Shown: positions 1 to 64,000 of the stretch, piece after piece
Position numbering within the stretch: position 1 is the first letter of the stretch
Layout of the letters: each line of letters opens with the position of its first letter
Source of the DNA: Zoogloea sp.
GTDB taxonomy: Bacteria > Pseudomonadota > Gammaproteobacteria > Burkholderiales > Rhodocyclaceae
DNA length: 64,000 nucleotides
Direction: 5' to 3'
NCBI RefSeq assembly: GCF_028693495.1
Contig: NZ_JAQUVG010000001.1
Span: forward strand, 49,633 to 113,632
Made by a program: the position numbers and the translations under genes
The notes under the pieces: model-generated
What the model was told of the DNA's origin: nothing
Database searches by the model: none
What the model saw: the letters and a program-made list of their open reading frames with translations, nothing else

Positions 1-2121
1 AATGACGAGATCTTCCTGCTGAAGGGCGTCGACCGGGCCTGGATGAAATCCATCTTCACCCCGGTGGTGCGTTGGGTCGAAGTGACCGAGGAGGGCTTCA
101 CCGGTGGCCCGGTGCTGCCCAACGACTACGACGGCTCGGCCAAGTCCATCGAGGATCTGCGCATCAACATCGGTCGCGCGGGTGTGGTGGGCAGCCTGGT
201 GGGCAACAACTACCAGTCGAGCATGATCCAGATTCCCCTGCTGGCCGCCGACGGGGATGGCAAGCCGATCAACTACGATGACCTGTCCCGCTCCCTGGAG
301 GAGATCCGCGCCAAGTACGCCAGCGGCCCGGATGCCAAGGTCAACATTTATGTGATTGGTTTTGCCAAGCTGGCCGGTGACCTGATTGACGGTCTCGAGA
401 AGGTCATGGCCTTCTTCCTGGTTGCCGCAGTCATCGCAACGATCATCATCTACTTTTTCACCCGCTGCATGCGCAGCACCCTGCTGGTGCTGTTCTGCTC
501 GCTGGTGGCGGTGATCTGGCAGCTGGGCCTGGTGGTCACCTTTGGGTACGGCATGGACCCGTTCTCGATCCTGGTGCCCTTCCTGGTCTTCGCCATCGGC
601 ATCAGCCACGGCGCCCAGAAGATGAACGGCATCATGCAGGACGTGGGCCGTGGCACCCACAAGCTGGTGGCCGCCCGCTATACCTTCCGTCGCCTGTTCC
701 TGGCCGGTCTGACCGCCCTGCTGGCCGATGCGGTCGGTTTTGCGGTGCTGATGGTCATCGACATCCCGGTGATTCGCGAGCTGGCCCTTACTGCCAGCCT
801 GGGTGTGGCGGTGCTGATTTCCACCAACCTGATCCTGCTGCCGGTGCTGCTGTCCTACGTGGGGGTGTCGCCCTCCGCGGCGAAGCGCAGCCTCAAGGAA
901 GAGACGGAGGAGATCAAGGGCCGCGGGATGGGCAAGCTGTGGGCCTGCCTGGACCACTTCACCGAGCGTCGCTGGGCCACCATCGCCATCGTCGCCAGCA
1001 CCATCATGGGCGTTGCCGGCTTCATCGTCGCCCAGGATCTGAAGATCGGTGACCTGGATGCGGGCGCCCCCGAGCTGCGGCCGGATTCCCGCTACAACCA
1101 GGACAACGCCTTCATCACCGCCAACTACGGCATCTCCAGTGATGTGTTCGCGGTGATGGTGAAGACCCCGGCAGACAGCTGCCGCTCCTTTGAGACCCTC
1201 ACCGAGACCGACCGCCTGAGCTGGCACCTGGCCCAGGTGCCTGGCGTGCAGCGGACCGTGTCCCTGGGTGATACCGTGCGCAACTACACCGCCGGCGGCT
1301 TTGAGGGCAACCCGAAGTGGATCACCGTCAGTGACAACCAGGGTCTGATCGACGCTCAGATCGGCAATGCGATGAGCTGGAACTCCGAGTTCCTGAACAC
1401 CCAGTGCTCCCTGATCCCGGTGCTGGCCTTCCTGTCCGACCACAAGGCCGAGACCCTCGACCGGGTGGTGGCGGCCGCCAGCGAGTTCGCCGAGAAGAAC
1501 AGCACCGACGATCGCCAGTTCCTGCTCGCCGCCGGCAGCGCCGGGGTGGATGCAGCCACCAACATCGTGGTGCGTGAAGCCAACCGGACCATGCTGCTCT
1601 ACGTGTATGCCTCGGTCATCGTGCTGTGTGCGATCACCTTCCGCAGCTGGCGTGCCGTCGTCGTGGCCGTGCTGCCCCTGGTGCTCACCTCGGTGCTGGC
1701 CGAAGCGCTGATGGTCTGGCTGGGCATTGGCGTCAAGGTGGCGACCCTGCCGGTGGTGGCGCTGGGTGTCGGCATCGGTGTCGATTACGCCCTCTATCTG
1801 CTCAGCGTGCAGCTGGCCCAGCAGCGCATGGGCTACTCCCTGGGCGAGGCTTACCAGCGCTCGGTGGCTTTCACCGGCAAGGTGGTGGCCCTGGTGGGTG
1901 TGACCCTGGCTGCCGGCGTGATCACCTGGGCCTGGTCACCGATCAAGTTCCAGGCTGACATGGGCATCCTGCTGACCTTCATGTTCCTGTGGAACATGCT
2001 TGGCGCCCTGATCCTGATCCCGGCCCTGTCCCACTTCCTGCTGCAGGGTGAGACGGCCAAGGACCATACCCTTACCCCGGCGGAAAAGGCCCTGTTGCCG
2101 GAAGAGGCTCTGCAGGACTGA
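1..2121 (+). CDS. RND/MMPL-family efflux or uptake transporter, 5'-truncated by window edge
   Basis: Frame is open from base 1 (NDEIFLLKGVDRAWMKS...); multiple TM segments and MMPL-type repeats (e.g. VVALGVGIGVDYALYLLSVQL). The ORF track start at 43 is internal. Confidence 0.85.
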   Translation, partial: NDEIFLLKGVDRAWMKSIFTPVVRWVEVTEEGFTGGPVLPNDYDGSAKSIEDLRINIGRAGVVGSLVGNNYQSSMIQIPLLAADGDGKPINYDDLSRSLEEIRAKYASGPDAKVNIYVIGFAKLAGDLIDGLEKVMAFFLVAAVIATIIIYFFTRCMRSTLLVLFCSLVAVIWQLGLVVTFGYGMDPFSILVPFLVFAIGISHGAQKMNGIMQDVGRGTHKLVAARYTFRRLFLAGLTALLADAVGFAVLMVIDIPVIRELALTASLGVAVLISTNLILLPVLLSYVGVSPSAAKRSLKEETEEIKGRGMGKLWACLDHFTERRWATIAIVASTIMGVAGFIVAQDLKIGDLDAGAPELRPDSRYNQDNAFITANYGISSDVFAVMVKTPADSCRSFETLTETDRLSWHLAQVPGVQRTVSLGDTVRNYTAGGFEGNPKWITVSDNQGLIDAQIGNAMSWNSEFLNTQCSLIPVLAFLSDHKAETLDRVVAAASEFAEKNSTDDRQFLLAAGSAGVDAATNIVVREANRTMLLYVYASVIVLCAITFRSWRAVVVAVLPLVLTSVLAEALMVWLGIGVKVATLPVVALGVGIGVDYALYLLSVQLAQQRMGYSLGEAYQRSVAFTGKVVALVGVTLAAGVITWAWSPIKFQADMGILLTFMFLWNMLGALILIPALSHFLLQGETAKDHTLTPAEKALLPEEALQD

Positions 2122-2137
2122 AACGAGCGTTGCGCAC

Positions 2138-2185
2138 GGACGCCGGGGTGAGCTGCGGTCCCCATTTTCCCGGCGTCCGCTTTTT
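2138..2185 (+). terminator. Rho-independent-like terminator after RND gene
   Basis: GGACGCCGGG ... CCCGGCGTCC 10-bp stem followed by GCTTTTT. Confidence 0.6.
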
Positions 2186-2215
2186 ATAAAAAAAAGGACT
2201 GATTGTTTTGCTTTC
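2186..2215. promoter_or_regulatory. AT-rich operator-like element, copy 1
   Basis: AAAAAGGACTGATTGTTTTGCTTT; matches the other copies upstream of catabolic operons. Confidence 0.55.
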
Positions 2216-2259
2216 GGGCCTCCCGGCCCGCGGCGAGGCAAGCCAAAGGAGGCTGATAG

Positions 2260-2991
2260 ATGGAACGTGTCAAAGGAAAGGTTGCGCTGGTTACCGGCGG
2301 CGCGTCCGGACTGGGGCAGGCGGATGTGCTGGCCCTGGCCCGGGAAGGCGCCCGGGTGGTGGTCACCGATCTCAATGCAGAGGCCGGTCAGGCCCTGGCC
2401 CGGGAAGTCGATGGCGTCTTCATCCGCCACGACGTCCGCAGCGAGGACGACTGGCACAAGGCCGTCGGGCTGGCTGTGAGCCGGTTTGGCCGCCTCGACG
2501 TGCTGGTGAATAACGCCGGCATCGTCGTTCCTGCCGACATCGAGTCGGCCACCCTGGAGGAGTACCGCCTGCTCGGCGCCATCCACGGGGAGGGAACTTT
2601 TCTGGGCTGCAAGTACGGCATCCAGGCCATGAAGGCCAATCCGGGCGGCCCCAGCGGTTCGATCATCAACATCTCTTCCCTGTCTGCCGTACGCGGCTTT
2701 CCCGGCGTGATCACCTACGCCGCTGCCAAGGGCGCCGTGCTGGCCATGACGACCACCATCGCTGCCCACATGCGCGAGAAGGGCTACGGGATGCGTTGCA
2801 ACGCGATCCTGCCCGGGATGATCAACACCCCCCTGCTCAAGGCCGTGGGCGCAGACACCCTCCCCGGACTCGGGCAGCCGGAGGATGTGGCCAACACCGT
2901 TCTTTTCCTCGCATCGGACGAGTCGCGCCACATGAGCGGCGCCCACATCGTCCTCGACAACGCGTCATCCATCATCGGCGGAGGAGCCTGA
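2260..2991 (+). CDS. SDR-family oxidoreductase
   Basis: TGGASGLG cofactor motif, NNAG, YAAAK catalytic motif. Confidence 0.93.
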   Translation: MERVKGKVALVTGGASGLGQADVLALAREGARVVVTDLNAEAGQALAREVDGVFIRHDVRSEDDWHKAVGLAVSRFGRLDVLVNNAGIVVPADIESATLEEYRLLGAIHGEGTFLGCKYGIQAMKANPGGPSGSIINISSLSAVRGFPGVITYAAAKGAVLAMTTTIAAHMREKGYGMRCNAILPGMINTPLLKAVGADTLPGLGQPEDVANTVLFLASDESRHMSGAHIVLDNASSIIGGGA

Positions 2992-2992
2992 C

Positions 2993-3796
2993 ATGGCAGC
3001 CAGCAAAAAACTCGAAGGCAAGGTGGCAATCGTTCTCGGTGCCGCCGGCAAGGACAACATGGGGCAGGTCATCGCCCGCCGTTTCACGGAAGAGGGTGCC
3101 CGGGTCGTGGTCGCCGGCCGCAAGCTCGACGAACTGGACCGCTTTGCGAAGAGCATCGGCGGGGCCGCTTTCCAGTGCGACATCACCCGCAAGGATCAGG
3201 TGAATGCCCTGTTCGCCTTTGCGCGGGACTGGGGCGGCCATGTGGACATTGCGGTCAATGCCACTGGCTGGGGGCTGTTGAAGGGCTTCACCGAAACCAC
3301 CCTGGAAGAGCTGGATCAGATTACCGACCTGCAGTTCAAGGGTCCGTTCTACTTCTGTCAGGCGGCCGTGGAAACCCTGGCCAAGGGCGGTTCGATCATC
3401 CAGATCAGCTCGGCCACCGCCACCATCATGCTCAATGACCATGCCGCCTACATGGGCACCAAGGCGGGCACCGATCACGTGATCCGTTGTGTCGCCCATG
3501 AATTCGGTGAGCGCGGCATCCGCGCCAACTCGATCTCCCCGGGCCTCACCGAAACCCCGATGACGGCCGGCGCCAAGGACGTGCCGGGCCTGTTCGACAG
3601 CTTCCTGTCCGGTTATCCCCTGGGGCGCATCGGCACCAAGGACGACATCGCCGCCGCCGCCGTGTGGCTGGCCAGCGACGAATGTTTCATGACCGGGGAA
3701 AACCTGCAGATCAATGGCGGCCTCACCCTGCGCCGCAACCCGACCCGCGAAGAGATCCAGGCAGCCATCGTGGCGGCCTCCGCCAGCAACGCCTAA
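2993..3796 (+). CDS. SDR-family oxidoreductase
   Basis: SDR fold, YMGTK catalytic motif, C-terminal INGGLTLRRNP. Confidence 0.9.
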   Translation: MAASKKLEGKVAIVLGAAGKDNMGQVIARRFTEEGARVVVAGRKLDELDRFAKSIGGAAFQCDITRKDQVNALFAFARDWGGHVDIAVNATGWGLLKGFTETTLEELDQITDLQFKGPFYFCQAAVETLAKGGSIIQISSATATIMLNDHAAYMGTKAGTDHVIRCVAHEFGERGIRANSISPGLTETPMTAGAKDVPGLFDSFLSGYPLGRIGTKDDIAAAAVWLASDECFMTGENLQINGGLTLRRNPTREEIQAAIVAASASNA

Positions 3797-3807
3797 GGAG
3801 CACGACC

Positions 3808-4347
3808 ATGAGCCAACACGCCCTGATTTCCCGCCTCGGTACCCTGATGCAGCTGGCCTTCGTGCCCGCCGATGTGGAGGCAACCCTGCGCTACTGGACC
3901 GAGACCATGGGAGTCGGTCCGTTCTTCAAGCTGTCCAATATCGTCGTCGATGCGGCCAAGTACAAGGGTGAGCCGGCCAGCATCGATTTCTCGGTGTACA
4001 TCGCCTATTGGGGCGACATGCAGATCGAGATCATCGAGCAGCACAACGATGCCCCGTCCATCTACAAGAGCTGGCGTGCCGAGGGCCGCGAGGGCCTGCA
4101 TCACGTCTGCATCGTGGTGGACAACATGGCCGAGGCCCGTGCCGTATGTGCCGAAGCGGGTGCCACGGTGATGCAGGAGGTGTGGCTGCCGGGGGGCGGC
4201 GAAGCCATCTATGTGGATGCGGGTGGTGGTTCGGGCAGCCTGATCGAAATGATCTGCTTCCCGAAGGAAAACTACGCCTTCTTCGATCTGATGCGCGATG
4301 CTGCCCGTCAGTGGGACGGCAGTGATCCCATTCGTCCGGTGGGTTGA
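3808..4347 (+). CDS. VOC/glyoxalase-family protein
   Basis: MSQHALISRLGTLMQLAFVPADVEATLRYWTETMGVGPFF... VOC-like; start chosen at internal ATG after RBS-like AAGGAG. Confidence 0.8.
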   Translation: MSQHALISRLGTLMQLAFVPADVEATLRYWTETMGVGPFFKLSNIVVDAAKYKGEPASIDFSVYIAYWGDMQIEIIEQHNDAPSIYKSWRAEGREGLHHVCIVVDNMAEARAVCAEAGATVMQEVWLPGGGEAIYVDAGGGSGSLIEMICFPKENYAFFDLMRDAARQWDGSDPIRPVG

Positions 4348-4356
4348 GGAGGGGCC

Positions 4357-5127
4357 ATGAGCGACAAGGCAACCCTCCCCAAGGCCGGCCGCATCGACTG
4401 CGTGCTGGTGGCCTCCGGCAAGTATCACGACATCGACTTTGCCCGTCTGGAGCTGCTCAAGCTGCTGGCCGAGGACGAGCGGATCCGGGTGCGGGTGTTT
4501 GAGGACTATTCCAACCTGGAAGCCCTCCGCACTGCGGACTTCCTCGTCACCTACACCTGCGACGTGGTGCCCAGCCTGGAGGAGCAGGAAGCCCTGCGCG
4601 CCTGGGTAGCCGGAGGAGGGCGCTGGTATGCCCTGCATGGCACGGCCTCGATCCTGCGCTTTCTGGACAACGGGCTGGTGGATTCGCCAGCCCTGGCACC
4701 CCACTTCATGGAAACCCTGGGCAGCCAGTTCATTGCCCACCCTCCCATCGGCCCCTACCGGGTCGAGGTGGCGAATCCGAAACACCCGCTGGTGGAAGGA
4801 ATCGAGCCCTTCGAGGTCGTGGATGAACTCTATCTGTCCGACATCCACGCCCAGCTCGAAGTGCTGCTGGACACGGAGTTCGAAGGGGAAGGCACGGGCT
4901 TTGCCCGCAGCACCTGGCGCCGGGCCCGCCATCCGGTGCTTTACCTGCGGCCGATCGGCCAGGGTTCAGTGCTTTATCTGACCCTCGGTCACTGCCGTGG
5001 CCACTACGACATGCAGCCCCTGGTGGACTACTGGCCCGAGAAACAGACCTGCGCCTGGGATCTGCCCGTGTTTTACGAACTGCTGCGCCGGGGCATTGCC
5101 TGGGGCAAGGCTCGCAGCGCTGCGTAA
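4357..5127 (+). CDS. ThuA-like domain protein
   Basis: VTYTCDVVPSLEEQEALRAWVAGGGRWYALHGTA and C-terminal YLTLGH typical of ThuA-like (class I glutamine amidotransferase-like) proteins. Confidence 0.8.
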   Translation: MSDKATLPKAGRIDCVLVASGKYHDIDFARLELLKLLAEDERIRVRVFEDYSNLEALRTADFLVTYTCDVVPSLEEQEALRAWVAGGGRWYALHGTASILRFLDNGLVDSPALAPHFMETLGSQFIAHPPIGPYRVEVANPKHPLVEGIEPFEVVDELYLSDIHAQLEVLLDTEFEGEGTGFARSTWRRARHPVLYLRPIGQGSVLYLTLGHCRGHYDMQPLVDYWPEKQTCAWDLPVFYELLRRGIAWGKARSAA

Positions 5128-5232
5128 GCGGCTGGACATGAAGGAATCCGTCCCTGCGGAACAGTCATCTCGCTCCGTTCGGCGGTTCCCGCAGGAATGC
5201 ACCACCCCACTCACACACAAGGAAGAGACAAA

Positions 5233-5991
5233 ATGGAACTCGGACTCAAAGGCAAGAAGGTCATCATCAACGGCGGCAGCCGCGGTATCGGCAAGGCTGC
5301 CCTGGAAATCTACGCGGCAGAAGGCTGTGACATTGCCTTCTTCTCCCGTGACAAGGCCCGTGTCGAGCAGACCGTGGCCGAGCTGCAGAAGCATGGCGTC
5401 AAGGTCTTCGGCGACGCTTTCGACATGAACGACGCCGCCGCCTACGAGGCCTGGCTCACCAGCGCTGCCGAGCGTCTGGGCGGCTGCGACATCTTCATTC
5501 ACAACGCCAGCTCCTCCGGTGCGCAGGGTACGACCGACTGGGACATGACCTTCCGCCTCGACATGATGGGCGCCGTTACCGGCTGCCAGACCCTGGAGCC
5601 CTTCCTGGAGAAGTCCGGCACCGGTTCGGTGATCCTGATGTCCAGCACTGCGGCGGTGGAAACCTTCATCTATCCCCAGGCCTTCAATGCCATCAAGGCG
5701 GCCATCATCACCTATGGCAAGCAGCTCTCCCAGCTGTGGGCGGCGAAGCAGATCCGCGTGAACATGGTGTGTCCCGGCCCCATCGCCTATCCCGGCGGCA
5801 ACTGGTCGATGATCAAGGAGGCCATGCCCGAGCTTTACGACAAGACCCTCGCCGACATGCCCCTCGGCCGCTTTGGCGCTCCGGAAGACGTGGCTCGCTC
5901 CATGGTCTTCCTGTCCAGCCCGGCTGCCTCCTACATCACCGGCACCAACCTGGTGATCGATGGCGGCTATACCAAGCGCGTCCAGTTCTGA
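5233..5991 (+). CDS. SDR-family oxidoreductase
   Basis: NGGSRGIGKAALE, NAIKAA, IDGGYTKRVQF; ATG after GGAAGAGA. Confidence 0.9.
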   Translation: MELGLKGKKVIINGGSRGIGKAALEIYAAEGCDIAFFSRDKARVEQTVAELQKHGVKVFGDAFDMNDAAAYEAWLTSAAERLGGCDIFIHNASSSGAQGTTDWDMTFRLDMMGAVTGCQTLEPFLEKSGTGSVILMSSTAAVETFIYPQAFNAIKAAIITYGKQLSQLWAAKQIRVNMVCPGPIAYPGGNWSMIKEAMPELYDKTLADMPLGRFGAPEDVARSMVFLSSPAASYITGTNLVIDGGYTKRVQF

Positions 5992-6007
5992 ACAGGGATC
6001 GCCGGTC

Positions 6008-6631
6008 ATGAAGCTGTACACCTCCATCGGGCCCAACCCGCGCCTCGTGAAGATGTTCGCCGCCGAGAAGGGTATCCCCCTCGAGCTGGTCAACGTGGAC
6101 ATCATCGCCGGCGAGAACCGTCAGCCGGCCTGGCAGGCCATCAACCCCACCGGCACCACGCCGGTACTGGAAACGGACGACGGGCTGCGCATTGCCGAGA
6201 CGGTGGCGATCTGCGAGTACCTGGAAGAACGTTTCGCGGCCTCGCCGCTGATCGGCGCCACGCCGGAGGCCCGGGCCATCACCCGGATGTGGTGGCGACG
6301 GGTGGACCTGCTGGTGGTGCAGCCGATGACCGCGGGTTTTCGGGGGGCCGAAGGACTGCCCCTGTTTCAGGATCGGGTACGCTGCCTGCCCCAGGCCGCC
6401 GACGACCTCAAGCAGACGGCCCGGGACGGGCTGGCCTGGCTGGAGGCGCAGTTGGGTGATCGGCCCTACCTCACTGGCGAGGCCCTGAGCGTGGCCGACC
6501 TCCTGCTATTCTGCTTCGTGGAGTTTGGCGCTCAGGTGGGGCAAGGGCTCGATCCTGCCGGGTTCCGTCTGGCTGCCTGGCGGGAGAGAATCGCATCCCG
6601 GCCGTCTGCCCACCTGCCCTGGCTGGGTTGA
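6008..6631 (+). CDS. glutathione S-transferase family protein
   Basis: MKLYTSIGPNPRLVKMFAAEKGIPLE...NPTGTTPVLETDDGLRIAETVAICEYLEE. Confidence 0.9.
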   Translation: MKLYTSIGPNPRLVKMFAAEKGIPLELVNVDIIAGENRQPAWQAINPTGTTPVLETDDGLRIAETVAICEYLEERFAASPLIGATPEARAITRMWWRRVDLLVVQPMTAGFRGAEGLPLFQDRVRCLPQAADDLKQTARDGLAWLEAQLGDRPYLTGEALSVADLLLFCFVEFGAQVGQGLDPAGFRLAAWRERIASRPSAHLPWLG

Positions 6632-6662
6632 ACCGGCCCTTCGACAACGACAAGGAAACACC

Positions 6663-7106
6663 ATGCACCAGATTACCGTACACCACGATTTCGATGCCCC
6701 GGCCGAGCAGCTGTGGGACATCCTCGCCGACTTTGCCCACATCGAGCGCTGGTGGCCGCAGGACATTCCTGCTGTGCAGATCGAGCGGGTGGAGCTGGAA
6801 GGGGAGGGCATCGGCCTGATCCGCCACATCTATAACAAGGGTTTTGCCGCGCCGGTCAGCGAGCGCCTGGATTTTCAGGATCCCGCCAGCAAGACCTACA
6901 AGCTGTCGATTGTCGGCCAGCGCCCGGCCGGTCTCGCTTCCTACCAGGCCACCGGTCATATCGAGGCGCTGCCCGATGGGCGCAGCCGCCTCAATTACCG
7001 GGGTGAATTCACCACCGAATCCGGTCAGCCGGATGAGGCGGAAGCCTTCCTGAGAATGGCCTACGGGCTGATGTTCCAGGGGCTGAGCGCATCAGTGACC
7101 CGTTGA
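6663..7106 (+). CDS. SRPBCC (START-like/polyketide cyclase) family protein
   Basis: MHQITVHHDFDAPAEQLWDILADFAHIERWWP. Confidence 0.8.
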   Translation: MHQITVHHDFDAPAEQLWDILADFAHIERWWPQDIPAVQIERVELEGEGIGLIRHIYNKGFAAPVSERLDFQDPASKTYKLSIVGQRPAGLASYQATGHIEALPDGRSRLNYRGEFTTESGQPDEAEAFLRMAYGLMFQGLSASVTR

Positions 7107-7184
7107 TCTGACAACCCTGGGGGTCGGATTCATCCGGGCCCGCAACCATGTTTGGGCGGGCGTGACCCTGCCGAGGATGAATTC

Positions 7185-8234
7185 ATGACCATGAAGGCTG
7201 TGCGTTTTACCGTTCCGGGGGCTCCGCCCGTCGTTGAGGAAGTCGCCATTCCCGAGCCCGGTCCAGGGCAGGTGCTGGTCCGCATCGGTGGGGCCGGCGT
7301 ATGCCACTCGGACCTCCATGTGCTGGATCACGGGGCAATGCATTTCCAGGGTCCGTTCACCCTCGGCCACGAAAATGCCGGATGGGTGGCCCGGCTGGGG
7401 GCCGGGGTGACCGGCCTCAAGGAGGGCGATCCGGTGGCGGTCTTCGGGTTCTGGGGCTGTGGCCATTGTCATGCCTGCCTGCAGTCCATGGAAGCGTATT
7501 GTGAGAACTGGGAGAGCCTGCCCAATAACGGTGGTGGTATCGGTACCGATGGCGGCATGGCCGAATACATGCTGGTGCCGTCCCCGCGCCTGCTGATTCC
7601 CCTGGGTTCCCTCGCCCCACGGGAAGCCGCTCCCCTGACCGATGCCGCCTTGACACCCTACCACGCCATCAAGCGGGGCCTGCACCTCCTCACGCCGGAT
7701 GCGACCGCGGTGGTGATCGGAGTGGGTGGCCTGGGGCACATGGCGGTACAACTGCTGCGGGTACTCTGCGGCGCCCGCATCGTGGCGGTGGATGTGGACG
7801 ACCGCAAACTCGAGCATGCCCGCCAGCTGGGGGCGGACCTGGTGGTCAACTCCCGCAATGCGCCTGAGGCCATCGAAACCATCACCGGATTTACCGGACG
7901 GCGCAAGGCCGCCCTGGTGCTGGATTTCGTCGGCATTCAGCCGACCCTTGATCTGGCGGTGCATCTGGTCGGGCGCAACAGCCAGCTGACGGTGGTCGGC
8001 GTCGGCGGCGGTACCATTCCCCTGACCCAGTGGACCCTGCCCTTCGGCTGTTCGGTGTGCACGCCCCTGTGGGGCTCCCGGGCCGAACTGATGGAGGTGA
8101 TTGCCCTGGCCCAAAGCGGGCGGATCCATGTGGATGCCAGCTATTTCAGCATTGAGCAGGGCCCCCAGGTGCTGCAGGATCTGCGTGAAGGGAAGGTGGT
8201 CGGGCGGGGTGTGCTGGTCCCGGACCTGGTTTGA
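7185..8234 (+). CDS. zinc-dependent alcohol dehydrogenase
   Basis: GAGVCHSDLHVLDH, GHENAGWV, GCGHCHACLQSMEAYC, GVGGLGHMAVQLLR. Confidence 0.93.
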   Translation: MTMKAVRFTVPGAPPVVEEVAIPEPGPGQVLVRIGGAGVCHSDLHVLDHGAMHFQGPFTLGHENAGWVARLGAGVTGLKEGDPVAVFGFWGCGHCHACLQSMEAYCENWESLPNNGGGIGTDGGMAEYMLVPSPRLLIPLGSLAPREAAPLTDAALTPYHAIKRGLHLLTPDATAVVIGVGGLGHMAVQLLRVLCGARIVAVDVDDRKLEHARQLGADLVVNSRNAPEAIETITGFTGRRKAALVLDFVGIQPTLDLAVHLVGRNSQLTVVGVGGGTIPLTQWTLPFGCSVCTPLWGSRAELMEVIALAQSGRIHVDASYFSIEQGPQVLQDLREGKVVGRGVLVPDLV

Positions 8235-8262
8235 GACGTTTTACCGGACGAATAAAGGAATA

Positions 8263-9093
8263 ATGATGTTGAGCAAACTTCTCATCCCCCTGCTGCTTTC
8301 TGCACTGCTGCTCTCGCCTGCGGCCCATGCCGGCCGCGATGACGACGCCAGGGCCCTGCTTGCCAAGGCCGTGACCCATTACAAGGACAAGAAGGATCTG
8401 GCCCTGGCCGCCTTCAGCCGCCAGGGGGAGTTCATCAAAGGCGAGCTGTATGTGTACGCCCTCGACAGCAAGGGGGTCGTGCTGGCCAGTGGCGGCTCCT
8501 CGTCCACCCTGATTGATCGTAACGTGATCGATTTCAAGGATGCCGATGGGAAAGCCTTCTTCCGGGAAATGCTCGAAACAGCCCAGGCGAAGGGGGCGGG
8601 CTCGGTGGAATACCGCTGGCTGAACCGCAAGGACGGCAAGATCGAGCGCAAGGTGGCCTTCTTCGAGAAGGTGGGGGACCGGGTGCTGGCGGTGGGGTAC
8701 TACCTGCCCCATGGTTCGCCGGCCCAGGCGAGCGCCCTGGCCGACAAGGCTGCTGCCGCCGTGAAGGAAGATCCGTCCAAGGCCTTCGCCGCCTTCAACG
8801 ACCTCAACGGCCGCTTCGTCGAGGATGATCTGTATGTATTTGCGATTGGCCTGGACGATGGCCGCTTCCGGGCCCACGGTGGCCTGCCGCGTCTGGTCGG
8901 CACCGGGGCTCTGACCCTCAAGGACGCGGACGGCAAGGAGTTCATCCGGGACATGCTGGCCCGGGTCAAGGACAAGGAACAGGGCGAGATCGAGTATGCC
9001 TGGCGCAATACGGTGACTGGCAAGGTGTTCAAGAAGCACACCTACCTGCGCCGGGTGGGCAATGTGGTGGTGGGTGTGGGTTATTACCAGTGA
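8263..9093 (+). CDS. exported tandem Cache-domain protein
   Basis: Signal peptide MMLSKLLIPLLLSALLLSPAAHA; two similar halves each with LYV(Y/F)A...DADGK(A/E)F(F/I)R(E/D)ML...GYY. Confidence 0.8.
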   Translation: MMLSKLLIPLLLSALLLSPAAHAGRDDDARALLAKAVTHYKDKKDLALAAFSRQGEFIKGELYVYALDSKGVVLASGGSSSTLIDRNVIDFKDADGKAFFREMLETAQAKGAGSVEYRWLNRKDGKIERKVAFFEKVGDRVLAVGYYLPHGSPAQASALADKAAAAVKEDPSKAFAAFNDLNGRFVEDDLYVFAIGLDDGRFRAHGGLPRLVGTGALTLKDADGKEFIRDMLARVKDKEQGEIEYAWRNTVTGKVFKKHTYLRRVGNVVVGVGYYQ

Positions 9094-9950
9094 GTCTGGC
9101 GCTCCCGTTGCTGGGGTGTTACTGGACCCTCGCCGGCAATTATGTATTCGGCGAGGCTGACCACAGCCCCTGGGATTTCCGCCTGCGGGCCGAGGCGGCC
9201 GCCCGGGCGGGTTATACCGGGATCGGCATCAAGCAGGCGGACCTGCGCCGGACCCTGGCCAGCCATGGCATCCAGGGCCTGCGGGCGATCCTGGCGGGTA
9301 ACGGCCTGTGCCACCTGGAGCTGGAGGCACTTTTCGATTGGTGTGCCGACGGGGAGGCCCGCCAGCGCTCTGACATGGACCGGCACCTGCTGCTGGCCAC
9401 CGCCGCCGAGCTGGGTGCTCACCGGATCAAGGCGGCGGGGGATTTTGGCGGGGCGGACTGGTCTGTCGAGCGGATGCACGACGCCTTCCAGGTGCTTGCC
9501 CGGCAGGCGCGGGAGGTGGGGACCACGGTGACTCTGGAGCCGATTCCCTTTTCCAACATTCCCGATCTGGAAACCGCCCTGGCCATTCTGGGCACCAGTG
9601 CCGGCCAGGGGGGCGGCTTGATGCTCGACAGCTGGCATGTGACCCGGGGGCAGATGGACTTTGCCCGGATTGCCGCGCTGCCTCCCGGAACAATCGGTGG
9701 GGCGGAGTTGGATGACGGAACCCTCGAGACGGTCGGTTCGCCCATTGCAGACACCCTGGATCGCCGGCGGTTGTGTGGTGAGGGGGAGTTCGACCTGGCC
9801 GGCTTCATCGCGGCCGTGCGGGCCAGCGGTTACCAGGGGCCGTGGGGGGTGGAGATCATCTCCGTCGAACAGCGTGCCCGGCCCTTGCAGGAGGCTGCCG
9901 ATGCGAGCTGGCGCGGTGCGGGGGCATGCCTGCGGAGCTGCTCCGGCTAG
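9090..9950 (+). CDS. sugar phosphate isomerase/epimerase-like (AP-endonuclease-2 family TIM barrel)
   Basis: YTGIGIKQADL, VTLEPIPFSNIPDLETAL, LMLDSWHVTRG, YQGPWGVEIISVEQR; GTG start overlapping upstream TGA. Confidence 0.85.
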   Translation: MSLALPLLGCYWTLAGNYVFGEADHSPWDFRLRAEAAARAGYTGIGIKQADLRRTLASHGIQGLRAILAGNGLCHLELEALFDWCADGEARQRSDMDRHLLLATAAELGAHRIKAAGDFGGADWSVERMHDAFQVLARQAREVGTTVTLEPIPFSNIPDLETALAILGTSAGQGGGLMLDSWHVTRGQMDFARIAALPPGTIGGAELDDGTLETVGSPIADTLDRRRLCGEGEFDLAGFIAAVRASGYQGPWGVEIISVEQRARPLQEAADASWRGAGACLRSCSG

Positions 9951-10023
9951 CGTGCGGCGAGGACTGGGAAAAGCGGCTCTCATCCCGCTGAAAAATATTG
10001 GCAAGCAAATTGTTCATTGGTAA

Positions 10024-10050
10024 TATAAAAACGAACAAGGCTGTTTTATT
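10024..10050. promoter_or_regulatory. AT-rich operator-like element, copy 2
   Basis: AAAAACGAACAAGGCTGTTT (reverse complement AAACAGCCTTGTTCGTTTTT). Confidence 0.55.
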
Positions 10051-10354
10051 TATTTTGCGGTGCAAGGCCAAGCAGGCGTCAGTGTCCCGCCCGGGGCAGA
10101 TCCTCAACTTCAGTGGAGCCGGGGTAAAACCCCGGTCCCTTCCGGTCTGGGAGTACGTCGGATGTATCAGCAAGCCCTTTTCCTGTCCGTCCTGCGGTCT
10201 GCTGGCCGGATTTCCTCCTGATTCTTTCTGCGAGTCTGCGTTCTGCCATATGCGCCCTGCAGGGGTGGATCCGTGTGGCTGCAGCGCCAAAAACCCCCGC
10301 TGATCCGATGGGATCGATTTGCCCTGGAAGGGAGAAAGGATGACAAACCAACTT

Positions 10355-10385
10355 AAATAAAAATAGGTTTGATTGTTTTGTTTCG
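10355..10385. promoter_or_regulatory. AT-rich operator-like element, copy 3
   Basis: AAATAGGTTTGATTGTTTTGTTTCGGGG, closely matching copy 1 (GATTGTTTTGCTTTCGGG). Confidence 0.55.
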
Positions 10386-10428
10386 GGGCTTCAGAGAGTG
10401 CCGATCCACACATCAGGAGGAGAAAATA

Positions 10429-12054
10429 GTGAACAAGAACAAGGGCAAGCACCCCATCAACACACGCGGTACCTGGCGCCTGCTGGCGGGCGCAGCCTTG
10501 GTGCTGGCGGCCTTTCCAGCCAGTGCCTTCGAAATAGAGACTGGCAATCCGGACGTCAAGATCCGCTGGGACAACACCCTCAAGTACAACGCCGGCTGGC
10601 GTGCCGAGGGGCGCGACGACAAGCTCGGCGACGCCTGGATTGGCCAGGCCACCAACCATGGCTGGGATACCGGGGATCTGGTCACCAACCGTTTTGACCT
10701 GCTCTCCGAATTCGACTTCGTTTACAAGGAAAAACACGGCTTCCGCATCTCGGCAGCCGCCTGGAACGATTTCGCCTATACCGACCGGGTCACGCCCAAT
10801 CCCAAGCTCGGGGGCACCACGGCCTATCCGAACAACCGCTTCACCAAGCACGTGGAGCGCTGGTACAAGGGTTCGGGCGAACTGCTGGACGCCTTCGTCT
10901 TCACTCGGCTGGACATCGGTGCGATGCCGGTGAACGTCCGGGTCGGGCGCCACAACGTGTACTGGGGCGAGTCCCTGTTCACCTTTGCCAATAGCATTGC
11001 CTACGGGCAGGGGCCCCTCGACTTGCGCAAGGCCACCTCCACCCCGGGGGTTGAGGCCAAGGAGCTGTTCCTGCCCCAGAACCAGGTTTCCCTGGGTGCC
11101 AAGCTCAACGATCAGATCAGCGTGGCGGCCAACTACTACATGGAGTGGGATCCCCACCGCTTTCCTGAAGGGGGTACCTACCTGGGCGGTTCAGACCTGA
11201 GCTACCTGGGCGGCACCAACGCCCAGGGCTACCCGGTGCTGGGTGACCTGTCCTCCGGCCCCTACCGCAAGCCGGGTAATACCGGCAGCTGGGGCGTGAT
11301 GACCAAGATCCGTTCGGAGCTGGTCGGCGGGGATGTGGGTCTCTACTACCGCAATTTCGATGACCGTTACCCGACGATGATCAACGGGGGTAATTTCAGC
11401 TATCTGCAGAACGCCTATGCCAAAGACGTGAAGCTCTACGGCGTCAGTCTCTCCAAGCTGGTGGGATCGGTGTCCGTGGGTGCTGAGCTGTCCCGCCGGG
11501 AAGGTACCGCCCTGGCCACCAAGGGCTCGGCCGACCAGCTGGCCACCGGCAACACCTGGCACGCGCTGGTCAATGCGATCGCTTACATCGGCAAGACGCC
11601 CCTGTTCCATTCGGCACCCCTGTCGGTGGAGCTCAACTACGTGCGCCTGGATGGCGTGGACCGTCAGTCCAGACCCTACGTCAATCACGAGGACTATGGC
11701 TGCACCACCGGGAAGAAGACTGGCTGTGCCACCGACGATGCCTTCGGCCTGAACGTGGCCTTCACGCCGACCTGGTTCCAGGTCGTGCCGGGGATCGACG
11801 TGACCATGCCCATCAACTACGGTCGGGGCCTCAAGGGCAACACCGTGACCCCCATGGGGCCCGGTGAGAACGCCGGTTCCTGGAGCGTGGGTGTGGGTCT
11901 CGACGTATTCGCCAAGTACCTGGTCAACCTCTCCTACAACGATTACTTCGGCGGTTACGGGGTAACCAACGGTGTATGGAACGGGACCGCCAACGGCAGT
12001 GGCGTCTATCGCGACCGTGGCTGGGTGTCCCTGACCCTCAAGGCCACCTTCTGA
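10429..12054 (+). CDS. DUF1302 family outer-membrane-like protein
   Basis: Signal peptide, then FEIETGNPDVKIRWDNTLKYNAGWRAEGRDD; RVGRHNVYWGESLF; C-terminal LTLKATF beta-strand. GTG start after AGGAGG. Confidence 0.88.
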   Translation: MNKNKGKHPINTRGTWRLLAGAALVLAAFPASAFEIETGNPDVKIRWDNTLKYNAGWRAEGRDDKLGDAWIGQATNHGWDTGDLVTNRFDLLSEFDFVYKEKHGFRISAAAWNDFAYTDRVTPNPKLGGTTAYPNNRFTKHVERWYKGSGELLDAFVFTRLDIGAMPVNVRVGRHNVYWGESLFTFANSIAYGQGPLDLRKATSTPGVEAKELFLPQNQVSLGAKLNDQISVAANYYMEWDPHRFPEGGTYLGGSDLSYLGGTNAQGYPVLGDLSSGPYRKPGNTGSWGVMTKIRSELVGGDVGLYYRNFDDRYPTMINGGNFSYLQNAYAKDVKLYGVSLSKLVGSVSVGAELSRREGTALATKGSADQLATGNTWHALVNAIAYIGKTPLFHSAPLSVELNYVRLDGVDRQSRPYVNHEDYGCTTGKKTGCATDDAFGLNVAFTPTWFQVVPGIDVTMPINYGRGLKGNTVTPMGPGENAGSWSVGVGLDVFAKYLVNLSYNDYFGGYGVTNGVWNGTANGSGVYRDRGWVSLTLKATF

Positions 12055-12101
12055 TTCCGGAGTCCGCTCCGAAACGATCCGACGAAGAAAAGGTTATCTC
12101 C

Positions 12102-13487
12102 ATGAACATGCAAGTCAAAACCCTGACCCTGATGATTGCCGTGGGTCTGTCTGGCCTTGCCTCCGCGGCGGCCACCCCCGAAGAGATCAAGCAGCTCGGC
12201 ACTACCCTGACCCCCTGGGGGGCGATCAAGGCAGGCAATGCCGATGGCAGCATCCCGGCCTACACCGGTGGCATCGAGCCCCCGGCCAGCTACGACCCCA
12301 AGAAGCCCCAGTTCCGCCCGGATCCCTTTGCCAGCGAGAAGCCCCTGTTCTCCATCACGGCCGCCAACATGGCCAAATACGAGGACAAGCTGAGTGCCGG
12401 CCAGAAGGAGATGCTCAAGAAGTACTCCACCTACCGGATTGACGTTTATCCCAGCCACCGGACGGCCAAGTATCCCAAGTACGTCATCGACAACACCCTG
12501 AAGAATGCGGCTTCCTGCCAGCTGGCCCCCAGCCTGCTGCAACTGGCCGGCACCTGCTTCGGGGGGGTGCCCTTCCCGATTCCCAAGAACGGTTCCGAGG
12601 TGATGTGGAACCGGACGATGAAGTACGACCAGTACGCCTACCAGTCCCCGGGGCAGACCTCCACCCTGGTGGACCGCAGCGGCCGGCGCATCGAGACCGG
12701 CGCGTTCGCCTACTGGCAGACCTTCCCGACCTATGAGCCGGGCCGGACCAAACCGATTGCCGCCGACGAGATGCTGGAGTACGGCCGGGTGGACTGGACC
12801 GGGCCGACCCGCAAGGCTGGCGAGAAGCTGGTCCTGCACGACTCCGTCGACATGCAGAACGTCGGCCGCCGTTCCTGGAGCTATCTGCCGGGTCAGCGCC
12901 GGGTCAAGCTGTCCCCGGACGTGGCCTATGACACCCCCAGCCCGGCCGGTGGCGGCATCGGCACCGTGGATGACACCCAGGTCTTCTACGGCGCCCAGGA
13001 CCGCTACAACTACAAGCTGGTCGGCAAGAAGGAGATGTTCATTCCCTACAACACCTTCAAGCTCCACGACGAAAAGCAGTGCTCGGCCGACAAGGTGTTC
13101 ACCCCCAACCACCTCAACCCGGACTGCGTCCGTTGGGAGCTGCACCGGGTGTGGGTGGTGGAAGCCACCCTCAAGGAAGGCAAGCGCCACATCTACCCGC
13201 GCCGCACCTTCTACTGGGATGAGGACATCCCTGCCGTGGGCATGGCCGACAACTATGACGATGCCGGCAAGGTGTATCGGGTCACCCAGGGGCATTACTA
13301 CCCCTTCTATGAAACCACGGGCCACAACACCCATGAGTTCGTGGTCCATGACCTGAACAGCGGTGGCTATGTGCGCCAGGCCTACACGGTGGCTGGCGCC
13401 GGCATGATGACGGTGACCAAGCCGTCCGATGCCAAACCGGCGGGTTTCTATGATTCTGCCGCGCTGAGCCAGGAAGGCGTGCGCTAA
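12102..13487 (+). CDS. DUF1329 family exported protein
   Basis: Signal peptide; EEIKQLGTTLTPWGAIKAGNADGSIPAYTGG; RRTFYWDED. Confidence 0.9.
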   Translation: MNMQVKTLTLMIAVGLSGLASAAATPEEIKQLGTTLTPWGAIKAGNADGSIPAYTGGIEPPASYDPKKPQFRPDPFASEKPLFSITAANMAKYEDKLSAGQKEMLKKYSTYRIDVYPSHRTAKYPKYVIDNTLKNAASCQLAPSLLQLAGTCFGGVPFPIPKNGSEVMWNRTMKYDQYAYQSPGQTSTLVDRSGRRIETGAFAYWQTFPTYEPGRTKPIAADEMLEYGRVDWTGPTRKAGEKLVLHDSVDMQNVGRRSWSYLPGQRRVKLSPDVAYDTPSPAGGGIGTVDDTQVFYGAQDRYNYKLVGKKEMFIPYNTFKLHDEKQCSADKVFTPNHLNPDCVRWELHRVWVVEATLKEGKRHIYPRRTFYWDEDIPAVGMADNYDDAGKVYRVTQGHYYPFYETTGHNTHEFVVHDLNSGGYVRQAYTVAGAGMMTVTKPSDAKPAGFYDSAALSQEGVR

Positions 13488-13495
13488 GACGGTCA

Positions 13496-13534
13496 GGGGC
13501 CGGACGGCAAGCGCCGTTGCGGCCCCGATCTTTT
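13496..13534 (+). terminator. strong hairpin plus T-tract after DUF1329
   Basis: GGGGCCG-g-ACGGC...GCCGT-t-g-CGGCCCC followed by GATCTTTT. Confidence 0.55.
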
Positions 13535-13552
13535 CACGGAAAGGAATGTTCC

Positions 13553-14065
13553 ATGACGAGTACTACCGTCGACCTGGCGCGCCTCCAGGCCGAGGTGGCT
13601 GATCTGGCCGCCCGGCGTGACATCCATGCGGCCCTCAACCACTACATGCGTGGCCAGGACCGCCTGCTGCCGGACACCCAGCGCCTGGCTTTTCATCCGG
13701 ATGCCTGGGTGGATTGTGGCCTCTTTGCCGGGCCCGCCGCCGACTTCATCGATTTCGCCCAGGGCTTTCTGGCCGCCTGCGATGCCAGCCAGCACCTGAT
13801 CGGGCAGGTCAGCCTCCACATCGAGGGTTCGCGGGCCACCGGGGAAGTCTATTTCCTGGCCCAGCACCGGATTACCGAGAACGGCGAAAAAAAGGACCTC
13901 TTCGTGGCAGGCCGCTACCAGGACGAGTACGAGGACCGGGGTGAGGGCTGGAAGATCGCGCGGCGCAAGGAGATCGTGGACTGGGCCCGCACCGACCCGG
14001 CCGCCGACAGTTTCCTGAAGGAGCAGACCGCCCTGCACCTGGCCGCCCGGGGCGAGCGGGGCTGA
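13553..14065 (+). CDS. SnoaL/NTF2-fold family protein
   Basis: LAARRDIHAALNHYMRGQDRLLPDTQRLAFHPDAWVDCG... typical SnoaL_4-type pattern. Confidence 0.8.
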   Translation: MTSTTVDLARLQAEVADLAARRDIHAALNHYMRGQDRLLPDTQRLAFHPDAWVDCGLFAGPAADFIDFAQGFLAACDASQHLIGQVSLHIEGSRATGEVYFLAQHRITENGEKKDLFVAGRYQDEYEDRGEGWKIARRKEIVDWARTDPAADSFLKEQTALHLAARGERG

Positions 14066-14090
14066 GCAGTCGGGTGCTGCATTGCAATAT

Positions 14091-14116
14091 AAAAAATACA
14101 AACAAATCTGTTTGTA
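14091..14116. promoter_or_regulatory. AT-rich operator-like element, copy 4, with perfect 8-bp dyad arms
   Basis: TACAAACA-AATC-TGTTTGTA at 14097-14116, embedded in AT-rich tract. Confidence 0.65.
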
Positions 14117-14204
14117 ATGCGGTAGTCTTCACTTCGTACCGCGACAAGAGATGAATGGGCTGGCCTGGTCAGACCCGTCACATGAAGCACCAAGGAGGAA
14201 GGAC

Positions 14205-15626
14205 ATGAATCATCCCGCCGAGCACATCGCTCCCGGCGCAGCCCGCTGCCCCGGCCCGAGCACTGCGGAGATCATCCGTGCCGATGGCGATCAGCCACCG
14301 GCCCATCTGACGGTTCCCAGTTACGAATTCATCGGTGACCGGGACATTCCCTTTGCCCGCTACACCTCCCGCCAGTTTCATGAGCTGGAAAAAGAGCGGC
14401 TGTGGACCCGGGTCTGGCAATGGGCGTGCCGGGAAGACGACATTCCCGGGCCGGGCGATTACTTCGTTTACGAAATCACCGACAAGTCGGTGCTCATCGT
14501 CCGCACCGAGAGCGGTGCCATAAAGGCCTACCCCAACGCCTGCCTGCACCGGGGCACCCAGCTCAAGCCCGCCGGCTCGGCCGGTCGTTCGAAGAACCTG
14601 CGCTGTCCCTTCCACGGCTTCACCTGGAGCCTCGAGGGCGCCCTGGAGGACGTGCCCTGCCGCTGGGATTTCCCCCATGTTCAGGATGAAACCTTCCGTC
14701 TGCCCGAGCTGAAGGTGGACACCTGGGGTGGTTTCGTCTTCATCAACTTCGACCAGGATGCCCCGCCGCTCGCCGAACATCTGGGTGTGCTGCCCGAGCA
14801 TTTTGCCAAATGGGACCTGGCGGCCAAGTTCACCGCCCGCCACGTGCGCAAGCTGCTGCCGGCCAACTGGAAGGCCTGCCTGGAAGCATTCCTGGAGTCC
14901 TACCACGTGCTTGAGACCCATCCTCAAGGTGTGCTCACCGTGGGGGATGCCAACAGCCAGTACGACATCTACGGGGATAACTTGTCCCGCTTCGTTCATC
15001 TGGTGGGCTATCCCAGCCCCCACCTCAAGGAGAGCTTCAGCCAGCAGCAGATCCTCGATGCCCTGCTGGGCGAGGGAGTGGTGGAAGGCGTCGCTGAAGG
15101 GGCCGACAAGCTGCGGGTGCCGGAGGGTCAGACTGCCCGGCAGGTGTTCGCCACACACCTCCAGGGGATGTTCGGCCAGGCCTACGGCAGGGATTTCTCC
15201 CATCTGAGCATCTCCGAGACCATCGACGCCATCGAATACTGCCTGTTTCCGAACACCTGCCTGTTCCCGTCCCTGTTGTTCCCCATGGTCTATCGCTTCC
15301 GTCCCAATGGGGATGATCCGGACTCCTGCATCTTCGACCTGCTGTTCCTGCAGCCGGTGCCGGACTCGGGCGTTCGTCCCGATCCGGCGGAGGTCATCGA
15401 GCTCGGTTTCGAGCAGTCCTTCCACGAGGTGCCGGGCTTCGATCCGGGCTTGGCCACCATCTACGACCAGGACACCGGCAACCTGATCGGCCAGCAGCGG
15501 GGCTTCAAGTCCAGCACCAAGCCGGGCCAGACCCTCGGCAATTACCAGGAAGTGCGGATCCGCCAGCTTCACCAGACCCTCGACAAATACCTGAATGCCC
15601 CCATCCGGCAGGGAGAACGTGCATGA
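14205..15626 (+). CDS. Rieske non-heme iron oxygenase, alpha subunit
   Basis: CLHRGTQLKPAGSAGRSKNLRCPFHGFTW Rieske motif; NWKACLEAFLESYHVLETHP iron site. Confidence 0.93.
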   Translation: MNHPAEHIAPGAARCPGPSTAEIIRADGDQPPAHLTVPSYEFIGDRDIPFARYTSRQFHELEKERLWTRVWQWACREDDIPGPGDYFVYEITDKSVLIVRTESGAIKAYPNACLHRGTQLKPAGSAGRSKNLRCPFHGFTWSLEGALEDVPCRWDFPHVQDETFRLPELKVDTWGGFVFINFDQDAPPLAEHLGVLPEHFAKWDLAAKFTARHVRKLLPANWKACLEAFLESYHVLETHPQGVLTVGDANSQYDIYGDNLSRFVHLVGYPSPHLKESFSQQQILDALLGEGVVEGVAEGADKLRVPEGQTARQVFATHLQGMFGQAYGRDFSHLSISETIDAIEYCLFPNTCLFPSLLFPMVYRFRPNGDDPDSCIFDLLFLQPVPDSGVRPDPAEVIELGFEQSFHEVPGFDPGLATIYDQDTGNLIGQQRGFKSSTKPGQTLGNYQEVRIRQLHQTLDKYLNAPIRQGERA

Positions 15627-16408
15627 GCAAACTGCAAGACAAGGTTGCGCTGGTGACCGGTGCCGCCTCGGGCATCGGCGCCGGCATCGCCCGCCGCTTC
15701 ATCGCCGACGGTGCGAAGGTGCTGCTGACCGACATCAATGACACCGCCGGCGCTGCCCTGGCCGACGAACTCGGCCCGAACGCGGCCTACCTGAGCCTCG
15801 ATGTCCGCGAGGAGGCTGCCTGGCAGCAGGCCGTCGCCCACGTGGAGCAGCGCTGGGGCCGGCTCGACATCCTGGTGAACAATGCCGGCATCTCCTTCCC
15901 GGCCCACATCGAGGCGGCGACTCTGGAGGACTGGCGCAATCACATGCGGGTCCATGGGGAAGGCACCTTCCTGGGCTGCAAGTACGGCGTTGGCAGCATG
16001 AAGACGACCGGCGGCGGCGCGATCATCAACATCTCCTCGGTGGAGAGCATCCGCCCAGGCCCCTTGTTCACCGCTTACGGTGCGGCCAAGGCAGCCCAGG
16101 ACGCGGTCACCAAGACAGTGGCCCTGTATTGTGGCGAACAGCATTACAACATCCGCTGCAACTCGGTGCACCCGGCGGCCACCCGCACCCCCAACCTGCA
16201 GCAGTATCTCGATGCCTCCGACGATCCAGCCCGCCTGGAGGCGATCTACGCCGGCATGCAGCCCCTCGACCGGATCGCCGAGGTGAGCGAGATCGCCGCG
16301 GCGGTGGCCTTCCTGGCCAGTGACGAGGCCAGTTTCATGACCGGTCACCAGATGTACGTGGATGGCGGCGTGCTGGCGAAGCCCTATCCGGCGGGGGAAG
16401 GCGCATGA
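15623..16408 (+). CDS. SDR-family oxidoreductase
   Basis: TGAASGIGAGIA; NNAGISF; YGAAK; GEGTFLGCKYG shared with 2260 SDR; ATGA overlap with upstream gene. Confidence 0.92.
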   Translation: MSKLQDKVALVTGAASGIGAGIARRFIADGAKVLLTDINDTAGAALADELGPNAAYLSLDVREEAAWQQAVAHVEQRWGRLDILVNNAGISFPAHIEAATLEDWRNHMRVHGEGTFLGCKYGVGSMKTTGGGAIINISSVESIRPGPLFTAYGAAKAAQDAVTKTVALYCGEQHYNIRCNSVHPAATRTPNLQQYLDASDDPARLEAIYAGMQPLDRIAEVSEIAAAVAFLASDEASFMTGHQMYVDGGVLAKPYPAGEGA

Positions 16409-16938
16409 GCATGGACCTCGCCCAACTGGAACAGGCTTTCGCCGAGATGCAGGCCAAGCAGGACCTGCATGAGCTCAACGTGCGCTACGCCAACGGTGTG
16501 GACCGGCGTGACCGGGCCCTGCTGGAGACCCTGTGGTGGCCGGATTCGGTGATCGACTTCGGCCTCTTCGTGGGCAGCGGTGAACAGTTTGCCGAGATCA
16601 TCAGTGCGCCTAACCCAGCCGTGGAGATCACCTACCACTTCGCCTCCAACGAGCTTTTCGAGGTGGACGGTGACCGGGCCACCGGCCGCAGCTACGTCCT
16701 CGGCATGAGCGTGGTGCTCGCCGAGGATGGCAGCAAGAGCGACCAACTGGTCGGTGGCCGTTACCTGGACAAGTACGAGCGGCGGGGCGGCGTCTGGAAA
16801 TTCACCCATCGCCTCTTCGTGGTGGACTGGATGAACAGCCAGCCCGACAACGCCGTCTGGGATGCGGGCATCGGAGCGGCGGCCCAGCGCGGTCGTGCCG
16901 GCCTCGATGACGTGTCTTATACCTTCTTCAAATCCTGA
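16405..16938 (+). CDS. SnoaL/NTF2-fold family protein
   Basis: LHELNVRYANGVDRRDRALLETLWWPDSVIDFG. Confidence 0.82.
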   Translation: MSMDLAQLEQAFAEMQAKQDLHELNVRYANGVDRRDRALLETLWWPDSVIDFGLFVGSGEQFAEIISAPNPAVEITYHFASNELFEVDGDRATGRSYVLGMSVVLAEDGSKSDQLVGGRYLDKYERRGGVWKFTHRLFVVDWMNSQPDNAVWDAGIGAAAQRGRAGLDDVSYTFFKS

Positions 16939-16955
16939 TGCGGCAGGAGCACACC

Positions 16956-17285
16956 ATGAGCCATTCCTTCCATACCGTCTTTCCGGTGGCGGACCTGCCG
17001 CCCGGAGCCAGCAAGGCCGTCCAGATCGATGGCCACAACATTCTTGTCGGCAACTCCGCCGGGGAGTTCTTTGCGGTGCAGAACCGCTGCACCCACCAGG
17101 ACTCCCCGCTCGAAGGCGGCCGGATCCGCAACGGCCTGATTGCCTGTCCCCTCCACGGGGTGATGTTCGACGTCAAGACCGGCTGCGGCCGGGGCCAGAT
17201 GGGACGGGTGCCCCTGCGCACCTACGCGCTGCAGGTGTCGGACGGGCAGATCCAGGTGTCCGTGGACGCCCCGGTGGCCGCCTGA
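16956..17285 (+). CDS. Rieske [2Fe-2S] ferredoxin
   Basis: CTHQDSPLEGGRIRNGLIACPLHGVMFD; about 110 aa. Confidence 0.92.
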   Translation: MSHSFHTVFPVADLPPGASKAVQIDGHNILVGNSAGEFFAVQNRCTHQDSPLEGGRIRNGLIACPLHGVMFDVKTGCGRGQMGRVPLRTYALQVSDGQIQVSVDAPVAA

Positions 17286-17295
17286 GGGTAAGCAC

Positions 17296-18729
17296 ATGAA
17301 CGAGCGCATTCCGATGCCCCTGATCCCCGGCGACTATGCCGGGCTGCCCCCGGGGGCAGCCCGCTGTCCCGGGCCCAGTGTTCAGGACATCGTGGCCCGG
17401 GACGCGGTGCCTGCGCCGCAGATCCTCCGCGAGTCCCACTACGAGTTCCTTGGCGAGACAGACATCGATTACCGCCGCTACACCTCCCGGGAGCACTACG
17501 AGCAGGAGATGACCCATCTCTGGGCGAAGACCTGGCAATGGGCCTGCCGTGAGGAGCACATCCCCCAGGTGGGCGACTACTACGTGTATGAGATCGGCCA
17601 TCATTCGGTGCTGGTGGTGCGCACCGGGGAGGGCATCAAGGCCTATTACAACTCCTGCCTGCACCGGGGCACCAAGCTGCGCCCGGAGGAGGGGATGGGT
17701 TCGGCCCAGGAGCTGCGCTGTCCCTTCCACGGCTGGACGTGGACCCTGGAGGGCGCCCTCAAGAGCGTGCCCTGCGCTTGGGATTTCCCTCACGTAAAGC
17801 CGGAGACCTATCGTCTGCCGGAGTTGCGGGTGGGCCTGTGGGGGGGCTTCGTGTTCATCAATCTGGACGAAAACGCGCCGTCCCTGGAAAGCTATCTGGA
17901 GGTGCTGCCCGAGCACTTCCGTGACTGGGACCTGGGCCAGCGCTACACCGAACTGCACATGGGCAAGATCCTGCCGTGCAACTGGAAGACCGGGCTGGAG
18001 GCCTTCATTGAGTCCTACCACGTCCTCGAGACCCATCCCCAGCTACTCCATGGTACCGGCGACGCCAACGTCCAGTACGACGTGTATGGCGACCACGTGA
18101 CCCGCTTCTATGCCGTGGGTGGGGTTAACAGCCCCCATCTGGATGAGCCTCTCAGCGAGCAGGCGTTGGTGGACAGCATGCTGATCGGTGACCGCTCGGT
18201 AGTGAATGACGCGCTGGTGGTGGGCGAGGGGGAGACCGCCCGCACCGTGATGGCCCGCTTCCTCCGCAAGGTGCTGGGTGACAAGTACGGTAGCGACCTC
18301 TCCGGGGTGTCCGATGCGGAGATGATCGACACCATCGAATACCACCTGTTTCCCAACATGGTGCTGTTCCCGGGGGTGTCCCTGCCGATGGTCTACCGCT
18401 TCCGTCCCCTCAAGGACGACCCGGAGCGCTGCCTGTTCGAAATCCTGTTCCTGCGTCCGCTGCCGGAGCAGGGCCTGCCTCCCGATCCTCCCGAGATGGT
18501 GCTGGTGGGAGAAGAGGAATCCTACTCGGTGGTCAAGGCCCTGGACCCGGTGCTGGCCCGGGTCTACGACCAGGACACCGCCAACCTGCGGGCCCAGCAG
18601 CAGGGTTTCCGGGCCTCGAAGAAGCCTGGCCAGACCCTCGGCAACTACCAGGAAGTCCGCATCCGCCATTTTGAACGGGCTGTGGACCGCTATCTGGCCC
18701 GTGGCTTCAGCAAGGAAGAAAACCGATGA
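17296..18729 (+). CDS. Rieske oxygenase alpha subunit (paralogue A of tandem pair)
   Basis: CLHRGTKLRPEEGMGSAQELRCPFHGWTW; NWKTGLEAFIESYHVLETHP. Confidence 0.94.
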   Translation: MNERIPMPLIPGDYAGLPPGAARCPGPSVQDIVARDAVPAPQILRESHYEFLGETDIDYRRYTSREHYEQEMTHLWAKTWQWACREEHIPQVGDYYVYEIGHHSVLVVRTGEGIKAYYNSCLHRGTKLRPEEGMGSAQELRCPFHGWTWTLEGALKSVPCAWDFPHVKPETYRLPELRVGLWGGFVFINLDENAPSLESYLEVLPEHFRDWDLGQRYTELHMGKILPCNWKTGLEAFIESYHVLETHPQLLHGTGDANVQYDVYGDHVTRFYAVGGVNSPHLDEPLSEQALVDSMLIGDRSVVNDALVVGEGETARTVMARFLRKVLGDKYGSDLSGVSDAEMIDTIEYHLFPNMVLFPGVSLPMVYRFRPLKDDPERCLFEILFLRPLPEQGLPPDPPEMVLVGEEESYSVVKALDPVLARVYDQDTANLRAQQQGFRASKKPGQTLGNYQEVRIRHFERAVDRYLARGFSKEENR

Positions 18730-20150
18730 ACGACCGTGTTCCCATGTCCCTGATTCCCGGCGATGAGGCCGGCCTCCCCCCGGGCGCTGCCCGCTGCCCC
18801 GGTCCCAGCGCCCGGGATATCGTCGCCCGGGACGTGAACCCGCCGCCCCAGGTGTTGCGGGAGACCCGCTACGAGTTCCTCGGCGACGAGGACATCGACT
18901 ACCGCCGCTACACCTCCCGGGAGCACTACGAGCAGGAGATGACCCATCTCTGGGCGAAGACCTGGCAATGGGCCTGCCGCGAGGAGCACATCCCCCAGGT
19001 GGGCGACTACTACGTGTATGAGATCGGCCATCATTCGGTGCTGGTGGTGCGCACCGGAGAGGGCATCAAGGCCTATTACAACTCTTGCCTGCACCGGGGC
19101 ACCAAGCTGCGCCCGGAGGAGGGGATGGGTTCGGCCCAGGAGCTGCGCTGTCCCTTCCACGGCTGGACGTGGACCCTGGAGGGCGCCCTCAAGAGCGTGC
19201 CCTGCGCCTGGGATTTCCCCCACGTGAAGCCGGAGGCCTACCGTCTGCCGGAGTTGCGGGTGGGCCTGTGGGGCGGCTTCGTGTTCATCAATCTGGACGA
19301 AAACGCGCCGTCCCTGGAAAGCTATCTGGAGGTGCTGCCCGAGCATTTCCGCAACTGGGATCTGGGCCAGCGCTATACCGAGGTGCATCTGGGCAAGATC
19401 CTGCCGTGCAACTGGAAGACCGGAATGGAGGCCTTCATCGAGGCTTACCATGTCTTCGAGACCCATCCCCAGCTGCTCCAGGGCACCGGCGATGCCAACG
19501 TCCAGTACGACGTGTACGGTGATCACGTAGCCCGTTTCTACGTGGCGCTCGGCGTCGCCAGCCCCCATCTGGACAAGCCTCTCAGCGAGCAGGCGTTGGT
19601 GGACGCCATGCTGATTGGTGACCGCTCGGTGGTGGGGGACGAACTGGTGGTGGGCGAGGGCGAGAGCGCCCGTACCGTGATGGCCCGTGTCCTCCGCAAG
19701 GTACTGGGCGAGAAGTACGGCAGGGATCTGTCGGGGGTGTCCGATACGGAAATCATCGACACCATCGAATACCACCTGTTTCCCAACATGGTGCTGTTCC
19801 CGGGGGTGTCCCTGCCGATGGTCTACCGCTTCCGTCCCCTCAAGGACGACCCGGAGCGCTGCCTGTTCGAAATCCTGTTCCTGCGTCCGCTGCCGGCCCA
19901 GGGCCTGCCCCCCGACCCCCCCGAGATGGTGCTGGTCAGCGAGGAAGAGTCCTATGCGGTGGTCAAGGGGCTGGACCCGCTGCTGGCGAAGGTCTACGAC
20001 CAGGACACCGCCAACCTGCGGGCCCAGCAGCAGGGTTTCCGGGCCTCGAAGAAGCCTGGCCAGACCCTCGGCAACTACCAGGAAATCCTCGTCCGCCACT
20101 TCGAGCGTACCGCGGACCGCTATCTGGCCCGTGGTCAGGCGGACAGCTGA
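18726..20150 (+). CDS. Rieske oxygenase alpha subunit (paralogue B of tandem pair)
   Basis: Near-identical to 17296-18729, colinear at a 1430-bp offset; same Rieske and iron-site motifs. Confidence 0.94.
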   Translation: MNDRVPMSLIPGDEAGLPPGAARCPGPSARDIVARDVNPPPQVLRETRYEFLGDEDIDYRRYTSREHYEQEMTHLWAKTWQWACREEHIPQVGDYYVYEIGHHSVLVVRTGEGIKAYYNSCLHRGTKLRPEEGMGSAQELRCPFHGWTWTLEGALKSVPCAWDFPHVKPEAYRLPELRVGLWGGFVFINLDENAPSLESYLEVLPEHFRNWDLGQRYTEVHLGKILPCNWKTGMEAFIEAYHVFETHPQLLQGTGDANVQYDVYGDHVARFYVALGVASPHLDKPLSEQALVDAMLIGDRSVVGDELVVGEGESARTVMARVLRKVLGEKYGRDLSGVSDTEIIDTIEYHLFPNMVLFPGVSLPMVYRFRPLKDDPERCLFEILFLRPLPAQGLPPDPPEMVLVSEEESYAVVKGLDPLLAKVYDQDTANLRAQQQGFRASKKPGQTLGNYQEILVRHFERTADRYLARGQADS

Positions 20151-20154
20151 GACC

Positions 20155-20841
20155 ATGGATGCGCTCAAGGTGGTGAGTTTTATCCGGCGGCGGGCGGACT
20201 TCGGTCTGGCCGAGTTCAGCCAGTACTGGCGGACCACCCACAAGGATCACGCGCTGGCCCTGGCGGAGGCCGGCTTCTTTCAGGGCTACATCCAGAACCA
20301 CGCCGTGGAGCCCCAGCCCGATGGCCTGACGCGGATCGCCGACGGCGCGCCGGAGCTGTGGATCCGTGACCTGGCGGATCTCCAGCGTCTGGTGGACAGC
20401 CGGGAGTACCGGGAAGGCGCCGGCCCGGACGAGGCCCGTTTCATGACTCCACCCGCGGTTTCCTGCGTGGTCCGGGAACGGCTGGTTGCCGGACGCTCCC
20501 GGGGGCCGGCCCTGGCTGGGGCCGTCAAGCTGATGCTGGTGGTGGACCGGGATCCGGGACTGAGCCGGGAGGCCTTCCAGCGTTGCTGGCTGGCTGACGA
20601 TGGTCCTCTGGGGCGGCCGGCAGTGAGTCCCCTGCGGCTGACCCGCCAGGCTGTCCAGGCGGGTCCCGAAGACACCCCCTTCGATGGGGTCGAGTGCAGC
20701 TGGTGGCCTGACACCGCTGCTGCCCGGCAGGCCTGGAGTTCCCGGGACAACCAGGCCGGCCAGGGGCTGGTGGACCGGCGCAGTCTGCGCGGTCTGCTGG
20801 TGCGGGAGGAGATCGTCCTGGCTCCCCCGGAGCCGGCCTGA
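20155..20841 (+). CDS. EthD-like / dimeric alpha-beta barrel protein
   Basis: VVSFIRRRADFGLAEFSQYWRTTHKDHALALAEAGFFQGYIQNHA; start ATG at 20155 just after RHO stop. Confidence 0.7.
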   Translation: MDALKVVSFIRRRADFGLAEFSQYWRTTHKDHALALAEAGFFQGYIQNHAVEPQPDGLTRIADGAPELWIRDLADLQRLVDSREYREGAGPDEARFMTPPAVSCVVRERLVAGRSRGPALAGAVKLMLVVDRDPGLSREAFQRCWLADDGPLGRPAVSPLRLTRQAVQAGPEDTPFDGVECSWWPDTAAARQAWSSRDNQAGQGLVDRRSLRGLLVREEIVLAPPEPA

Positions 20842-20874
20842 GTTTCAAATCAATACGTTGACAAGGAATACCCA

Positions 20875-21645
20875 ATGATCGGACAGATTCTGCAGGACAA
20901 GGTAGCCATCGTCACCGGTGGCGCCCAGGGCATGGGCGCCGCGACAGCGATCCTGTTTGCCGAGGCCGGCGCCCGCGTGGTGGTGGCCGACATGAATGAA
21001 GCCGAGGGCCGGGCCGTGGTGGCCTCGATCGAGAAAGCCGGTGGTGTGGCCATGTTCCACAAGGTGAATGTGGCCATTGCTGCCGAGGTGGAGGGGCTCG
21101 TCCGGGCCACCGTGGAATGCTTCGGCCGCCTCGATGCGGCTGTCAATAACGCGGCCGTGACCCCTGACACCCATGTGCTGTCGGAAATGGACGAGAGTCA
21201 GTTCGACCGGGTGATCGCGGTGGATCTGAAGGGCGTGGCCCTGTGCCTCAAGTATCAGCTGGCCCAGATGATCCGCCAGGGTCAGGGAGGCTCCATCGTC
21301 AATATCGGTTCAGTCAGCTCCTTCCGTCCGCAGCCCACCAATGGGGCCTATGTGGCCGCCAAGCATGGGGTGATCGGCCTGACCAAGGTTGCCGCCCTGG
21401 AAAACGGCGAGCACAACATCCGCGTCAATGCGGTGGCGCCGGGTGCCATCGATACCCCCATGCTGCGCAATGCCCTGGCGGCGATGAAGGTCACCGAGGC
21501 GGACTTCGCGCCGGCCTTGAGCCTGCTGGGCCGCTTTGGCGAGGCCCGGGAAGTGGCCCAGGCCAGCCTGTGGCTGGCATCGGATCTGGCCTCCTACGTG
21601 ACCGGCACCACCATCAACGTGGATGCCGGTTACGCCAACCGTTGA
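20875..21645 (+). CDS. SDR-family oxidoreductase
   Basis: TGGAQGMGAATA; NNAAVTPD; YVAAKHG; INVDAGYANR. Confidence 0.92.
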   Translation: MIGQILQDKVAIVTGGAQGMGAATAILFAEAGARVVVADMNEAEGRAVVASIEKAGGVAMFHKVNVAIAAEVEGLVRATVECFGRLDAAVNNAAVTPDTHVLSEMDESQFDRVIAVDLKGVALCLKYQLAQMIRQGQGGSIVNIGSVSSFRPQPTNGAYVAAKHGVIGLTKVAALENGEHNIRVNAVAPGAIDTPMLRNALAAMKVTEADFAPALSLLGRFGEAREVAQASLWLASDLASYVTGTTINVDAGYANR

Positions 21646-21699
21646 ACCATCCAAACCATCACAACAACACGTAGTACCACCACCCAGAAGGAGACAAGC

Positions 21700-22227
21700 A
21701 TGAGCGATGTGAATGAACTGGCCCTGTTGCAGGAACTGGAAGACAAGGAAGCGCTGCGCACCCTGAATGCCCGCTTTGCCCGCGCCCTCGACCGGGCCGA
21801 CCGGGATCTGCTGGCGGGCCTGTGGGCCGCCGGCGCTCAGGTCGAGGACGGCGCCTTTGCTGGCCCGGCGAGCGAATACGTGGCCGCTGCGGTGAATCCG
21901 GCCGGCCTGGAGCGGAGTTTCCACTCCATTTCCAACGAGTTCTTCCTGATCGAAGGAGACAAGGCCCGGGGCGAGGTGTACGTGATCAACGTGGCCACCT
22001 GGAACAAGGAGGGGGGCAAGACCGACACCCTGATCGGTGGCCGCTACGTGGATGAATATGCCCGTGTGGAGGGCGCCTGGAAGTTTGCCCGCCGTACCTT
22101 CATCCATGAGTGGAACATGAGCTTCCCGACCACCGCCGTGTGGGACGAGGGCCTGTTCGGCATGATCAAGCTGCGTGGCCTGCGCAGCAAGGATGACCCC
22201 ATCTACACCGTCCTCGGAGAGCGCTGA
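21700..22227 (+). CDS. SnoaL/NTF2-fold family protein
   Basis: LEDKEALRTLNARFARALDRADRDLLAGLWAAGAQVEDG. Confidence 0.82.
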   Translation: MSDVNELALLQELEDKEALRTLNARFARALDRADRDLLAGLWAAGAQVEDGAFAGPASEYVAAAVNPAGLERSFHSISNEFFLIEGDKARGEVYVINVATWNKEGGKTDTLIGGRYVDEYARVEGAWKFARRTFIHEWNMSFPTTAVWDEGLFGMIKLRGLRSKDDPIYTVLGER

Positions 22228-22751
22228 TGAGCACCGCTGCCCGCATCCGCGCCCTGGCGGACAAGCAGGCCATCTACGACCAGATGTGCCGCTACATCCA
22301 GGCCGTGGACCGTTGTGACCTCGACCTGCTGAAGTCCACCTTCCACCATGACGGTTCGGTGGTTTTCGGCATCTTCGACGGCAACGCCCACGATTTCTGC
22401 GAATACGACATTCCCTTCATCAAGGACAACCTGGTGTGGGCCTTTCACCGGATCGCCAACGTGGACATCCAGCTCGATGGCAATCGCGCGGTGGCCGAGT
22501 CCTACATGCTGGGCAATGCGGCCGCGGCCCTGCCCGACGGGGCCCTGATCAACTGCCCCGACAACATGCGCTACCGGGATGTCTGGGAAAAGCGTGATGG
22601 GGTCTGGCGCATGTGGAAGCGCGACCTGGTGATGGACTGGAACGCCTGCTGGCCCTATGCCGGGCGCACTGACGGCGAGTTTGCGGCGTTCCGGGTCCAG
22701 GGCACCCGGGGCCGCGAGGACCGGGTCTACCAGCTTGGGCTGGTGGCTTGA
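22227..22751 (+). CDS. SnoaL/NTF2-fold family protein
   Basis: LADKQAIYDQMCRYIQAVDRCDLDLLKSTFHHDGSVVFG; overlaps previous stop. Confidence 0.82.
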   Translation: MSTAARIRALADKQAIYDQMCRYIQAVDRCDLDLLKSTFHHDGSVVFGIFDGNAHDFCEYDIPFIKDNLVWAFHRIANVDIQLDGNRAVAESYMLGNAAAALPDGALINCPDNMRYRDVWEKRDGVWRMWKRDLVMDWNACWPYAGRTDGEFAAFRVQGTRGREDRVYQLGLVA

Positions 22752-23218
22752 GGGTGGCGGGCGTAATGGACGAGGTCACACTCGATACCTTGCTCGATGA
22801 GGCGCGCATCGGGAAAGTCCTGATGGGCTATGCCGAAGCCCTGGACCGGCGGGACTGGCCAGCGCTGGAGCAGGTGTTTACCGCCGATGCCACCGCCCAT
22901 TACACCTCCATCGGCCATTTCGAGGGCCGGGAGGCGATCATCGAGGTGGTTCGCCAGGCCCTGTCAGTCTGTGGCCCGACCCAGCACCTGATCGGCACCG
23001 TGCGCATCGCCGTGCATGGGGATGGCGCCACGGCCCGGTGTTACCTGCAGGCCATCCACGCCGGGCTGGGTGACTACCGCGACCGGACGCTGACCGTCTG
23101 GGGGGAGTACCGGGATCGTCTGGTACGCCGTCCGGAAGGCTGGCGCATTGCCCATCGGGAACTGGCCCTGATCCACATGAGCGGCGACATTGGCGCCACG
23201 GCCCTGAGTGCCGGGTGA
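22748..23218 (+). CDS. SnoaL/NTF2-fold family protein
   Basis: IGKVLMGYAEALDRRDWPALEQVFTADATAHYTSIGHFEGREAI; overlaps previous stop; alternative ATG at 22766. Confidence 0.8.
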   Translation: MRVAGVMDEVTLDTLLDEARIGKVLMGYAEALDRRDWPALEQVFTADATAHYTSIGHFEGREAIIEVVRQALSVCGPTQHLIGTVRIAVHGDGATARCYLQAIHAGLGDYRDRTLTVWGEYRDRLVRRPEGWRIAHRELALIHMSGDIGATALSAG

Positions 23219-23243
23219 AACCCGGATTGAACAAGGATATGAC

Positions 23244-24023
23244 ATGCGTTTTTCCAGCAAGACTGTATTGATCACGGGTGCCGGTTCCGGCCTGGGTCAG
23301 GCGACGACCCTGCGACTGGCCGCCGAAGGCGCCCGCCTGTCCCTGGTGGATGTGGGGGCGGGAGCCCTGGAGCAGACCCGGCGTCTGATCGCCGAGGCCC
23401 ATCCCCAGACGGAACTGCTGCTGACCGTGGCGGACGTGACCGACGAGCAGGCGGTCCAGGCCTTCGTCCAGGCAACCGTGGACCGCTTCGGTGCCATCGA
23501 TGGCTTCTTCAACAATGCGGGGGTCGAGGGCAAACAGAACCTCACCGAAGACTACGGCATCGACGAATTCCTGCGGGTGGTTAATGTGAACCTCAACGGA
23601 GTCTTCTATGGCCTCAAGCACGTGCTGGCGGTGATGCACCGCCAGGGTCACGGCGCCATCGTCAATATGGCCTCCGTGGGCGGTTTGCGCGGGGTGGGCA
23701 GCCAGTCTGGGTACTCGGCCAGCAAGCACGGCGTCGTCGGCCTGACCCGTAACTCCGGAGTCGAGTACGGTCAGTTCGGCGTCCGCGTCAATGCGGTGGC
23801 GCCGGGAGCCATCATGACCCCGATGGTCGAGGGATCCCTGAAGCAGATGGGGGGCGACAACTGGGAGGCGGTGGGACGGGAATTCGTCAGTGTCAATCCC
23901 ATGAAACGCTTCGGCAGGCCGGCGGAAGTGGCGGGCACGGTTGCCTTCCTGCTCTCCGACGATGCCAGCTTCATCAACGCCACGGTCGTCCCGATCGATG
24001 GCGGTCAGTCCTACAAATATTGA
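23244..24023 (+). CDS. SDR-family oxidoreductase
   Basis: TGAGSGLGQATTLR; NNAGVEG; YSASKHG. Confidence 0.92.
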   Translation: MRFSSKTVLITGAGSGLGQATTLRLAAEGARLSLVDVGAGALEQTRRLIAEAHPQTELLLTVADVTDEQAVQAFVQATVDRFGAIDGFFNNAGVEGKQNLTEDYGIDEFLRVVNVNLNGVFYGLKHVLAVMHRQGHGAIVNMASVGGLRGVGSQSGYSASKHGVVGLTRNSGVEYGQFGVRVNAVAPGAIMTPMVEGSLKQMGGDNWEAVGREFVSVNPMKRFGRPAEVAGTVAFLLSDDASFINATVVPIDGGQSYKY

Positions 24024-24034
24024 GGGAAGTACCG

Positions 24035-24472
24035 ATGATCAGTGGAATCCACCATGTGGCCATTTCAACGCCGGACCTGCCCCGGGCGCTGGCCTTCTAC
24101 CGGGACCTGCTGGGTTTCCGGGAGGTGTCCCGCACGACCTGGGGCTCCGACCAGCCCAAGATTGACCAGGTGATGGCGCTCGAAGGAACCGCCGCCACCA
24201 CCGTGATGCTCCAGTTGGGTGCCATCTGTGTGGAGCTGTTCCAGTTCGAGGCACCTCCTCAGCCCGAGGCTGCGGCCACGGGTGAGCGCAAGGTGCACAA
24301 GCATGGCATCACCCACCTGTGCTTCGACGTGGACGATGCGGAAGCGGAATACCAGCGTCTGCGGGCTGCCGGGGTCCGCTTCCACGTGCCGCCCCAGGAT
24401 TTCGGGGTGGTACGGGCGACCTACGGCCGCGACCCCGACGGCAACGTGTTCGAACTCCAGCAGATCCTTTGA
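24035..24472 (+). CDS. VOC/glyoxalase-family protein
   Basis: ISGIHHVAISTPDLPRALAFYRDLLGF...GRDPDGNVFELQQIL. Confidence 0.88.
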   Translation: MISGIHHVAISTPDLPRALAFYRDLLGFREVSRTTWGSDQPKIDQVMALEGTAATTVMLQLGAICVELFQFEAPPQPEAAATGERKVHKHGITHLCFDVDDAEAEYQRLRAAGVRFHVPPQDFGVVRATYGRDPDGNVFELQQIL

Positions 24473-24526
24473 TCTCCTCCGGGCCGCCTTGTCCAGGGTG
24501 GCCCGGGTCTTTTTCCGTCCCAGCCC

Positions 24527-25210
24527 ATGACCGGTTCGAAGCCCATTGCCGAGGCGGGAGGGCGGCTGCGGCTCAGCCAGCCCCTCAAGAGCCTGCGCAC
24601 TCGCCAGCAGATCCTTGATGCCACCCTCCACTGCCTGGTGGACTGGGGCTACGCCCATACCACCAATGAGGCGATTGCCATGCGCGCCGGTCTGTCCCGG
24701 GGTGCGGTAACCCACCATTTCCCGTCCCGGGAGGTACTCTTCCGGGCCTTTGCCGACTATCTGATGGATGTGCGGCTGGTGGAGTACCGGGCCATGGTCC
24801 GGGCCGTGGTGGCCAGTCTCGAGGGCAGCTCCGGCTTCGAGGCGATGCGCCTGACCCTGGATCTGATGGATGAGGACTACGTCACCAGTCCTGGATTTCA
24901 CGCCCTTCAGGAGCTCCTGCAGGGCGCCCGGGGCGAGCGCTTTCTCGGCCGGCTGGTGGCCCGTCTGGCCCAGGAGATCGATGTCCGGGAAACCCAGGTA
25001 CGGGCCGAGCTGCTGCCTGTCTGGCAGAATCTGCCGGAAATCAGTGAAATGCTGCGGGATCTGACCGTCTACGTGCTGGTCAGCCTGACCATCAGCCCGG
25101 AGGCCTGTAGCGATGCAGCCCGGCGCAGCCGCCTGCTGGACGTGGTTGCTGAAGCCGCCGCCCGGGAACTGGAGCAGGCCCTGATACGGCAGGCCAGCGC
25201 ACAGCCCTGA
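24527..25210 (+). CDS. TetR/AcrR family transcriptional regulator
   Basis: RTRQQILDATLHCLVDWGYAHTTNEAIAMRAGLSRGAVTHHFPSREVLFRAFADY. Confidence 0.92.
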   Translation: MTGSKPIAEAGGRLRLSQPLKSLRTRQQILDATLHCLVDWGYAHTTNEAIAMRAGLSRGAVTHHFPSREVLFRAFADYLMDVRLVEYRAMVRAVVASLEGSSGFEAMRLTLDLMDEDYVTSPGFHALQELLQGARGERFLGRLVARLAQEIDVRETQVRAELLPVWQNLPEISEMLRDLTVYVLVSLTISPEACSDAARRSRLLDVVAEAAARELEQALIRQASAQP

Positions 25211-25236
25211 AGCGCTGGCCGGTCCACGTCCGGCAG

Positions 25237-25260
25237 CCCGCCTCCACAAGGGGAGGCGGG
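25237..25260. terminator. intergenic hairpin between convergent genes
   Basis: CCCGCCTCC-acaagg-GGAGGCGGG; no clear T-tract. Confidence 0.4.
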
Positions 25261-25269
25261 TCCGGGCGA

Positions 25270-26022
25270 TCAGCGGATCGTTTCACCCCCGTCGATGACG
25301 AATTCGGCGCCCGTCACGTGCCGGGATTCGTCGGAAGCCAGGAAGACCACCATGGCGGCAACCCCTTCCGGACTGCCCTGGCCGTGGTTGTTCAGCTGGT
25401 CCAGGGCTCCGCTGGTGGCATCTGACAGCGCCACTCCTGCGCTGGCGGTCATGGGGGTCTCGTGGGCGCCGGGCAGGATCACGTTGCAGCGGATCCCGTC
25501 CCGTTTGTTGTAGCAGTGGATGGCCACGCTCCGGGTCAGGGAGCGGATGGCCCCCTTGGCCGCCGTATATGAGGCGATTTCCCCGATTCCCATGATCGCG
25601 GCGATCGACGAGATGTTGATGATCGAGCCGCCCCGGCCGGTCTTGCGCATGGCCGGAATGGCATGCTTGCAACCCAGGAAGGTGCCCTCGGACATCACCG
25701 CATTGACGAAGCGGTATTGCTCCAGCGGGGTGTCCTCCACCGAAGTGAATTGCACCAGGCCTGCATTGTTGACCAGCACATCCAGTCCGCCAAAGTGCTC
25801 TACTGTGGCGGCGATGACCGATTGCCACTGGGCTTCGTCGCGGACGTCATGGCGCAGAAAGAGCGCGCCGGGGATGCTCGCCGCAGTCTGCCGTCCCAGT
25901 TCCTCATTGACGTCCGTCAGGACCACCCTGGCACCTTCCCGGGCCAGCATGCGGGCATCGGCAGCGCCCAGACCGGAAGCCGCGCCGGTGATCAGTGCAA
26001 CTTTTCCTTCAACACGTCCCAT
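25270..26022 (-). CDS. SDR-family oxidoreductase
   Basis: TGAASGLGAADAR; NNAGLVQF; YTAAK; EGTFLGCKHA. Confidence 0.92.
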   Translation of the reverse strand: MGRVEGKVALITGAASGLGAADARMLAREGARVVLTDVNEELGRQTAASIPGALFLRHDVRDEAQWQSVIAATVEHFGGLDVLVNNAGLVQFTSVEDTPLEQYRFVNAVMSEGTFLGCKHAIPAMRKTGRGGSIINISSIAAIMGIGEIASYTAAKGAIRSLTRSVAIHCYNKRDGIRCNVILPGAHETPMTASAGVALSDATSGALDQLNNHGQGSPEGVAAMVVFLASDESRHVTGAEFVIDGGETIR

Positions 26023-26083
26023 GTTTTTCTACTCCAGTGATATCAGGTCAGGTGCTCCGGCACCAGGCCGGAGCGGGGTGAGG

Positions 26084-26110
26084 CGCGCCTCTCCCAAGGG
26101 GAGAGGCGCG
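26084..26110. terminator. 12-bp perfect hairpin between DUF1329 and SDR on minus strand
   Basis: CGCGCCTCTCCC-AAG-GGGAGAGGCGCG. Confidence 0.5.
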
Positions 26111-26122
26111 GGCTGAGCAGGC

Positions 26123-27499
26123 TTACTTGACGCCGCTACCGGCCAGGGCTTCGGGGGTGTACCAGGCGGAAGGCATGGGCTTGGTCACCACCCAGCCGGT
26201 CTTGTTGAGAGAGTAGGCCTGGCGGACGTAGGAGCCGGTCTGCAGGTCATACACGGTGAACTCCTCGCTCTGACCACCCTCGGCCTCATAGAAAGAGGTC
26301 GGATGCATCTGGACGAAGCGATAGATCGCCCCGGATGCGTCATAGGATTCGGCAACGCCGGCCCCGCCGAGCAGATCCTCGTCGAAGTAGAAGGTCCGGC
26401 GCGGGTAGATGTGACGCTTGCCTTCCTTCAGGGTGGCCTCCACGACCCAGACCCGGTGCAGCTCCCAGCGTACGCAATCCGGGTTCAGGTGCTGCTTGGT
26501 GAGGACGACGTCACGTCCGCAGACGGTCTGGTCCTGGATCTTGTACATGTTGTAAGGAATGTAGAGCTCCTTCTTGCCGACCAGCTTGAAGTTGTAGCGG
26601 TCGAGCTGCCCAAAGAAGAGCGAGGAGTCATCCACGGTGCCGATGCCGGCACCGGTCGGCGAGGGCGTGTCATAGCCGACGTCGGGGGAGAGTTTGATCC
26701 GGCGCTGGCCGGCCAGGTAGGTCCAGGCTTTGCGACCCACGTTGTTCATGTCGAGGGAGTCATGAATGACCAGTTTCTCGCCGGCCTTGCGTACGGGAGA
26801 GTGGTAGTCCATGCGCCGCAGATCCCACATTTCGTCACTGCCCAGAGGCGTGCTGCGCTTGGGGTCGAAGGGCGTGTTCAGGGTCCGGGTGGACCAGCCT
26901 GAGGTGTCGATCTTGTTGCCGGAGACATCCACCACGGTGGATTGAGCGTCATCGATACCGAAAGAATAGGCCTGGAACTTGAGGATCCGGTTCCACATCA
27001 TTTCGCTGCCGTTCTTGGGGATCGGGAAGGGGGTGCCGCCCCAGCAGTTCTCGAGCCCCAGCCCGTCAGCCGTCAGCTTGCAGCTCGTCGCGTTCTTGAT
27101 GGAGTTGTCCAGGAAGGCCTTGGGGTACTTGAAGGTCCGGTGGCTCGGAAAGACATCCATCCGGAAGGTCGCGTACTTCTTGAACATCGCCTTCTGGCCT
27201 TCGCTCAGCTTGTCGGCGTGCTGGGTGTAGTTGGCGGGCGTGATGCTCAGGAGCGGCTTCTCGTTGGCGAAGGGGTCAGGACGGATACCGGGTTTGGCCG
27301 GGTCGTAACTGGGGGGGGGATTCTTCAGGCCACCGGTATACGCCGGGATGGTGCCATCCTTGTTGCCAGCGATTTCCGCTCCCCAGGGCGTCAGGGTAGT
27401 GCCCAGTTTTTTCGCTTCTTCGGCGGTCACGGCCGCGCTGGCCGTACCGGCAATGGTCAATCCGACGAGGACGGCCAAGGTTTTGAGGCGTGCATGCAT
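26123..27499 (-). CDS. DUF1329 family exported protein (second copy)
   Basis: MHARLKTLAVLVGLTIAGTASAAVTAEEAKKLGTTLTPWGAEIAGNKDGTIPAYTGG. Confidence 0.9.
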   Translation of the reverse strand: MHARLKTLAVLVGLTIAGTASAAVTAEEAKKLGTTLTPWGAEIAGNKDGTIPAYTGGLKNPPPSYDPAKPGIRPDPFANEKPLLSITPANYTQHADKLSEGQKAMFKKYATFRMDVFPSHRTFKYPKAFLDNSIKNATSCKLTADGLGLENCWGGTPFPIPKNGSEMMWNRILKFQAYSFGIDDAQSTVVDVSGNKIDTSGWSTRTLNTPFDPKRSTPLGSDEMWDLRRMDYHSPVRKAGEKLVIHDSLDMNNVGRKAWTYLAGQRRIKLSPDVGYDTPSPTGAGIGTVDDSSLFFGQLDRYNFKLVGKKELYIPYNMYKIQDQTVCGRDVVLTKQHLNPDCVRWELHRVWVVEATLKEGKRHIYPRRTFYFDEDLLGGAGVAESYDASGAIYRFVQMHPTSFYEAEGGQSEEFTVYDLQTGSYVRQAYSLNKTGWVVTKPMPSAWYTPEALAGSGVK

Positions 27500-27525
27500 G
27501 AATGATTTCCTTGTTCTGCGGGATG

Positions 27526-29205
27526 TCAGAAATTGGTCTTGAAGGTGATCGACAGCCAGCCGCGGTCATGGGTCAGGCCACTGCCGTTGGAACTCGCCAT
27601 TCCACGGGGACCGATACCCGGTACGACACCGTAGTAGGAGTTGGGGCCGGCGGTGTAGTTGCCATAGGCATCGTTGTAGGCGATGTCCAGCTTGTATTTC
27701 TGCTGATAGTCGAAGCCGACGCCGATGCTGTAGGTGCCTGATCCTTCATTGCCGCCGAAGGGGACGGGGGAGTTGCCGAAGAGGCCGATGCCGGCGCTGA
27801 TCGGCAGGGAGATGTCGACACTGGGAAAGACCTGATACCAGACCGGCGCAAAAGACATCTGGAAGCCCAGGGCATCATCGGTGGCGCAGCCGTTGCGCAC
27901 GCCGCAGGTGGCTGTGGTGCGGTTGAAGAAGGCCTCGCTGCCGCTATTGATGCTCTGCAGCTTGCTGTACGTCAGCTCCATGGTCAGTGGCGCAGAGTCG
28001 AACAGAGCGGTCTTGCCGAAGTAGGTCACCGAGTTCAGGACCCCGTGCCAGGTGCTGCCGGTGGGCAGGCCGCCGCCGTTGGTGGCGAGGGCGGTGTCCT
28101 GGCGATGGACGAGTTCCATACCGACGGAGGTGGAGCCCACCAGGGTGGAAAAGCTGATGCCGGCGAGCTTCACGTCCTTGGCGTAGGCGTTCTGGAGGGC
28201 TCCAGCCTGGGCGTTGAACACGATGTTGGGCAGCTTGTCGTCGAACTTGCGGTAATACACGCCCAGGGTGCCCCCGAGGGTACTGCTCTTGATCCGCGTA
28301 TTGATACCCCAGCTGCCGGTATTGCCCGGCTTCTTGTAGGGACCGCTGCTCATGTCACCCAGGAAGGCCGGACCCTGGGGGCCGGAAAGGGTGCCGCCCA
28401 GGAAGAAGGGGTCCACCGCAGACTGGAAGGTGCCGCCCTCTGAGATGCGGTAGGGGGCCCATTCCATCTGGTACTGGCCGGCAATGCTGATGTCGTTGGT
28501 CAGCTGGGCCTGCATGGACAGCTGGTTGAGGGGAAGGAACATCTCCTTGGCTTCAATGCCCGGCGTGGCTGCAGCCTTGCGGAAATCAGCCGCACTCTGG
28601 GAATAGGAGACGCCGTGGATGGGTGAGAACAGTGATTCGCCCCAATAGACCGTATGGCGACCCAGGCGCATGGAGATGGGCACTTCACCCACATCCACCT
28701 TGCCGAACACAAAGGCATCCAGCAGTTCGCCCGATTTTGTGTAATAGCGTTTGGCGGTACTTCCCATCCGGTAGTTGGGATAGGCATTGCCCTGGCCGAA
28801 GCCGGGGTTGGCCTGGGCATAGGCCTTATAAGCCGGATTCCCGTCCACGTCACCGTTGTAGGCAGCGTCGTACCAGGCCATCCCGGAAACGCGGGCGCCG
28901 AAGTTTTTCTTGTAGATCAGGTCGACTTCCGAAATCAGGTCGATCCGGTTGGTGACAACGTCACCCCGGTCGAACTGATGGTTGCCGCCCTGCAGCATCC
29001 AGGTGTCTCCAAGCGTCTGGTCCCGCTGATTCATGCGGAAGCCGAGGTTGTATTTGACCGTATTGTCCCAGCGCAACTCGAGGTCCGGATTGCCTGTGTC
29101 GATCTCCATGGCAGAGGCGTGGCCGGCCATGATTGCAAGAGCAGCGGCCACGGCGACATGCAGGGAGCTGACCGCAGTCATTCTGGGGTAATCGTTGTTC
29201 CTCAA
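27526..29205 (-). CDS. DUF1302 family outer-membrane-like protein (second copy)
   Basis: AMEIDTGNPDLELRWDNTVKYNLGFRMNQRDQ; RLGRHTVYWGESLF; C-terminal SITFKTNF. Confidence 0.88.
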   Translation of the reverse strand: MRNNDYPRMTAVSSLHVAVAAALAIMAGHASAMEIDTGNPDLELRWDNTVKYNLGFRMNQRDQTLGDTWMLQGGNHQFDRGDVVTNRIDLISEVDLIYKKNFGARVSGMAWYDAAYNGDVDGNPAYKAYAQANPGFGQGNAYPNYRMGSTAKRYYTKSGELLDAFVFGKVDVGEVPISMRLGRHTVYWGESLFSPIHGVSYSQSAADFRKAAATPGIEAKEMFLPLNQLSMQAQLTNDISIAGQYQMEWAPYRISEGGTFQSAVDPFFLGGTLSGPQGPAFLGDMSSGPYKKPGNTGSWGINTRIKSSTLGGTLGVYYRKFDDKLPNIVFNAQAGALQNAYAKDVKLAGISFSTLVGSTSVGMELVHRQDTALATNGGGLPTGSTWHGVLNSVTYFGKTALFDSAPLTMELTYSKLQSINSGSEAFFNRTTATCGVRNGCATDDALGFQMSFAPVWYQVFPSVDISLPISAGIGLFGNSPVPFGGNEGSGTYSIGVGFDYQQKYKLDIAYNDAYGNYTAGPNSYYGVVPGIGPRGMASSNGSGLTHDRGWLSITFKTNF

Positions 29206-29278
29206 AGCGTTTCCTCCTTATGGTTTTCATGGTTGTGGCAGCCGATCCCGCCACCACACTGTGCTGCATCCAGCTGTT

Positions 29279-29299
29279 AAAACAGCTTTATTTGTTTTT
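29279..29299. promoter_or_regulatory. AT-rich operator-like element, copy 5
   Basis: AAAACAGCTTTATTTGTTTTT upstream of the minus-strand DUF1302 gene. Confidence 0.5.
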
Positions 29300-29327
29300 A
29301 TTCGGGTTGTAAAACAGAGCCGGGGGA

Positions 29328-30365
29328 TTACGCGCGGTCTTGTTGCAGCCTGACCAGCAGCTTGCCCCGGTTCTCACCGGTGAACAGCTTGGCAAAGCTG
29401 GGGATGGTGCTCTCCAGGCCGACCGAGATGTCCTCGCTGAACTTCAGCTGGCCACTCTTCAGCCAGCCTTCCATCTCGTCGATGGCGGCGGGGAACTGAT
29501 CCTTGTAGTACAAGGTCAGGAAACCCCGCACGGTGGCGCAGCGGGCCAGGATCTGCCAGTAGTGGTAAGGCCCGGGGATCGGGCCGCTCCTGGTGTAGTC
29601 GCCGATGGCGCCGCAGAAGGCGACCCGCGCGAACATGGCCAGGTTGAGGAGAGCCGCGTCGAGGATCTCTCCGCCCACGTTGTCGAAGAAGATGTCCACG
29701 CCCCTGGGGCACAGTTCGGCGATGTCGCGGGAGAGCTGCTCGGTGTTCTTGCCCTTGTAATTGAAGGCGGCATCGAAGCCGAGCTCCTCCACCAGCATCC
29801 GGCATTTCTCGTCGCTGCCGGCAATGCCCACCACCCGGCAGCCCTTGATCCTGGCGATCTGCCCGGCAATGGAGCCTACCGCGCCGGCAGCAGCGCTGAT
29901 CAGGGCGGTCTCGCCGGGCTTGGGCTGGCCGATGTCGAGCAAGCCGAAATAGGGGGTGAGCCCCATCGCACTGAAGATGCTCAGGTGGTAGTGAAGGGGA
30001 AAGCCCGGGCGTTTCTCGACTCGGTGGAGGCTTTCACCGGCCACCACCGAATAGTCTTCCCAGCCGCCGCAGGCGTAGGCCACGCCGTGGTCGCCAGGCT
30101 TGAAATCCGGGTGCCGGCTTGCCACCACCCGGCCGAGGGTGGTGCTGCGCACGGGCTCGCCCAGGGCAATGGGCGGAAAATAGCTGCAGTCCGGCTTCAT
30201 CCAGCTACGGATGGCCGCGTCCAGGGACAGGTAGAGGTTTTCGATCAGGACCTGCCCTTCGGCAGGCTCCGGCATGGGGACTTCGCGCAGGGCGAAGTCG
30301 TCCGGACCGGGGATGCCGTCGGGGCGGCGGGCGAGGGTAATCCGGCGGTTGGAGCGCGGCGGCAT
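29328..30365 (-). CDS. MDR-superfamily NADP-dependent oxidoreductase
   Basis: QVLIENLYLSLDAAIRSWM; SAAAGAVGSIAGQIARIKGCRVVGIAGSDEKC; FFDNVGGEILDAAL. Confidence 0.92.
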   Translation of the reverse strand: MPPRSNRRITLARRPDGIPGPDDFALREVPMPEPAEGQVLIENLYLSLDAAIRSWMKPDCSYFPPIALGEPVRSTTLGRVVASRHPDFKPGDHGVAYACGGWEDYSVVAGESLHRVEKRPGFPLHYHLSIFSAMGLTPYFGLLDIGQPKPGETALISAAAGAVGSIAGQIARIKGCRVVGIAGSDEKCRMLVEELGFDAAFNYKGKNTEQLSRDIAELCPRGVDIFFDNVGGEILDAALLNLAMFARVAFCGAIGDYTRSGPIPGPYHYWQILARCATVRGFLTLYYKDQFPAAIDEMEGWLKSGQLKFSEDISVGLESTIPSFAKLFTGENRGKLLVRLQQDRA

Positions 30366-30384
30366 GGCGATGTCCTGACAGGGC

Positions 30385-31143
30385 TTACATTGCGGTCCAG
30401 CCGCCGTCTACGGTGATCAGCGCACCGTGGACGAAGGAGGCCTTGTCGGAGGCCAGCCACAGCACGGTGTTGGCCACTTCTTCCGGCTGGCCGAGGCGAC
30501 CGATGGGGTGCAGGGGGATCAGGCCCTTTTCCATCTCGGCCAGGTTCGGGTGGTTTTCCAGCAAGGGGGTGCGGATCACGCCGGGGCAGATGGCGTTGAT
30601 GCGGATGTTTTTGGCACCGTACTCCACCGCGCAGGTCTTGGTCAGGCCGGCCACGGCGTGCTTGCTGGCGTTGTAGGGAGAGGCGCCGGGCAGCACGGTG
30701 ATGCTGAGGGCCGAGGCGGTGTTGATGACCACCCCGCCGCCCTGCTTTTCCATCTGGGCGATGGCGTACTTCATGCACAGCCACACGCCCTTGAGGTTCA
30801 CCCCGATCACCTTGTCGAAATCGGCTTCGGAGGTCTCGGTGATGGGCGCCATGTCGTTGTCGACGCCGGCGTTGTTGAGGGTGATGTCGAGGCGGCCCCA
30901 GGTCTCGACGATCTGGCGGATCAGGCTGGCCACCTCGGATGACTGGGTCACGTTGACCTGGAAGAAGCGCGCGGAGCCGCCGGCGGCCTCGATCAGGGCG
31001 ACGGTCTCGCGGCCGCCGGCCTCGGTGATGTCGGCGACTGCCACATGGGCGCCCTCCCGGGCAAAGGCCAGGGCACTGGCTCGGCCGATGCCGGAGCCGG
31101 CTCCCGTGATGAGGACAACTTTGCCGGAAAATTCTTTTGTCAT
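30385..31143 (-). CDS. SDR-family oxidoreductase
   Basis: TGAGSGIGRASALAF; NNAGVDND; YNASKHAV; TVDGGWTAM. Confidence 0.92.
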   Translation of the reverse strand: MTKEFSGKVVLITGAGSGIGRASALAFAREGAHVAVADITEAGGRETVALIEAAGGSARFFQVNVTQSSEVASLIRQIVETWGRLDITLNNAGVDNDMAPITETSEADFDKVIGVNLKGVWLCMKYAIAQMEKQGGGVVINTASALSITVLPGASPYNASKHAVAGLTKTCAVEYGAKNIRINAICPGVIRTPLLENHPNLAEMEKGLIPLHPIGRLGQPEEVANTVLWLASDKASFVHGALITVDGGWTAM

Positions 31144-31171
31144 GACGTTCCTTTGGTTTTGGATGCAGCAA

Positions 31172-31195
31172 GGGCCAGCCCTGGTGGGCTGGCCC
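31172..31195. terminator. 10-bp perfect hairpin downstream of Rieske oxygenase on minus strand
   Basis: GGGCCAGCCC-TGGT-GGGCTGGCCC. Confidence 0.4.
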
Positions 31196-31210
31196 CCGGT
31201 TGGCCTGCGC

Positions 31211-32521
31211 TTAGCGACGGCCTGCGATGTAGTCGTTGATCACATCATGAAGGCGGCGGACCCGGTCTTCCTGGCCGGACAGGTAGGCGTCCTGGTAGCC
31301 CCGGGAGTGCAGCCCCTTCTGCTGGGCAATGGCCACGCTCAGGTCCTGGTCGGCCACGAAGCCGATGGAGGCCTCCCCGTGCATGAAGCTCTCGTGGGGA
31401 GCGGCCTCGAACTTGCGCCGGCCGACAGGGGTGTCCACCTCGTCACGTCCCGCGACCGGCGGCATCATGTACCAGTGGTCGAACAGGCACTTCTCAGGGT
31501 CGCTCGGATGGGGCATCGGACGCAGCACCTGGAAGAAGTCCGACGACATGGTCAGGGTGGTGTTGGGGAAGAGGGTCAGGTGGTGATAGTCGGTGAGCTG
31601 CTCGTCGGCGAGGCCGTCATAGTGGGTGTGACCGCGGGCCGGGCCGAGGGTGCGCTTTTGCTGCTGGATGGCAACCCGCGTGTCGCGGGGGCGCCCGTTG
31701 AAGGCCGCCGGGTCGAGATCCCATTCTTGCAGGATGGCATCCAGGGGCGCCTGGACGACGGTGGCACGGGCATTGGCTGACGGCTGGTGGCCCTTCATCT
31801 TCATCAGGTTGTGACCGTTTTCGTACAACTCGAACTCGGTGTTCTGGTGGGCGTCGTCGATGAAGGTGCCCAGTTCCCGGTGCAGGCTGAGGATGTGGTA
31901 AGCCTCATTGAAATTGTCGTGGATGATCTTCCAGTTGCAGTCCACCAGACCCGTCAGCCAGTTCACCCGGACCCAGTTGCCGGTCTGATAGCGGTCGAAG
32001 AGTTCGCCCGCCACCCCCAGGTAGTCCCGCAGGGAAGGGGCGTCCGGGTCCATGTTGAACCACACCAGGCCACCCAGGGTCTCGCAGCGGATCTCCTTGA
32101 GCTTCATCTTGCCAATGGGGTTGCCCTGGGGGTAATCGTCGGCATCGCGGACGTGGCGGACCACCCCGTCCATGCTGAAGGTCCAGCTGTGGTAAGCGCA
32201 CACCAGGCGCTTGACCCCACTCTTCTGCTCGTCCGCCACCAGACGGTTACCCCGGTGCGGGCACGCGTTGTAGAAGGCACGGAGGGTACCGTCCTCGTCG
32301 CAGGTCATCAGGATGGATTCGGCACCGATCGCCTGGGTGATCACGTCACCGGGCTTGGCCAGCTGGGCCGCCATGCCGCCGATCTGCCACGTGCGGGTGA
32401 ACACGTGGTCCCACTCCTTCTGGGCGAACTCCTTGGAATAGTATCGATCGCCGGTAATCGGGTCGCCGCGCAGGGCGTCCCGGGTGATCTTCGCGTTTTC
32501 GATACGTTGTTCTAGGCTCAT
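31211..32521 (-). CDS. Rieske oxygenase alpha subunit
   Basis: CPHRGNRLVADEQKSGVKRLVCAYHSWTF; NWKIIHDNFNEAYHILSLH. Start set at MSLEQRIENAK, 24 codons downstream of ORF-track start. Confidence 0.92.
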   Translation of the reverse strand: MSLEQRIENAKITRDALRGDPITGDRYYSKEFAQKEWDHVFTRTWQIGGMAAQLAKPGDVITQAIGAESILMTCDEDGTLRAFYNACPHRGNRLVADEQKSGVKRLVCAYHSWTFSMDGVVRHVRDADDYPQGNPIGKMKLKEIRCETLGGLVWFNMDPDAPSLRDYLGVAGELFDRYQTGNWVRVNWLTGLVDCNWKIIHDNFNEAYHILSLHRELGTFIDDAHQNTEFELYENGHNLMKMKGHQPSANARATVVQAPLDAILQEWDLDPAAFNGRPRDTRVAIQQQKRTLGPARGHTHYDGLADEQLTDYHHLTLFPNTTLTMSSDFFQVLRPMPHPSDPEKCLFDHWYMMPPVAGRDEVDTPVGRRKFEAAPHESFMHGEASIGFVADQDLSVAIAQQKGLHSRGYQDAYLSGQEDRVRRLHDVINDYIAGRR

Positions 32522-32628
32522 GGTTTCTATCTCCTGGTATGGTTTTGCGTGCTCCACTGGGGGGCAGGGTCCCGACCGTCTTGTTGCGGTCATGGGTTCA
32601 AGGCATGGCTCAGCTTAGCTGAGATTTT

Positions 32629-32656
32629 AAAAAAACAAAATAATCGGTTTTATTTG
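32629..32656. promoter_or_regulatory. AT-rich operator-like element, copy 6
   Basis: AAAAAAACAAAATAATCGGTTTTATTT; reverse complement contains GATTATTTTGTTTT. Confidence 0.5.
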
Positions 32657-32681
32657 GCGTCAATGGGGTTTTTCCTTCCGT

Positions 32682-34655
32682 TCATACCTCCATGCCGGCC
32701 AGACGTCCTTCCCGGATGGCTGCCGGGAGGAAGCGCGGGGTGCTGGCGTCGCCGATCAGGCGCAGGGGGAGGCCGCTGCCGGCCAGTTCGTCCGCCAGGC
32801 TGCGGTTGGGCGCGTTGTGGGAAACCAGCACGACCCGTTCCGCTGGCACCTGGAACAGATGCGGATCGGTGGCGGGCAGGAAGGTCGGCACCAGGGTCAC
32901 GCTGTCGGGACCGATGGACAGGGCGCGGGTGCGCAGGTGCAGGTGAAAGCGGCCGCGGGCCAGGCGCTGAAGGGCGGGTTCACTACTCAGGGCCGCCTCC
33001 ATCTGGTGGGCGAAGGCCGTATGGCGGGTCACGAAATGCACCTCGGCGCCCAGGGTGATCAGGTGTTCGGCAGCGGCGATCCCCTCGTAGTGACCCACAT
33101 CGTCGACGACGACTGCATGGCTTACCCGCCGGGGCGGGCGTTCCAGCAGCAGGTCCCAGCTGGAGAGCACATGGGGGCGGTCGATCCCCGCGATGGGTTC
33201 GCCCGGGTGGGAGAGCTGGATGCCGTCCATGCGGGGCAGGGCGCCGGTGGCCAGGATCACGGCGTCCGGCGCCTCGGCCCGGATGTCGTCGGCGCTCAGG
33301 TAGCTGGACAGGCGGACCTCGACACCCAGCCGGTAAATCTCCTGCTCCAGCCACACTGCGATGTCGGCGATGCCGTGGCGTTGGGGGGCTCGGGCGGCAA
33401 TCCGCAGGGCGCCGCCCAGGTCGTCGGCGGCCTCGGCCAGCACGACCCGGTGGCCGCGCAAGGCCGCTACCCGGGCGGCCTCCATGCCGGCGGGGCCGCC
33501 CCCTACGACCAGTATCTTCCGCGGGCTTGGGGCGGGCGTCAGGGCCCGGTCTTCCAGGCTGTCTTCGGCACCGACCGCCGGATTGACCGTACAGCCCATG
33601 CGCGCGGCGGGCCCCAGCAGACCGCCGACGCAGCCCTGGTTGCAGGCGATGCAGGGACGGACCTGTTCCGGATGGCCGGCGAGGGTTTTCCGCACCAGGT
33701 CCGGGTCGGCGATGTGGGCGCGAGTCAGGGCCACCAGGTCGGCGTCGCCAGCCCGGATCACCTGGTCCGCCTCTTCCAGGGTGCGGAAGCGCCCGGTGAC
33801 GATGGCTGGTGTCCGGGCGGCCCGGGCCACCGGTGCGCTGGTCGGCATCTCGTAGCCCAGGGGCTCGTGCATCGCGCCGATGAGCTTGGGAAAGGCGTGG
33901 TAGTCCCCGAGGGAGACATCCACGAAGTCGATCAGGCGGGCCTCTTCCAGAATCGCCACGGCCCGCATCACCTCTTCGACTCCCACGCCGTTGGCGGACA
34001 GGTCCGGGGCCATCCGGACGCCTACGGCAAAGCCGGGGGACACGGCGGCCCGCACCGCTTCCACCACCTCGCGCATGAAGCGCATCCGCCCGTCGAAGCT
34101 GCCTCCGTAGGCGTCCGTACGCCGGTTGGCGTTGGGGGAGAGGAACTGGGCGGGGAGATAACCGTGAGCGCAGTGAATCTCCACCCCGTCCAGGCCCCAT
34201 TCCTCGCAGCGGCGGGCAGTGTCCGCGTAGGCGGCGACGATTTCGTCGATCATCGCCTGGGTCATCGGAACCGGGGTCACGCCGATGGTCGGGCTGGGAA
34301 CGTCGGAGGCGGACCAGGGGGGGGAGCCGTCCAGGGGGAGGGCGTTGTGGCCGCCGTGCCACAACTGCTGGAAGAGCTTCATGCCGTGGGGCCGGACGGC
34401 ATCCACCAGCTTGCGGTAACCCTCCTCGATGCCGGGCATGAACACGTTGAGGGTGGCCGGGGTGGTGGGATGCACCGACAGGATCTCGACGATGGACAGG
34501 CCGGCGCCACCCTCGGCCCGGGCCCGGTGGTAGCCGATCAGCGCATCATTCATGGTGCCGCCCCCCAGGTTGGTGGCGTGGGCGGTGCGCACCACCCGGT
34601 TCTTCACCTCGACGGGGCCCAGGCGGATGGGGGTGTGGATGTGGGTCAGGGACAT
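32682..34655 (-). CDS. NADH:flavin oxidoreductase, 2,4-dienoyl-CoA reductase-like (OYE barrel + Fe-S + FAD/NAD domain)
   Basis: IRLGPVEVKNRVVRTAHATN; CIACNQGCVGGLLGPAARMGC; VVGGGPAGMEAARVAALRGHRV. Confidence 0.93.
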   Translation of the reverse strand: MSLTHIHTPIRLGPVEVKNRVVRTAHATNLGGGTMNDALIGYHRARAEGGAGLSIVEILSVHPTTPATLNVFMPGIEEGYRKLVDAVRPHGMKLFQQLWHGGHNALPLDGSPPWSASDVPSPTIGVTPVPMTQAMIDEIVAAYADTARRCEEWGLDGVEIHCAHGYLPAQFLSPNANRRTDAYGGSFDGRMRFMREVVEAVRAAVSPGFAVGVRMAPDLSANGVGVEEVMRAVAILEEARLIDFVDVSLGDYHAFPKLIGAMHEPLGYEMPTSAPVARAARTPAIVTGRFRTLEEADQVIRAGDADLVALTRAHIADPDLVRKTLAGHPEQVRPCIACNQGCVGGLLGPAARMGCTVNPAVGAEDSLEDRALTPAPSPRKILVVGGGPAGMEAARVAALRGHRVVLAEAADDLGGALRIAARAPQRHGIADIAVWLEQEIYRLGVEVRLSSYLSADDIRAEAPDAVILATGALPRMDGIQLSHPGEPIAGIDRPHVLSSWDLLLERPPRRVSHAVVVDDVGHYEGIAAAEHLITLGAEVHFVTRHTAFAHQMEAALSSEPALQRLARGRFHLHLRTRALSIGPDSVTLVPTFLPATDPHLFQVPAERVVLVSHNAPNRSLADELAGSGLPLRLIGDASTPRFLPAAIREGRLAGMEV

Positions 34656-34662
34656 GGCGGGA

Positions 34663-35439
34663 TCAGAACAGGTGGATCAAGCCGAGGCTGCAGGCGATGG
34701 CCACAGCGTGGGTACGGTTGCTGGCGGACAGCTTCTTCATGGCCTTGCCCAGGTGAAAATGCACGGTCTCGCGGGAACGGCCGAGGATCAGGCCGATGTC
34801 CTCGTCGGTCTTGCCGCGGGCCACCCAGGACAGGCACTCCAGCTCCCGGGCCGTCAGGGTGTCTGCTGCGGCCCGGGCACTCTTGCGGCGCAGTGCGCTC
34901 TCGAGGCCATCCGCGTGAGCGATGAAGGCATGGGAGATCAGCTGGATCTCCCGCCAGGTCGCCTGATGGCGGGTACGCAGGCGGGCTTCCCCGTGGCTGA
35001 ACCAGGAGACGAAGCCGGTCTTGCCCCCCGGACGATGGACCGGCACCGTGACGGCGCCGTCAGCGCAGGCCTTGTAACTGGCGAGGGTGCTGCGCTGGTC
35101 CTGGCCCAGCTTTTCTCCCTCCCAGGTGGTGCTGTCCGGATCGCTGTCCCACAGGAAGGCGTCCATGCTGCGACCGCAGCGCCGGGTGACCGGGCAGGTC
35201 AGGGCGAGGCGGTCGTCCTGCCAGTGGCGCAGGGTAGCCACCGGCCAGCCCATGGCGATGGCGACGAACTCGCCGCTTTCGGCCACCGGCAGGCGGGTCT
35301 GGCCCAGGTCCGCGTGGAAGGCCGCCCGTTCCCAGCCCAGGCTGTCGGCACACTCCGCCAGCAGGCGACTGGAGGCCGCCAGGGTGGAGGCCCCGGCGAG
35401 GCGTTCCCGAAAGCGGGTGTCGGCATTGCTGATGAACAT
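34663..35439 (-). CDS. LuxR-family regulator with N-terminal autoinducer-binding-like domain (LuxR solo)
   Basis: C-terminal TLTARELECLSWVARGKTDEDIGLILGRSRETVHFHLGKAMKKLSASNRTHAVA HTH. Confidence 0.88.
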   Translation of the reverse strand: MFISNADTRFRERLAGASTLAASSRLLAECADSLGWERAAFHADLGQTRLPVAESGEFVAIAMGWPVATLRHWQDDRLALTCPVTRRCGRSMDAFLWDSDPDSTTWEGEKLGQDQRSTLASYKACADGAVTVPVHRPGGKTGFVSWFSHGEARLRTRHQATWREIQLISHAFIAHADGLESALRRKSARAAADTLTARELECLSWVARGKTDEDIGLILGRSRETVHFHLGKAMKKLSASNRTHAVAIACSLGLIHLF

Positions 35440-35459
35440 GGCACTTTCCTCGTGGTTGA

Positions 35460-36917
35460 TCAGGCCGTGGCGGCCAGTCGGCCGGCAACCCGGCCGAAGA
35501 AGGAGCCGGGGCCCAGGGACAGGCCGGAGGCATAGTCCCGGCCGTCCCGGGATACGCTGGAGGCACAGGCGCCGGCGGCATACAGGCCGGGAATCAAGGC
35601 GCCGTCGATGCCGACCACTTCGGTCCGGGCATTGGTCTTGAGACCGCCGAGGGTGATGTAGAGATACACCGACTTGTTGAAGGAAACGTCAAAGGCGGCG
35701 TAGGGGCCGGCAGTGAGCGGCTTGAGCCATTCCGGGTGCTTGTGGAGGAGGGGGTCTTCGCCCTTCTCCGCATGGCGGTTGTACTCGGCCAGGGTACGCT
35801 GGAGGGCGCCGGGGGGCAGTTGCAGGCCGGCTTCCATCTCCTCGACGGTCTCCCATCCGTCCACCAGGGTGTGGTGGGAGAAGTCGGTGAGTTCCGGATA
35901 GGCGAAGATCTCCGAATCAAGGATCAGGTAGGCCTTGTGGCCGGGCTGCTCGATGATGAAGCTGGCGGTGCGGCCGTGGTAGGAGTCCTCGGCGACGAAG
36001 CGCTCGCCCCGGGTGTTCACCAGGATGCCCTTGATCAACTGGCTGGGCGGGTAAAAGGAGGCGGTGGCAATCACGCCGCTCATGGACTGGGTGTCTGCCC
36101 CGGCCGACTGGCCGAGGAGGATGCCTGCGCCGTCGTTGTAGGGCATGCCCAGGGGCTCTGCGTTGCCCAGCATGTGGGGCATGTGCTCGGCCAGCATCTC
36201 CCGGTTCATGTTGTAGCCGCCGGTGGCCAGGATCACCCCCTTGCGGGCACGCGCGTGGTGCTCCTCGCCGCTCCGGCGGTAGCGTACCCCGGTGACCCGG
36301 CCCGTGTCGTCAATGACCAGTGCCGTCACCTGACTGTCGTAGCGGGTCTGCAGGCCGGCTTCCTCGCAACGGGCCAGCAGCGCCCCCATGGCCAGGGAGC
36401 CGGCGTTCTCGCCTTCCCGGGCCACCTTGTGGCCGCGGGGCGCGGGCTTGGCCACGTCCCGGTAGGGCCATACCTTTTCGTTGCCGGTGCTCATCAGGCA
36501 GGTGGTGGTGGTCAGGAAGACCGCCTTGCCCGGAAAGTAGCTGCGTTCGAAGGGCACACCCTGGGCTTCCAGCCAGTCGAAGTGCTCCACACAGCCGTCG
36601 CAGAAGGCCCGGATGATTTCGGCATCCGGAGCGACGCCGTTGGCCATCAGGAAGTCGTACATGGCGCCGGGGGTGTCCTCGTAGCCGGCGGCCTGCTGCA
36701 CGGCCGTGCCGCCCCCCAGGTAGAAGATTCCGGAGGACAGGGCGCTGGCGCCGCCACCGCCGCTGGCCCGTTCGATCACCAGTACCTCTGCACCGGCCCG
36801 ACGGGCTTCCAGCGCGGCGCAGGCACCGGCAATGCCCATGCCGACCACGATCACGTCGGTTTCGTCGGTCCACCGGGAAATGTCTTTGGAATGAATGATC
36901 TCGGGAATCTGGGCCAT
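35460..36917 (-). CDS. FAD-dependent oxidoreductase (3-ketosteroid delta1-dehydrogenase / fumarate-reductase flavoprotein family)
   Basis: VIVVGMGIAGACAALEARRAGAEVLVIER; GILVNTRGERFVAED; GLYAAGACASS. Confidence 0.88.
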   Translation of the reverse strand: MAQIPEIIHSKDISRWTDETDVIVVGMGIAGACAALEARRAGAEVLVIERASGGGGASALSSGIFYLGGGTAVQQAAGYEDTPGAMYDFLMANGVAPDAEIIRAFCDGCVEHFDWLEAQGVPFERSYFPGKAVFLTTTTCLMSTGNEKVWPYRDVAKPAPRGHKVAREGENAGSLAMGALLARCEEAGLQTRYDSQVTALVIDDTGRVTGVRYRRSGEEHHARARKGVILATGGYNMNREMLAEHMPHMLGNAEPLGMPYNDGAGILLGQSAGADTQSMSGVIATASFYPPSQLIKGILVNTRGERFVAEDSYHGRTASFIIEQPGHKAYLILDSEIFAYPELTDFSHHTLVDGWETVEEMEAGLQLPPGALQRTLAEYNRHAEKGEDPLLHKHPEWLKPLTAGPYAAFDVSFNKSVYLYITLGGLKTNARTEVVGIDGALIPGLYAAGACASSVSRDGRDYASGLSLGPGSFFGRVAGRLAATA

Positions 36918-36950
36918 GGGGTGTCTCCGGGTGTTTTTGTTGTGGATGAA

Positions 36951-37349
36951 TCAGTTGTTGGGGGCGCCGGCGGAAATCCAGCGGCGGATCAGGTTGCGGG
37001 TGCCTTCGTCGAGGGGATCGGCGCCGAAGGGCATCTGGTCGCCCATCCCGCCCGCATCCAGGTGGGTGCCATCGAGCTTGTGCATCAGGTAACTCCGCTC
37101 GGGCGCACCGGGTTCGATGCGCTTGAGGGGGCTCTCCACCGAGGCCACCTTGACCAGGGAGGCGTAGGCGGCCCCCGGATGCAGTTTCAGGTTGCCCGCT
37201 TCCTGGCCGGTGAGGTGACAGGTCGCGCAGTTGGCACGGAGCACCGGGACGATGTCCTTGGTAAAGCTGACCTTGCCGGCGGCCCCGGCGCCCAGGGGCG
37301 CCAGGAGCAGCAGGCCGGCCAGCCCGATCAGGCTGGCCACGGGTTTCAC
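36951..37349 (-). CDS. exported c-type cytochrome
   Basis: Signal peptide then SFTKDIVPVLRANCATCHLTG (CXXCH); MPFGADPLDEGTRNLIRRWISAGAP. Confidence 0.85.
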   Translation of the reverse strand: MKPVASLIGLAGLLLLAPLGAGAAGKVSFTKDIVPVLRANCATCHLTGQEAGNLKLHPGAAYASLVKVASVESPLKRIEPGAPERSYLMHKLDGTHLDAGGMGDQMPFGADPLDEGTRNLIRRWISAGAPNN

Positions 37350-39082
37350 ACCCGGGCTCCGGTGGCGTGGAGGGCGGCGATGTAGCCGAAGGTCAGGGCG
37401 ATGCCGATGGTCCCGCCGGCGCCGTAGTAGGCACCCCGGGCGGGGCTGGCCACGCAGTTGCCGGCGCCGTAGAGACCCGGGATGGGCTTGCCGGCGCCAT
37501 CCAGGACCTGGGCCTTTTCGTTGATGGCCGGGCCGCCGTTGGTGTCCAGCGCACCCGGGGCGAGGATGAAGGCGTAGAAGGGGCCGTTCTCGTCGAGGGG
37601 GTGCATGGTCACGTTGGGCATCGGGTTGGCCGGCTGGGTGCTGCCCTTGCGCACCGGCGAGAACAGGGCCTGCCAGTCCTTGTCGTAGTCATGCACGCCC
37701 CGGTCGAATTCCGGATCCTTGCCCGCGCGGGCGTAACCGTTGAAACGGCTCACCGTTTCCGCCAGACGCTCGGCGAAGTTCGGGGTGAGGGTGAAGCCGG
37801 CGGTCTTGTCCTTGAGCTTTTCCAGGCGGGTGGCGATGTTGGCGGACAACTCGGCCAGGGTGGCACCCTCGATCATGAAGCGCGAGGCGCGCTTGTCTGC
37901 GGGAATCGGGAAGGCCCCGCCGAAAGCATCCAGGCTGCGCCCATCGAAGATCATGAACTGGAACTGGTTGGGGTATTCCTTGCGCTGGGTGTCGAAGACG
38001 AAGTGCGTGTTGGTGCGGTCGTTGTAGTTGATTTTTTCGTTGCAGATGCGCTGGCCGTACTTGTTCACCACGATCATCGAATCGCCGGGCAGCACGAAGG
38101 CACCCAGGCCGACGGCCCGGTTTTCCAGGGCTTCTTCCAGTACCACCTGGGTCCGCCAGGCGGTGCCCAGGGCACCCATCCGGGCGCCCGCGGTCGCGGC
38201 GATGGGGATGAAGTCGCCGGTGGAGCCGGGCATGGCACAGGCGCCGTAGATGCCCGGCTGATGCTGGCCGATCAGCTCGGTGTTGTGAGCATAGCCACCG
38301 GTGCCGAAGACCACACCCTTGCGGGCCTTGATGCGCACCCGCTTGCCGTTGTGATCGGCTTCGATGCCGACCACCCGTTCACCCTCCTTGATGACCCGGG
38401 TGACCCGGTGTTCCAGCAGGATCGGTGTGCCGCGGGCCGTCAGCCATTGTTCCATCTGGCTGGCGAGGCTCTTGCCACCACCGGCGGAGCTGGCGCCGAC
38501 CGAGGGCTCCAGGGCGCGGCCGCGGGGGACCTTGTTCTCGGGCAGGTGGTCGGCGTAGTCCGGGGCGTAGGTGTCCACAAACCACATCTTGAATTCGCGG
38601 AAATTGAGGGCCCCCAGCTTGGCCATGTGCTCGACCATCACCGAGCCGTTGTCGTAGAAGGCCTCGATGAGCTTGTAATCACCCGGAGTCAGGCCCAGGG
38701 TCGGGCTGTTCGGCGTGTATTCCCGCGGGAAGGCATAGCGGGCCAGGTAGCGCAGGCAGTCCGCCTTTTCATCCTGGATGCCCCGGGCCTTCAGGAACGG
38801 GTTGTTGGGAATCCAGGTGACCCCGCCGGACTTGCCGGTGGTGCCGCCCGGAAGGGGCATCTTTTCCACCAGGATGACCTTGGCGCCCTGGCCCACGGCG
38901 GTGACGGCCGCCGCACAGGCCGCAGCGCCGGAGCCGACACAGACCAGATCGGTTTCGTGGTCCCACTTGATTGGGGCAGCCTGGACCGTGGTGGACAGAC
39001 CGAGGGTGGCGAGGCCACCGGCAGCGGCGGCACCACGTTTGAGCAGGTCGCGACGGGCCTGCAGCTTGGGGCTGGAAGTCAT
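37346..39082 (-). CDS. Tat-exported FAD-dependent dehydrogenase (KstD/fumarate-reductase-like)
   Basis: ARRDLLKRGAAAAGGLATLGLSTTVQA twin-Arg signal; DLVCVGSGAAACAAAVTAVGQGAKVILVEK. Confidence 0.88.
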   Translation of the reverse strand: MTSSPKLQARRDLLKRGAAAAGGLATLGLSTTVQAAPIKWDHETDLVCVGSGAAACAAAVTAVGQGAKVILVEKMPLPGGTTGKSGGVTWIPNNPFLKARGIQDEKADCLRYLARYAFPREYTPNSPTLGLTPGDYKLIEAFYDNGSVMVEHMAKLGALNFREFKMWFVDTYAPDYADHLPENKVPRGRALEPSVGASSAGGGKSLASQMEQWLTARGTPILLEHRVTRVIKEGERVVGIEADHNGKRVRIKARKGVVFGTGGYAHNTELIGQHQPGIYGACAMPGSTGDFIPIAATAGARMGALGTAWRTQVVLEEALENRAVGLGAFVLPGDSMIVVNKYGQRICNEKINYNDRTNTHFVFDTQRKEYPNQFQFMIFDGRSLDAFGGAFPIPADKRASRFMIEGATLAELSANIATRLEKLKDKTAGFTLTPNFAERLAETVSRFNGYARAGKDPEFDRGVHDYDKDWQALFSPVRKGSTQPANPMPNVTMHPLDENGPFYAFILAPGALDTNGGPAINEKAQVLDGAGKPIPGLYGAGNCVASPARGAYYGAGGTIGIALTFGYIAALHATGARV

Positions 39083-39183
39083 TGATTCTCCTTTGGTACT
39101 GCCAAGGGGCCAGGGGCCCGAGTCTCCGGTTGGCGCGCTGTCCAGTGTTACCGGATCGGTGTGCTGCGCGTTCCCTTTTTTTA

Positions 39184-39203
39184 TTTACAACACGTGTTGT
39201 AAA
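39184..39203. promoter_or_regulatory. 20-bp perfect palindrome in divergent promoter, putative TetR operator
   Basis: TTTACAACACGTGTTGTAAA. Confidence 0.7.
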
Positions 39204-39233
39204 CTAGATCAAACCTTGTTCAAGAGTCAACCC

Positions 39234-39821
39234 ATGCCTGCCCTTGTGGATCACGAAAGTCGTCGTCAGCAGATTGCCCGAATTGCCACCACGATCATCT
39301 GCCGGGTGGGGCTGGATGCGGTGACCATGCGGCAGATTGCTGCTGAGGCTGGTTTCAGCACGACCATCGTCACCCACTACTTCGCCAACAAGAAGGAACT
39401 GCTGCTCTACACTTACCGTTCATCGGCGCTGGATGCCCAGGCCCGGATGGGTGAGGTGCTGGCGCTGGACCCCTGTGACCTGCAGGGCAGCGTGGAGGCC
39501 CTGCTGCCCCTGGATCCGGTGCGCCAGGGGGAGTGGAAGGTGTATTTCGCCTTCTGGCAGATGGCGCTGGTGGACCCGGATTTCGCCGCCGAGCAGCGGG
39601 CCCAGGCGGAGAATGCCCGGGCCATCCTGCGCCGGGTGCTGGAGGCCAGGGTACGGGCCGGCTGCTCGCCGATTGCCCTGGAGGCGGTGGACACGGTGGC
39701 CCGACGTCTGCTGGTACAGATCCTCGGTATCGCCATTCACTCCCTGTTCGACAGTCGCGACTGGGCGGAAAACGGACAAAAGGCCTACCTGGCCGAAGAA
39801 CTCGCAGCCCTCGGCTGCTGA
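39234..39821 (+). CDS. TetR/AcrR family transcriptional regulator
   Basis: RRQQIARIATTIICRVGLDAVTMRQIAAEAGFSTTIVTHYFANKKELLLYTYR; start ATG at 39234 rather than 38778. Confidence 0.92.
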   Translation: MPALVDHESRRQQIARIATTIICRVGLDAVTMRQIAAEAGFSTTIVTHYFANKKELLLYTYRSSALDAQARMGEVLALDPCDLQGSVEALLPLDPVRQGEWKVYFAFWQMALVDPDFAAEQRAQAENARAILRRVLEARVRAGCSPIALEAVDTVARRLLVQILGIAIHSLFDSRDWAENGQKAYLAEELAALGC

Positions 39822-39848
39822 ACAACACCACACGTATGGAGACAGATC

Positions 39849-40292
39849 ATGACTGACAAGACCGGGATGCCCTGGACCGACAACTACCTGCTGGGCTACA
39901 CCGCCATGGACGATACCCATCGGGAGTTCGTCGAGGTGGTGGACCGCATGCTGACCTGCCCCGATGCCGACCTGGCTGGCGCTCTGCGGGCGTTCATCGT
40001 TCATGCAGAGAAGCACTTTGCCGACGAGAAGGCCTGGATGGAGGCCAGCGAATTCCCGTCCACCGACTGCCACGTGGATGACCACACCGCTGTGCTGTCC
40101 TCCGCCTGGGAGGTGGAGCCCCTGGTGCAGGCCGGCAATTGCGCCATCGGCCGCGAATTTGCCATGGAGCTGGCCCGCTGGTTCCCCGGTCACGCGGATT
40201 ACCTGGATTCGGCCCTGGCCCACTGGCTGGTCAAGAAGAAGGCCGGCGGCAAACCGGTGGTGCTGCGCCGGAACGTGACCCTGGCGGATTAA
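39849..40292 (+). CDS. hemerythrin-like protein
   Basis: DDTHREFVEVVDRML...FIVHAEKHFADEKAWMEAS...CHVDDHTAVL: His/Glu pattern of hemerythrins. Confidence 0.82.
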   Translation: MTDKTGMPWTDNYLLGYTAMDDTHREFVEVVDRMLTCPDADLAGALRAFIVHAEKHFADEKAWMEASEFPSTDCHVDDHTAVLSSAWEVEPLVQAGNCAIGREFAMELARWFPGHADYLDSALAHWLVKKKAGGKPVVLRRNVTLAD

Positions 40293-42490
40293 AAACTGGC
40301 CCGCACGCTCAGGCGCAGGGTCCGTGGTTCCAGCGGGTGGACCAGCCGGCCGTCGATACCGCCGCCACAGCTGCCCGACAGGGTTTCGCTGCGGGTACAG
40401 GCGCCGCCCCAATACTCGATGTCGTTGGCCTTGCGGTCGAACAGATTGAGCACGTCCAGCGTCAGCTGAAGCCTGGGATCGATGCGATAGCCCAGTTTCA
40501 GGTTGGTCAGCAGGAAGGCCGAGGATTTTTCCTGGCCGGTTTCCTCCAGCGGATAGGCGCCCAGGTAGCGCAGGCGCACTCCGCCAAACCACTTGCCGCC
40601 GGGGTCGAGCGTGCCGCCAAGAGAGGCGCTCAGGGGAATGGCGTTGGGCACACGGGTGCCGCCCGTGTTGGCGCTGGCCTGCTTGAAGCGGGCGTAGGAA
40701 AGGGCGACATCCGCGTCGATGATCAGGCTCTGGGCGGCGGTGATGTAGTTGGACCATTCGAGGCCGTGGCGACGTGAGGCGCCTTTGGGCTCGGTGACCC
40801 CCTCGTCGCCGATGAAGACCAGCTCCGAGGCGAGGTCCATCTGCCACAGCGACAGGCCACTGCTCCAGCCCGGCAGCGGCATGGTGCGCATGCCGATTTC
40901 CGATCCCCGGGCCTTGACCAGCAGCGGAACCCGGCTGATCGCGCCGCCATCGACCGGGTTGACGGTGCTGGTCGCCCCGCGCGCATCGTTGCTGTGAAAG
41001 CCGTGCCCCCAGTTGGCGTAAAACTCGGTAGCGCCGAGCAGCGGAAAGGGGCCGAGCACAATGCCGAGCTTGGGGCTGGTCTGGCCGGCGCGTGTCTTGC
41101 CGCCGTTGCCCAGGTTGAATTCGCCGCCGGTAGCCGTGACCCTGGCGTCCACTTCGTCGTGCCGCAAGCCGACCGTGCTGCGCAGCCACGGTTGCCATTC
41201 GGTGCGGGCTTCGAGGAGAAGGCTGGCCGCTGTCTCGGTGATCTTGTCCTGCCGCACCGTGTCTGTGCGCAGCCTGTCCTCGGTGCGGTAAAGGCCGACC
41301 GAACGGATGCGGTCCTGGCGCAACTGAATGCCGGCGGTCAGCTCCGAATCCCTGAAAACCGGCCCGAGAAACCAGCTGCGACTGGCCTGGCCGCCCCAGA
41401 CGGTGCGCGCATCCGCCTGTTCGTGCTGATCACCCTGTAGGCCGTTGATGAAGCCCGAGGGGGCCGAAAACAGGTTCAGGCCGTAGTTGATGACGTAAAA
41501 GCCGGCCCTGCTTGCGCCGTCCTGGTCCGGGCGTGCCCATTCACCCGACAGGCTGTAACGATGGGTCTTGCCGCCGTCCCTGGGCGAGAGGGCGCCGTAG
41601 CGGCCGATTTCTCCGCTGTTGATGGCTCGCTGCGGCACATGCTCGGTGGCCGTCCAACTGGCCTCGTAGGCCATGGCGGTGAGGGAGAAACCCTTGGCTG
41701 CGGTGCCGTCGGAGAGGCGCAGCACGGCGTTGTGCTTTTTCAGGTTTTCCGGCTGCTGCCACGGGCCGTCGTTGCCGGCAAGCTCGAGCGCGCCGAGAAG
41801 TTGCAGGCCGCCACCGACTTCCCCGCTGCCTGCCGCCAGCGCACGGCGGTAGCCGTTCTGGCCGAGGCTGATGTCGACAAAGGGGCTGGCCAGCTGGCGT
41901 TGATAATCGATACGCGCGGCGCCGGTGGTGGCGAAATCCCCGTCCTCGGCGGCATAGACGCCCTTGCGGTATCTGAGGCTGCCAAGCAGTTCGGGGATCA
42001 GGAAATTCAGATCCATGTAGCCCTGCCCGTGAGCGTGGCTGACCATGTTCACGGGCATTCCCATGACCTGGGTGGAAAAGTCGCTGCCATGGTCGAGGTT
42101 GAAACCGCGCAGGAAATACTGGTTGGCCTTGCCGTCGCCCGAATGCTGGGTGACCACCATGCCGGGGATGGTTTCCATGACTTCAGCCGGCCGCAGCAGC
42201 GGGCGATTGGCCAGCTGTCTGGCGGTGACGGTGCCTTCGGTGGCCGAATCGGCAACGCCGATCAGATCCTGGCTGCGGGTGCTGACCGTGACCTCCTGCA
42301 GCGTCGGAACGCCCGCAGCTTGGGCGATGCCCGAGAGCGCACTGGCCACCAGGGCGGCAATGGCGGATGCGTTGCCGCGGGAAAGAGTAAGGACGGTGGC
42401 GGGCAAGGCGATTCTCCGTAGATGCAGTGCTTTGGCGTTGATCGTGCAGTGGCGGTTGGCTTTACGGTTTGTGCGCCTTGCCGGGTTCAA
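40289..42490 (-). CDS. TonB-dependent outer-membrane receptor
   Basis: Plug region (RPLLRPAEVMETIPGMVVTQHSGDGKANQYFLRGFNLDHGSDF), C-terminal LRLSVRASF; exact start uncertain. Confidence 0.88.
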   Translation of the reverse strand: MNPARRTNRKANRHCTINAKALHLRRIALPATVLTLSRGNASAIAALVASALSGIAQAAGVPTLQEVTVSTRSQDLIGVADSATEGTVTARQLANRPLLRPAEVMETIPGMVVTQHSGDGKANQYFLRGFNLDHGSDFSTQVMGMPVNMVSHAHGQGYMDLNFLIPELLGSLRYRKGVYAAEDGDFATTGAARIDYQRQLASPFVDISLGQNGYRRALAAGSGEVGGGLQLLGALELAGNDGPWQQPENLKKHNAVLRLSDGTAAKGFSLTAMAYEASWTATEHVPQRAINSGEIGRYGALSPRDGGKTHRYSLSGEWARPDQDGASRAGFYVINYGLNLFSAPSGFINGLQGDQHEQADARTVWGGQASRSWFLGPVFRDSELTAGIQLRQDRIRSVGLYRTEDRLRTDTVRQDKITETAASLLLEARTEWQPWLRSTVGLRHDEVDARVTATGGEFNLGNGGKTRAGQTSPKLGIVLGPFPLLGATEFYANWGHGFHSNDARGATSTVNPVDGGAISRVPLLVKARGSEIGMRTMPLPGWSSGLSLWQMDLASELVFIGDEGVTEPKGASRRHGLEWSNYITAAQSLIIDADVALSYARFKQASANTGGTRVPNAIPLSASLGGTLDPGGKWFGGVRLRYLGAYPLEETGQEKSSAFLLTNLKLGYRIDPRLQLTLDVLNLFDRKANDIEYWGGACTRSETLSGSCGGGIDGRLVHPLEPRTLRLSVRASF

Positions 42491-42794
42491 CCAGGATCAG
42501 CTGGCCGGTCTTCGGGTCGCGAAAGACTTCGCCGACCCGATCGAAGCCGGCGCCGGCCTGGCCCATGCCGTCGGCGGGGCGTTCGATGGACTGGCCCTTA
42601 TCTACGGGTTTCGGCGGGGCCAGCGCGCCCTGGGTGCTGGCCGCAAGCGCGGCGAGCAGGCCGCAGGCGAACACCAGCATCACGTCCACCAGATTGACCA
42701 GGCTGGCGCGGGGGTCTTCATCCCGGTCGTCGAAGCGGGCGTCGAGGCGCGAATACAGGCGCAGGCGCTTGCGCGGTGGCTGGGCGGATTTCAT
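42462..42794 (-). CDS. DUF2149 (ExbD-like) membrane protein
   Basis: DEDPRASLVNLVDVMLVFACGLLAALAAS; sits between ExbB-like and TonB receptor genes. Confidence 0.78.
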   Translation of the reverse strand: MKSAQPPRKRLRLYSRLDARFDDRDEDPRASLVNLVDVMLVFACGLLAALAASTQGALAPPKPVDKGQSIERPADGMGQAGAGFDRVGEVFRDPKTGQLILVEPGKAHKP

Positions 42795-43228
42795 TCGTCA
42801 CCCTCCAGGGCTTCAAGCATTTCTTCGTACCAGCGCCGCCGCAGCTTGCCGACCACGAGGCCACCGATGCCGGCGACGAGGCCCAGTACGGTGGCGTCGA
42901 AGGCGACCGTCACGGCGCTGGCAAGCTCGGACGGATTGCCCTGTCCCAGGGCGGCAAGGCCCGGTCCGAGGGGAATGATGGTGGCCATCAGGCCAAGCAT
43001 CGGCGGGATGCGGGCGAGCAGGTCGGCACGTTCAAGACGGTGGCGCGCAACACGCTGGATGAGCTGCAGATCGCCCGTTGCGGCGAGCCGCCTGAGGCCC
43101 CAGAAGCGCTCGCCGAAGGCCAGGCCGGCTTCGGCCAGGGCAATGGCGCAGGCCACGATGAGTGCGAAAAGAGCAGGGGTGAGCAGCCAGGTAACGGCCT
43201 GGTGCAGCCAGGAGAGAGCATCGTTCAT
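42791..43228 (-). CDS. MotA/TolQ/ExbB proton-channel family protein
   Basis: MLGLMATIIPLGPGLAALGQGNPSELASAVTVAFDATVLGLVAGIGGLVVGKLRRRWYEE. Confidence 0.85.
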   Translation of the reverse strand: MNDALSWLHQAVTWLLTPALFALIVACAIALAEAGLAFGERFWGLRRLAATGDLQLIQRVARHRLERADLLARIPPMLGLMATIIPLGPGLAALGQGNPSELASAVTVAFDATVLGLVAGIGGLVVGKLRRRWYEEMLEALEGDE

Positions 43229-46200
43229 CGGGGTTTTACCGGGTTGTTGCGGGTGGAGGAAAAGCGCCGGCCACTCCAGGCGAGGCCGAGCAGGAAAATC
43301 AGCGGGGCCAGCGACACTGCGGCCGGCGGGATGCCTGTCGCGGCGGGCGCCAGGCGGGGCTTGAGTTCGTAGTAGCGGTCGGGCGCGGGCGGCGGGGTGT
43401 CCGCGGGCGCTTCAGCGGGCGTGTCGACTTTTGCGCCGCCCTGCGCCGGGGCGGGGGCCGCCGGCGTGCGGCCCGATGCCGGCGTTATCAAAGGGGAGGC
43501 GGCCACCGGGGCCGCCGGTGCCAGGTTCGCTCCTTGGGCGCGGGCGAGGGTGACGCCCAGGGCTTCGGCATCGGCTGCATCGATCTGCGGTTTGAGCCAG
43601 TTCCACATGGGGTGATTGGGCGCTGCGTGACCACTGCCGGGCAGGCCGTTCCTGGCCACCAGCCGGGCCAGCTCGCCCCCCATCTGGCGGATGGTGGCTT
43701 CGTCGGCCTTCCAGAAACCCTTTTCGGCGGCGACCATGAAGATGGCCAGCATGTGGGCCTTCACGTGGGCGTTCTGGCCTTGCTCGAGAAAGCGCGGCAG
43801 ACCGAGCTTCTGCTTGTCGTCGAAGTAGGTTTCCTTGACCTCGTCCCAGGCCCATTGCTTGATCAGGTCGGGTCGGGTGACCTGCCAGCCCCACAGGTTT
43901 TCGAGAAACTCCTGGCCCATCGTGCGAGCGCCGGCGTAGCCGTGCTTCATCAGCGGCTTGAGCCAGGCCGGGTTGAGGTAGCGGCCGCGGAGCTCGGACA
44001 GCAGCGCGGTGGCCAGCGGTTCAACCTCCGGGTGCGCCGCATCGGCGTGCTGCAGGATCAGGGCTTCCGGCAGCCGGCCGGTGAGGGTTTCGATGCCGAC
44101 CGACATGCCACCGAGGTAGTCGAAGGCGTCGTTGTTGTCGAGCAGGCCATAGAGGTTGCTGGCCCGCCCGTGATAGCTGCGGGTGACGCCGGCCAGGGCC
44201 GTCTCGAAGGCCTGATGCGCTGCGTCGCCGCTGGCGTCGAGTCCATAGGCGTGGCCCATGCGCTTGAGGTAGATGCGGCCGAGTTCGTCGCGCTCTTTCC
44301 AGGCGCCGGATCTTTCGGCAAGGCGATTGACACCGGTGCTGTAGGCGCCCGGCGGGTCACCAAAAATACGTGTGGCCGCCGCACGTCCGGCTTCGGGCAG
44401 GCTGAGGCCGGCCTTGGCAAGGAGGTCGATGCGCTTCAGCCAGGCCGCGGCAACAAGGTTGTCAGCGAGGGGCTGACGGCCGTGCTCGATGCCCTTGCCA
44501 GCCGGGGCGAGGGCGGCGGCGAGCGCGTCCGTGAGGTCCGGGCGGATGTCGAGCAGGAGGTCGGCGGAGGCGGCAAGGGCCAGTAGGCCGGCGCGGTCCA
44601 CTTGGCGGAGCAGGTTGGGGTAAAGGTCGCGGAACAGGCCCGAGGTGGTGACGATCACGTCGCGCCGGGGCTTGCCGTCCAGCACGCGCACGTCGGTGAC
44701 GATGCCGCGGGCGTTCCATACCGGCTCGGTGCCCAGCAGCGAGAGGCAGAAGGCGACCATCGCGCCTTCGTCGCGCACCGCGTCGGAGGCCCACAGGATC
44801 ACCGCGTCGCTGTCGACGCCGGCGTCTTTCCTGCGCGGGCGGGCCGTGGCCTTGTCGGCCAGTGTGGCCCCCAGGGCATAGCCGAGGCGGGTGGGCAGCA
44901 GGTCGCCATCCACCGCATGAAAGTTGCGCCCGGTGGGCAGGGCGTCGGGTGAACGCAGTGGGTCGTTGCCCTTGCCCGGTGCCACGAAGCGTCCGGCAAG
45001 GCCAGCCAGCAGGCCTTCCATTTCGAGGCGCGGCGAGATCGCCAGCTTTTCGGCGATGGCCGCATCAAAGCCGTCGGCCACCTGGCTCATGGAGTCGGCC
45101 ATCAGCTTGAGGGATTCGGCACTCCAGTCCTGCCCGAAAACATGCAGGCCATGGGGCATGAATTTTTCCTGGAGCTTGGTGAGGTAGTGCCCGATCTCGT
45201 GGGCGAGGAGATCGTCGTCGGCGTCCTCGAAACCGATGCCGCGCACTTCGAGGACGTCGGCCATCGAGGCTTCCAGCTCGGCCTTCAGGTTGAGCGCGAT
45301 GACCTGCGTCCGCATGGTTGCGGCGGCCTGGGCCTTGAGGCTTTCGCTGTTGGCGGCTTCAAAACTTTCCACCACCTGACGCAGCTCCAGCAGCTTGTCG
45401 TAGAGGGGCGTGGCCGACAGCGGCGGGGTGAGGTGATCGACGATCACGGCGAGCCCCCGGCGCTTGGCCTGAATGCCTTCGCCCACGCCGTCCACGATGT
45501 AGGGGTAGACCCCGGGCAGGTCGGCGGCAATCAGGCTGGGGTAGTCGTCGGCAGTGAGTCCGACGGCTTTACCGGGCAGGAACTCGTAGGTGGAATGGCG
45601 GCCCAGATGGACCACGGCATCGGCACGAAAGCGGTCGCGAATCCAGTGATAGAAGGCCAGGTATTGATGCGGTGGCGCCACGCTGGTGTTGGCGTGCAGC
45701 AGCTCTTCATCCACCTCCCAGCCCCGTGGCGGCTGCGGGCCGACGAAGATCTTGCCAAACACGAGGCCCGGCACCAGCAGCTTGCCGTCGGCCACCATCA
45801 CCTTGCCCGGGGTGTGTCCCCAGCCCCGCAGGCCTTCAACGCCATGGCCGGCGAGGCGCCAGGCCAGGGACGACAGGCTGGAGCAGCGACGCCGGGGCTG
45901 ATCCGCCAGACAGTCCCGGTAGCCGGCTTCCAGCTCCTTCAGACCCGTGATGGTCTCCTGGCGCTTCGGGTGGTCGGCGCCTTCGGCGAGGTGGTGGAGC
46001 TCCTTCATGACCGATTCGACCCGCTTGCGGCCGACGCTGCGCTCCGCAACCTGCTCGGCTTCCAGCACTTCGGCGTGCAGCCGGCCCAGCGGGCCGGACA
46101 CCATCTCGCCCTGCACCCGCTCGGGCAGGGCGGCAAACCAGTGGCGGTAGTCGGCGGCGCTCACGCTGTTCACGTCCCGCGCCAGCTCGTGCAGGGCGGT

Positions 46201-47610
46201 CTTGTCTTCCGGCAGGTTCACGCCCCGGGCCATGATCCGGTCGAGCAGGGCTTCCGGCGAGGCCGGCAGCTCGCCGGTGTCGTAGCCCTCTGCCTTGAGA
46301 CGCTGCAGTACGGCGAACAGGGATGCAGGCACGTCCAGGTTGTCGGCGCCGATGTTCTGCCGGCCCGGCGGGTGGTTGTAGTAGATGATCGCCAACCGCT
46401 TGTTGGCATTGGCTTTGGCGCGCAAGGCCTGCCAGCGGGCGGCGCGGGCCACGAGGCGCTGGATTTCGACCCCGATGGCTTCGGTGCGGCGCAGCTCGAG
46501 GCCGGTCAGGGGGTCGATGCGACTGGCGCCGACGGCCGACACGACGATGGGCTGGCCGATGCCCTGGAGTTCCGGCAGGGCCACCCGGTATTGCACCGAA
46601 TCCACCGGGAGCCCTTCCGGCGACAGGCGCCATTGGGTTGCGCTGCGGTCGGTCAGGCGGATGGCCTTGAGAATGGGGATGTCCAGCTTCTTGAACGCTT
46701 CGGTAACGGCCTCCCGGTTTTCGGCCGCACCGACGACGAAATCCTGCACCACCACCAGCGCGGCCGGTTTGGCCGGGGCCAGCAGTTCGGGCAGGCGCTC
46801 GATGGCCTCCCGCGAGACGCTGCCCCAGCGGGTCAGCACTTCGGCGCAGGGCAAACCCTGGCGGCGGGATTCGCCACAGATCGCGGCGGCGGTGGCGGAT
46901 TCGGTGTTGGACAGGTCGAGCACCGCCAGGGCCGGGCCGGCGGGCAGCAGGCGGGCATTCCAGGCGGCCTCGTCGCGACGTTCGGCACCCTCGACCCGCA
47001 GACGCAGCACGCTCTCCCGCTGCGCCGGGGGCAGCGGCTTGCCGTCGAGCAGGTGGCCGAACAGACGCGCCACGTTGTCGGCGCCGTCCGCCTGCCACAC
47101 CCGACGTGCGGCGAGCCACGCGGCTGCGGCCGGGTGCTGTGCGGCGGCTTCGAGGGCGTCGGCCGGGGGCTGCTCGGCCGTCAGTTGGCGCAGGGTTTCG
47201 GCGGGAAAGCCCTCGAGCCGGCCCAGCCGGCTGCGGCTTTGCAGGTTGAGGCGCTGTTCGCCGTTCAAGGCCAGCACCGTGGCAGCGCGACTGGCGGGCA
47301 GGGCGTTGATCAGCCGGCGTGCCGGGTCGCCGAAGGCCGAGGCGATGAATACCGAATCTGCATCCAGCCACTGGCGCAGCTGTGCATCGCTGGCCACCAT
47401 GATCTGGTTGGGCGTGCGCAGGACGATGCGGTCGCGCGGATGGCTGGCCAGATGCTGACGTGCCGCTTCGACGGCGGCTGGAGCGGCACGATCGGTGACG
47501 ACACCGAAGAGTGTTGCCGCATGGGCCGGCAGACTGCCCAGCAGTGCAAACGCCAGCAGCAGCCCCGCGCAAAGGACTGCCTTACGAGCCGTTGATTCTT
47601 GTCCTGCCAT
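43225..47610 (-). CDS. CobN/HmuS-like chelatase-family protein with signal peptide and C-terminal TM anchor
   Basis: MAGQESTARKAVLCAGLLLAFALLGSLPAHA; NHPPGRQNIGADNLDVPASLFAVLQRLKAEGY; VVHLGRHSTYEFLPGK; C-terminal PAAVSLAPLIFLLGLAWSGRRF. Start moved from 47907 to ATG at 47610. Confidence 0.88.
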   Translation of the reverse strand: MAGQESTARKAVLCAGLLLAFALLGSLPAHAATLFGVVTDRAAPAAVEAARQHLASHPRDRIVLRTPNQIMVASDAQLRQWLDADSVFIASAFGDPARRLINALPASRAATVLALNGEQRLNLQSRSRLGRLEGFPAETLRQLTAEQPPADALEAAAQHPAAAAWLAARRVWQADGADNVARLFGHLLDGKPLPPAQRESVLRLRVEGAERRDEAAWNARLLPAGPALAVLDLSNTESATAAAICGESRRQGLPCAEVLTRWGSVSREAIERLPELLAPAKPAALVVVQDFVVGAAENREAVTEAFKKLDIPILKAIRLTDRSATQWRLSPEGLPVDSVQYRVALPELQGIGQPIVVSAVGASRIDPLTGLELRRTEAIGVEIQRLVARAARWQALRAKANANKRLAIIYYNHPPGRQNIGADNLDVPASLFAVLQRLKAEGYDTGELPASPEALLDRIMARGVNLPEDKTALHELARDVNSVSAADYRHWFAALPERVQGEMVSGPLGRLHAEVLEAEQVAERSVGRKRVESVMKELHHLAEGADHPKRQETITGLKELEAGYRDCLADQPRRRCSSLSSLAWRLAGHGVEGLRGWGHTPGKVMVADGKLLVPGLVFGKIFVGPQPPRGWEVDEELLHANTSVAPPHQYLAFYHWIRDRFRADAVVHLGRHSTYEFLPGKAVGLTADDYPSLIAADLPGVYPYIVDGVGEGIQAKRRGLAVIVDHLTPPLSATPLYDKLLELRQVVESFEAANSESLKAQAAATMRTQVIALNLKAELEASMADVLEVRGIGFEDADDDLLAHEIGHYLTKLQEKFMPHGLHVFGQDWSAESLKLMADSMSQVADGFDAAIAEKLAISPRLEMEGLLAGLAGRFVAPGKGNDPLRSPDALPTGRNFHAVDGDLLPTRLGYALGATLADKATARPRRKDAGVDSDAVILWASDAVRDEGAMVAFCLSLLGTEPVWNARGIVTDVRVLDGKPRRDVIVTTSGLFRDLYPNLLRQVDRAGLLALAASADLLLDIRPDLTDALAAALAPAGKGIEHGRQPLADNLVAAAWLKRIDLLAKAGLSLPEAGRAAATRIFGDPPGAYSTGVNRLAERSGAWKERDELGRIYLKRMGHAYGLDASGDAAHQAFETALAGVTRSYHGRASNLYGLLDNNDAFDYLGGMSVGIETLTGRLPEALILQHADAAHPEVEPLATALLSELRGRYLNPAWLKPLMKHGYAGARTMGQEFLENLWGWQVTRPDLIKQWAWDEVKETYFDDKQKLGLPRFLEQGQNAHVKAHMLAIFMVAAEKGFWKADEATIRQMGGELARLVARNGLPGSGHAAPNHPMWNWLKPQIDAADAEALGVTLARAQGANLAPAAPVAASPLITPASGRTPAAPAPAQGGAKVDTPAEAPADTPPPAPDRYYELKPRLAPAATGIPPAAVSLAPLIFLLGLAWSGRRFSSTRNNPVKPR

Positions 47611-47775
47611 TCTGCCTCCACGTGCGGGAACATCGGCCGTGGCGCCAGGGCAGGGGGACAAGACGGAACGAAAGGACATGCCGGAATCATGAGAACCGGC
47701 AATACGGCGGACAGAAGTCGGACGTTTTCGCTCGCCACGCCCACACCCCGGGGCACAGCCAAACTCATGTCCTCG

Positions 47776-47970
47776 GGCCGGTCTTCTGGCTCGCCGTCGT
47801 TCTTCCCTATCCGCCTTCCCGGGCAAAAATGGCCCAGTGGCATGTATGGATGGAGTCGTCAGGCTTACAGCAGCGGGGGCTGCGCCGGAATGGTCGGAGA
47901 GAAACAACTCGCCAACGTCACCGGACTTCCCGTTTAGCCCTTCCGCGAAAGCGGATCGGGCACCCGGAGG
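47776..47970 (-). ncRNA. cobalamin (AdoCbl-type) riboswitch
   Basis: On minus strand: GGGTGCCCGATCC ... ACGGGAAGTCCGGTGACG ... TCCGGCGCAGCCCCCGCTGCTGTAAGC ... TGCCACTGGGCC ... GGGAAGGCGGATAGGG ... AGCCAGAAGACCGGCC (B12 box). Confidence 0.93.
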
Positions 47971-48170
47971 ATCAAGGGCGCGAGGTTACGGGGAAACGGG
48001 TGATGACGGCAAGTCGTCGTGAGATCGGGCTGCCCGCTTGCGCCGTCTGGCCCGTGATCACGGAGGCCTGCCAGAAAGCTTGGTGGCTTGTGAGCAGCTC
48101 GAGCACTCGACCTGCCGATTGAGGCAAGCGCTTGGTAAGACACTGGTATAGGGCTTCCAGTCAGTTGCCG

Positions 48171-48458
48171 TTAAAGAGTGCTGGGCCAGTTGCGCGCCGT
48201 ATGAACCACGGCAAGAACCGTCACGGTCCCTTCTTGCTGTTGATAGACAACCAAGTACGGTAGCCGGCTTATTACCAGTTCACGGGTGTCTTCGATGATG
48301 CCCTTGCGGCCAGCCTCCGCATGTTGTGCAAGAAGTTTGACCTGCTCCCGAATGGCCTTCACCACGCGGCTTGCTGCGGCAGGGCTGTCCTGGCTGATGT
48401 GTGCTCGAATCTCTTTCAGGTGCTCAACGGCCGGAAGCGCCCAGAGAATCCGGCTCAA
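48171..48458 (-). CDS. RelE/ParE-family toxin
   Basis: ILWALPAVEHLKEIRAHISQDSPAAASRVVKAIREQVKLLAQHAEAGRKGIIEDTRELVISRLPYLVVYQ. Confidence 0.88.
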   Translation of the reverse strand: MSRILWALPAVEHLKEIRAHISQDSPAAASRVVKAIREQVKLLAQHAEAGRKGIIEDTRELVISRLPYLVVYQQQEGTVTVLAVVHTARNWPSTL

Positions 48459-48703
48459 GGCGTCAAGCCTTCCTCACGGTCTAGCCGGTCGAACAGTGCG
48501 TCAAGCTCGTCGTCGGTCACGACCTGGCCTTGCCTTGCTGCCTCAAGCCCGGCTTTCACCCGCCGCAGGTACTCGGCTTGCCAATGGACGTAACTGCTCA
48601 AAGCGGCCGCGGCGAGGTCTTCGTCAGTGCGGCGCGTTTCGGTGGCGATACTGTGCAGCAGGGCTTTGTCCTGCTCGCTGAGGGTGACTGTCAGGTGTGC
48701 CAT
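48455..48703 (-). CDS. ribbon-helix-helix-type antitoxin
   Basis: MAHLTVTLSEQDKALLHSIATETRRTDEDLAAAALSSYVHWQAEYLRRVKAGLEAARQGQVVTDDELDALFDRL; start moved to 48703; overlaps toxin by 4 bp. Confidence 0.83.
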   Translation of the reverse strand: MAHLTVTLSEQDKALLHSIATETRRTDEDLAAAALSSYVHWQAEYLRRVKAGLEAARQGQVVTDDELDALFDRLDREEGLTP

Positions 48704-48997
48704 GGTTGCTCCCGGCGTGGCGTTCCCTGAATGATAACGCGTCGGGCGCCTGGCTCCATTTTTGGCAGCTTTCCGGCTCGGGCTGGGGCGGATGGCGCCC
48801 TGGTGGGAGGACTTCAAGCCTTCTAAAAATCAGAAAGGCGTCCAGCAGTGAAGCGGGTTTTCAAAGGGGTCGGCGGAAGCGTTTGTAGAAGGATTTTCGC
48901 CTAAGCGCCTGTTTTGGTGGAAAGAGCGCCAGATTGAGGCAACACACCCCGGCGAGGGGAGTGCTTGGCTTTTTTACGCGAGCGGAGTAGGCTTCAA

Positions 48998-49027
48998 ACA
49001 AACAATCAAATTTGTTTGTAAAACAAA
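48998..49027. promoter_or_regulatory. AT-rich operator-like element, copy 7
   Basis: ACAAACAA-TCAAAT-TTGTTTGT (8-bp arms, 6-bp spacer) followed by AAAACAAAC. Confidence 0.65.
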
Positions 49028-49059
49028 CTACCTGGCAGCGCTGGAGGAGAAACGTATTC

Positions 49060-50679
49060 ATGGATAGCTACGACTACATCGTCGTTGGTGCCGGCTCGGC
49101 CGGCTGTGTGCTGGCCAACCGCTTGTCGGAGGATGGCCGGAGCCGGGTCCTGCTGCTGGAGGCGGGAGGCGACAACCGCAGCCCACTCGTTTCCATGCCC
49201 AAGGGGTTTGCCAAGCTGGTGGCCATGCCGGCCCATGCCTGGCATTTTCCGGTCCAGCAGCCACGCCTGCCGGGCCAGCCAGCGGGCGAGATGTGGGTGC
49301 GCGGCAAGGGGCTGGGCGGCTCGAGCGCGATCAACGGCATGATCTATGTCCGTGGCCAGCCCGAGGACTACGAGGACTGGGCGGCTGCGGCGGGTTCTGA
49401 CTGGAGCTGGGCCAGCATGAAGCAGGTGTTCCGCACCCTCGAAGATCACGAGTTGGGGGCGGATGAGCTGCGCGGTGTAGGTGGGCCGGTCAAGGTCAGC
49501 CCTGGCAAGTTCCGCTACCCGGTGAGCGAAGCCCTGGTCAAGGCGGGTGAAGAGATGGGCCTGCCCCGCAAGGAGGATTTCAACCGGGAGGATCAGGAAG
49601 GGGTGGGTTATTACGCCCACACCATCCACAAGGGACGTCGCTGGAGTTCGGCCAAGGCCTTCCTCGAGCCGGCCATGGGCCGGCCCAACCTGACCGTGCT
49701 GACCGGTGTTCAGGTGGATCGGGTTCTTTTCGAGGCAGGCCAGGCAGTCGGCGTTGCAGCCCGCCGCTCGGGTGAGTCCGTTCGTTTCCGCTGTCATGGA
49801 GAGGTGATCCTGTCCGGCGGTGCGATGTTGTCCCCCAAGATCCTGCAGCTGTCGGGCATCGGCCCTGGTGCGGTCCTGCAGCAGGCGGGCATTCCAGTAC
49901 TTGCCCATTCCCCCGACGTGGGCCGGCGGATGCGCGAGCATCTGGGCTTCCTGCTGCCCTTCCGGCTCCGCAACGACAAGGGACTCAACCATCGTTTCCG
50001 GGGCCTCGGCCTGGTCAGGAGCGTGCTGGAGTATTACCTGACGGGCGGTGGCCCGATGGCCAGCGGACCTTTTGAGGTGGGGGCCTTCGTGAAGACCTCT
50101 CCCGGGGTGGATCGCCCCGATGCCCAGCTGTACCTGTCCGCGTTCACCTATCCCCGCAGCGATGACAATTTCCCCGTGCCCGATGGCGTCGAGGACCAGC
50201 CCGGCATCACGGCCTACGGCCAGCTCCTGCGCCTGACCAGCGAAGGGGAGATGAAGGTGACCGGTGCCGATCCGGAGCGCCCCATGGATGTCGCCCCCAA
50301 CTGGCTGTCCACTGAAGAAGACTGCCGCGCAGCCATCGACATGTTCCGCTACATGCGCGAGTACATGCGCCGTCCGGCGCTGTCCCGTTACGTGGGTGAG
50401 GAGCTGGGGCCGGGGGTGAAGTGCGAGAGCGACGAGGACATCCTCCACCTGTTCCGCCAGGCGTCCTTGTGCGGTACCCATGCGGTGGCCTCCTGCCGGA
50501 TGGGCCGGGATGCGGACGCGGTTGTGGACGAGCGCCTGCGGGTGCGTGGAGTTCGGGGTTTGCGGGTGGCCGACTGCTCGGTGATGCCCGCCCCCATCTC
50601 CGGTAACACCAACGGTCCGGCCATGGCCCTGGGCTGGCAGGCGTCCAGCCTGATCCTTGCCGATCGTGGGCAGGGCTGA
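49060..50679 (+). CDS. GMC-family FAD-dependent oxidoreductase (choline dehydrogenase-like)
   Basis: [63 protein letters not shown]. Confidence 0.95.
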
Positions 50680-50682
50680 ATC

Positions 50683-51681
50683 ATGACTGAACGTAACTTG
50701 AAGGTCGTACTGGGCAGCCGTCCTGAAGGAAAGCCCACGGTGGACAACTTCCGCGTGGAGGAGGGGCCCTTGCCGGTCGCTGCCGAGGGTCAGGTGCTGG
50801 TGCGCAACCAGTGGCTGTCCATCGATCCCTACATGCGTGGCCGGATGATGGACATCCGCACCTATGCCGAGCCGGTGGCCCTGGGGGATGTGATGGTGGG
50901 GGATACGGCCGGTGTGGTTGTCGCGTCCCGCCATCCGGACTTTGCGCCGGGTGATCCGGTGGCGGCCTACCTGGGCTGGCAGCGCTTCGGGGTGGCCGAG
51001 GGGGGCGCCCTGCGCCGGGTGGATCCCCGCATTCCCTTGTCGGTGAGCCTGGGCGCCGCGGGCATGCCCGGCGTGACCGCCTGGGTCGGTCTGCTTGACC
51101 TGTGCCAGCCGAAGGCCGGTGAGACGGTGGTGGTCAGCGCTGCGTCGGGGGGCGTTGGCAGCGTGGCAGGACAGCTGGCCCGCATCGCTGGCTGCCGGGT
51201 CGTCGGTATTGCCGGCGGCGCGGACAAGTGTCGTCATGTCACGGAAGCGCTGGGCTTCGATGCCTGTCTGGACTACCGGGCCGAGGATTTCCGCCAGCAG
51301 CTCAAGGCGGCGGTGCCCAAGGGTATCGACTGCATCTTCGACAACGTGGGCGGCCCGGTGCTGGAAGCCCTGATCGGACGCATCAATCCCTTTGCCCGGG
51401 TGACCCTGTGCGGAGCCATCTCCGAGGTGGACAACCCCAGCCCGACGGGCCTGCGCCGCCTGCTGCCGCTGATTGTCAATCGGGTCAAGCTGCAGGGCTT
51501 CATCGTCGGTGATCACCTGGAGCGCTGGCCGGTGGCCATCGCCGACCTCTCCGGTCACGTCGCCGCCGGTCGTATCCGATATCACGAAACCCTTGCCGAG
51601 GGGCTGGAAGCCGCGCCCCAGGCCCTGCTGGATCTGCTGGCCGGGCGCAGCCTGGGCAAGCAGCTGGTCCGCATCCCCTGA
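50683..51681 (+). CDS. MDR-superfamily NADP-dependent oxidoreductase (paralogue of 29328-30365)
   Basis: NQWLSIDPYMRGRM; SAASGGVGSVAGQLARIAGCRVVGIAGGADKC; IFDNVGGPVLEAL. Confidence 0.93.
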   Translation: MTERNLKVVLGSRPEGKPTVDNFRVEEGPLPVAAEGQVLVRNQWLSIDPYMRGRMMDIRTYAEPVALGDVMVGDTAGVVVASRHPDFAPGDPVAAYLGWQRFGVAEGGALRRVDPRIPLSVSLGAAGMPGVTAWVGLLDLCQPKAGETVVVSAASGGVGSVAGQLARIAGCRVVGIAGGADKCRHVTEALGFDACLDYRAEDFRQQLKAAVPKGIDCIFDNVGGPVLEALIGRINPFARVTLCGAISEVDNPSPTGLRRLLPLIVNRVKLQGFIVGDHLERWPVAIADLSGHVAAGRIRYHETLAEGLEAAPQALLDLLAGRSLGKQLVRIP

Positions 51682-51703
51682 ACCTTCACCGGGAAAACTC
51701 TCC

Positions 51704-52852
51704 ATGACCACTCCGTTCGACGTCCTGTTCAAGCCCCTCCCCATCGGCAATGTCACCTTGAAGAACCGTCTGGTCATGGCTCCCATGACCCGTAACCGCT
51801 CCGGCCTGGATGGGGTGCCGACCGACCTCAACGTGCTGCATTACCAGCAGCGCGCCAGCGCCGGACTGATCGTCAGCGAGGGCGTCTATCCCAGCGAGCT
51901 CGGCAAGGGCTACCTGTTCTCGCCAGGCCTGTGCACTGCCGCTCACGTGGCCGGCTGGCGCAAGGTCACCGATGCAGTGCATGGGGCCGGCGGAGCGATT
52001 TTTGCCCAGATCATGCACGTGGGCCGCCTGTCCGATCCGCTGCTGCTGAACGGCGCCCAGCCGGTGGCACCGTCGGCCGTGCAGCCCGACCCGACGGCCC
52101 GCCACTATACGGTCACCTGCCCGCGCCCCAAGCGCGCCTACCCGCTGCCCCGTGCGCTGGCCACTGACGAGGTCTACGGGGTGATCGAGGACTACCGGCG
52201 CAGTGCCGCGCTGGCAAGGGAGGCCGGTTTCGACGGAGTCGAAATCCATGCCGCCAGCGGCTATCTGCCGATGCAGTTCCTGTCCACCAACACCAATCTG
52301 CGCAGCGACGAGTTCGGCGGCAGTCTGGAAAACCGTGCCCGCTTCCTGCTGGCCATCGTGGATGCGATTGCCGCCGATCAGGGCGCCGGTTTCGTGGCGG
52401 TGAAGCTGTCGCCGGGGTGGACTTTCCACAACGTCTTCGATGACGACGCGCCGGCCACCTATTCGCATGTGACCCGGGAGCTCTCGAAGCGCCACATCGC
52501 CTACCTTCAGGTAGGCAACTACGGCATGGACTGGGATGTGTACGGCACCCTGCGCCCGCTCTTCGACGGCCCCTTCATGACCGTCGCCAGCTTCACCCGC
52601 CAGAGCGCCGCCGACCTGATCGCCCGCGGGGGCGCCGACCTGGTGGGCTTCGGCCAGGCTTTCATCGCCAATCCGGATCTGGTGGAGCGCTTCCGCAACG
52701 GCTGGCCCATCAACCGCCCCGACATTGCCACCTATTACAGCCAGGGGGCAGAGGGTTACACCGACTACCCCTTCCACGGCCACAGCACCCGCGACGACCT
52801 GCTGCCGACCGACGCGCCGCTGGTGCCGGTGTCTGCCGACGTGACCGGTTGA
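51704..52852 (+). CDS. Old Yellow Enzyme-family alkene reductase
   Basis: LFKPLPIGNVTLKNRLVMAPMTRNRS; GVEIHAASGYLPMQFLSTNTNLRSDEFGGSLENRARF. Confidence 0.93.
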   Translation: MTTPFDVLFKPLPIGNVTLKNRLVMAPMTRNRSGLDGVPTDLNVLHYQQRASAGLIVSEGVYPSELGKGYLFSPGLCTAAHVAGWRKVTDAVHGAGGAIFAQIMHVGRLSDPLLLNGAQPVAPSAVQPDPTARHYTVTCPRPKRAYPLPRALATDEVYGVIEDYRRSAALAREAGFDGVEIHAASGYLPMQFLSTNTNLRSDEFGGSLENRARFLLAIVDAIAADQGAGFVAVKLSPGWTFHNVFDDDAPATYSHVTRELSKRHIAYLQVGNYGMDWDVYGTLRPLFDGPFMTVASFTRQSAADLIARGGADLVGFGQAFIANPDLVERFRNGWPINRPDIATYYSQGAEGYTDYPFHGHSTRDDLLPTDAPLVPVSADVTG

Positions 52853-52862
52853 GGAGGCAGCC

Positions 52863-53426
52863 ATGAGCGTGCGCGCCCCGACTCACGAGGAACTGGCCGC
52901 CAAGTGGGCCATCACCGAAGTCATCCACCGCTACTGCCGCGGCCTCGACCGGATGGACAAGGCCCTGGCCCTGTCGTGCTGGCACCCCGGGGGCACCGAC
53001 GACCACGCGCCCCTCTATGCCGGCAGCGCCGAGGGCTTCATCGACTGGCTGTGGCCGGTGCATGCCGCCATGAACGTCACCCGCCACGTGGTCAGCAATA
53101 CCCTGATCGACCTGCGCGGCCAGGAGGCAGGGGCCGAGACCTACTGGTCCCTGGTGCTGCAGGTGGCGCGGGGCGGTGAGACCCACGACATCGTCGCCGG
53201 CGGCCGCTATCTGGACCGCTTCGAGTGCATTGACGGGGTGTGGGCGATCCGCCACCGCCAGTCGGTGGTGGACTGGAACCGGGTTGAGCCGGTACGCAGC
53301 ACCCTGGCCGACTTTGCCGCCACGCCACTGCTCGACGTGAATAACCCGGAAGTGCCGGCCACGCTGCCGCGGCGCGATGCGGACGATTTCTCGTATTCCG
53401 TGCTCGGGCATATCGAACGGCACTGA
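52863..53426 (+). CDS. SnoaL/NTF2-fold family protein
   Basis: AKWAITEVIHRYCRGLDRMDKALALSCWHPGGTDDHAP. Confidence 0.82.
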   Translation: MSVRAPTHEELAAKWAITEVIHRYCRGLDRMDKALALSCWHPGGTDDHAPLYAGSAEGFIDWLWPVHAAMNVTRHVVSNTLIDLRGQEAGAETYWSLVLQVARGGETHDIVAGGRYLDRFECIDGVWAIRHRQSVVDWNRVEPVRSTLADFAATPLLDVNNPEVPATLPRRDADDFSYSVLGHIERH

Positions 53427-53452
53427 GCTCCACTGCACAGGGTAACCGCACC

Positions 53453-54712
53453 ATGACGACAGCCGCTCCCATCAGTTTTGCCGACCCGGAAATCCGCCGC
53501 TGCCCTCACGCCGCCTACGCGCAGCTGCAGGCTGAGAGCCCGGTGTATTTCGACGCGGGCACCGGCTTTCATGTGGTGACCCGCTACGCCGACATCGCCT
53601 GGGTCAATGCCCACCCGGAACTGTTTTCCAACATGACCAGCCAGGTGTTCGACCGGAGTCATTCACCGGTGGCCGCCGAGGTGGCCCGGCGCTATGCGGA
53701 GCGGGGCTTTCCGCCCCGGCACACCCTGGTCTCCAACGATCCGCCCTCCCACGGCCAGTATCGGGCGCTGGTGGACCAGGCCTTCGCCCGCAAGAACGTG
53801 ATCGGCCTGGAGCCGTCCATCCGGGCGGTGGTGGATGAACTGATCGACGAGCTTGCCGGGCGCGGACGCATCGAGTTCTTCCAGGATTTTGCCGTGCGCC
53901 TGCCCATGTACGTGATCACCCAGGAACTTGGGCTGCCGCGGGAAGACTGGCCGCAGCTCAAGCTCTGGTCCGATGCGGCCATCGAACAGATCAACCCCAA
54001 CCTGGCCCCGGCGCGGGAGCTGGAGCTGACCGACCTGCTCATCGACATGCAGTGTTACCTGCACCGCCATGCCATGGCCTACCGGGCTGCGCCGGGGCCG
54101 GGCCTGCTGTCGGCGGTGGCCAATGCGCGCATCGATGGGCGCCTGCTCGAGGACGGCGAGCTCGTCAACATCGCCACCCAGCTGATGGTGGCCGGCAATG
54201 AGACCACCACCACCGCCCTTGGCTCGGCCCTGTGGTCCCTGCTGGAGGCGCCGGCCCTGCATGCGCAGCTGCGCGCCGATCCGTCACGCATTTCCGGTTT
54301 CGTCGAGGAGGTGCTGCGCCTGCACTCCCCGGTGCCCTACATCTACCGGCTGGTGAAGGCGGATACCGAGCTGGCCGGTGTCCCGCTTGCAGCCGGGGCC
54401 GTACTGATGCTGGCCTACGGCGCCGGTAACGTGGACCCGGGCAAGTTCGAATGCCCCGAGCGCCTTGACCCCGAACGCCGTAATGCCCGCGAGCACATGA
54501 CCTTCGGCAAGGGCATCCACTTCTGCATCGGGCACATGCTGGCCCGCACCGAGCTGCGCATCGCCCTCGAGCGGCTGCTGTGCCGCCTGCCGGATCTGGC
54601 CCTCGACCCCACAGCCCCGCCGCCCCGCTGGTCGTCCAGCTTCCAGGCCCACACCCTGGAGCGCCTCGACCTCGTATTCACACCGGTTTCCGCCGGCAAG
54701 GAGCCGTCATGA
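53453..54712 (+). CDS. cytochrome P450
   Basis: AGNETTTTALGSALW I-helix; FGKGIHFCIGHMLARTELRIALERLL heme-binding motif. Confidence 0.96.
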   Translation: MTTAAPISFADPEIRRCPHAAYAQLQAESPVYFDAGTGFHVVTRYADIAWVNAHPELFSNMTSQVFDRSHSPVAAEVARRYAERGFPPRHTLVSNDPPSHGQYRALVDQAFARKNVIGLEPSIRAVVDELIDELAGRGRIEFFQDFAVRLPMYVITQELGLPREDWPQLKLWSDAAIEQINPNLAPARELELTDLLIDMQCYLHRHAMAYRAAPGPGLLSAVANARIDGRLLEDGELVNIATQLMVAGNETTTTALGSALWSLLEAPALHAQLRADPSRISGFVEEVLRLHSPVPYIYRLVKADTELAGVPLAAGAVLMLAYGAGNVDPGKFECPERLDPERRNAREHMTFGKGIHFCIGHMLARTELRIALERLLCRLPDLALDPTAPPPRWSSSFQAHTLERLDLVFTPVSAGKEPS

Positions 54713-55176
54713 GCGCCACCCCCGAGTTGATTGCCGATCGTCTGGCCATCAGCGACGTCATCATCAACTACGCCACCGCGCTGGATACCCGCGACTGGGG
54801 CTTGCTGCGCTCGATCCTGACCGACCGGGTGGCCATCGACTACACCAGCTTCGATCCGGACCTGGATCTGGAGATGGATGCCAGCGAGTGGGTTCATCGG
54901 GTCCGCGGGCTGGCCGGTTTCGACGCCACCCAGCATCTGAGTACCAATCACCGTCACGTCATCGACGGTGATCAAGCAACCTGCATTTCCTACATGCATG
55001 CCAGCCATTTCCTGACCCACGCCGGGGCCGACCACGTCTGCGTCCTGTATGGCTACTACACCAGCCAGCTGCTGCGCACTGCCGCCGGCTGGAAGCTGCG
55101 TAAGGTCAAGCTGACCATCACTGCCCGCCACGGCGACGCCCGGGTGTTCGAATGGGCCTTCAGCAAGATTCCCTGA
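54709..55176 (+). CDS. SnoaL/NTF2-fold family protein
   Basis: LAISDVIINYATALDTRDWGLLRSILTDRVAIDYTSF; ATGA overlap with P450. Confidence 0.82.
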   Translation: MSATPELIADRLAISDVIINYATALDTRDWGLLRSILTDRVAIDYTSFDPDLDLEMDASEWVHRVRGLAGFDATQHLSTNHRHVIDGDQATCISYMHASHFLTHAGADHVCVLYGYYTSQLLRTAAGWKLRKVKLTITARHGDARVFEWAFSKIP

Positions 55177-55270
55177 GGGCGCCCGCGCAGGAGGCGCCGG
55201 CATGCCGATGATTCACTCTACAGAAGGGCGATGTTCTTCGCCCCTGGACAACACAAGAAGGAGACACAAC

Positions 55271-56704
55271 ATGGAATGGGATTACGACGTAATCATTGTG
55301 GGCGGCGGCGGTGCCGGCCTGGCGGCGGCATTGATGGCCCACCAGCAAGGCGCCCGCTGCATGGTCATCGAGGCGGATGGCAGGCTGGGCGGCGCCACGG
55401 CCCAGTCGGGCGGGGTGTTCTACGCCTGCGGGACCAGCGTGCAGCGGGCCGCGGGCATCGCCGACGATACCCCGGACGATCTCTACGACTACCTGATGAC
55501 CCTCAACCGCTGGAAGCTGCGGCCCGACCTGATCCGTTACTACGCCGATCATTGCGGGCCGGCGCTGGAGTGGCTGATTGAACTGGGCAGCGAGTTTCCC
55601 AAGGAATGGCTGGTCAAGTCCGGCGTGGATAGCGTGGCCCGGGGCCATTCGAGCCAGGGGGCGGGTTCCGGCATCGCCGATGCGCTGATCAACGCGGCCG
55701 GCGCCAAGGGCATCGACACCGCCCTGGGAACCCGGGTGGAGGCGCTGTTGTTCGAGGACGGCCGGGTCGTCGGTGTCAGGGCCCTGGGGACCGAGCTGCG
55801 TGCCCCGGTGGTGGTGGTCACCACCGGTGGTTTCGGCAACAATCCGGAGATGCTCCAGCGACTTTACCCATCCTCCTGGCATGAGGGCTGGACCTGGGCC
55901 GTGCACAAGGACGTGCCCTTTGTGCAGGGCGACGGCATCACCCTGGCCGAGCAGGTGGGTGCCGGCGTGGTCGGCCACGACACCGGCCTGGTGCTGCCCA
56001 CCTCGGGTTTCAGCCGCTCACTGGAGGCCTTCCTGCCGCCCTGGATCATCGCGGTCAACAAGGAGGGCCGCCGCTTCATGTCGGAGCTGTCGCCCTACAG
56101 CGTGTGCGGTTACCTGCTCAACGAGCAGACCGAGCGGCGCGCCTGGGCCATCTTCGACGAGAAGGCCCTGGTGGAAGCCAGCACCAACACCAAGTACCTG
56201 GACCCCTACAACGCGGGTATCAGCATTCCCACCTGGGAAGAGCCCACCCTGCGCGCCCAAGTGAAGACCGGCCGGGTCAAGGTGGCCGACAGCCTGCAGG
56301 CCCTGGCGGCGCAGGTAGGCATTGATGGTCTGGCTCTGGAAGAGACCGTGGCCCGCTACAACGCCGATTGCGATGCCGGCGGCGATTTCCAGTTTTTCAA
56401 GCAGGCCCCGGCCTATTTCCCGATCCGCCAGGGGCCCTACTACGCGGTGGAGATCCGTTCCGCGATCATTGGCCTGACGGCGGCAGGGCTGGACATCGAC
56501 AAGCAGGCCCGGGTGCTCGATGTCCACCAGCGTCCGATCCCTGGTCTGTACGCCGCAGGCGAGGTGCTCGGCTGCTTCCACGGGGAGCGCTATGGCGGCG
56601 GCGGCCTCTCCATCGGTAATGCAGTGGTCTTCGGTCGTCTTGCCGGCATCGAGGCCGGCCGGGCGGCCCTGGCCCTGCGGGCACAGGATGAGGTGGTGGC
56701 ATGA
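55271..56704 (+). CDS. FAD-dependent oxidoreductase (KstD/fumarate-reductase family; resembles 35460-36917)
   Basis: DYDVIIVGGGGAGLAAALMAHQQGARCMVIEADGRLGGATAQSGGVFYACG; GLYAAGEVLG. Confidence 0.9.
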   Translation: MEWDYDVIIVGGGGAGLAAALMAHQQGARCMVIEADGRLGGATAQSGGVFYACGTSVQRAAGIADDTPDDLYDYLMTLNRWKLRPDLIRYYADHCGPALEWLIELGSEFPKEWLVKSGVDSVARGHSSQGAGSGIADALINAAGAKGIDTALGTRVEALLFEDGRVVGVRALGTELRAPVVVVTTGGFGNNPEMLQRLYPSSWHEGWTWAVHKDVPFVQGDGITLAEQVGAGVVGHDTGLVLPTSGFSRSLEAFLPPWIIAVNKEGRRFMSELSPYSVCGYLLNEQTERRAWAIFDEKALVEASTNTKYLDPYNAGISIPTWEEPTLRAQVKTGRVKVADSLQALAAQVGIDGLALEETVARYNADCDAGGDFQFFKQAPAYFPIRQGPYYAVEIRSAIIGLTAAGLDIDKQARVLDVHQRPIPGLYAAGEVLGCFHGERYGGGGLSIGNAVVFGRLAGIEAGRAALALRAQDEVVA

Positions 56705-57480
56705 AGTGCCTTGCCGGCCGGGTGGTCCTGGTGACTGGCGCGGCGCGGGGCATGGGCGCTGCCATGGTCCGCCTGTTCCATGCCGAAGGGGCCCGCGTGG
56801 TGATTGCCGACCTGCTCGATGGGGAAGGTCAGGCGCTGGCCACCGAGCTGGGCGACGGCGCCCTTTTCCAGCATCTGGATGTGACCCTTGAAGCCGACTG
56901 GCAGCGGGTGGTGGCCGCGGTGCTGGAATGCTGGGGGAGCATCGACGGACTTGTGAACAATGCGGGAATCAATTTCTCCGAGACGATCGCCCAGACCGGA
57001 CTGGCAGACTTCCGCAGGGTCATCGATGTGAACCTGATGGGGCCCTTTCTCGGAATGAAGTACGTGGGGCAGGCCATGAGCGCCCGCGGGCGGGGCAGCA
57101 TCGTCAACATCTCGTCCATCGGCGGCATGACCGCCTGGAATTCCATGAGCGCCTATTGCGCCAGCAAATGGGGCCTGCGGGGCTTGAGCCGGGTGGCCGC
57201 CCTGGAACTGGGTCATCGGGGCGTACGGGTCAATTCGATTCACCCGGGCGGGGTGGATACGAGCATGGGCAGCATGTTCGACGGGGACACCGAGGCCCTC
57301 AACCGGGCTTATCAGGGGCAGCCGGTCCAGCGCATCGGCCGACCGGCGGAAATCGCCAGCATGGCGCTCTTCCTGCTTGGAGACGAGGCAAGCTATGTCT
57401 GCGGCGCCGAGCTGGTGGTGGACGGCGGCAATCTGGCCGGGCGCTATTTTGAGGGGCTGCCCGGCGCCCCGGGCGCCTGA
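56701..57480 (+). CDS. SDR-family oxidoreductase
   Basis: TGAARGMGAAMVR; NNAGINFS; YCASKWG; VDGGNLAGRYF. Confidence 0.92.
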   Translation: MKCLAGRVVLVTGAARGMGAAMVRLFHAEGARVVIADLLDGEGQALATELGDGALFQHLDVTLEADWQRVVAAVLECWGSIDGLVNNAGINFSETIAQTGLADFRRVIDVNLMGPFLGMKYVGQAMSARGRGSIVNISSIGGMTAWNSMSAYCASKWGLRGLSRVAALELGHRGVRVNSIHPGGVDTSMGSMFDGDTEALNRAYQGQPVQRIGRPAEIASMALFLLGDEASYVCGAELVVDGGNLAGRYFEGLPGAPGA

Positions 57481-57534
57481 CTACCTGATCCGGTAGTTGT
57501 GGGCAGCGCTGCGTGCATGGATACTGGCGGCGTA

Positions 57535-57550
57535 TAAAAAACAAACCATC
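57535..57550. promoter_or_regulatory. AT-rich operator-like element, copy 8 (weaker)
   Basis: AAAAAACAAACCATCC; reverse complement GGATGGTTTGTTTTTT. Confidence 0.4.
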
Positions 57551-57576
57551 CTGACCACAGGAATAGGAGCGAGACA

Positions 57577-58782
57577 ATGGAAAACGTACAAGTTTATCGA
57601 GACTTGGCCAAGCGCATGCTGGCCCTGGTGGATGCCGGCACCACTGACAGCGCCTCCAGCGCCTACCGTCAGCCCTCATCGGTTTATACCGATCCGGCGC
57701 TGTTCGCCCGGGAAAAAGCCACCATCTTCAAGGATGAGCCCCAGCTGGTGTGCTTCTCCAGCGACCTGCCGGAAAAGGGCAGCTATTTCACCTACGATGA
57801 CCTGGGGGTGCCGGTGTTGCTGACCCGGGACAACGAAGGCAAAGTGAATGCATTCCTCAATGCCTGCACCCACCGGGCGGCCCGCCTGAAAGATGGCTGT
57901 GGCAAGAGCGCTTCCCTGGCCTGCCCCTACCACAACTGGGGTTTCGACCTGAAAGGCAAGCTGCGGGGGGTCTGGCAGGAGCAGAGCTTCGGTGCCATCG
58001 ACAAGTCCCTCTACGACCTGGTCCGCCTGCCGGTGGAAGAGAAGTACGGGATGATCTTCGTTGGCCTGCATCAGGATGTGAAGGTCTCGGTCGATGAGAT
58101 CCTCGGTGATCTGGCGCCCGTCTTCGAGATGTGGGACCTGGGTTCCACCTCCTACGTGAACCAGCATGTCTGGAAGCTCAATACCAATTGGAAGCTGGCC
58201 CTGGACACCTTCTGTGAGGGCTACCACTTCCTGGCCCTGCACAAGAATACCCTCGGGGGTATCTCCATCGGCAACACTTCGGCCTTTGACACCTTCGGTC
58301 CGGATGGGCGCAACCATCGCCTCGCCTTCCCGAATGAGAGCCTGCTGCGGCTGAAGAGTCTCCCCGAGTCCGAATGGGGTATGGACATCTTCAACGATTT
58401 TCAGCTGGTGCATTTCATTTACCCCAACATTTCCCTGCTGGTCTCCCCGGTGTCGGTGGAGTTCTTCAAGCTCTATCCCGGCGACAACCCCGGTGAGCAC
58501 CGCACGGTCTTCCGCAGCTACATCCGCAAGGGGGGTGAGAAGGGCTGGGACGGCAACGACCCCCAGGCGCACTTCGAATTCATCCGCAAGGTGGTGGACG
58601 AGGAGGACTACTGGGTATCGGCCAACGTGATGAAGAACCTCAACGCCGGCATGATCCAGTTCAGCACCTTCGGTGCCAACGAGCCGGCCCTGCAGAACAT
58701 GCACAAGGCCTTCCTGCGTGGGATCGGGGAAGAGCCTGTAGAGGCCCCGGTGGGTAAGGTGGGGGTGGCCGCCGCCGCCTGA
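57577..58782 (+). CDS. Rieske oxygenase alpha subunit
   Basis: CTHRAARLKDGCGKSASLACPYHNWGF; NWKLALDTFCEGYHFLALHK. Confidence 0.93.
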   Translation: MENVQVYRDLAKRMLALVDAGTTDSASSAYRQPSSVYTDPALFAREKATIFKDEPQLVCFSSDLPEKGSYFTYDDLGVPVLLTRDNEGKVNAFLNACTHRAARLKDGCGKSASLACPYHNWGFDLKGKLRGVWQEQSFGAIDKSLYDLVRLPVEEKYGMIFVGLHQDVKVSVDEILGDLAPVFEMWDLGSTSYVNQHVWKLNTNWKLALDTFCEGYHFLALHKNTLGGISIGNTSAFDTFGPDGRNHRLAFPNESLLRLKSLPESEWGMDIFNDFQLVHFIYPNISLLVSPVSVEFFKLYPGDNPGEHRTVFRSYIRKGGEKGWDGNDPQAHFEFIRKVVDEEDYWVSANVMKNLNAGMIQFSTFGANEPALQNMHKAFLRGIGEEPVEAPVGKVGVAAAA

Positions 58783-58811
58783 TCATCTTGTAAGTCATCA
58801 CCGGAATGTCT

Positions 58812-58840
58812 GGCGGGCCGAGAGGCCCGCCACTTTTTTT
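58812..58840 (+). terminator. Rho-independent terminator
   Basis: GGCGGGCC-GAGA-GGCCCGCC-A-CTTTTTTT. Confidence 0.88.
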
Positions 58841-58891
58841 GGGCATCCGGCAGGCCGCACTCACCTGGAGGGGCCCGGATCGGGCAGCTTC

Positions 58892-61798
58892 TTATGGATC
58901 CGGTACCGGGGCCAGATGGGTCCGGTGTCCGGCGGGCAGACCGTCCCGGCGGTCAAGCCAGTGGAGCAGGGTTGCGTGGAGGATTTCGGGCGCGACGGGT
59001 TTGGAGATGAAGTCGTTCATGCCGGCCGCCAGGCATCGCTCCCGGTCTTCGTCGAAGGCATTGGCGGTCATGGCGATGATGGGGATGCCGGAGTGCTCCG
59101 GTAGCTCCCGGATCTTCCGGGTGGCTTCCACACCCCCCATTTCCGGCATCTGCATATCCATCAGCACCAGTGCATAGGGTCTCTGCTGGACCTGTTCCAG
59201 TGCCTCCCGGCCATTGTTGGCCACATCGATCAGCAGGCCACTGTCGGTCAGCAGCTCGATGGCCACGGCCTGGTTGACCAGGTCATCCTCCACCAGCAGG
59301 ATCCGCCGCCCCGCGTGGCGCTGGAAGATCGCCTGCAGGCTGGCCTGGTCCCCGGCCGAGGGCGCCTGGCCGGCGGCTTCGGCCGGCTCCAGCCAGGCGG
59401 TGAACCAGAAGGTGCTGCCTGTGCCAGGGGCGCTGTCCACCCCGGCGGAACCCCCCATCAGCCCGGCCAGGCGCAGGGTGATGGCCAGGCCCAGGCCGGT
59501 GCCGCCATGGCGGCGGGTGGTGGAGACATCCAGCTGACGGAAAGGCTGGAACAGTTTCGGCAGGTCTGCCGGTTCGATGCCGACGCCCGTGTCCTCCACT
59601 TCAAAGCGCACCAGGATCTGCGCCCCCCGTTTTTCCTGCAGGCGGGCTCGCAGGGCGATGTGGCCCTGTTCGGTGAATTTGAGGGCGTTGGTGACGTAGT
59701 TGAGCAGGCACTGCCGCAGGCGGGTGGCATCCCCCTTGAGAAACTCGGGCACGCCGCCCTTGTCGAGTGTCATGCGGAGGCCCTTGGCGGCAGCCCCCTC
59801 GGCGCTCAGGGAGTGGACATAATCCATGACGCTACTCAAGGCAAAGACCGACTGTTCCAGCTGCAGATTCCCCGACTCGATTTTCGAGATGTCGAGCACA
59901 TCATTGAGGATTGCCAGCAGGTGCTTGCTGGCCCCTTCGATCTTCGTGAGCCGTTCCTGCTGCTCGGGGGCGAGGGGACTTCTGCGCAGGGTGTGGGTAT
60001 AGCCAAGGATCGCATTCATCGGCGTGCGGATCTCGTGGCTCATGTTGGCGAGGAAGCTGCTTTTGGCCTGGCTGGCCGCATCTGCGGCATCCCGGGCGGC
60101 CTTCATGGCGCTTTCGGCTGCCTTCAGGGGCGTCACGTCGCTGAACGTGGCAATCCAGCCGTCATCCAGAAGCTGGCCGCCGGTGTGGATGTCCCGCCGC
60201 TGCCCGTTCTTGCAGCAGATCTCGTACTCGAGCCCTTCCAGGCGGCCATCCGTCTTGCGGGCCTGTGCGATGGCCGACTGCCAGAGGGCCTGTGCCTGGT
60301 GGCGGTAAGCGGGGTCGGGGTAGGCCCGCTGCCACCAGTCCTCCAGTGTGCGGACTTCCTCCGGACGGTATCCGAACAGTTCGACGAAGCGCTGATTCAC
60401 CGCATCGATGGCGCCATCCCGTACATGGAACAGGGCAATCGGTGCCGCCTCGAACAGGGCCCGGGAGTGTTTGTCCTGCTCGGCCACCCGGCGCTGGGTG
60501 ATGTCCCGGGACAGGATCAGCACCTGAGGGGCGTCGGCCTTGCGGGTGGCCGAGAGTTCGAACCAGCGGGTCTGACTGTTCATCTCCAGGCAGATGCTGC
60601 GGCCGTAGTCGTGCCCGTTGGCGAGGGCGCCCTGCACGGCCGCCTGGACTGTCCGGGCCGCGTCATCGGGCAGTATGTCGTCCACCCGATGTCCGATCAG
60701 TTTTTCCCGGTCGGCGACCAGGGACTGCTCATCGCCAGCGAAAACGTTCAGATAGCGCCCCTCCTGATCAAATTCGAACAGCAGGTCCGGAATCGCCTGG
60801 AGGATGGCGGCTTGCCTTTCCTGCACATCCTGGGTGACCCGGTGGGCCTGCTGGAGCGCTTTGAGGGTATGGTTCAGGGCCGCCGTCTGCCGCGCCACCC
60901 GGCGCCGCAGGGTGAGGTTCCAGGCGAGGAGCAGGGCACCCACGGCCAGCAGCGCGAGGGCGCTCCAGCCCAGATAGACGCCGAAGCGCTCCAGGCTCAT
61001 GGAGCGCTCCCCCATCCATTTGCGTCGCAGCGCCGCCTCTTCTTCCGGGCTGATCGCCTTGAAGCCGGCCTCCACCCGCTGCAGGGTGTCCGTGTGCCCC
61101 TGGAGGACCGCCCGGCGCAGATGACCCGTGTAGAGGGCGAAGGCCTTGCTGAAATCTTTCTGGGCGCCGGCCTTGTAGAGGTAGAAGTTGGCGGGATGTT
61201 CGTCCAGGCAGAAAACCTTGATCTCCTCCCTGCGGGCGGCTTCGATGAGATCCGTGTAGTTGGTATACAAGGCGAGATTGGTCAAGCCCTTGCCGGTCAG
61301 GAAATCGACGCATGCATCTCCCTTCTGCACGCCGACCACAAAACCCTTGAGCGTACCGATGCGATCAATACCGCTGATGGAGGAGTGGCGGTAGATGGCT
61401 ACCGGCATTTCCGCATAGGGTGCCGAAAAATCGTAGAGGCTCTCCCGGGGAGGTGTCCGGTAGATGACGTCGATCACGTCTGCCTGGCCTTCCTGGATCA
61501 GGCGCTGGGCGTTGGCCCAGTTGGTGGCCGTCAGTTCGACCCGGATGCCGGTTTTCTTTTCCCAGAGCGCCCAGAGGTCTGCGGTGTAACCGACGACCTC
61601 ACCTTCCTCGTTGCGGAAGAGCAGGGGAGGGAAATTGTCGTCACTGACGACTTTCAGTACCTGCCGGGAGGGGATCCGCGCTGCCGCCCCGGTGAGCTCC
61701 TGCAGACGCTCGGGGTCGACTGCCTGTGCATCGGCCGGAGAGCCCGGCAGGCCGAGTGTCAATAGAACGAGGGAAGTCAGCAGTCTGATGCGTCCCAT
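58892..61798 (-). CDS. hybrid sensor histidine kinase with periplasmic SBP_bac_3-like domain, PAS domains and receiver (BvgS/EvgS-like)
   Basis: [91 protein letters not shown]...[13 protein letters not shown]. Confidence 0.94.
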
Positions 61799-61879
61799 GG
61801 GCGTGGGTCAGGGAGGGCACATGGTTTCACTATATCCCATCCCTGCCGGGGGCAGGGTGCGGGCACGAGGGTTGATTTT

Positions 61880-61903
61880 AAAAACAGATATGTTCGTTTT
61901 TTT
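61880..61903. promoter_or_regulatory. AT-rich operator-like element, copy 9
   Basis: AAAAACAGATATGTTCGTTTTTTT (AAAAAC-N10-GTTTTT) in divergent intergenic region. Confidence 0.6.
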
Positions 61904-62031
61904 GACCATGATCAAGTCAGGGGTATTCCCTGTCAGGGACAATCCTCGCCTGACCCCTGTCACGGGCATGGTCTCAGGCAGGGGCTGCCAACCCGAGGCG
62001 CTTCAAGCGCCCGATCCAGGAGGAGACAAAC

Positions 62032-63420
62032 ATGAATGCACCCATCACCCCCCATGCCTTGAACAACCCCGCCGAGCTGGGGGATCCCGCCACCTTTCAG
62101 CGCTTGCTGGCCGATGAAAAGGTGCCGGTGCCGGACTTTCTCAAGCCTGCAGAGCCGGCCCGGCTGGGTAATGCCGACCTGTCGGTGGCGCGCTGGTTCT
62201 CGGCAGATTTCCACCACCGGGAAATGGAAAGGATGTGGCCCCGCGCCTGGCAGTTCGTGGCCCGGGATGAGGCCATCCCGGAAGCGGGTGACCATCTTGT
62301 ATATGACATTGGTGAGCGTTCGGTGATCGTCATGCGTGGGGAGGATGGTCAGGTGCGCGCCTTTGCCAACTCCTGCCTGCATCGCGGGATTGCGCTGCGC
62401 CCGGCAGGGGGCAAGGTGAAACAGTTGCGCTGCCCCTTCCACGGTTTCACCTGGGATCTCCAGGGGGCCATGCAGAGCTTGCCCTGTGCCTGGGACTTCA
62501 CCCATCTGCCCCCCGAGCGCCAGGACCTGCCCCAACTCCGGGTGGAGTCCTGGGCTGGTTTTCATTTCATCTGTTTCGATCCGGCGGCACCGTCCCTGGC
62601 AGACTGGCTGGGGGTGCTTCCAGCCCATTGTGCTGACTACGACCTGGAGCATGCCACCACCCTGGTCCACATCCGGAAGCGCATTCCGTGCAACTGGAAG
62701 CTGGCCCAGGAGGCTTTCTTCGAATCCTTCCACGTGCGGGCGACCCATCCCCACATCCTCACCTTCACCGACGATGTGGACAGCCAGTACGATGTCTTCG
62801 GCGACAATGTGGCCCGCTGCATCACCCCCATGTCCATCCCCAGCCCGAATCTGGAAGGGGTTACCGAAGCGGAGGTGATGCACGACTGCATTGCTGCCTC
62901 CGGCCGGATGGCCGATGCCGACGGGGGCGCCCACCAGCTTCCCCAGGGCATGACCGCGCGGGCCTATGTGGGCGAGATGAACCGGGCGGTCTTTGCCGAA
63001 GCCACGGGCCGGGACTTGTCCCACGCCACCCTGGCTGAACTCCAGGACGCCATCCTCTATTCGGTCTTTCCCAACTTCCAGATCTGGGCCGGCTATTTTG
63101 GCAACATCGTCTATCGGGTGCTCCCGGATGGCAACAACCCGGAGAGTTGCATCTACGATGTGATGGTACTGGGGCGCCACAAGCATGGGGAGCCGAAGCC
63201 GGCAGCGGTGCCGGTGCATGAGCTGAGCGATGACCAGCCCTTCAGCAGCGCCCCCGAACTGGGCGCTCTCGGCCCGGTGCTGGATCAGGACATGCGCAAC
63301 CTGCCCCACATGACCCGTGGCTTGAAGTCTTCCCTGAGCGGGGTCGTGACCCTGGCCAGCTATCAGGAGCTGCGGATCCGTCACCATCACCAGCGGCTGG
63401 ACGTTTTTCTGGCGGACTGA
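62032..63420 (+). CDS. Rieske oxygenase alpha subunit
   Basis: CLHRGIALRPAGGKVKQLRCPFHGFTW; NWKLAQEAFFESFHVRATHP. Confidence 0.93.
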   Translation: MNAPITPHALNNPAELGDPATFQRLLADEKVPVPDFLKPAEPARLGNADLSVARWFSADFHHREMERMWPRAWQFVARDEAIPEAGDHLVYDIGERSVIVMRGEDGQVRAFANSCLHRGIALRPAGGKVKQLRCPFHGFTWDLQGAMQSLPCAWDFTHLPPERQDLPQLRVESWAGFHFICFDPAAPSLADWLGVLPAHCADYDLEHATTLVHIRKRIPCNWKLAQEAFFESFHVRATHPHILTFTDDVDSQYDVFGDNVARCITPMSIPSPNLEGVTEAEVMHDCIAASGRMADADGGAHQLPQGMTARAYVGEMNRAVFAEATGRDLSHATLAELQDAILYSVFPNFQIWAGYFGNIVYRVLPDGNNPESCIYDVMVLGRHKHGEPKPAAVPVHELSDDQPFSSAPELGALGPVLDQDMRNLPHMTRGLKSSLSGVVTLASYQELRIRHHHQRLDVFLAD

Positions 63421-63469
63421 GGGAGTCGCGCTTCTCCCCTTGTGCAGCCCCATCGCTGTAGATATACTT

Positions 63470-63505
63470 TAAAAAAACAAACGGGATTGTTGGTTTTGTT
63501 TTCGG
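63470..63505. promoter_or_regulatory. AT-rich operator-like element, copy 10
   Basis: AAAAAAACAAACGGGATTGTTGGTTTTGTTTTCGGG. Confidence 0.5.
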
Positions 63506-63606
63506 GAGAGCCCTTCCGGGAAAAGATCACAGGACCGTTTTCCGGAGGCACCCGCGGCACCCGCAGTGCCCCGGTTCCCAACACCAACCCAGTCGAGAGG
63601 TAGGGC

Positions 63607-64000
63607 ATGAGTGAGACGCAACAGCCCAGCAGGCAGGTTCTGCTGGATATTTACCGCATCGCGACGTTGATCAAGACCGCCGACGATCGCTTCATCGAAT
63701 TGATCAAGGCCGGGCAGATTGCCTCGCCTTACTACTCGCCGCGGGGGCAGGAACTGATCCCGGCAGCGATCTCGGTGAGCCTGACACCGGCCGATTACGT
63801 GGTGACCACTTACCGTGGCATCCATGACCAGCTGGCCAAGGGCATTCCGCTCAAGCCCTTCGTGGCCGAATTGTTTGGCCGTGCCACCGGCAGCTGCAAG
63901 GGCAAGGGCGGGCCGATGCACGTGACCCACGTGGCCTCCGGCCTGCCGGTGACCACCGGCATCGTCGGCGCCGGCCTGCCCATCGCCAATGGCCTGGCCT
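63607..64000 (+). CDS. thiamine-diphosphate-dependent dehydrogenase E1 alpha subunit (pyruvate/acetoin dehydrogenase-like), 3'-truncated
   Basis: ATG at 63607, open to window end: MSETQQPSRQVLLDIYRIATLIKTADDRFIELIKAGQIASPYYSPRGQELIPAAISV...GSCKGKGGPMHVTHVASGLPVTTGIVGAGLPIANGLA. Absent from ORF track. Confidence 0.88.
   Translation, partial: MSETQQPSRQVLLDIYRIATLIKTADDRFIELIKAGQIASPYYSPRGQELIPAAISVSLTPADYVVTTYRGIHDQLAKGIPLKPFVAELFGRATGSCKGKGGPMHVTHVASGLPVTTGIVGAGLPIANGLA

Follow-up and report, generated by a model that had tools for sequence, protein, structure and literature searches.

Why would a bacterium export, under the control of a vitamin B12 riboswitch, a giant protein of the CobN-type superfamily, which includes the enzymes inserting metals for chlorophyll and vitamin B12? 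The question arises from a gene on the minus strand of the window, i.e. the whole 64,000 nucleotide stretch of Zoogloea sp. that was analysed. The gene (43225..47610) encodes 1461 amino acids, starts with an ATG at 47610 just behind a GGAGG, and has exactly the coordinates and strand assigned to it in an earlier reading of the letters (the sequence-only reading). Its product matches PF02514 (E=2e-242) over most of its length, possesses the domain III histidine and has ChlH, HmuS and CobN as relatives in the PDB, which places it in the CobN/Mg-chelatase H (class I chelatase) superfamily. All NCBIfam equivalog models for CobN and BchH scored far below their cut-offs with this protein.

A Sec signal peptide comprising residues 1-31 (47518..47610, minus strand) was recognised by direct reading, with the predicted cleavage between LPAHA and ATLFG (LLGSLPAHA-ATLFG). 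In the same way a C-terminal transmembrane segment followed by two arginines was recognised at residues 1432-1448 (43267..43317, minus strand). Both elements, which the sequence-only reading had pointed out, are kept throughout the clade of related proteins described below (the B12 clade), and neither occurs in canonical CobN or BchH. According to a survey based on a simple hydropathy and reading test rather than on SignalP, the C-terminal hydrophobic peak is present in the full-length members of the clade and in none of the CobN and BchH proteins. With this distribution the signals are not chance features. The location of the protein is thus well supported: judged from its sequence, it is predicted to leave the cytoplasm via the Sec pathway and to stay attached to the inner membrane through its C-terminal segment, the body projecting into the periplasm, as had been proposed.

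In the window the gene is preceded by a cobalamin riboswitch aptamer forming the operon leader (47759..47982, minus strand; Rfam RF00174, 105.5 bits compared to a gathering score of 31.5; 97 bits with our own covariance model), while the stretch of leader on its 3' side shows no folding beyond that of shuffled sequences. Directly 3' of the CobN-like gene follow, all on the minus strand, the genes predicted to encode an ExbB/TolQ/MotA-type proton-channel protein of 145 amino acids (42791..43228; PF01618, E=5e-8), a DUF2149 protein of 110 amino acids with one transmembrane segment containing an invariant aspartate in an ExbD-like context (42462..42794; PF09919) and a TonB-dependent outer-membrane receptor (40289..42490; PF00593 and PF07715), whose true start is probably a TTG near 42405, as indicated by the leader sequence. 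The riboswitch and the two neighbours named by the sequence-only reading were therefore all recovered by profile searches. Two small overlapping open reading frames 5' of the riboswitch (48171-48817, minus strand) resemble by eye a ParE/RelE-type toxin and its antitoxin, and a bacteriohemerythrin-type protein is encoded convergently with the receptor gene (39849-40292, plus strand). Further outwards (35460-39082, minus strand; 49012-54712, plus strand), inspection by eye pointed to genes for flavoprotein dehydrogenases, a cytochrome P450, a GMC oxidoreductase and a homologue of old yellow enzyme; these oxidoreductase genes probably represent an unrelated catabolic region.

The association with the riboswitch extends far beyond the window. 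A scan limited to a single genome from each species yielded 186 related stretches, from which 80 loci were kept; since resemblance to the window protein was the basis of this choice, the survey is biased towards close relatives. The loci derive from Zoogloea, Massilia/Duganella, Dechloromonas, Methylobacillus, Steroidobacter, Pseudomonas, Alteromonadales-type bacteria and Nitrospirales, and the B12 clade is accordingly spread over Beta- and Gammaproteobacteria and Nitrospirota. The order CobN-like, ExbB-like, DUF2149 was found in 77 of the 80 loci, the exceptions lying at contig ends. A B12 riboswitch of the same orientation, located no more than 8 kb upstream, was likewise detected in 77 of 80 loci, one of them (L099) weak and unconfirmed, by means of our own covariance model and Rfam confirmation of five weak cases. 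No B12 riboswitch was found in the control loci, namely at the ChaN-linked paralogues of Zoogloea relatives, the Aureibacter hmu locus, the BchH loci and the Runella hydrogenase locus.

A quick maximum-likelihood tree with SH-aLRT support only has the B12 clade as a single group (support 100), with CobN (100) and BchH (100) as separate groups. A branch with a support of 99 has all the exported proteins, HmuS among them, on one side, the branching order inside the exported part not being fixed. The phylogeny suggested by the sequence-only reading thus placed the protein with the exported relatives and not with CobN; a position among the CobN sequences would have spoken against its proposal.

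Further versions of the module were also noted. In several Zoogloea genomes (L128-L131) and in L120 and L121, a second exported CobN-like paralogue is encoded together with a TonB receptor, a DUF2149 protein and mostly an ExbB-like protein, followed by a gene resembling ChaN-type haem-binding proteins and lacking a B12 riboswitch; this is probably a haem-iron version. On the Runella slithyformis plasmid pRUNSL01 (L135) the genes for a TonB receptor, ExbB-like, DUF2149 and CobN-like protein lie between hypF and hypC among genes of a NiFe-hydrogenase cluster, pointing to a version linked to nickel. A B12-clade gene on a plasmid of Marinobacter sp. M3C (L133) lacks adjoining ExbB and DUF2149 genes as well as a clear C-terminal transmembrane segment and is possibly decayed or frameshifted. 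A second exported branch, represented by a Trichlorobacter plasmid and by a Zoogloea locus with CbiZ, does possess B12 riboswitches. Its CobN-TonB cluster on the Trichlorobacter (Geobacter) lovleyi plasmid pSZ77/pGLOV01 (PMC3403914) resembles the locus described here in encoding an exported CobN-like protein, ExbB-like and DUF2149 proteins and TonB receptors within an island of B12 genes with B12 riboswitches, but differs in its branch of the exported group and in having its own ExbB-ExbD-TonB set. On pGLOV01 (L134) the CobN-like gene is flanked by the ExbB-like/DUF2149 pair and by the ExbB/ExbD/TonB set, and four riboswitch hits were found in the island.

Alignment with HmuS, CobN and BchH indicated which parts of the active site are shared. 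The motif HLGRHSTYEF (residues 668-677; 45580..45609, minus strand) contains the equivalent of the superfamily active-site histidine (His-538 of HmuS), and its His-672 and Glu-676 are conserved in every group aligned. Other residues are specific to the B12 clade: in the HExxH-like motif HEIGH (residues 804-808; 45187..45201, minus strand) H804, E805 and H808 are invariant in 44 clade members, while the pattern occurs in none of the CobN, BchH or HmuS rows of the alignment. Cys-245 and Cys-255 in the head/neck part (46846..46878, minus strand), a possible disulfide or metal site, are equally invariant in 44 members and both not conserved in the other groups, and His-413 and His-639 are invariant in this clade alone. 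In the motif DNNDAFDYLGG (residues 1158-1168; 44107..44139, minus strand) Asp-1161 occupies the position of HmuS His-1209, as in CobN, and HmuS Asp-1208 is replaced by asparagine. The structure model of the body (pLDDT 75, pTM 0.65) had HmuS as its best Foldseek match (TM 0.60 by query), followed by CobN and ChlH, and its C-terminal domain matched CobN 9fpc with a TM of 0.90 by target.

HmuS of the Bacteroidota hmuYRSTUV operons (PDB 9d26, 9p4s) shares the superfamily fold and the membrane-anchored periplasmic topology, and the hmu operon likewise encodes a TonB receptor, a MotA/TolQ/ExbB protein and a DUF2149 protein, so that the likeness to this operon noticed by the sequence-only reading holds for the module as a whole. 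A narrower version, according to which the protein would specifically be an HmuS, does not hold. The hmu operons are under iron control instead of a B12 riboswitch and include HmuY, which has no counterpart in the present operon. In place of the HmuS motifs LSLDHxxEFMGG (with His-1209) and HFG(T/A)HG the window protein has DNNDAFDYLGG and HLGRHS, so that only the His-538 equivalent is kept, and the region of the Met-rich insertion in domain IV of HmuS is missing, with about 85 residues between the flanking aligned blocks compared to about 290 in HmuS. The head and neck, which in HmuS provide the haem ligands Met-79 and His-254, align too poorly with the available HmuS pieces to speak for or against a relation. 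The reaction that defines HmuS is the NADH-dependent conversion of haem to PPIX. A second point of comparison is BtuS (PMC6460266), which likewise is exported, resembles CobN and has a predicted role in salvage. The B. fragilis proteins BtuS1 and BtuS2 have a link to haem iron, whereas the present clade is associated with B12 riboswitches and genes for late corrinoid steps. The window protein is an exported, B12-riboswitch-controlled CobN-type salvage protein of the HmuS/BtuS kind, accompanied by a proton-channel pair.

The lack of CobS and CobT, visible to the sequence-only reading for the window only, extends to the genome. Neither CobT, which is absent from the genus, nor an AAA+/VWA chelatase partner (best match 27.5 bits) nor a second CobN was detected in the genome carrying the window. 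Among the carrier genomes, a true ChlID-type AAA+ partner was found in 2 of 59, the remaining 57 having background AAA+/VWA matches only. What accompanies the CobN-like protein instead is the membrane pair. All 22 aligned ExbB-like proteins match PF01618, and the family motifs of the second and third transmembrane segments are kept. The DUF2149 protein has an N-terminal transmembrane segment with a putatively proton-carrying aspartate in the context P(L/F)(V/I)DVMLV typical of ExbD/TolR. In its segment NLVDVMLVF, Asp-37 is invariant in 34 clade members (Runella has a glutamate) and lies in register with the aspartate of PLVDVMLVL in ExbD (hhalign E=0.001, but a probability of 21% and one transmembrane segment). 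A search of 29 DUF2149 members with the ExbD family PF02472 gave no match, and the ExbD periplasmic fold is absent from the DUF2149 model, which has low confidence outside the transmembrane helix 30-55. Due to the empty Pfam search we treat the relation as a resemblance at the level of the transmembrane segment. The ExbD-like aspartate suggests that the proton motive force, acting through this pair, replaces the AAA+ motor, and the pair may energise the CobN-like protein via its C-terminal segment. In previous work HmuU and HmuV were drawn as powering outer-membrane import (PMC12583661), and HmuV, a DUF2149 protein, was described as lacking known homology (PMC13227078).

The gene content of the carriers points to the use of ready-made corrinoids. 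Many loci contain an operon of the type BtuB-BtuCD (or ECF)-CobO-CbiA-CobN-like-ExbB-DUF2149, the putative ECF component being assigned by position only, with BluB, CobU, CbiB or CobD near. The genome carrying the window has CbiA, CobU and a DMB phosphoribosyltransferase and no match for the corrin-ring marker CbiC; it contains two further B12 riboswitches, one of which heads genes for a BtuB-type receptor and ABC proteins. Of 50 further carrier genomes (completeness not stated), 46 have no CbiC, while CbiA, the cobyrinate a,c-diamide synthase, is kept in 44 of the 50 and in 40 of the 46 without CbiC. Among relatives lacking CbiC, CbiA occurs in 7/7 carriers compared to 8/33 non-carriers (Fisher p=3e-4, uncorrected for phylogeny). 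The marker CbiJ, without a match in any of 61 relatives, was uninformative. Taking into account that CbiC is mostly lacking and CbiA mostly kept, the CobN-like protein seems to serve in corrinoid salvage and not as a biosynthetic cobaltochelatase. In some B12-making Zoogloea the CobN-like gene adjoins a cluster for early cobalt insertion that includes CbiX and CbiM, so that even there cobalt insertion has another enzyme. A role in the periplasmic corrinoid pathway is therefore well supported by sequence evidence; the riboswitch and the neighbouring genes reveal the link to B12 and not the reaction. The corrinoid-directed function postulated by the sequence-only reading is strengthened to this extent, corrinoid being the presumed substrate.

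The third B12 riboswitch of the same genome lies directly ahead of a gene encoding a protein with CbiZ (adenosylcobinamide amidohydrolase) and CN_hydrolase amidase domains and a signal-peptide-like N-terminus (L119:5576-7498, G000:C3, minus strand). Exported CbiZ-amidases of the same domain architecture are encoded beside exported CobN-like genes at L122:4128-5813 (minus strand), L052:8307-9941 (plus strand) and L046. In Marinifaba (L099:15233-17467, plus strand) a split version, consisting of an exported CbiZ and a lipoprotein amidase, is located right behind DUF2149. The fusion was not found in plasmid records. A putative trimming of corrinoids in the periplasm would explain why salvagers retain CbiA.

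Based on these observations we tentatively prefer, at slightly less than even confidence, to regard the protein as an exported component of B12 salvage that acts on the metal centre of corrins, is driven by protons and probably inserts cobalt. The TonB-dependent receptor would bring corrinoids into the periplasm, where the CobN-like protein would bind the corrin in its central cleft and act on the metal centre via the domain III His/Glu and the clade-specific set of His, Asp and Cys residues. The ExbB-like/DUF2149 pair would serve as a proton-driven motor on the transmembrane segment in place of the AAA+ ATPase (CobS/T, ChlI/D), which would be unable to work in the periplasm. BtuCD or an ECF transporter might then take the corrin core into the cytoplasm, where CbiA, CobO and enzymes of the late B12 pathway would rebuild it. 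As to direction, cobalt is probably inserted into cobalt-free or wrong-metal corrins, an action favoured over transport or dechelation; substrate, motor coupling, chemical step and direction are all deduced from sequence, and we infer in the same sense the label of a periplasmic tetrapyrrole metal-handling enzyme given by the sequence-only reading. Several points count against this proposal. CbiA is cytoplasmic and hence would act after the proposed periplasmic step, although its aerobic homologue CobB precedes CobN, and free metal-free corrins are not known as a common nutrient. Moreover, HmuS, the nearest characterised relative, removes the metal from haem and does not insert it (PMC12583661).

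That precedent would fit a dechelatase which removes cobalt from corrinoids or from other chelates of this metal and so supplies cobalt for uptake, a function to which the induction of the cobN-like operon PA1922-1925 of P. aeruginosa by zinc starvation (PMC4542158), the different metal context of the Runella copy and the CbiM and CbiX genes adjoining the gene in some B12-making Zoogloea could also be related. We nevertheless consider it improbable: His-1209 of HmuS is replaced by aspartate, and with CbiC lacking in the genome studied and in most carriers, additional cobalt would be of little benefit when B12 is short, which makes dechelation, one option of the sequence-only reading, the less likely direction. 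Furthermore, the extraction of cobalt from an intact corrin is a very difficult reaction. Somewhat less doubtful, but still rather unlikely, is an energised hand-off without chelation, in which the body would be a corrinoid carrier and the pair would use the proton motive force to pull the corrinoid from BtuB or to load an inner-membrane transporter. The constant link to TonB receptors and BtuCD or ECF genes, the resemblance of the superfamily head and neck to periplasmic binding proteins (PMC12583661) and a suggested transfer of haem from HmuS to a complex in the inner membrane (PMC13227078) agree with such a carrier, but the invariant active-site His and Glu and the clade-specific His, Asp and Cys residues would be needless for mere binding, and many loci already encode BtuB, BtuC/BtuD and often a BtuF-like protein.

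A haem or porphyrin dechelatase, i.e. a true HmuS that is B12-regulated by happenstance, appears very improbable despite the hmuRS-UV-like module order and the Foldseek result, given the separate clade, the missing HmuS motifs and insertion region and the separate ChaN-associated paralogue without riboswitch in Zoogloea. It is hardly conceivable that an ordinary biosynthetic CobN has wrongly been given a signal peptide. Automatic pipelines label relatives as cobaltochelatase subunit CobN, and CobN of the CobNST and CobN-ChlID systems (PDB 7c6o, 9fpc) shares with the window protein the superfamily, the aspartate at the HmuS His-1209 position and, in CbiA and CobO, neighbours whose reactions respectively precede and follow that of CobN in the aerobic pathway. 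The window protein, in contrast, is exported, belongs to a separate clade with conserved export signals, lacks a CobT or ChlID partner and occurs in genomes without CbiC, most carriers having no ring synthesis, while the B12-making Zoogloea carry the early cobalt chelatase CbiX. A role as de novo cobaltochelatase is rejected in view of the missing partners, the lack of ring synthesis in most carriers and the CbiX of the B12-making Zoogloea.

The exchange of B12 shapes microbial communities, and its salvage is usually drawn as uptake by BtuB and BtuCDF followed by cytoplasmic repair. A conserved exported chelatase-type protein in B12 salvagers, combined with the retention of CbiA and the export of a CbiZ-amidase, suggests a periplasmic stage of corrinoid processing. 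In a wider reading, which we consider rather doubtful, bacteria without ring synthesis may run, governed by B12 riboswitches, a periplasmic corrinoid workshop in which an exported CobN-type chelatase, driven by the proton motive force through the ExbB/DUF2149 motor in place of an AAA+ ATPase, sets or exchanges the metal and the exported CbiZ-amidase trims side chains. After import, CbiA, CobO, CobQ and the nucleotide-loop enzymes would rebuild the stripped core, starting from the cobyrinate stage. Most clusters of the CobN/HmuS superfamily cannot yet be annotated (PMC12583661, EMBO J), and the present analysis delimits one of them, the B12 clade. If the ExbB-like/DUF2149 pair drives the CobN-like protein, the latter would represent a class I chelatase that runs on the proton motive force, and the same motor logic would extend to HmuS and to its zinc- and nickel-linked relatives.

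Follow-up and report, generated by a model that had tools for sequence, protein, structure and literature searches.

A complete corrinoid-sensing device, and not a B12 box alone, stands on the minus strand ahead of a CobN-like operon in the 64,000-nucleotide stretch of Zoogloea sp. DNA analysed here (the window), since a full-length cobalamin riboswitch aptamer is accompanied there by a P13/L13 hairpin. We read it, with a probability of about 0.85, as a standard corrinoid riboswitch in the 5' leader of a BtuS-type operon, through which B12 would repress the operon. The features are as follows:

47759-47982, minus strand: cobalamin riboswitch aptamer, full length (RF00174, cmscan)
47791-47776, minus strand: B12 box AGCCAGAAGACCGGCC, in the 3' part of the aptamer, where it aligns with the Rfam consensus
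47759-47734, minus strand: P13/L13 hairpin, stem GCTGTGCCC/GGGCGTGGC, loop CGGGGTGT, with L13 CGGGG complementary to L5 CCCCG
47611-47733, minus strand: leader from P13 to the start codon, with the Shine-Dalgarno GGAGG at 47619-47615
43225-47610, minus strand: CobN-like (BtuS-type) protein, 1461 aa (PF02514, E 2.3e-242)
42791-43228, minus strand: ExbB/MotA/TolQ-like protein, 145 aa (PF01618 MotA/ExbB, 4.7e-8)
42462-42794, minus strand: DUF2149 protein, 110 aa, one membrane helix (PF09919, 3.5e-9)
40289-42406, minus strand: TonB-dependent receptor, about 705 aa, presumed TTG start (PF00593/PF07715)

The Rfam 15 scan of the 64 kb window returned a single gathering-level match, RF00174 from 47982 to 47759 on the minus strand, covering model positions 1-189 with 105.5 bits (E = 2.3e-25), and a whole-genome search recovered the same aptamer at E 2.9e-27. 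The first-pass annotation had proposed a cobalamin riboswitch on this strand, and the Infernal comparison bore it out, the score exceeding the gathering cut-off of 31.5 bits by 74 bits over the full length of the model. Its placing of the B12 box about 165 nt upstream of the CobN-like start also held (box at 47791-47776, ATG at 47610, 165 nt). The extent first given, 47776-47970, took in most of the aptamer but was too short at both ends, the aptamer occupying 47982-47759 and the regulatory hairpin reaching as far as 47734.

The loop of this hairpin, CGGGGTGT, can pair with L5 (CAGCCCCCGCTG), and in other corrinoid riboswitches the L5-L13 kissing loop is required for regulation (PMC10653944). 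The window thus resembles the btuB/metE type described there in its full aptamer, its B12 box and a P13/L13 CGGGG loop complementary to L5, but differs in the position of P13, which precedes the start codon by about 125 nt and is not beside the ribosome binding site. Of 88 riboswitches from related loci, 73 have a P13/L13-type hairpin at fixed spacing, 20-36 nt past the B12 box, against 2.3 on average and 7 at most in dinucleotide shuffles; as many of these loci are related to one another, the 88 are not independent cases. Moreover, the 81 P13 hairpins detected comprised 51 distinct stem pairs, so that the stems had changed and yet were still paired. The hairpin test is the informative one here, since complementarity between L5 and the sequence that follows, taken by itself, barely exceeded that in shuffles (5.4 versus 4.9).

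Among the 80 related loci that were collected, nearly all of which hold the CobN-ExbB-DUF2149 core, 61 have a riboswitch upstream in the same orientation, directly before the CobN-like gene in 40 and before a receptor or another gene leading into the CobN-like gene in the other 21; a recheck of seven loci with Rfam confirmed the pattern search in every case. In the tree, from which L034 was left out (no riboswitch in the sequence at hand) and to which L093 was added as a reference in an unlabelled row, riboswitches were present throughout the betaproteobacterial group and lacking in the Pseudomonas/Azotobacter and Nitrospirales groups. The neighbours of the core in the relatives include btuC, btuD, cobB/cbiA, cbiB, cbiM, a corrin methylase and cbiX. 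Together with the conserved kissing-loop hairpin and the riboswitch at 61/80 related operons, these btu and cob neighbours support, at the level of sequence, the earlier prediction that the operon responds to B12 status. Two further arrangements were seen in this set. In L085 (7214-7819), L086 (7112-7717), L058 and L061, riboswitches occur as opposite-strand pairs, one for the CobN-like operon and one for a divergent TonB receptor; in L012 (411-1225), L014 (412-1227) and L042 (2-1026), the riboswitch is preceded, at a distance of about 6.5 kb, by another ExbB-DUF2149 pair, which suggests a tandem BtuS operon in some Zoogloea.

On the model of the experimentally studied members, binding of the corrinoid cofactor would bring L5 and L13 into the kissing contact, this would stabilise P13 and operon expression would fall; when corrinoid is scarce, the operon would be on. 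We infer the sign of this regulation, since activating corrinoid riboswitches exist as well (PMC10653944). As for the step that would follow P13, a search of the leader for an intrinsic terminator after the hairpin found none. The Shine-Dalgarno GTGGAGGCAG before the ATG at 47610 is kept in other Zoogloea loci, and in the window's own leader, folded from P13 onward, it is sequestered; over 26 leaders its pairing was no stronger than in shuffles (p = 0.43), and sequestration as a conserved feature was accordingly rejected. A weak C-over-G bias past P13 (60 of 81 leaders, as a raw count) could fit Rho-dependent termination. The same Shine-Dalgarno backs ATG 47610 as the start of the CobN-like gene; the 1560-aa open reading frame listed for it begins inside the aptamer and was discarded.

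The four genes of the operon are closely packed and end at a hemerythrin gene on the opposite strand (39849-40292). The order CobN-like, ExbB-like, DUF2149 and TonB receptor proposed in the first pass was recovered, with matches to PF02514, PF01618, PF09919 and to the receptor plug and barrel. The N-terminus of the CobN-like protein reads as a signal peptide, MAGQESTARKAVLCAGLLLAFALLGSLPAHA, and its C-terminus as a hydrophobic membrane segment with a basic tail, both by reading of the sequence and not by a predictor. The motifs HxGRHSTYEF and LYGxxDNNDAFDYLGG are nearly invariant in the 79 aligned relatives, the corresponding motifs taking HVGKHG-LEW and DS(D/N)DY forms in two canonical CobN proteins and HFG(T/A)HG and LSLDHxxEFMGG in HmuS (PMC12583661); we add HxGRHS and DNNDAFDYxGG as a putative third active-site signature. 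The ExbB-like gene is found in nearly all related loci. In the DUF2149 protein, the helix carries an Asp within NLVDVMLVF, an ExbD-like motif, which is invariant in 40/40 and in 82/82 aligned sequences and close to the TPLIDVMLV of the host genome's ExbD proteins. The PF02472 (ExbD) profile did not match this protein, hhalign of DUF2149 with ExbD gave a probability of 18.7 over 20 columns only and the fold model reached a pTM of 0.25, values too weak for DUF2149 to be taken as a proven ExbD.

The receptor is not BtuB-like. It scored 19.4 bits against the BtuB equivalog TIGR01779 (cut-off 599.7) and grouped in a clade of its own, away from the BtuB of the host genome; by fold comparison its best matches were PqqU/YncD, FyuA and Fiu, with BtuB at rank 44, and a search of the PDB for its sequence relatives found none. 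Its cargo may for this reason be other than cobalamin. Within its own clade, B12 riboswitches stand close before the receptor gene in L018, L019, L027 and L050. In Z. oleivorans (L010), a second cobalamin riboswitch (13235-13434, 117.7 bits) lies between DUF2149 and the receptor; this segment is missing in the window (42406-42462), and L011 has an unrelated short-repeat-rich stretch in its place. Since the segment is absent, the window receptor would depend on the one riboswitch at the head of the operon, unless an unrecognised promoter serves it.

The host genome (3.5 Mb, 179 contigs, completeness given as 100), which among named relatives comes closest to Zoogloea oleivorans (CobN-like protein, 96%), contains three cobalamin riboswitches according to the whole-genome search, including that of the window. 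The second leads btuB-btuC-btuD and adjoins cobU, with cobT and cobS recognised from the sequence only; the third leads cbiZ, then a carbon-nitrogen hydrolase domain. On host contig C3 (L008, 5579-7498), the CbiZ and carbon-nitrogen hydrolase domains behind this third riboswitch share one reading frame, an unusual combination. There are four B12-binding domain matches over the cut-off, and the window protein is the single CobN homologue of the genome. CbiC/CobH (PF02570) was sought in the draft of 179 contigs and not found, which makes the host look like a corrinoid salvager, and the cob cluster of a relative was likewise absent from this genome. The absence of CbiC is not certain, because the assembly is in 179 contigs and smaller than those of several close Zoogloea that have CbiC (4.7-5.8 Mb). 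CbiC is missing from 40 of 50 operon-bearing genomes and from 30 of 39 riboswitch-bearing ones, so that a role in ring making or cobalt supply would not fit most hosts; as the remaining 9/39 riboswitch-bearing genomes have it, the system is not confined to salvagers.

With odds that we put a little below even, the operon would be part of a corrinoid salvage regulon, combining import by the receptor, ring or metal handling by the CobN-like protein and an ExbB-like/DUF2149 motor. The TonB receptor would carry a substrate into the periplasm, where the membrane-anchored CobN-like protein would bind a corrin-type ring, or remove or insert its metal, and the ExbB-like/DUF2149 pair would work as a proton-driven motor, either for the receptor or for the chelatase. 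A more specific form, which we consider rather unlikely, is that BtuS-ExbB-DUF2149 is a proton-driven periplasmic corrin chelatase, exchanging or removing the metal of imported corrinoids in B12 salvagers; the ExbB/ExbD-like motor would then take the place that the ATP-driven partners CobST and ChlID have beside the cytoplasmic relatives. Such a reading is compatible with the Asp that is invariant in the DUF2149 membrane helix and with the putative third active-site signature (HxGRHS, DNNDAFDYxGG).

It is improbable, though still to be weighed, that the operon serves cobalt acquisition, the receptor importing a cobalt chelate and the CobN-like protein releasing its cobalt in the periplasm to supply de novo synthesis of B12, which would account for the control by B12. 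The best folds of the receptor, metal-chelate or PqqU-type receptors and not BtuB, would suit this, as would locus L012, where a second riboswitch, cbiM for cobalt uptake, a corrin methylase and cbiX come after the core, and the example of HmuS, a CobN-type fold able to remove a metal (PMC12583661). However, the host has neither CbiC nor the relative's cob cluster, the 30/39 riboswitch-bearing genomes without CbiC would have little use for the cobalt, and the sole CbiM-like gene of the host sits among electron-transfer-flavoprotein and acyl-CoA dehydrogenase genes.

Another possibility, quite remote in our judgement, is an HmuS-type heme dechelatase operon brought under B12 control. The window operon shares with the hmu operon (PMC12583661, PMC10100974) its architecture of receptor, CobN-like, ExbB-like and a small membrane protein of HmuV/DUF2149 type, hmu-like operons with cobalamin riboswitches have already been noted (PMC10100974), HmuS (9d26) is among the PDB matches and the equivalent of the catalytic His-538, a residue common to the whole superfamily, is kept, invariant, within HLGRHS. 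The second HmuS signature, LSLDHxxEFMGG, is however replaced by LLDNNDAFDYLGG in the window protein, Asp stands at the position of His-1209 in 79/79 relatives, neither HmuY nor HmuT was seen, and the riboswitch and the neighbours point to B12 and not to iron or heme. That the operon encodes a biosynthetic cobaltochelatase (CobN) and that ring synthesis is what the riboswitch controls is hardly credible in spite of the strong PF02514 match and the many such genes annotated CobN, as the protein falls below every NCBIfam CobN and BchH cut-off (TIGR02257, 514.9 versus 822.05), has motifs unlike canonical CobN, an apparent signal peptide and a C-terminal membrane segment, and is encoded beside ExbB, DUF2149 and receptor genes in a genome lacking CbiC/CobH, and as a producer among the relatives has cbiX beside its CobN-like gene.

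Since neither the curated CobN scores nor the HmuS active-site motif is reached, the window protein is, as judged from its sequence, a periplasmic-type CobN relative, neither biosynthetic CobN nor an HmuS heme dechelatase. It agrees with BtuS, the B12-regulated CobN-like proteins that PMC6460266, citing Rodionov et al. 2003, describes as a third type related to CobN, with predicted export and membrane anchoring; both features are read here from the sequence ends. B. fragilis BtuS1 and BtuS2 are likewise CobN-related, with the same predicted export and anchoring; the Bacteroides proteins tested so far act in heme-iron use, whereas the clade of the window is riboswitch-controlled and has btu and cob neighbours in the relatives. 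The Pseudomonas aeruginosa operon PA1922-PA1925 (PMC4542158) is similar in uniting a receptor, a CobN-like and an ExbB/ExbD-type gene, but unlike that of the window it is Zur-linked and induced by zinc shortage, with no riboswitch reported in PMC4542158. A search for Zur-like boxes upstream of the related loci showed no excess (14 loci versus 15 shuffled regions, at no more than 3 mismatches).

The first-pass annotation had also remarked that the operon lies among catabolic genes. A GMC oxidoreductase and others do adjoin it, but that flank has a history different from that of the cassette. Between the window and L011, identity is 93-95% over the segment 48058-40291, which starts shortly before the riboswitch and ends at the stop codon of the receptor gene, and about 81% over the flank 48932-56421. 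Where residues are identical, the codons agree as well in 87.5% of cases in the CobN-like gene and in 60.9% in the gene for the GMC oxidoreductase of the flank, so that the high identity of the cassette goes beyond mere protein conservation. Given about 94% identity in the cassette against about 81% in the flanks, it is likely, on these comparisons, that the operon was exchanged between Zoogloea lineages as a unit, riboswitch included. Carriage on plasmids was dropped as a cause of the exchange, as only one plasmid record aligns over the greater part of the CobN-like protein, with 44.5% identity. The window also holds a ParE/RelE-type toxin gene with a small upstream ORF, a likely antitoxin (48171-48817), which separate the cassette from the syntenic flank; the toxin gene is apparently absent from L011. 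In L010, a tRNA gene (7393-7465) lies directly upstream of the Z. oleivorans cassette, where the flank differs from that of the window.

According to the accounts cited above, the riboswitch class and the BtuS-type operon are both already described; what is new here is the group-wide kissing-loop hairpin, the proposed third active-site signature, the apparent salvage setting and a cassette that was probably exchanged whole. As a riboswitch it is unremarkable; it matters as a pointer, which ties a large and often misannotated family of CobN-like proteins to the salvage of corrinoids, and not to heme, zinc or the making of B12, in genomes mostly without the corrin ring pathway, and thereby makes the role of these proteins testable in culturable strains of Zoogloea, Massilia and Methylobacillus.
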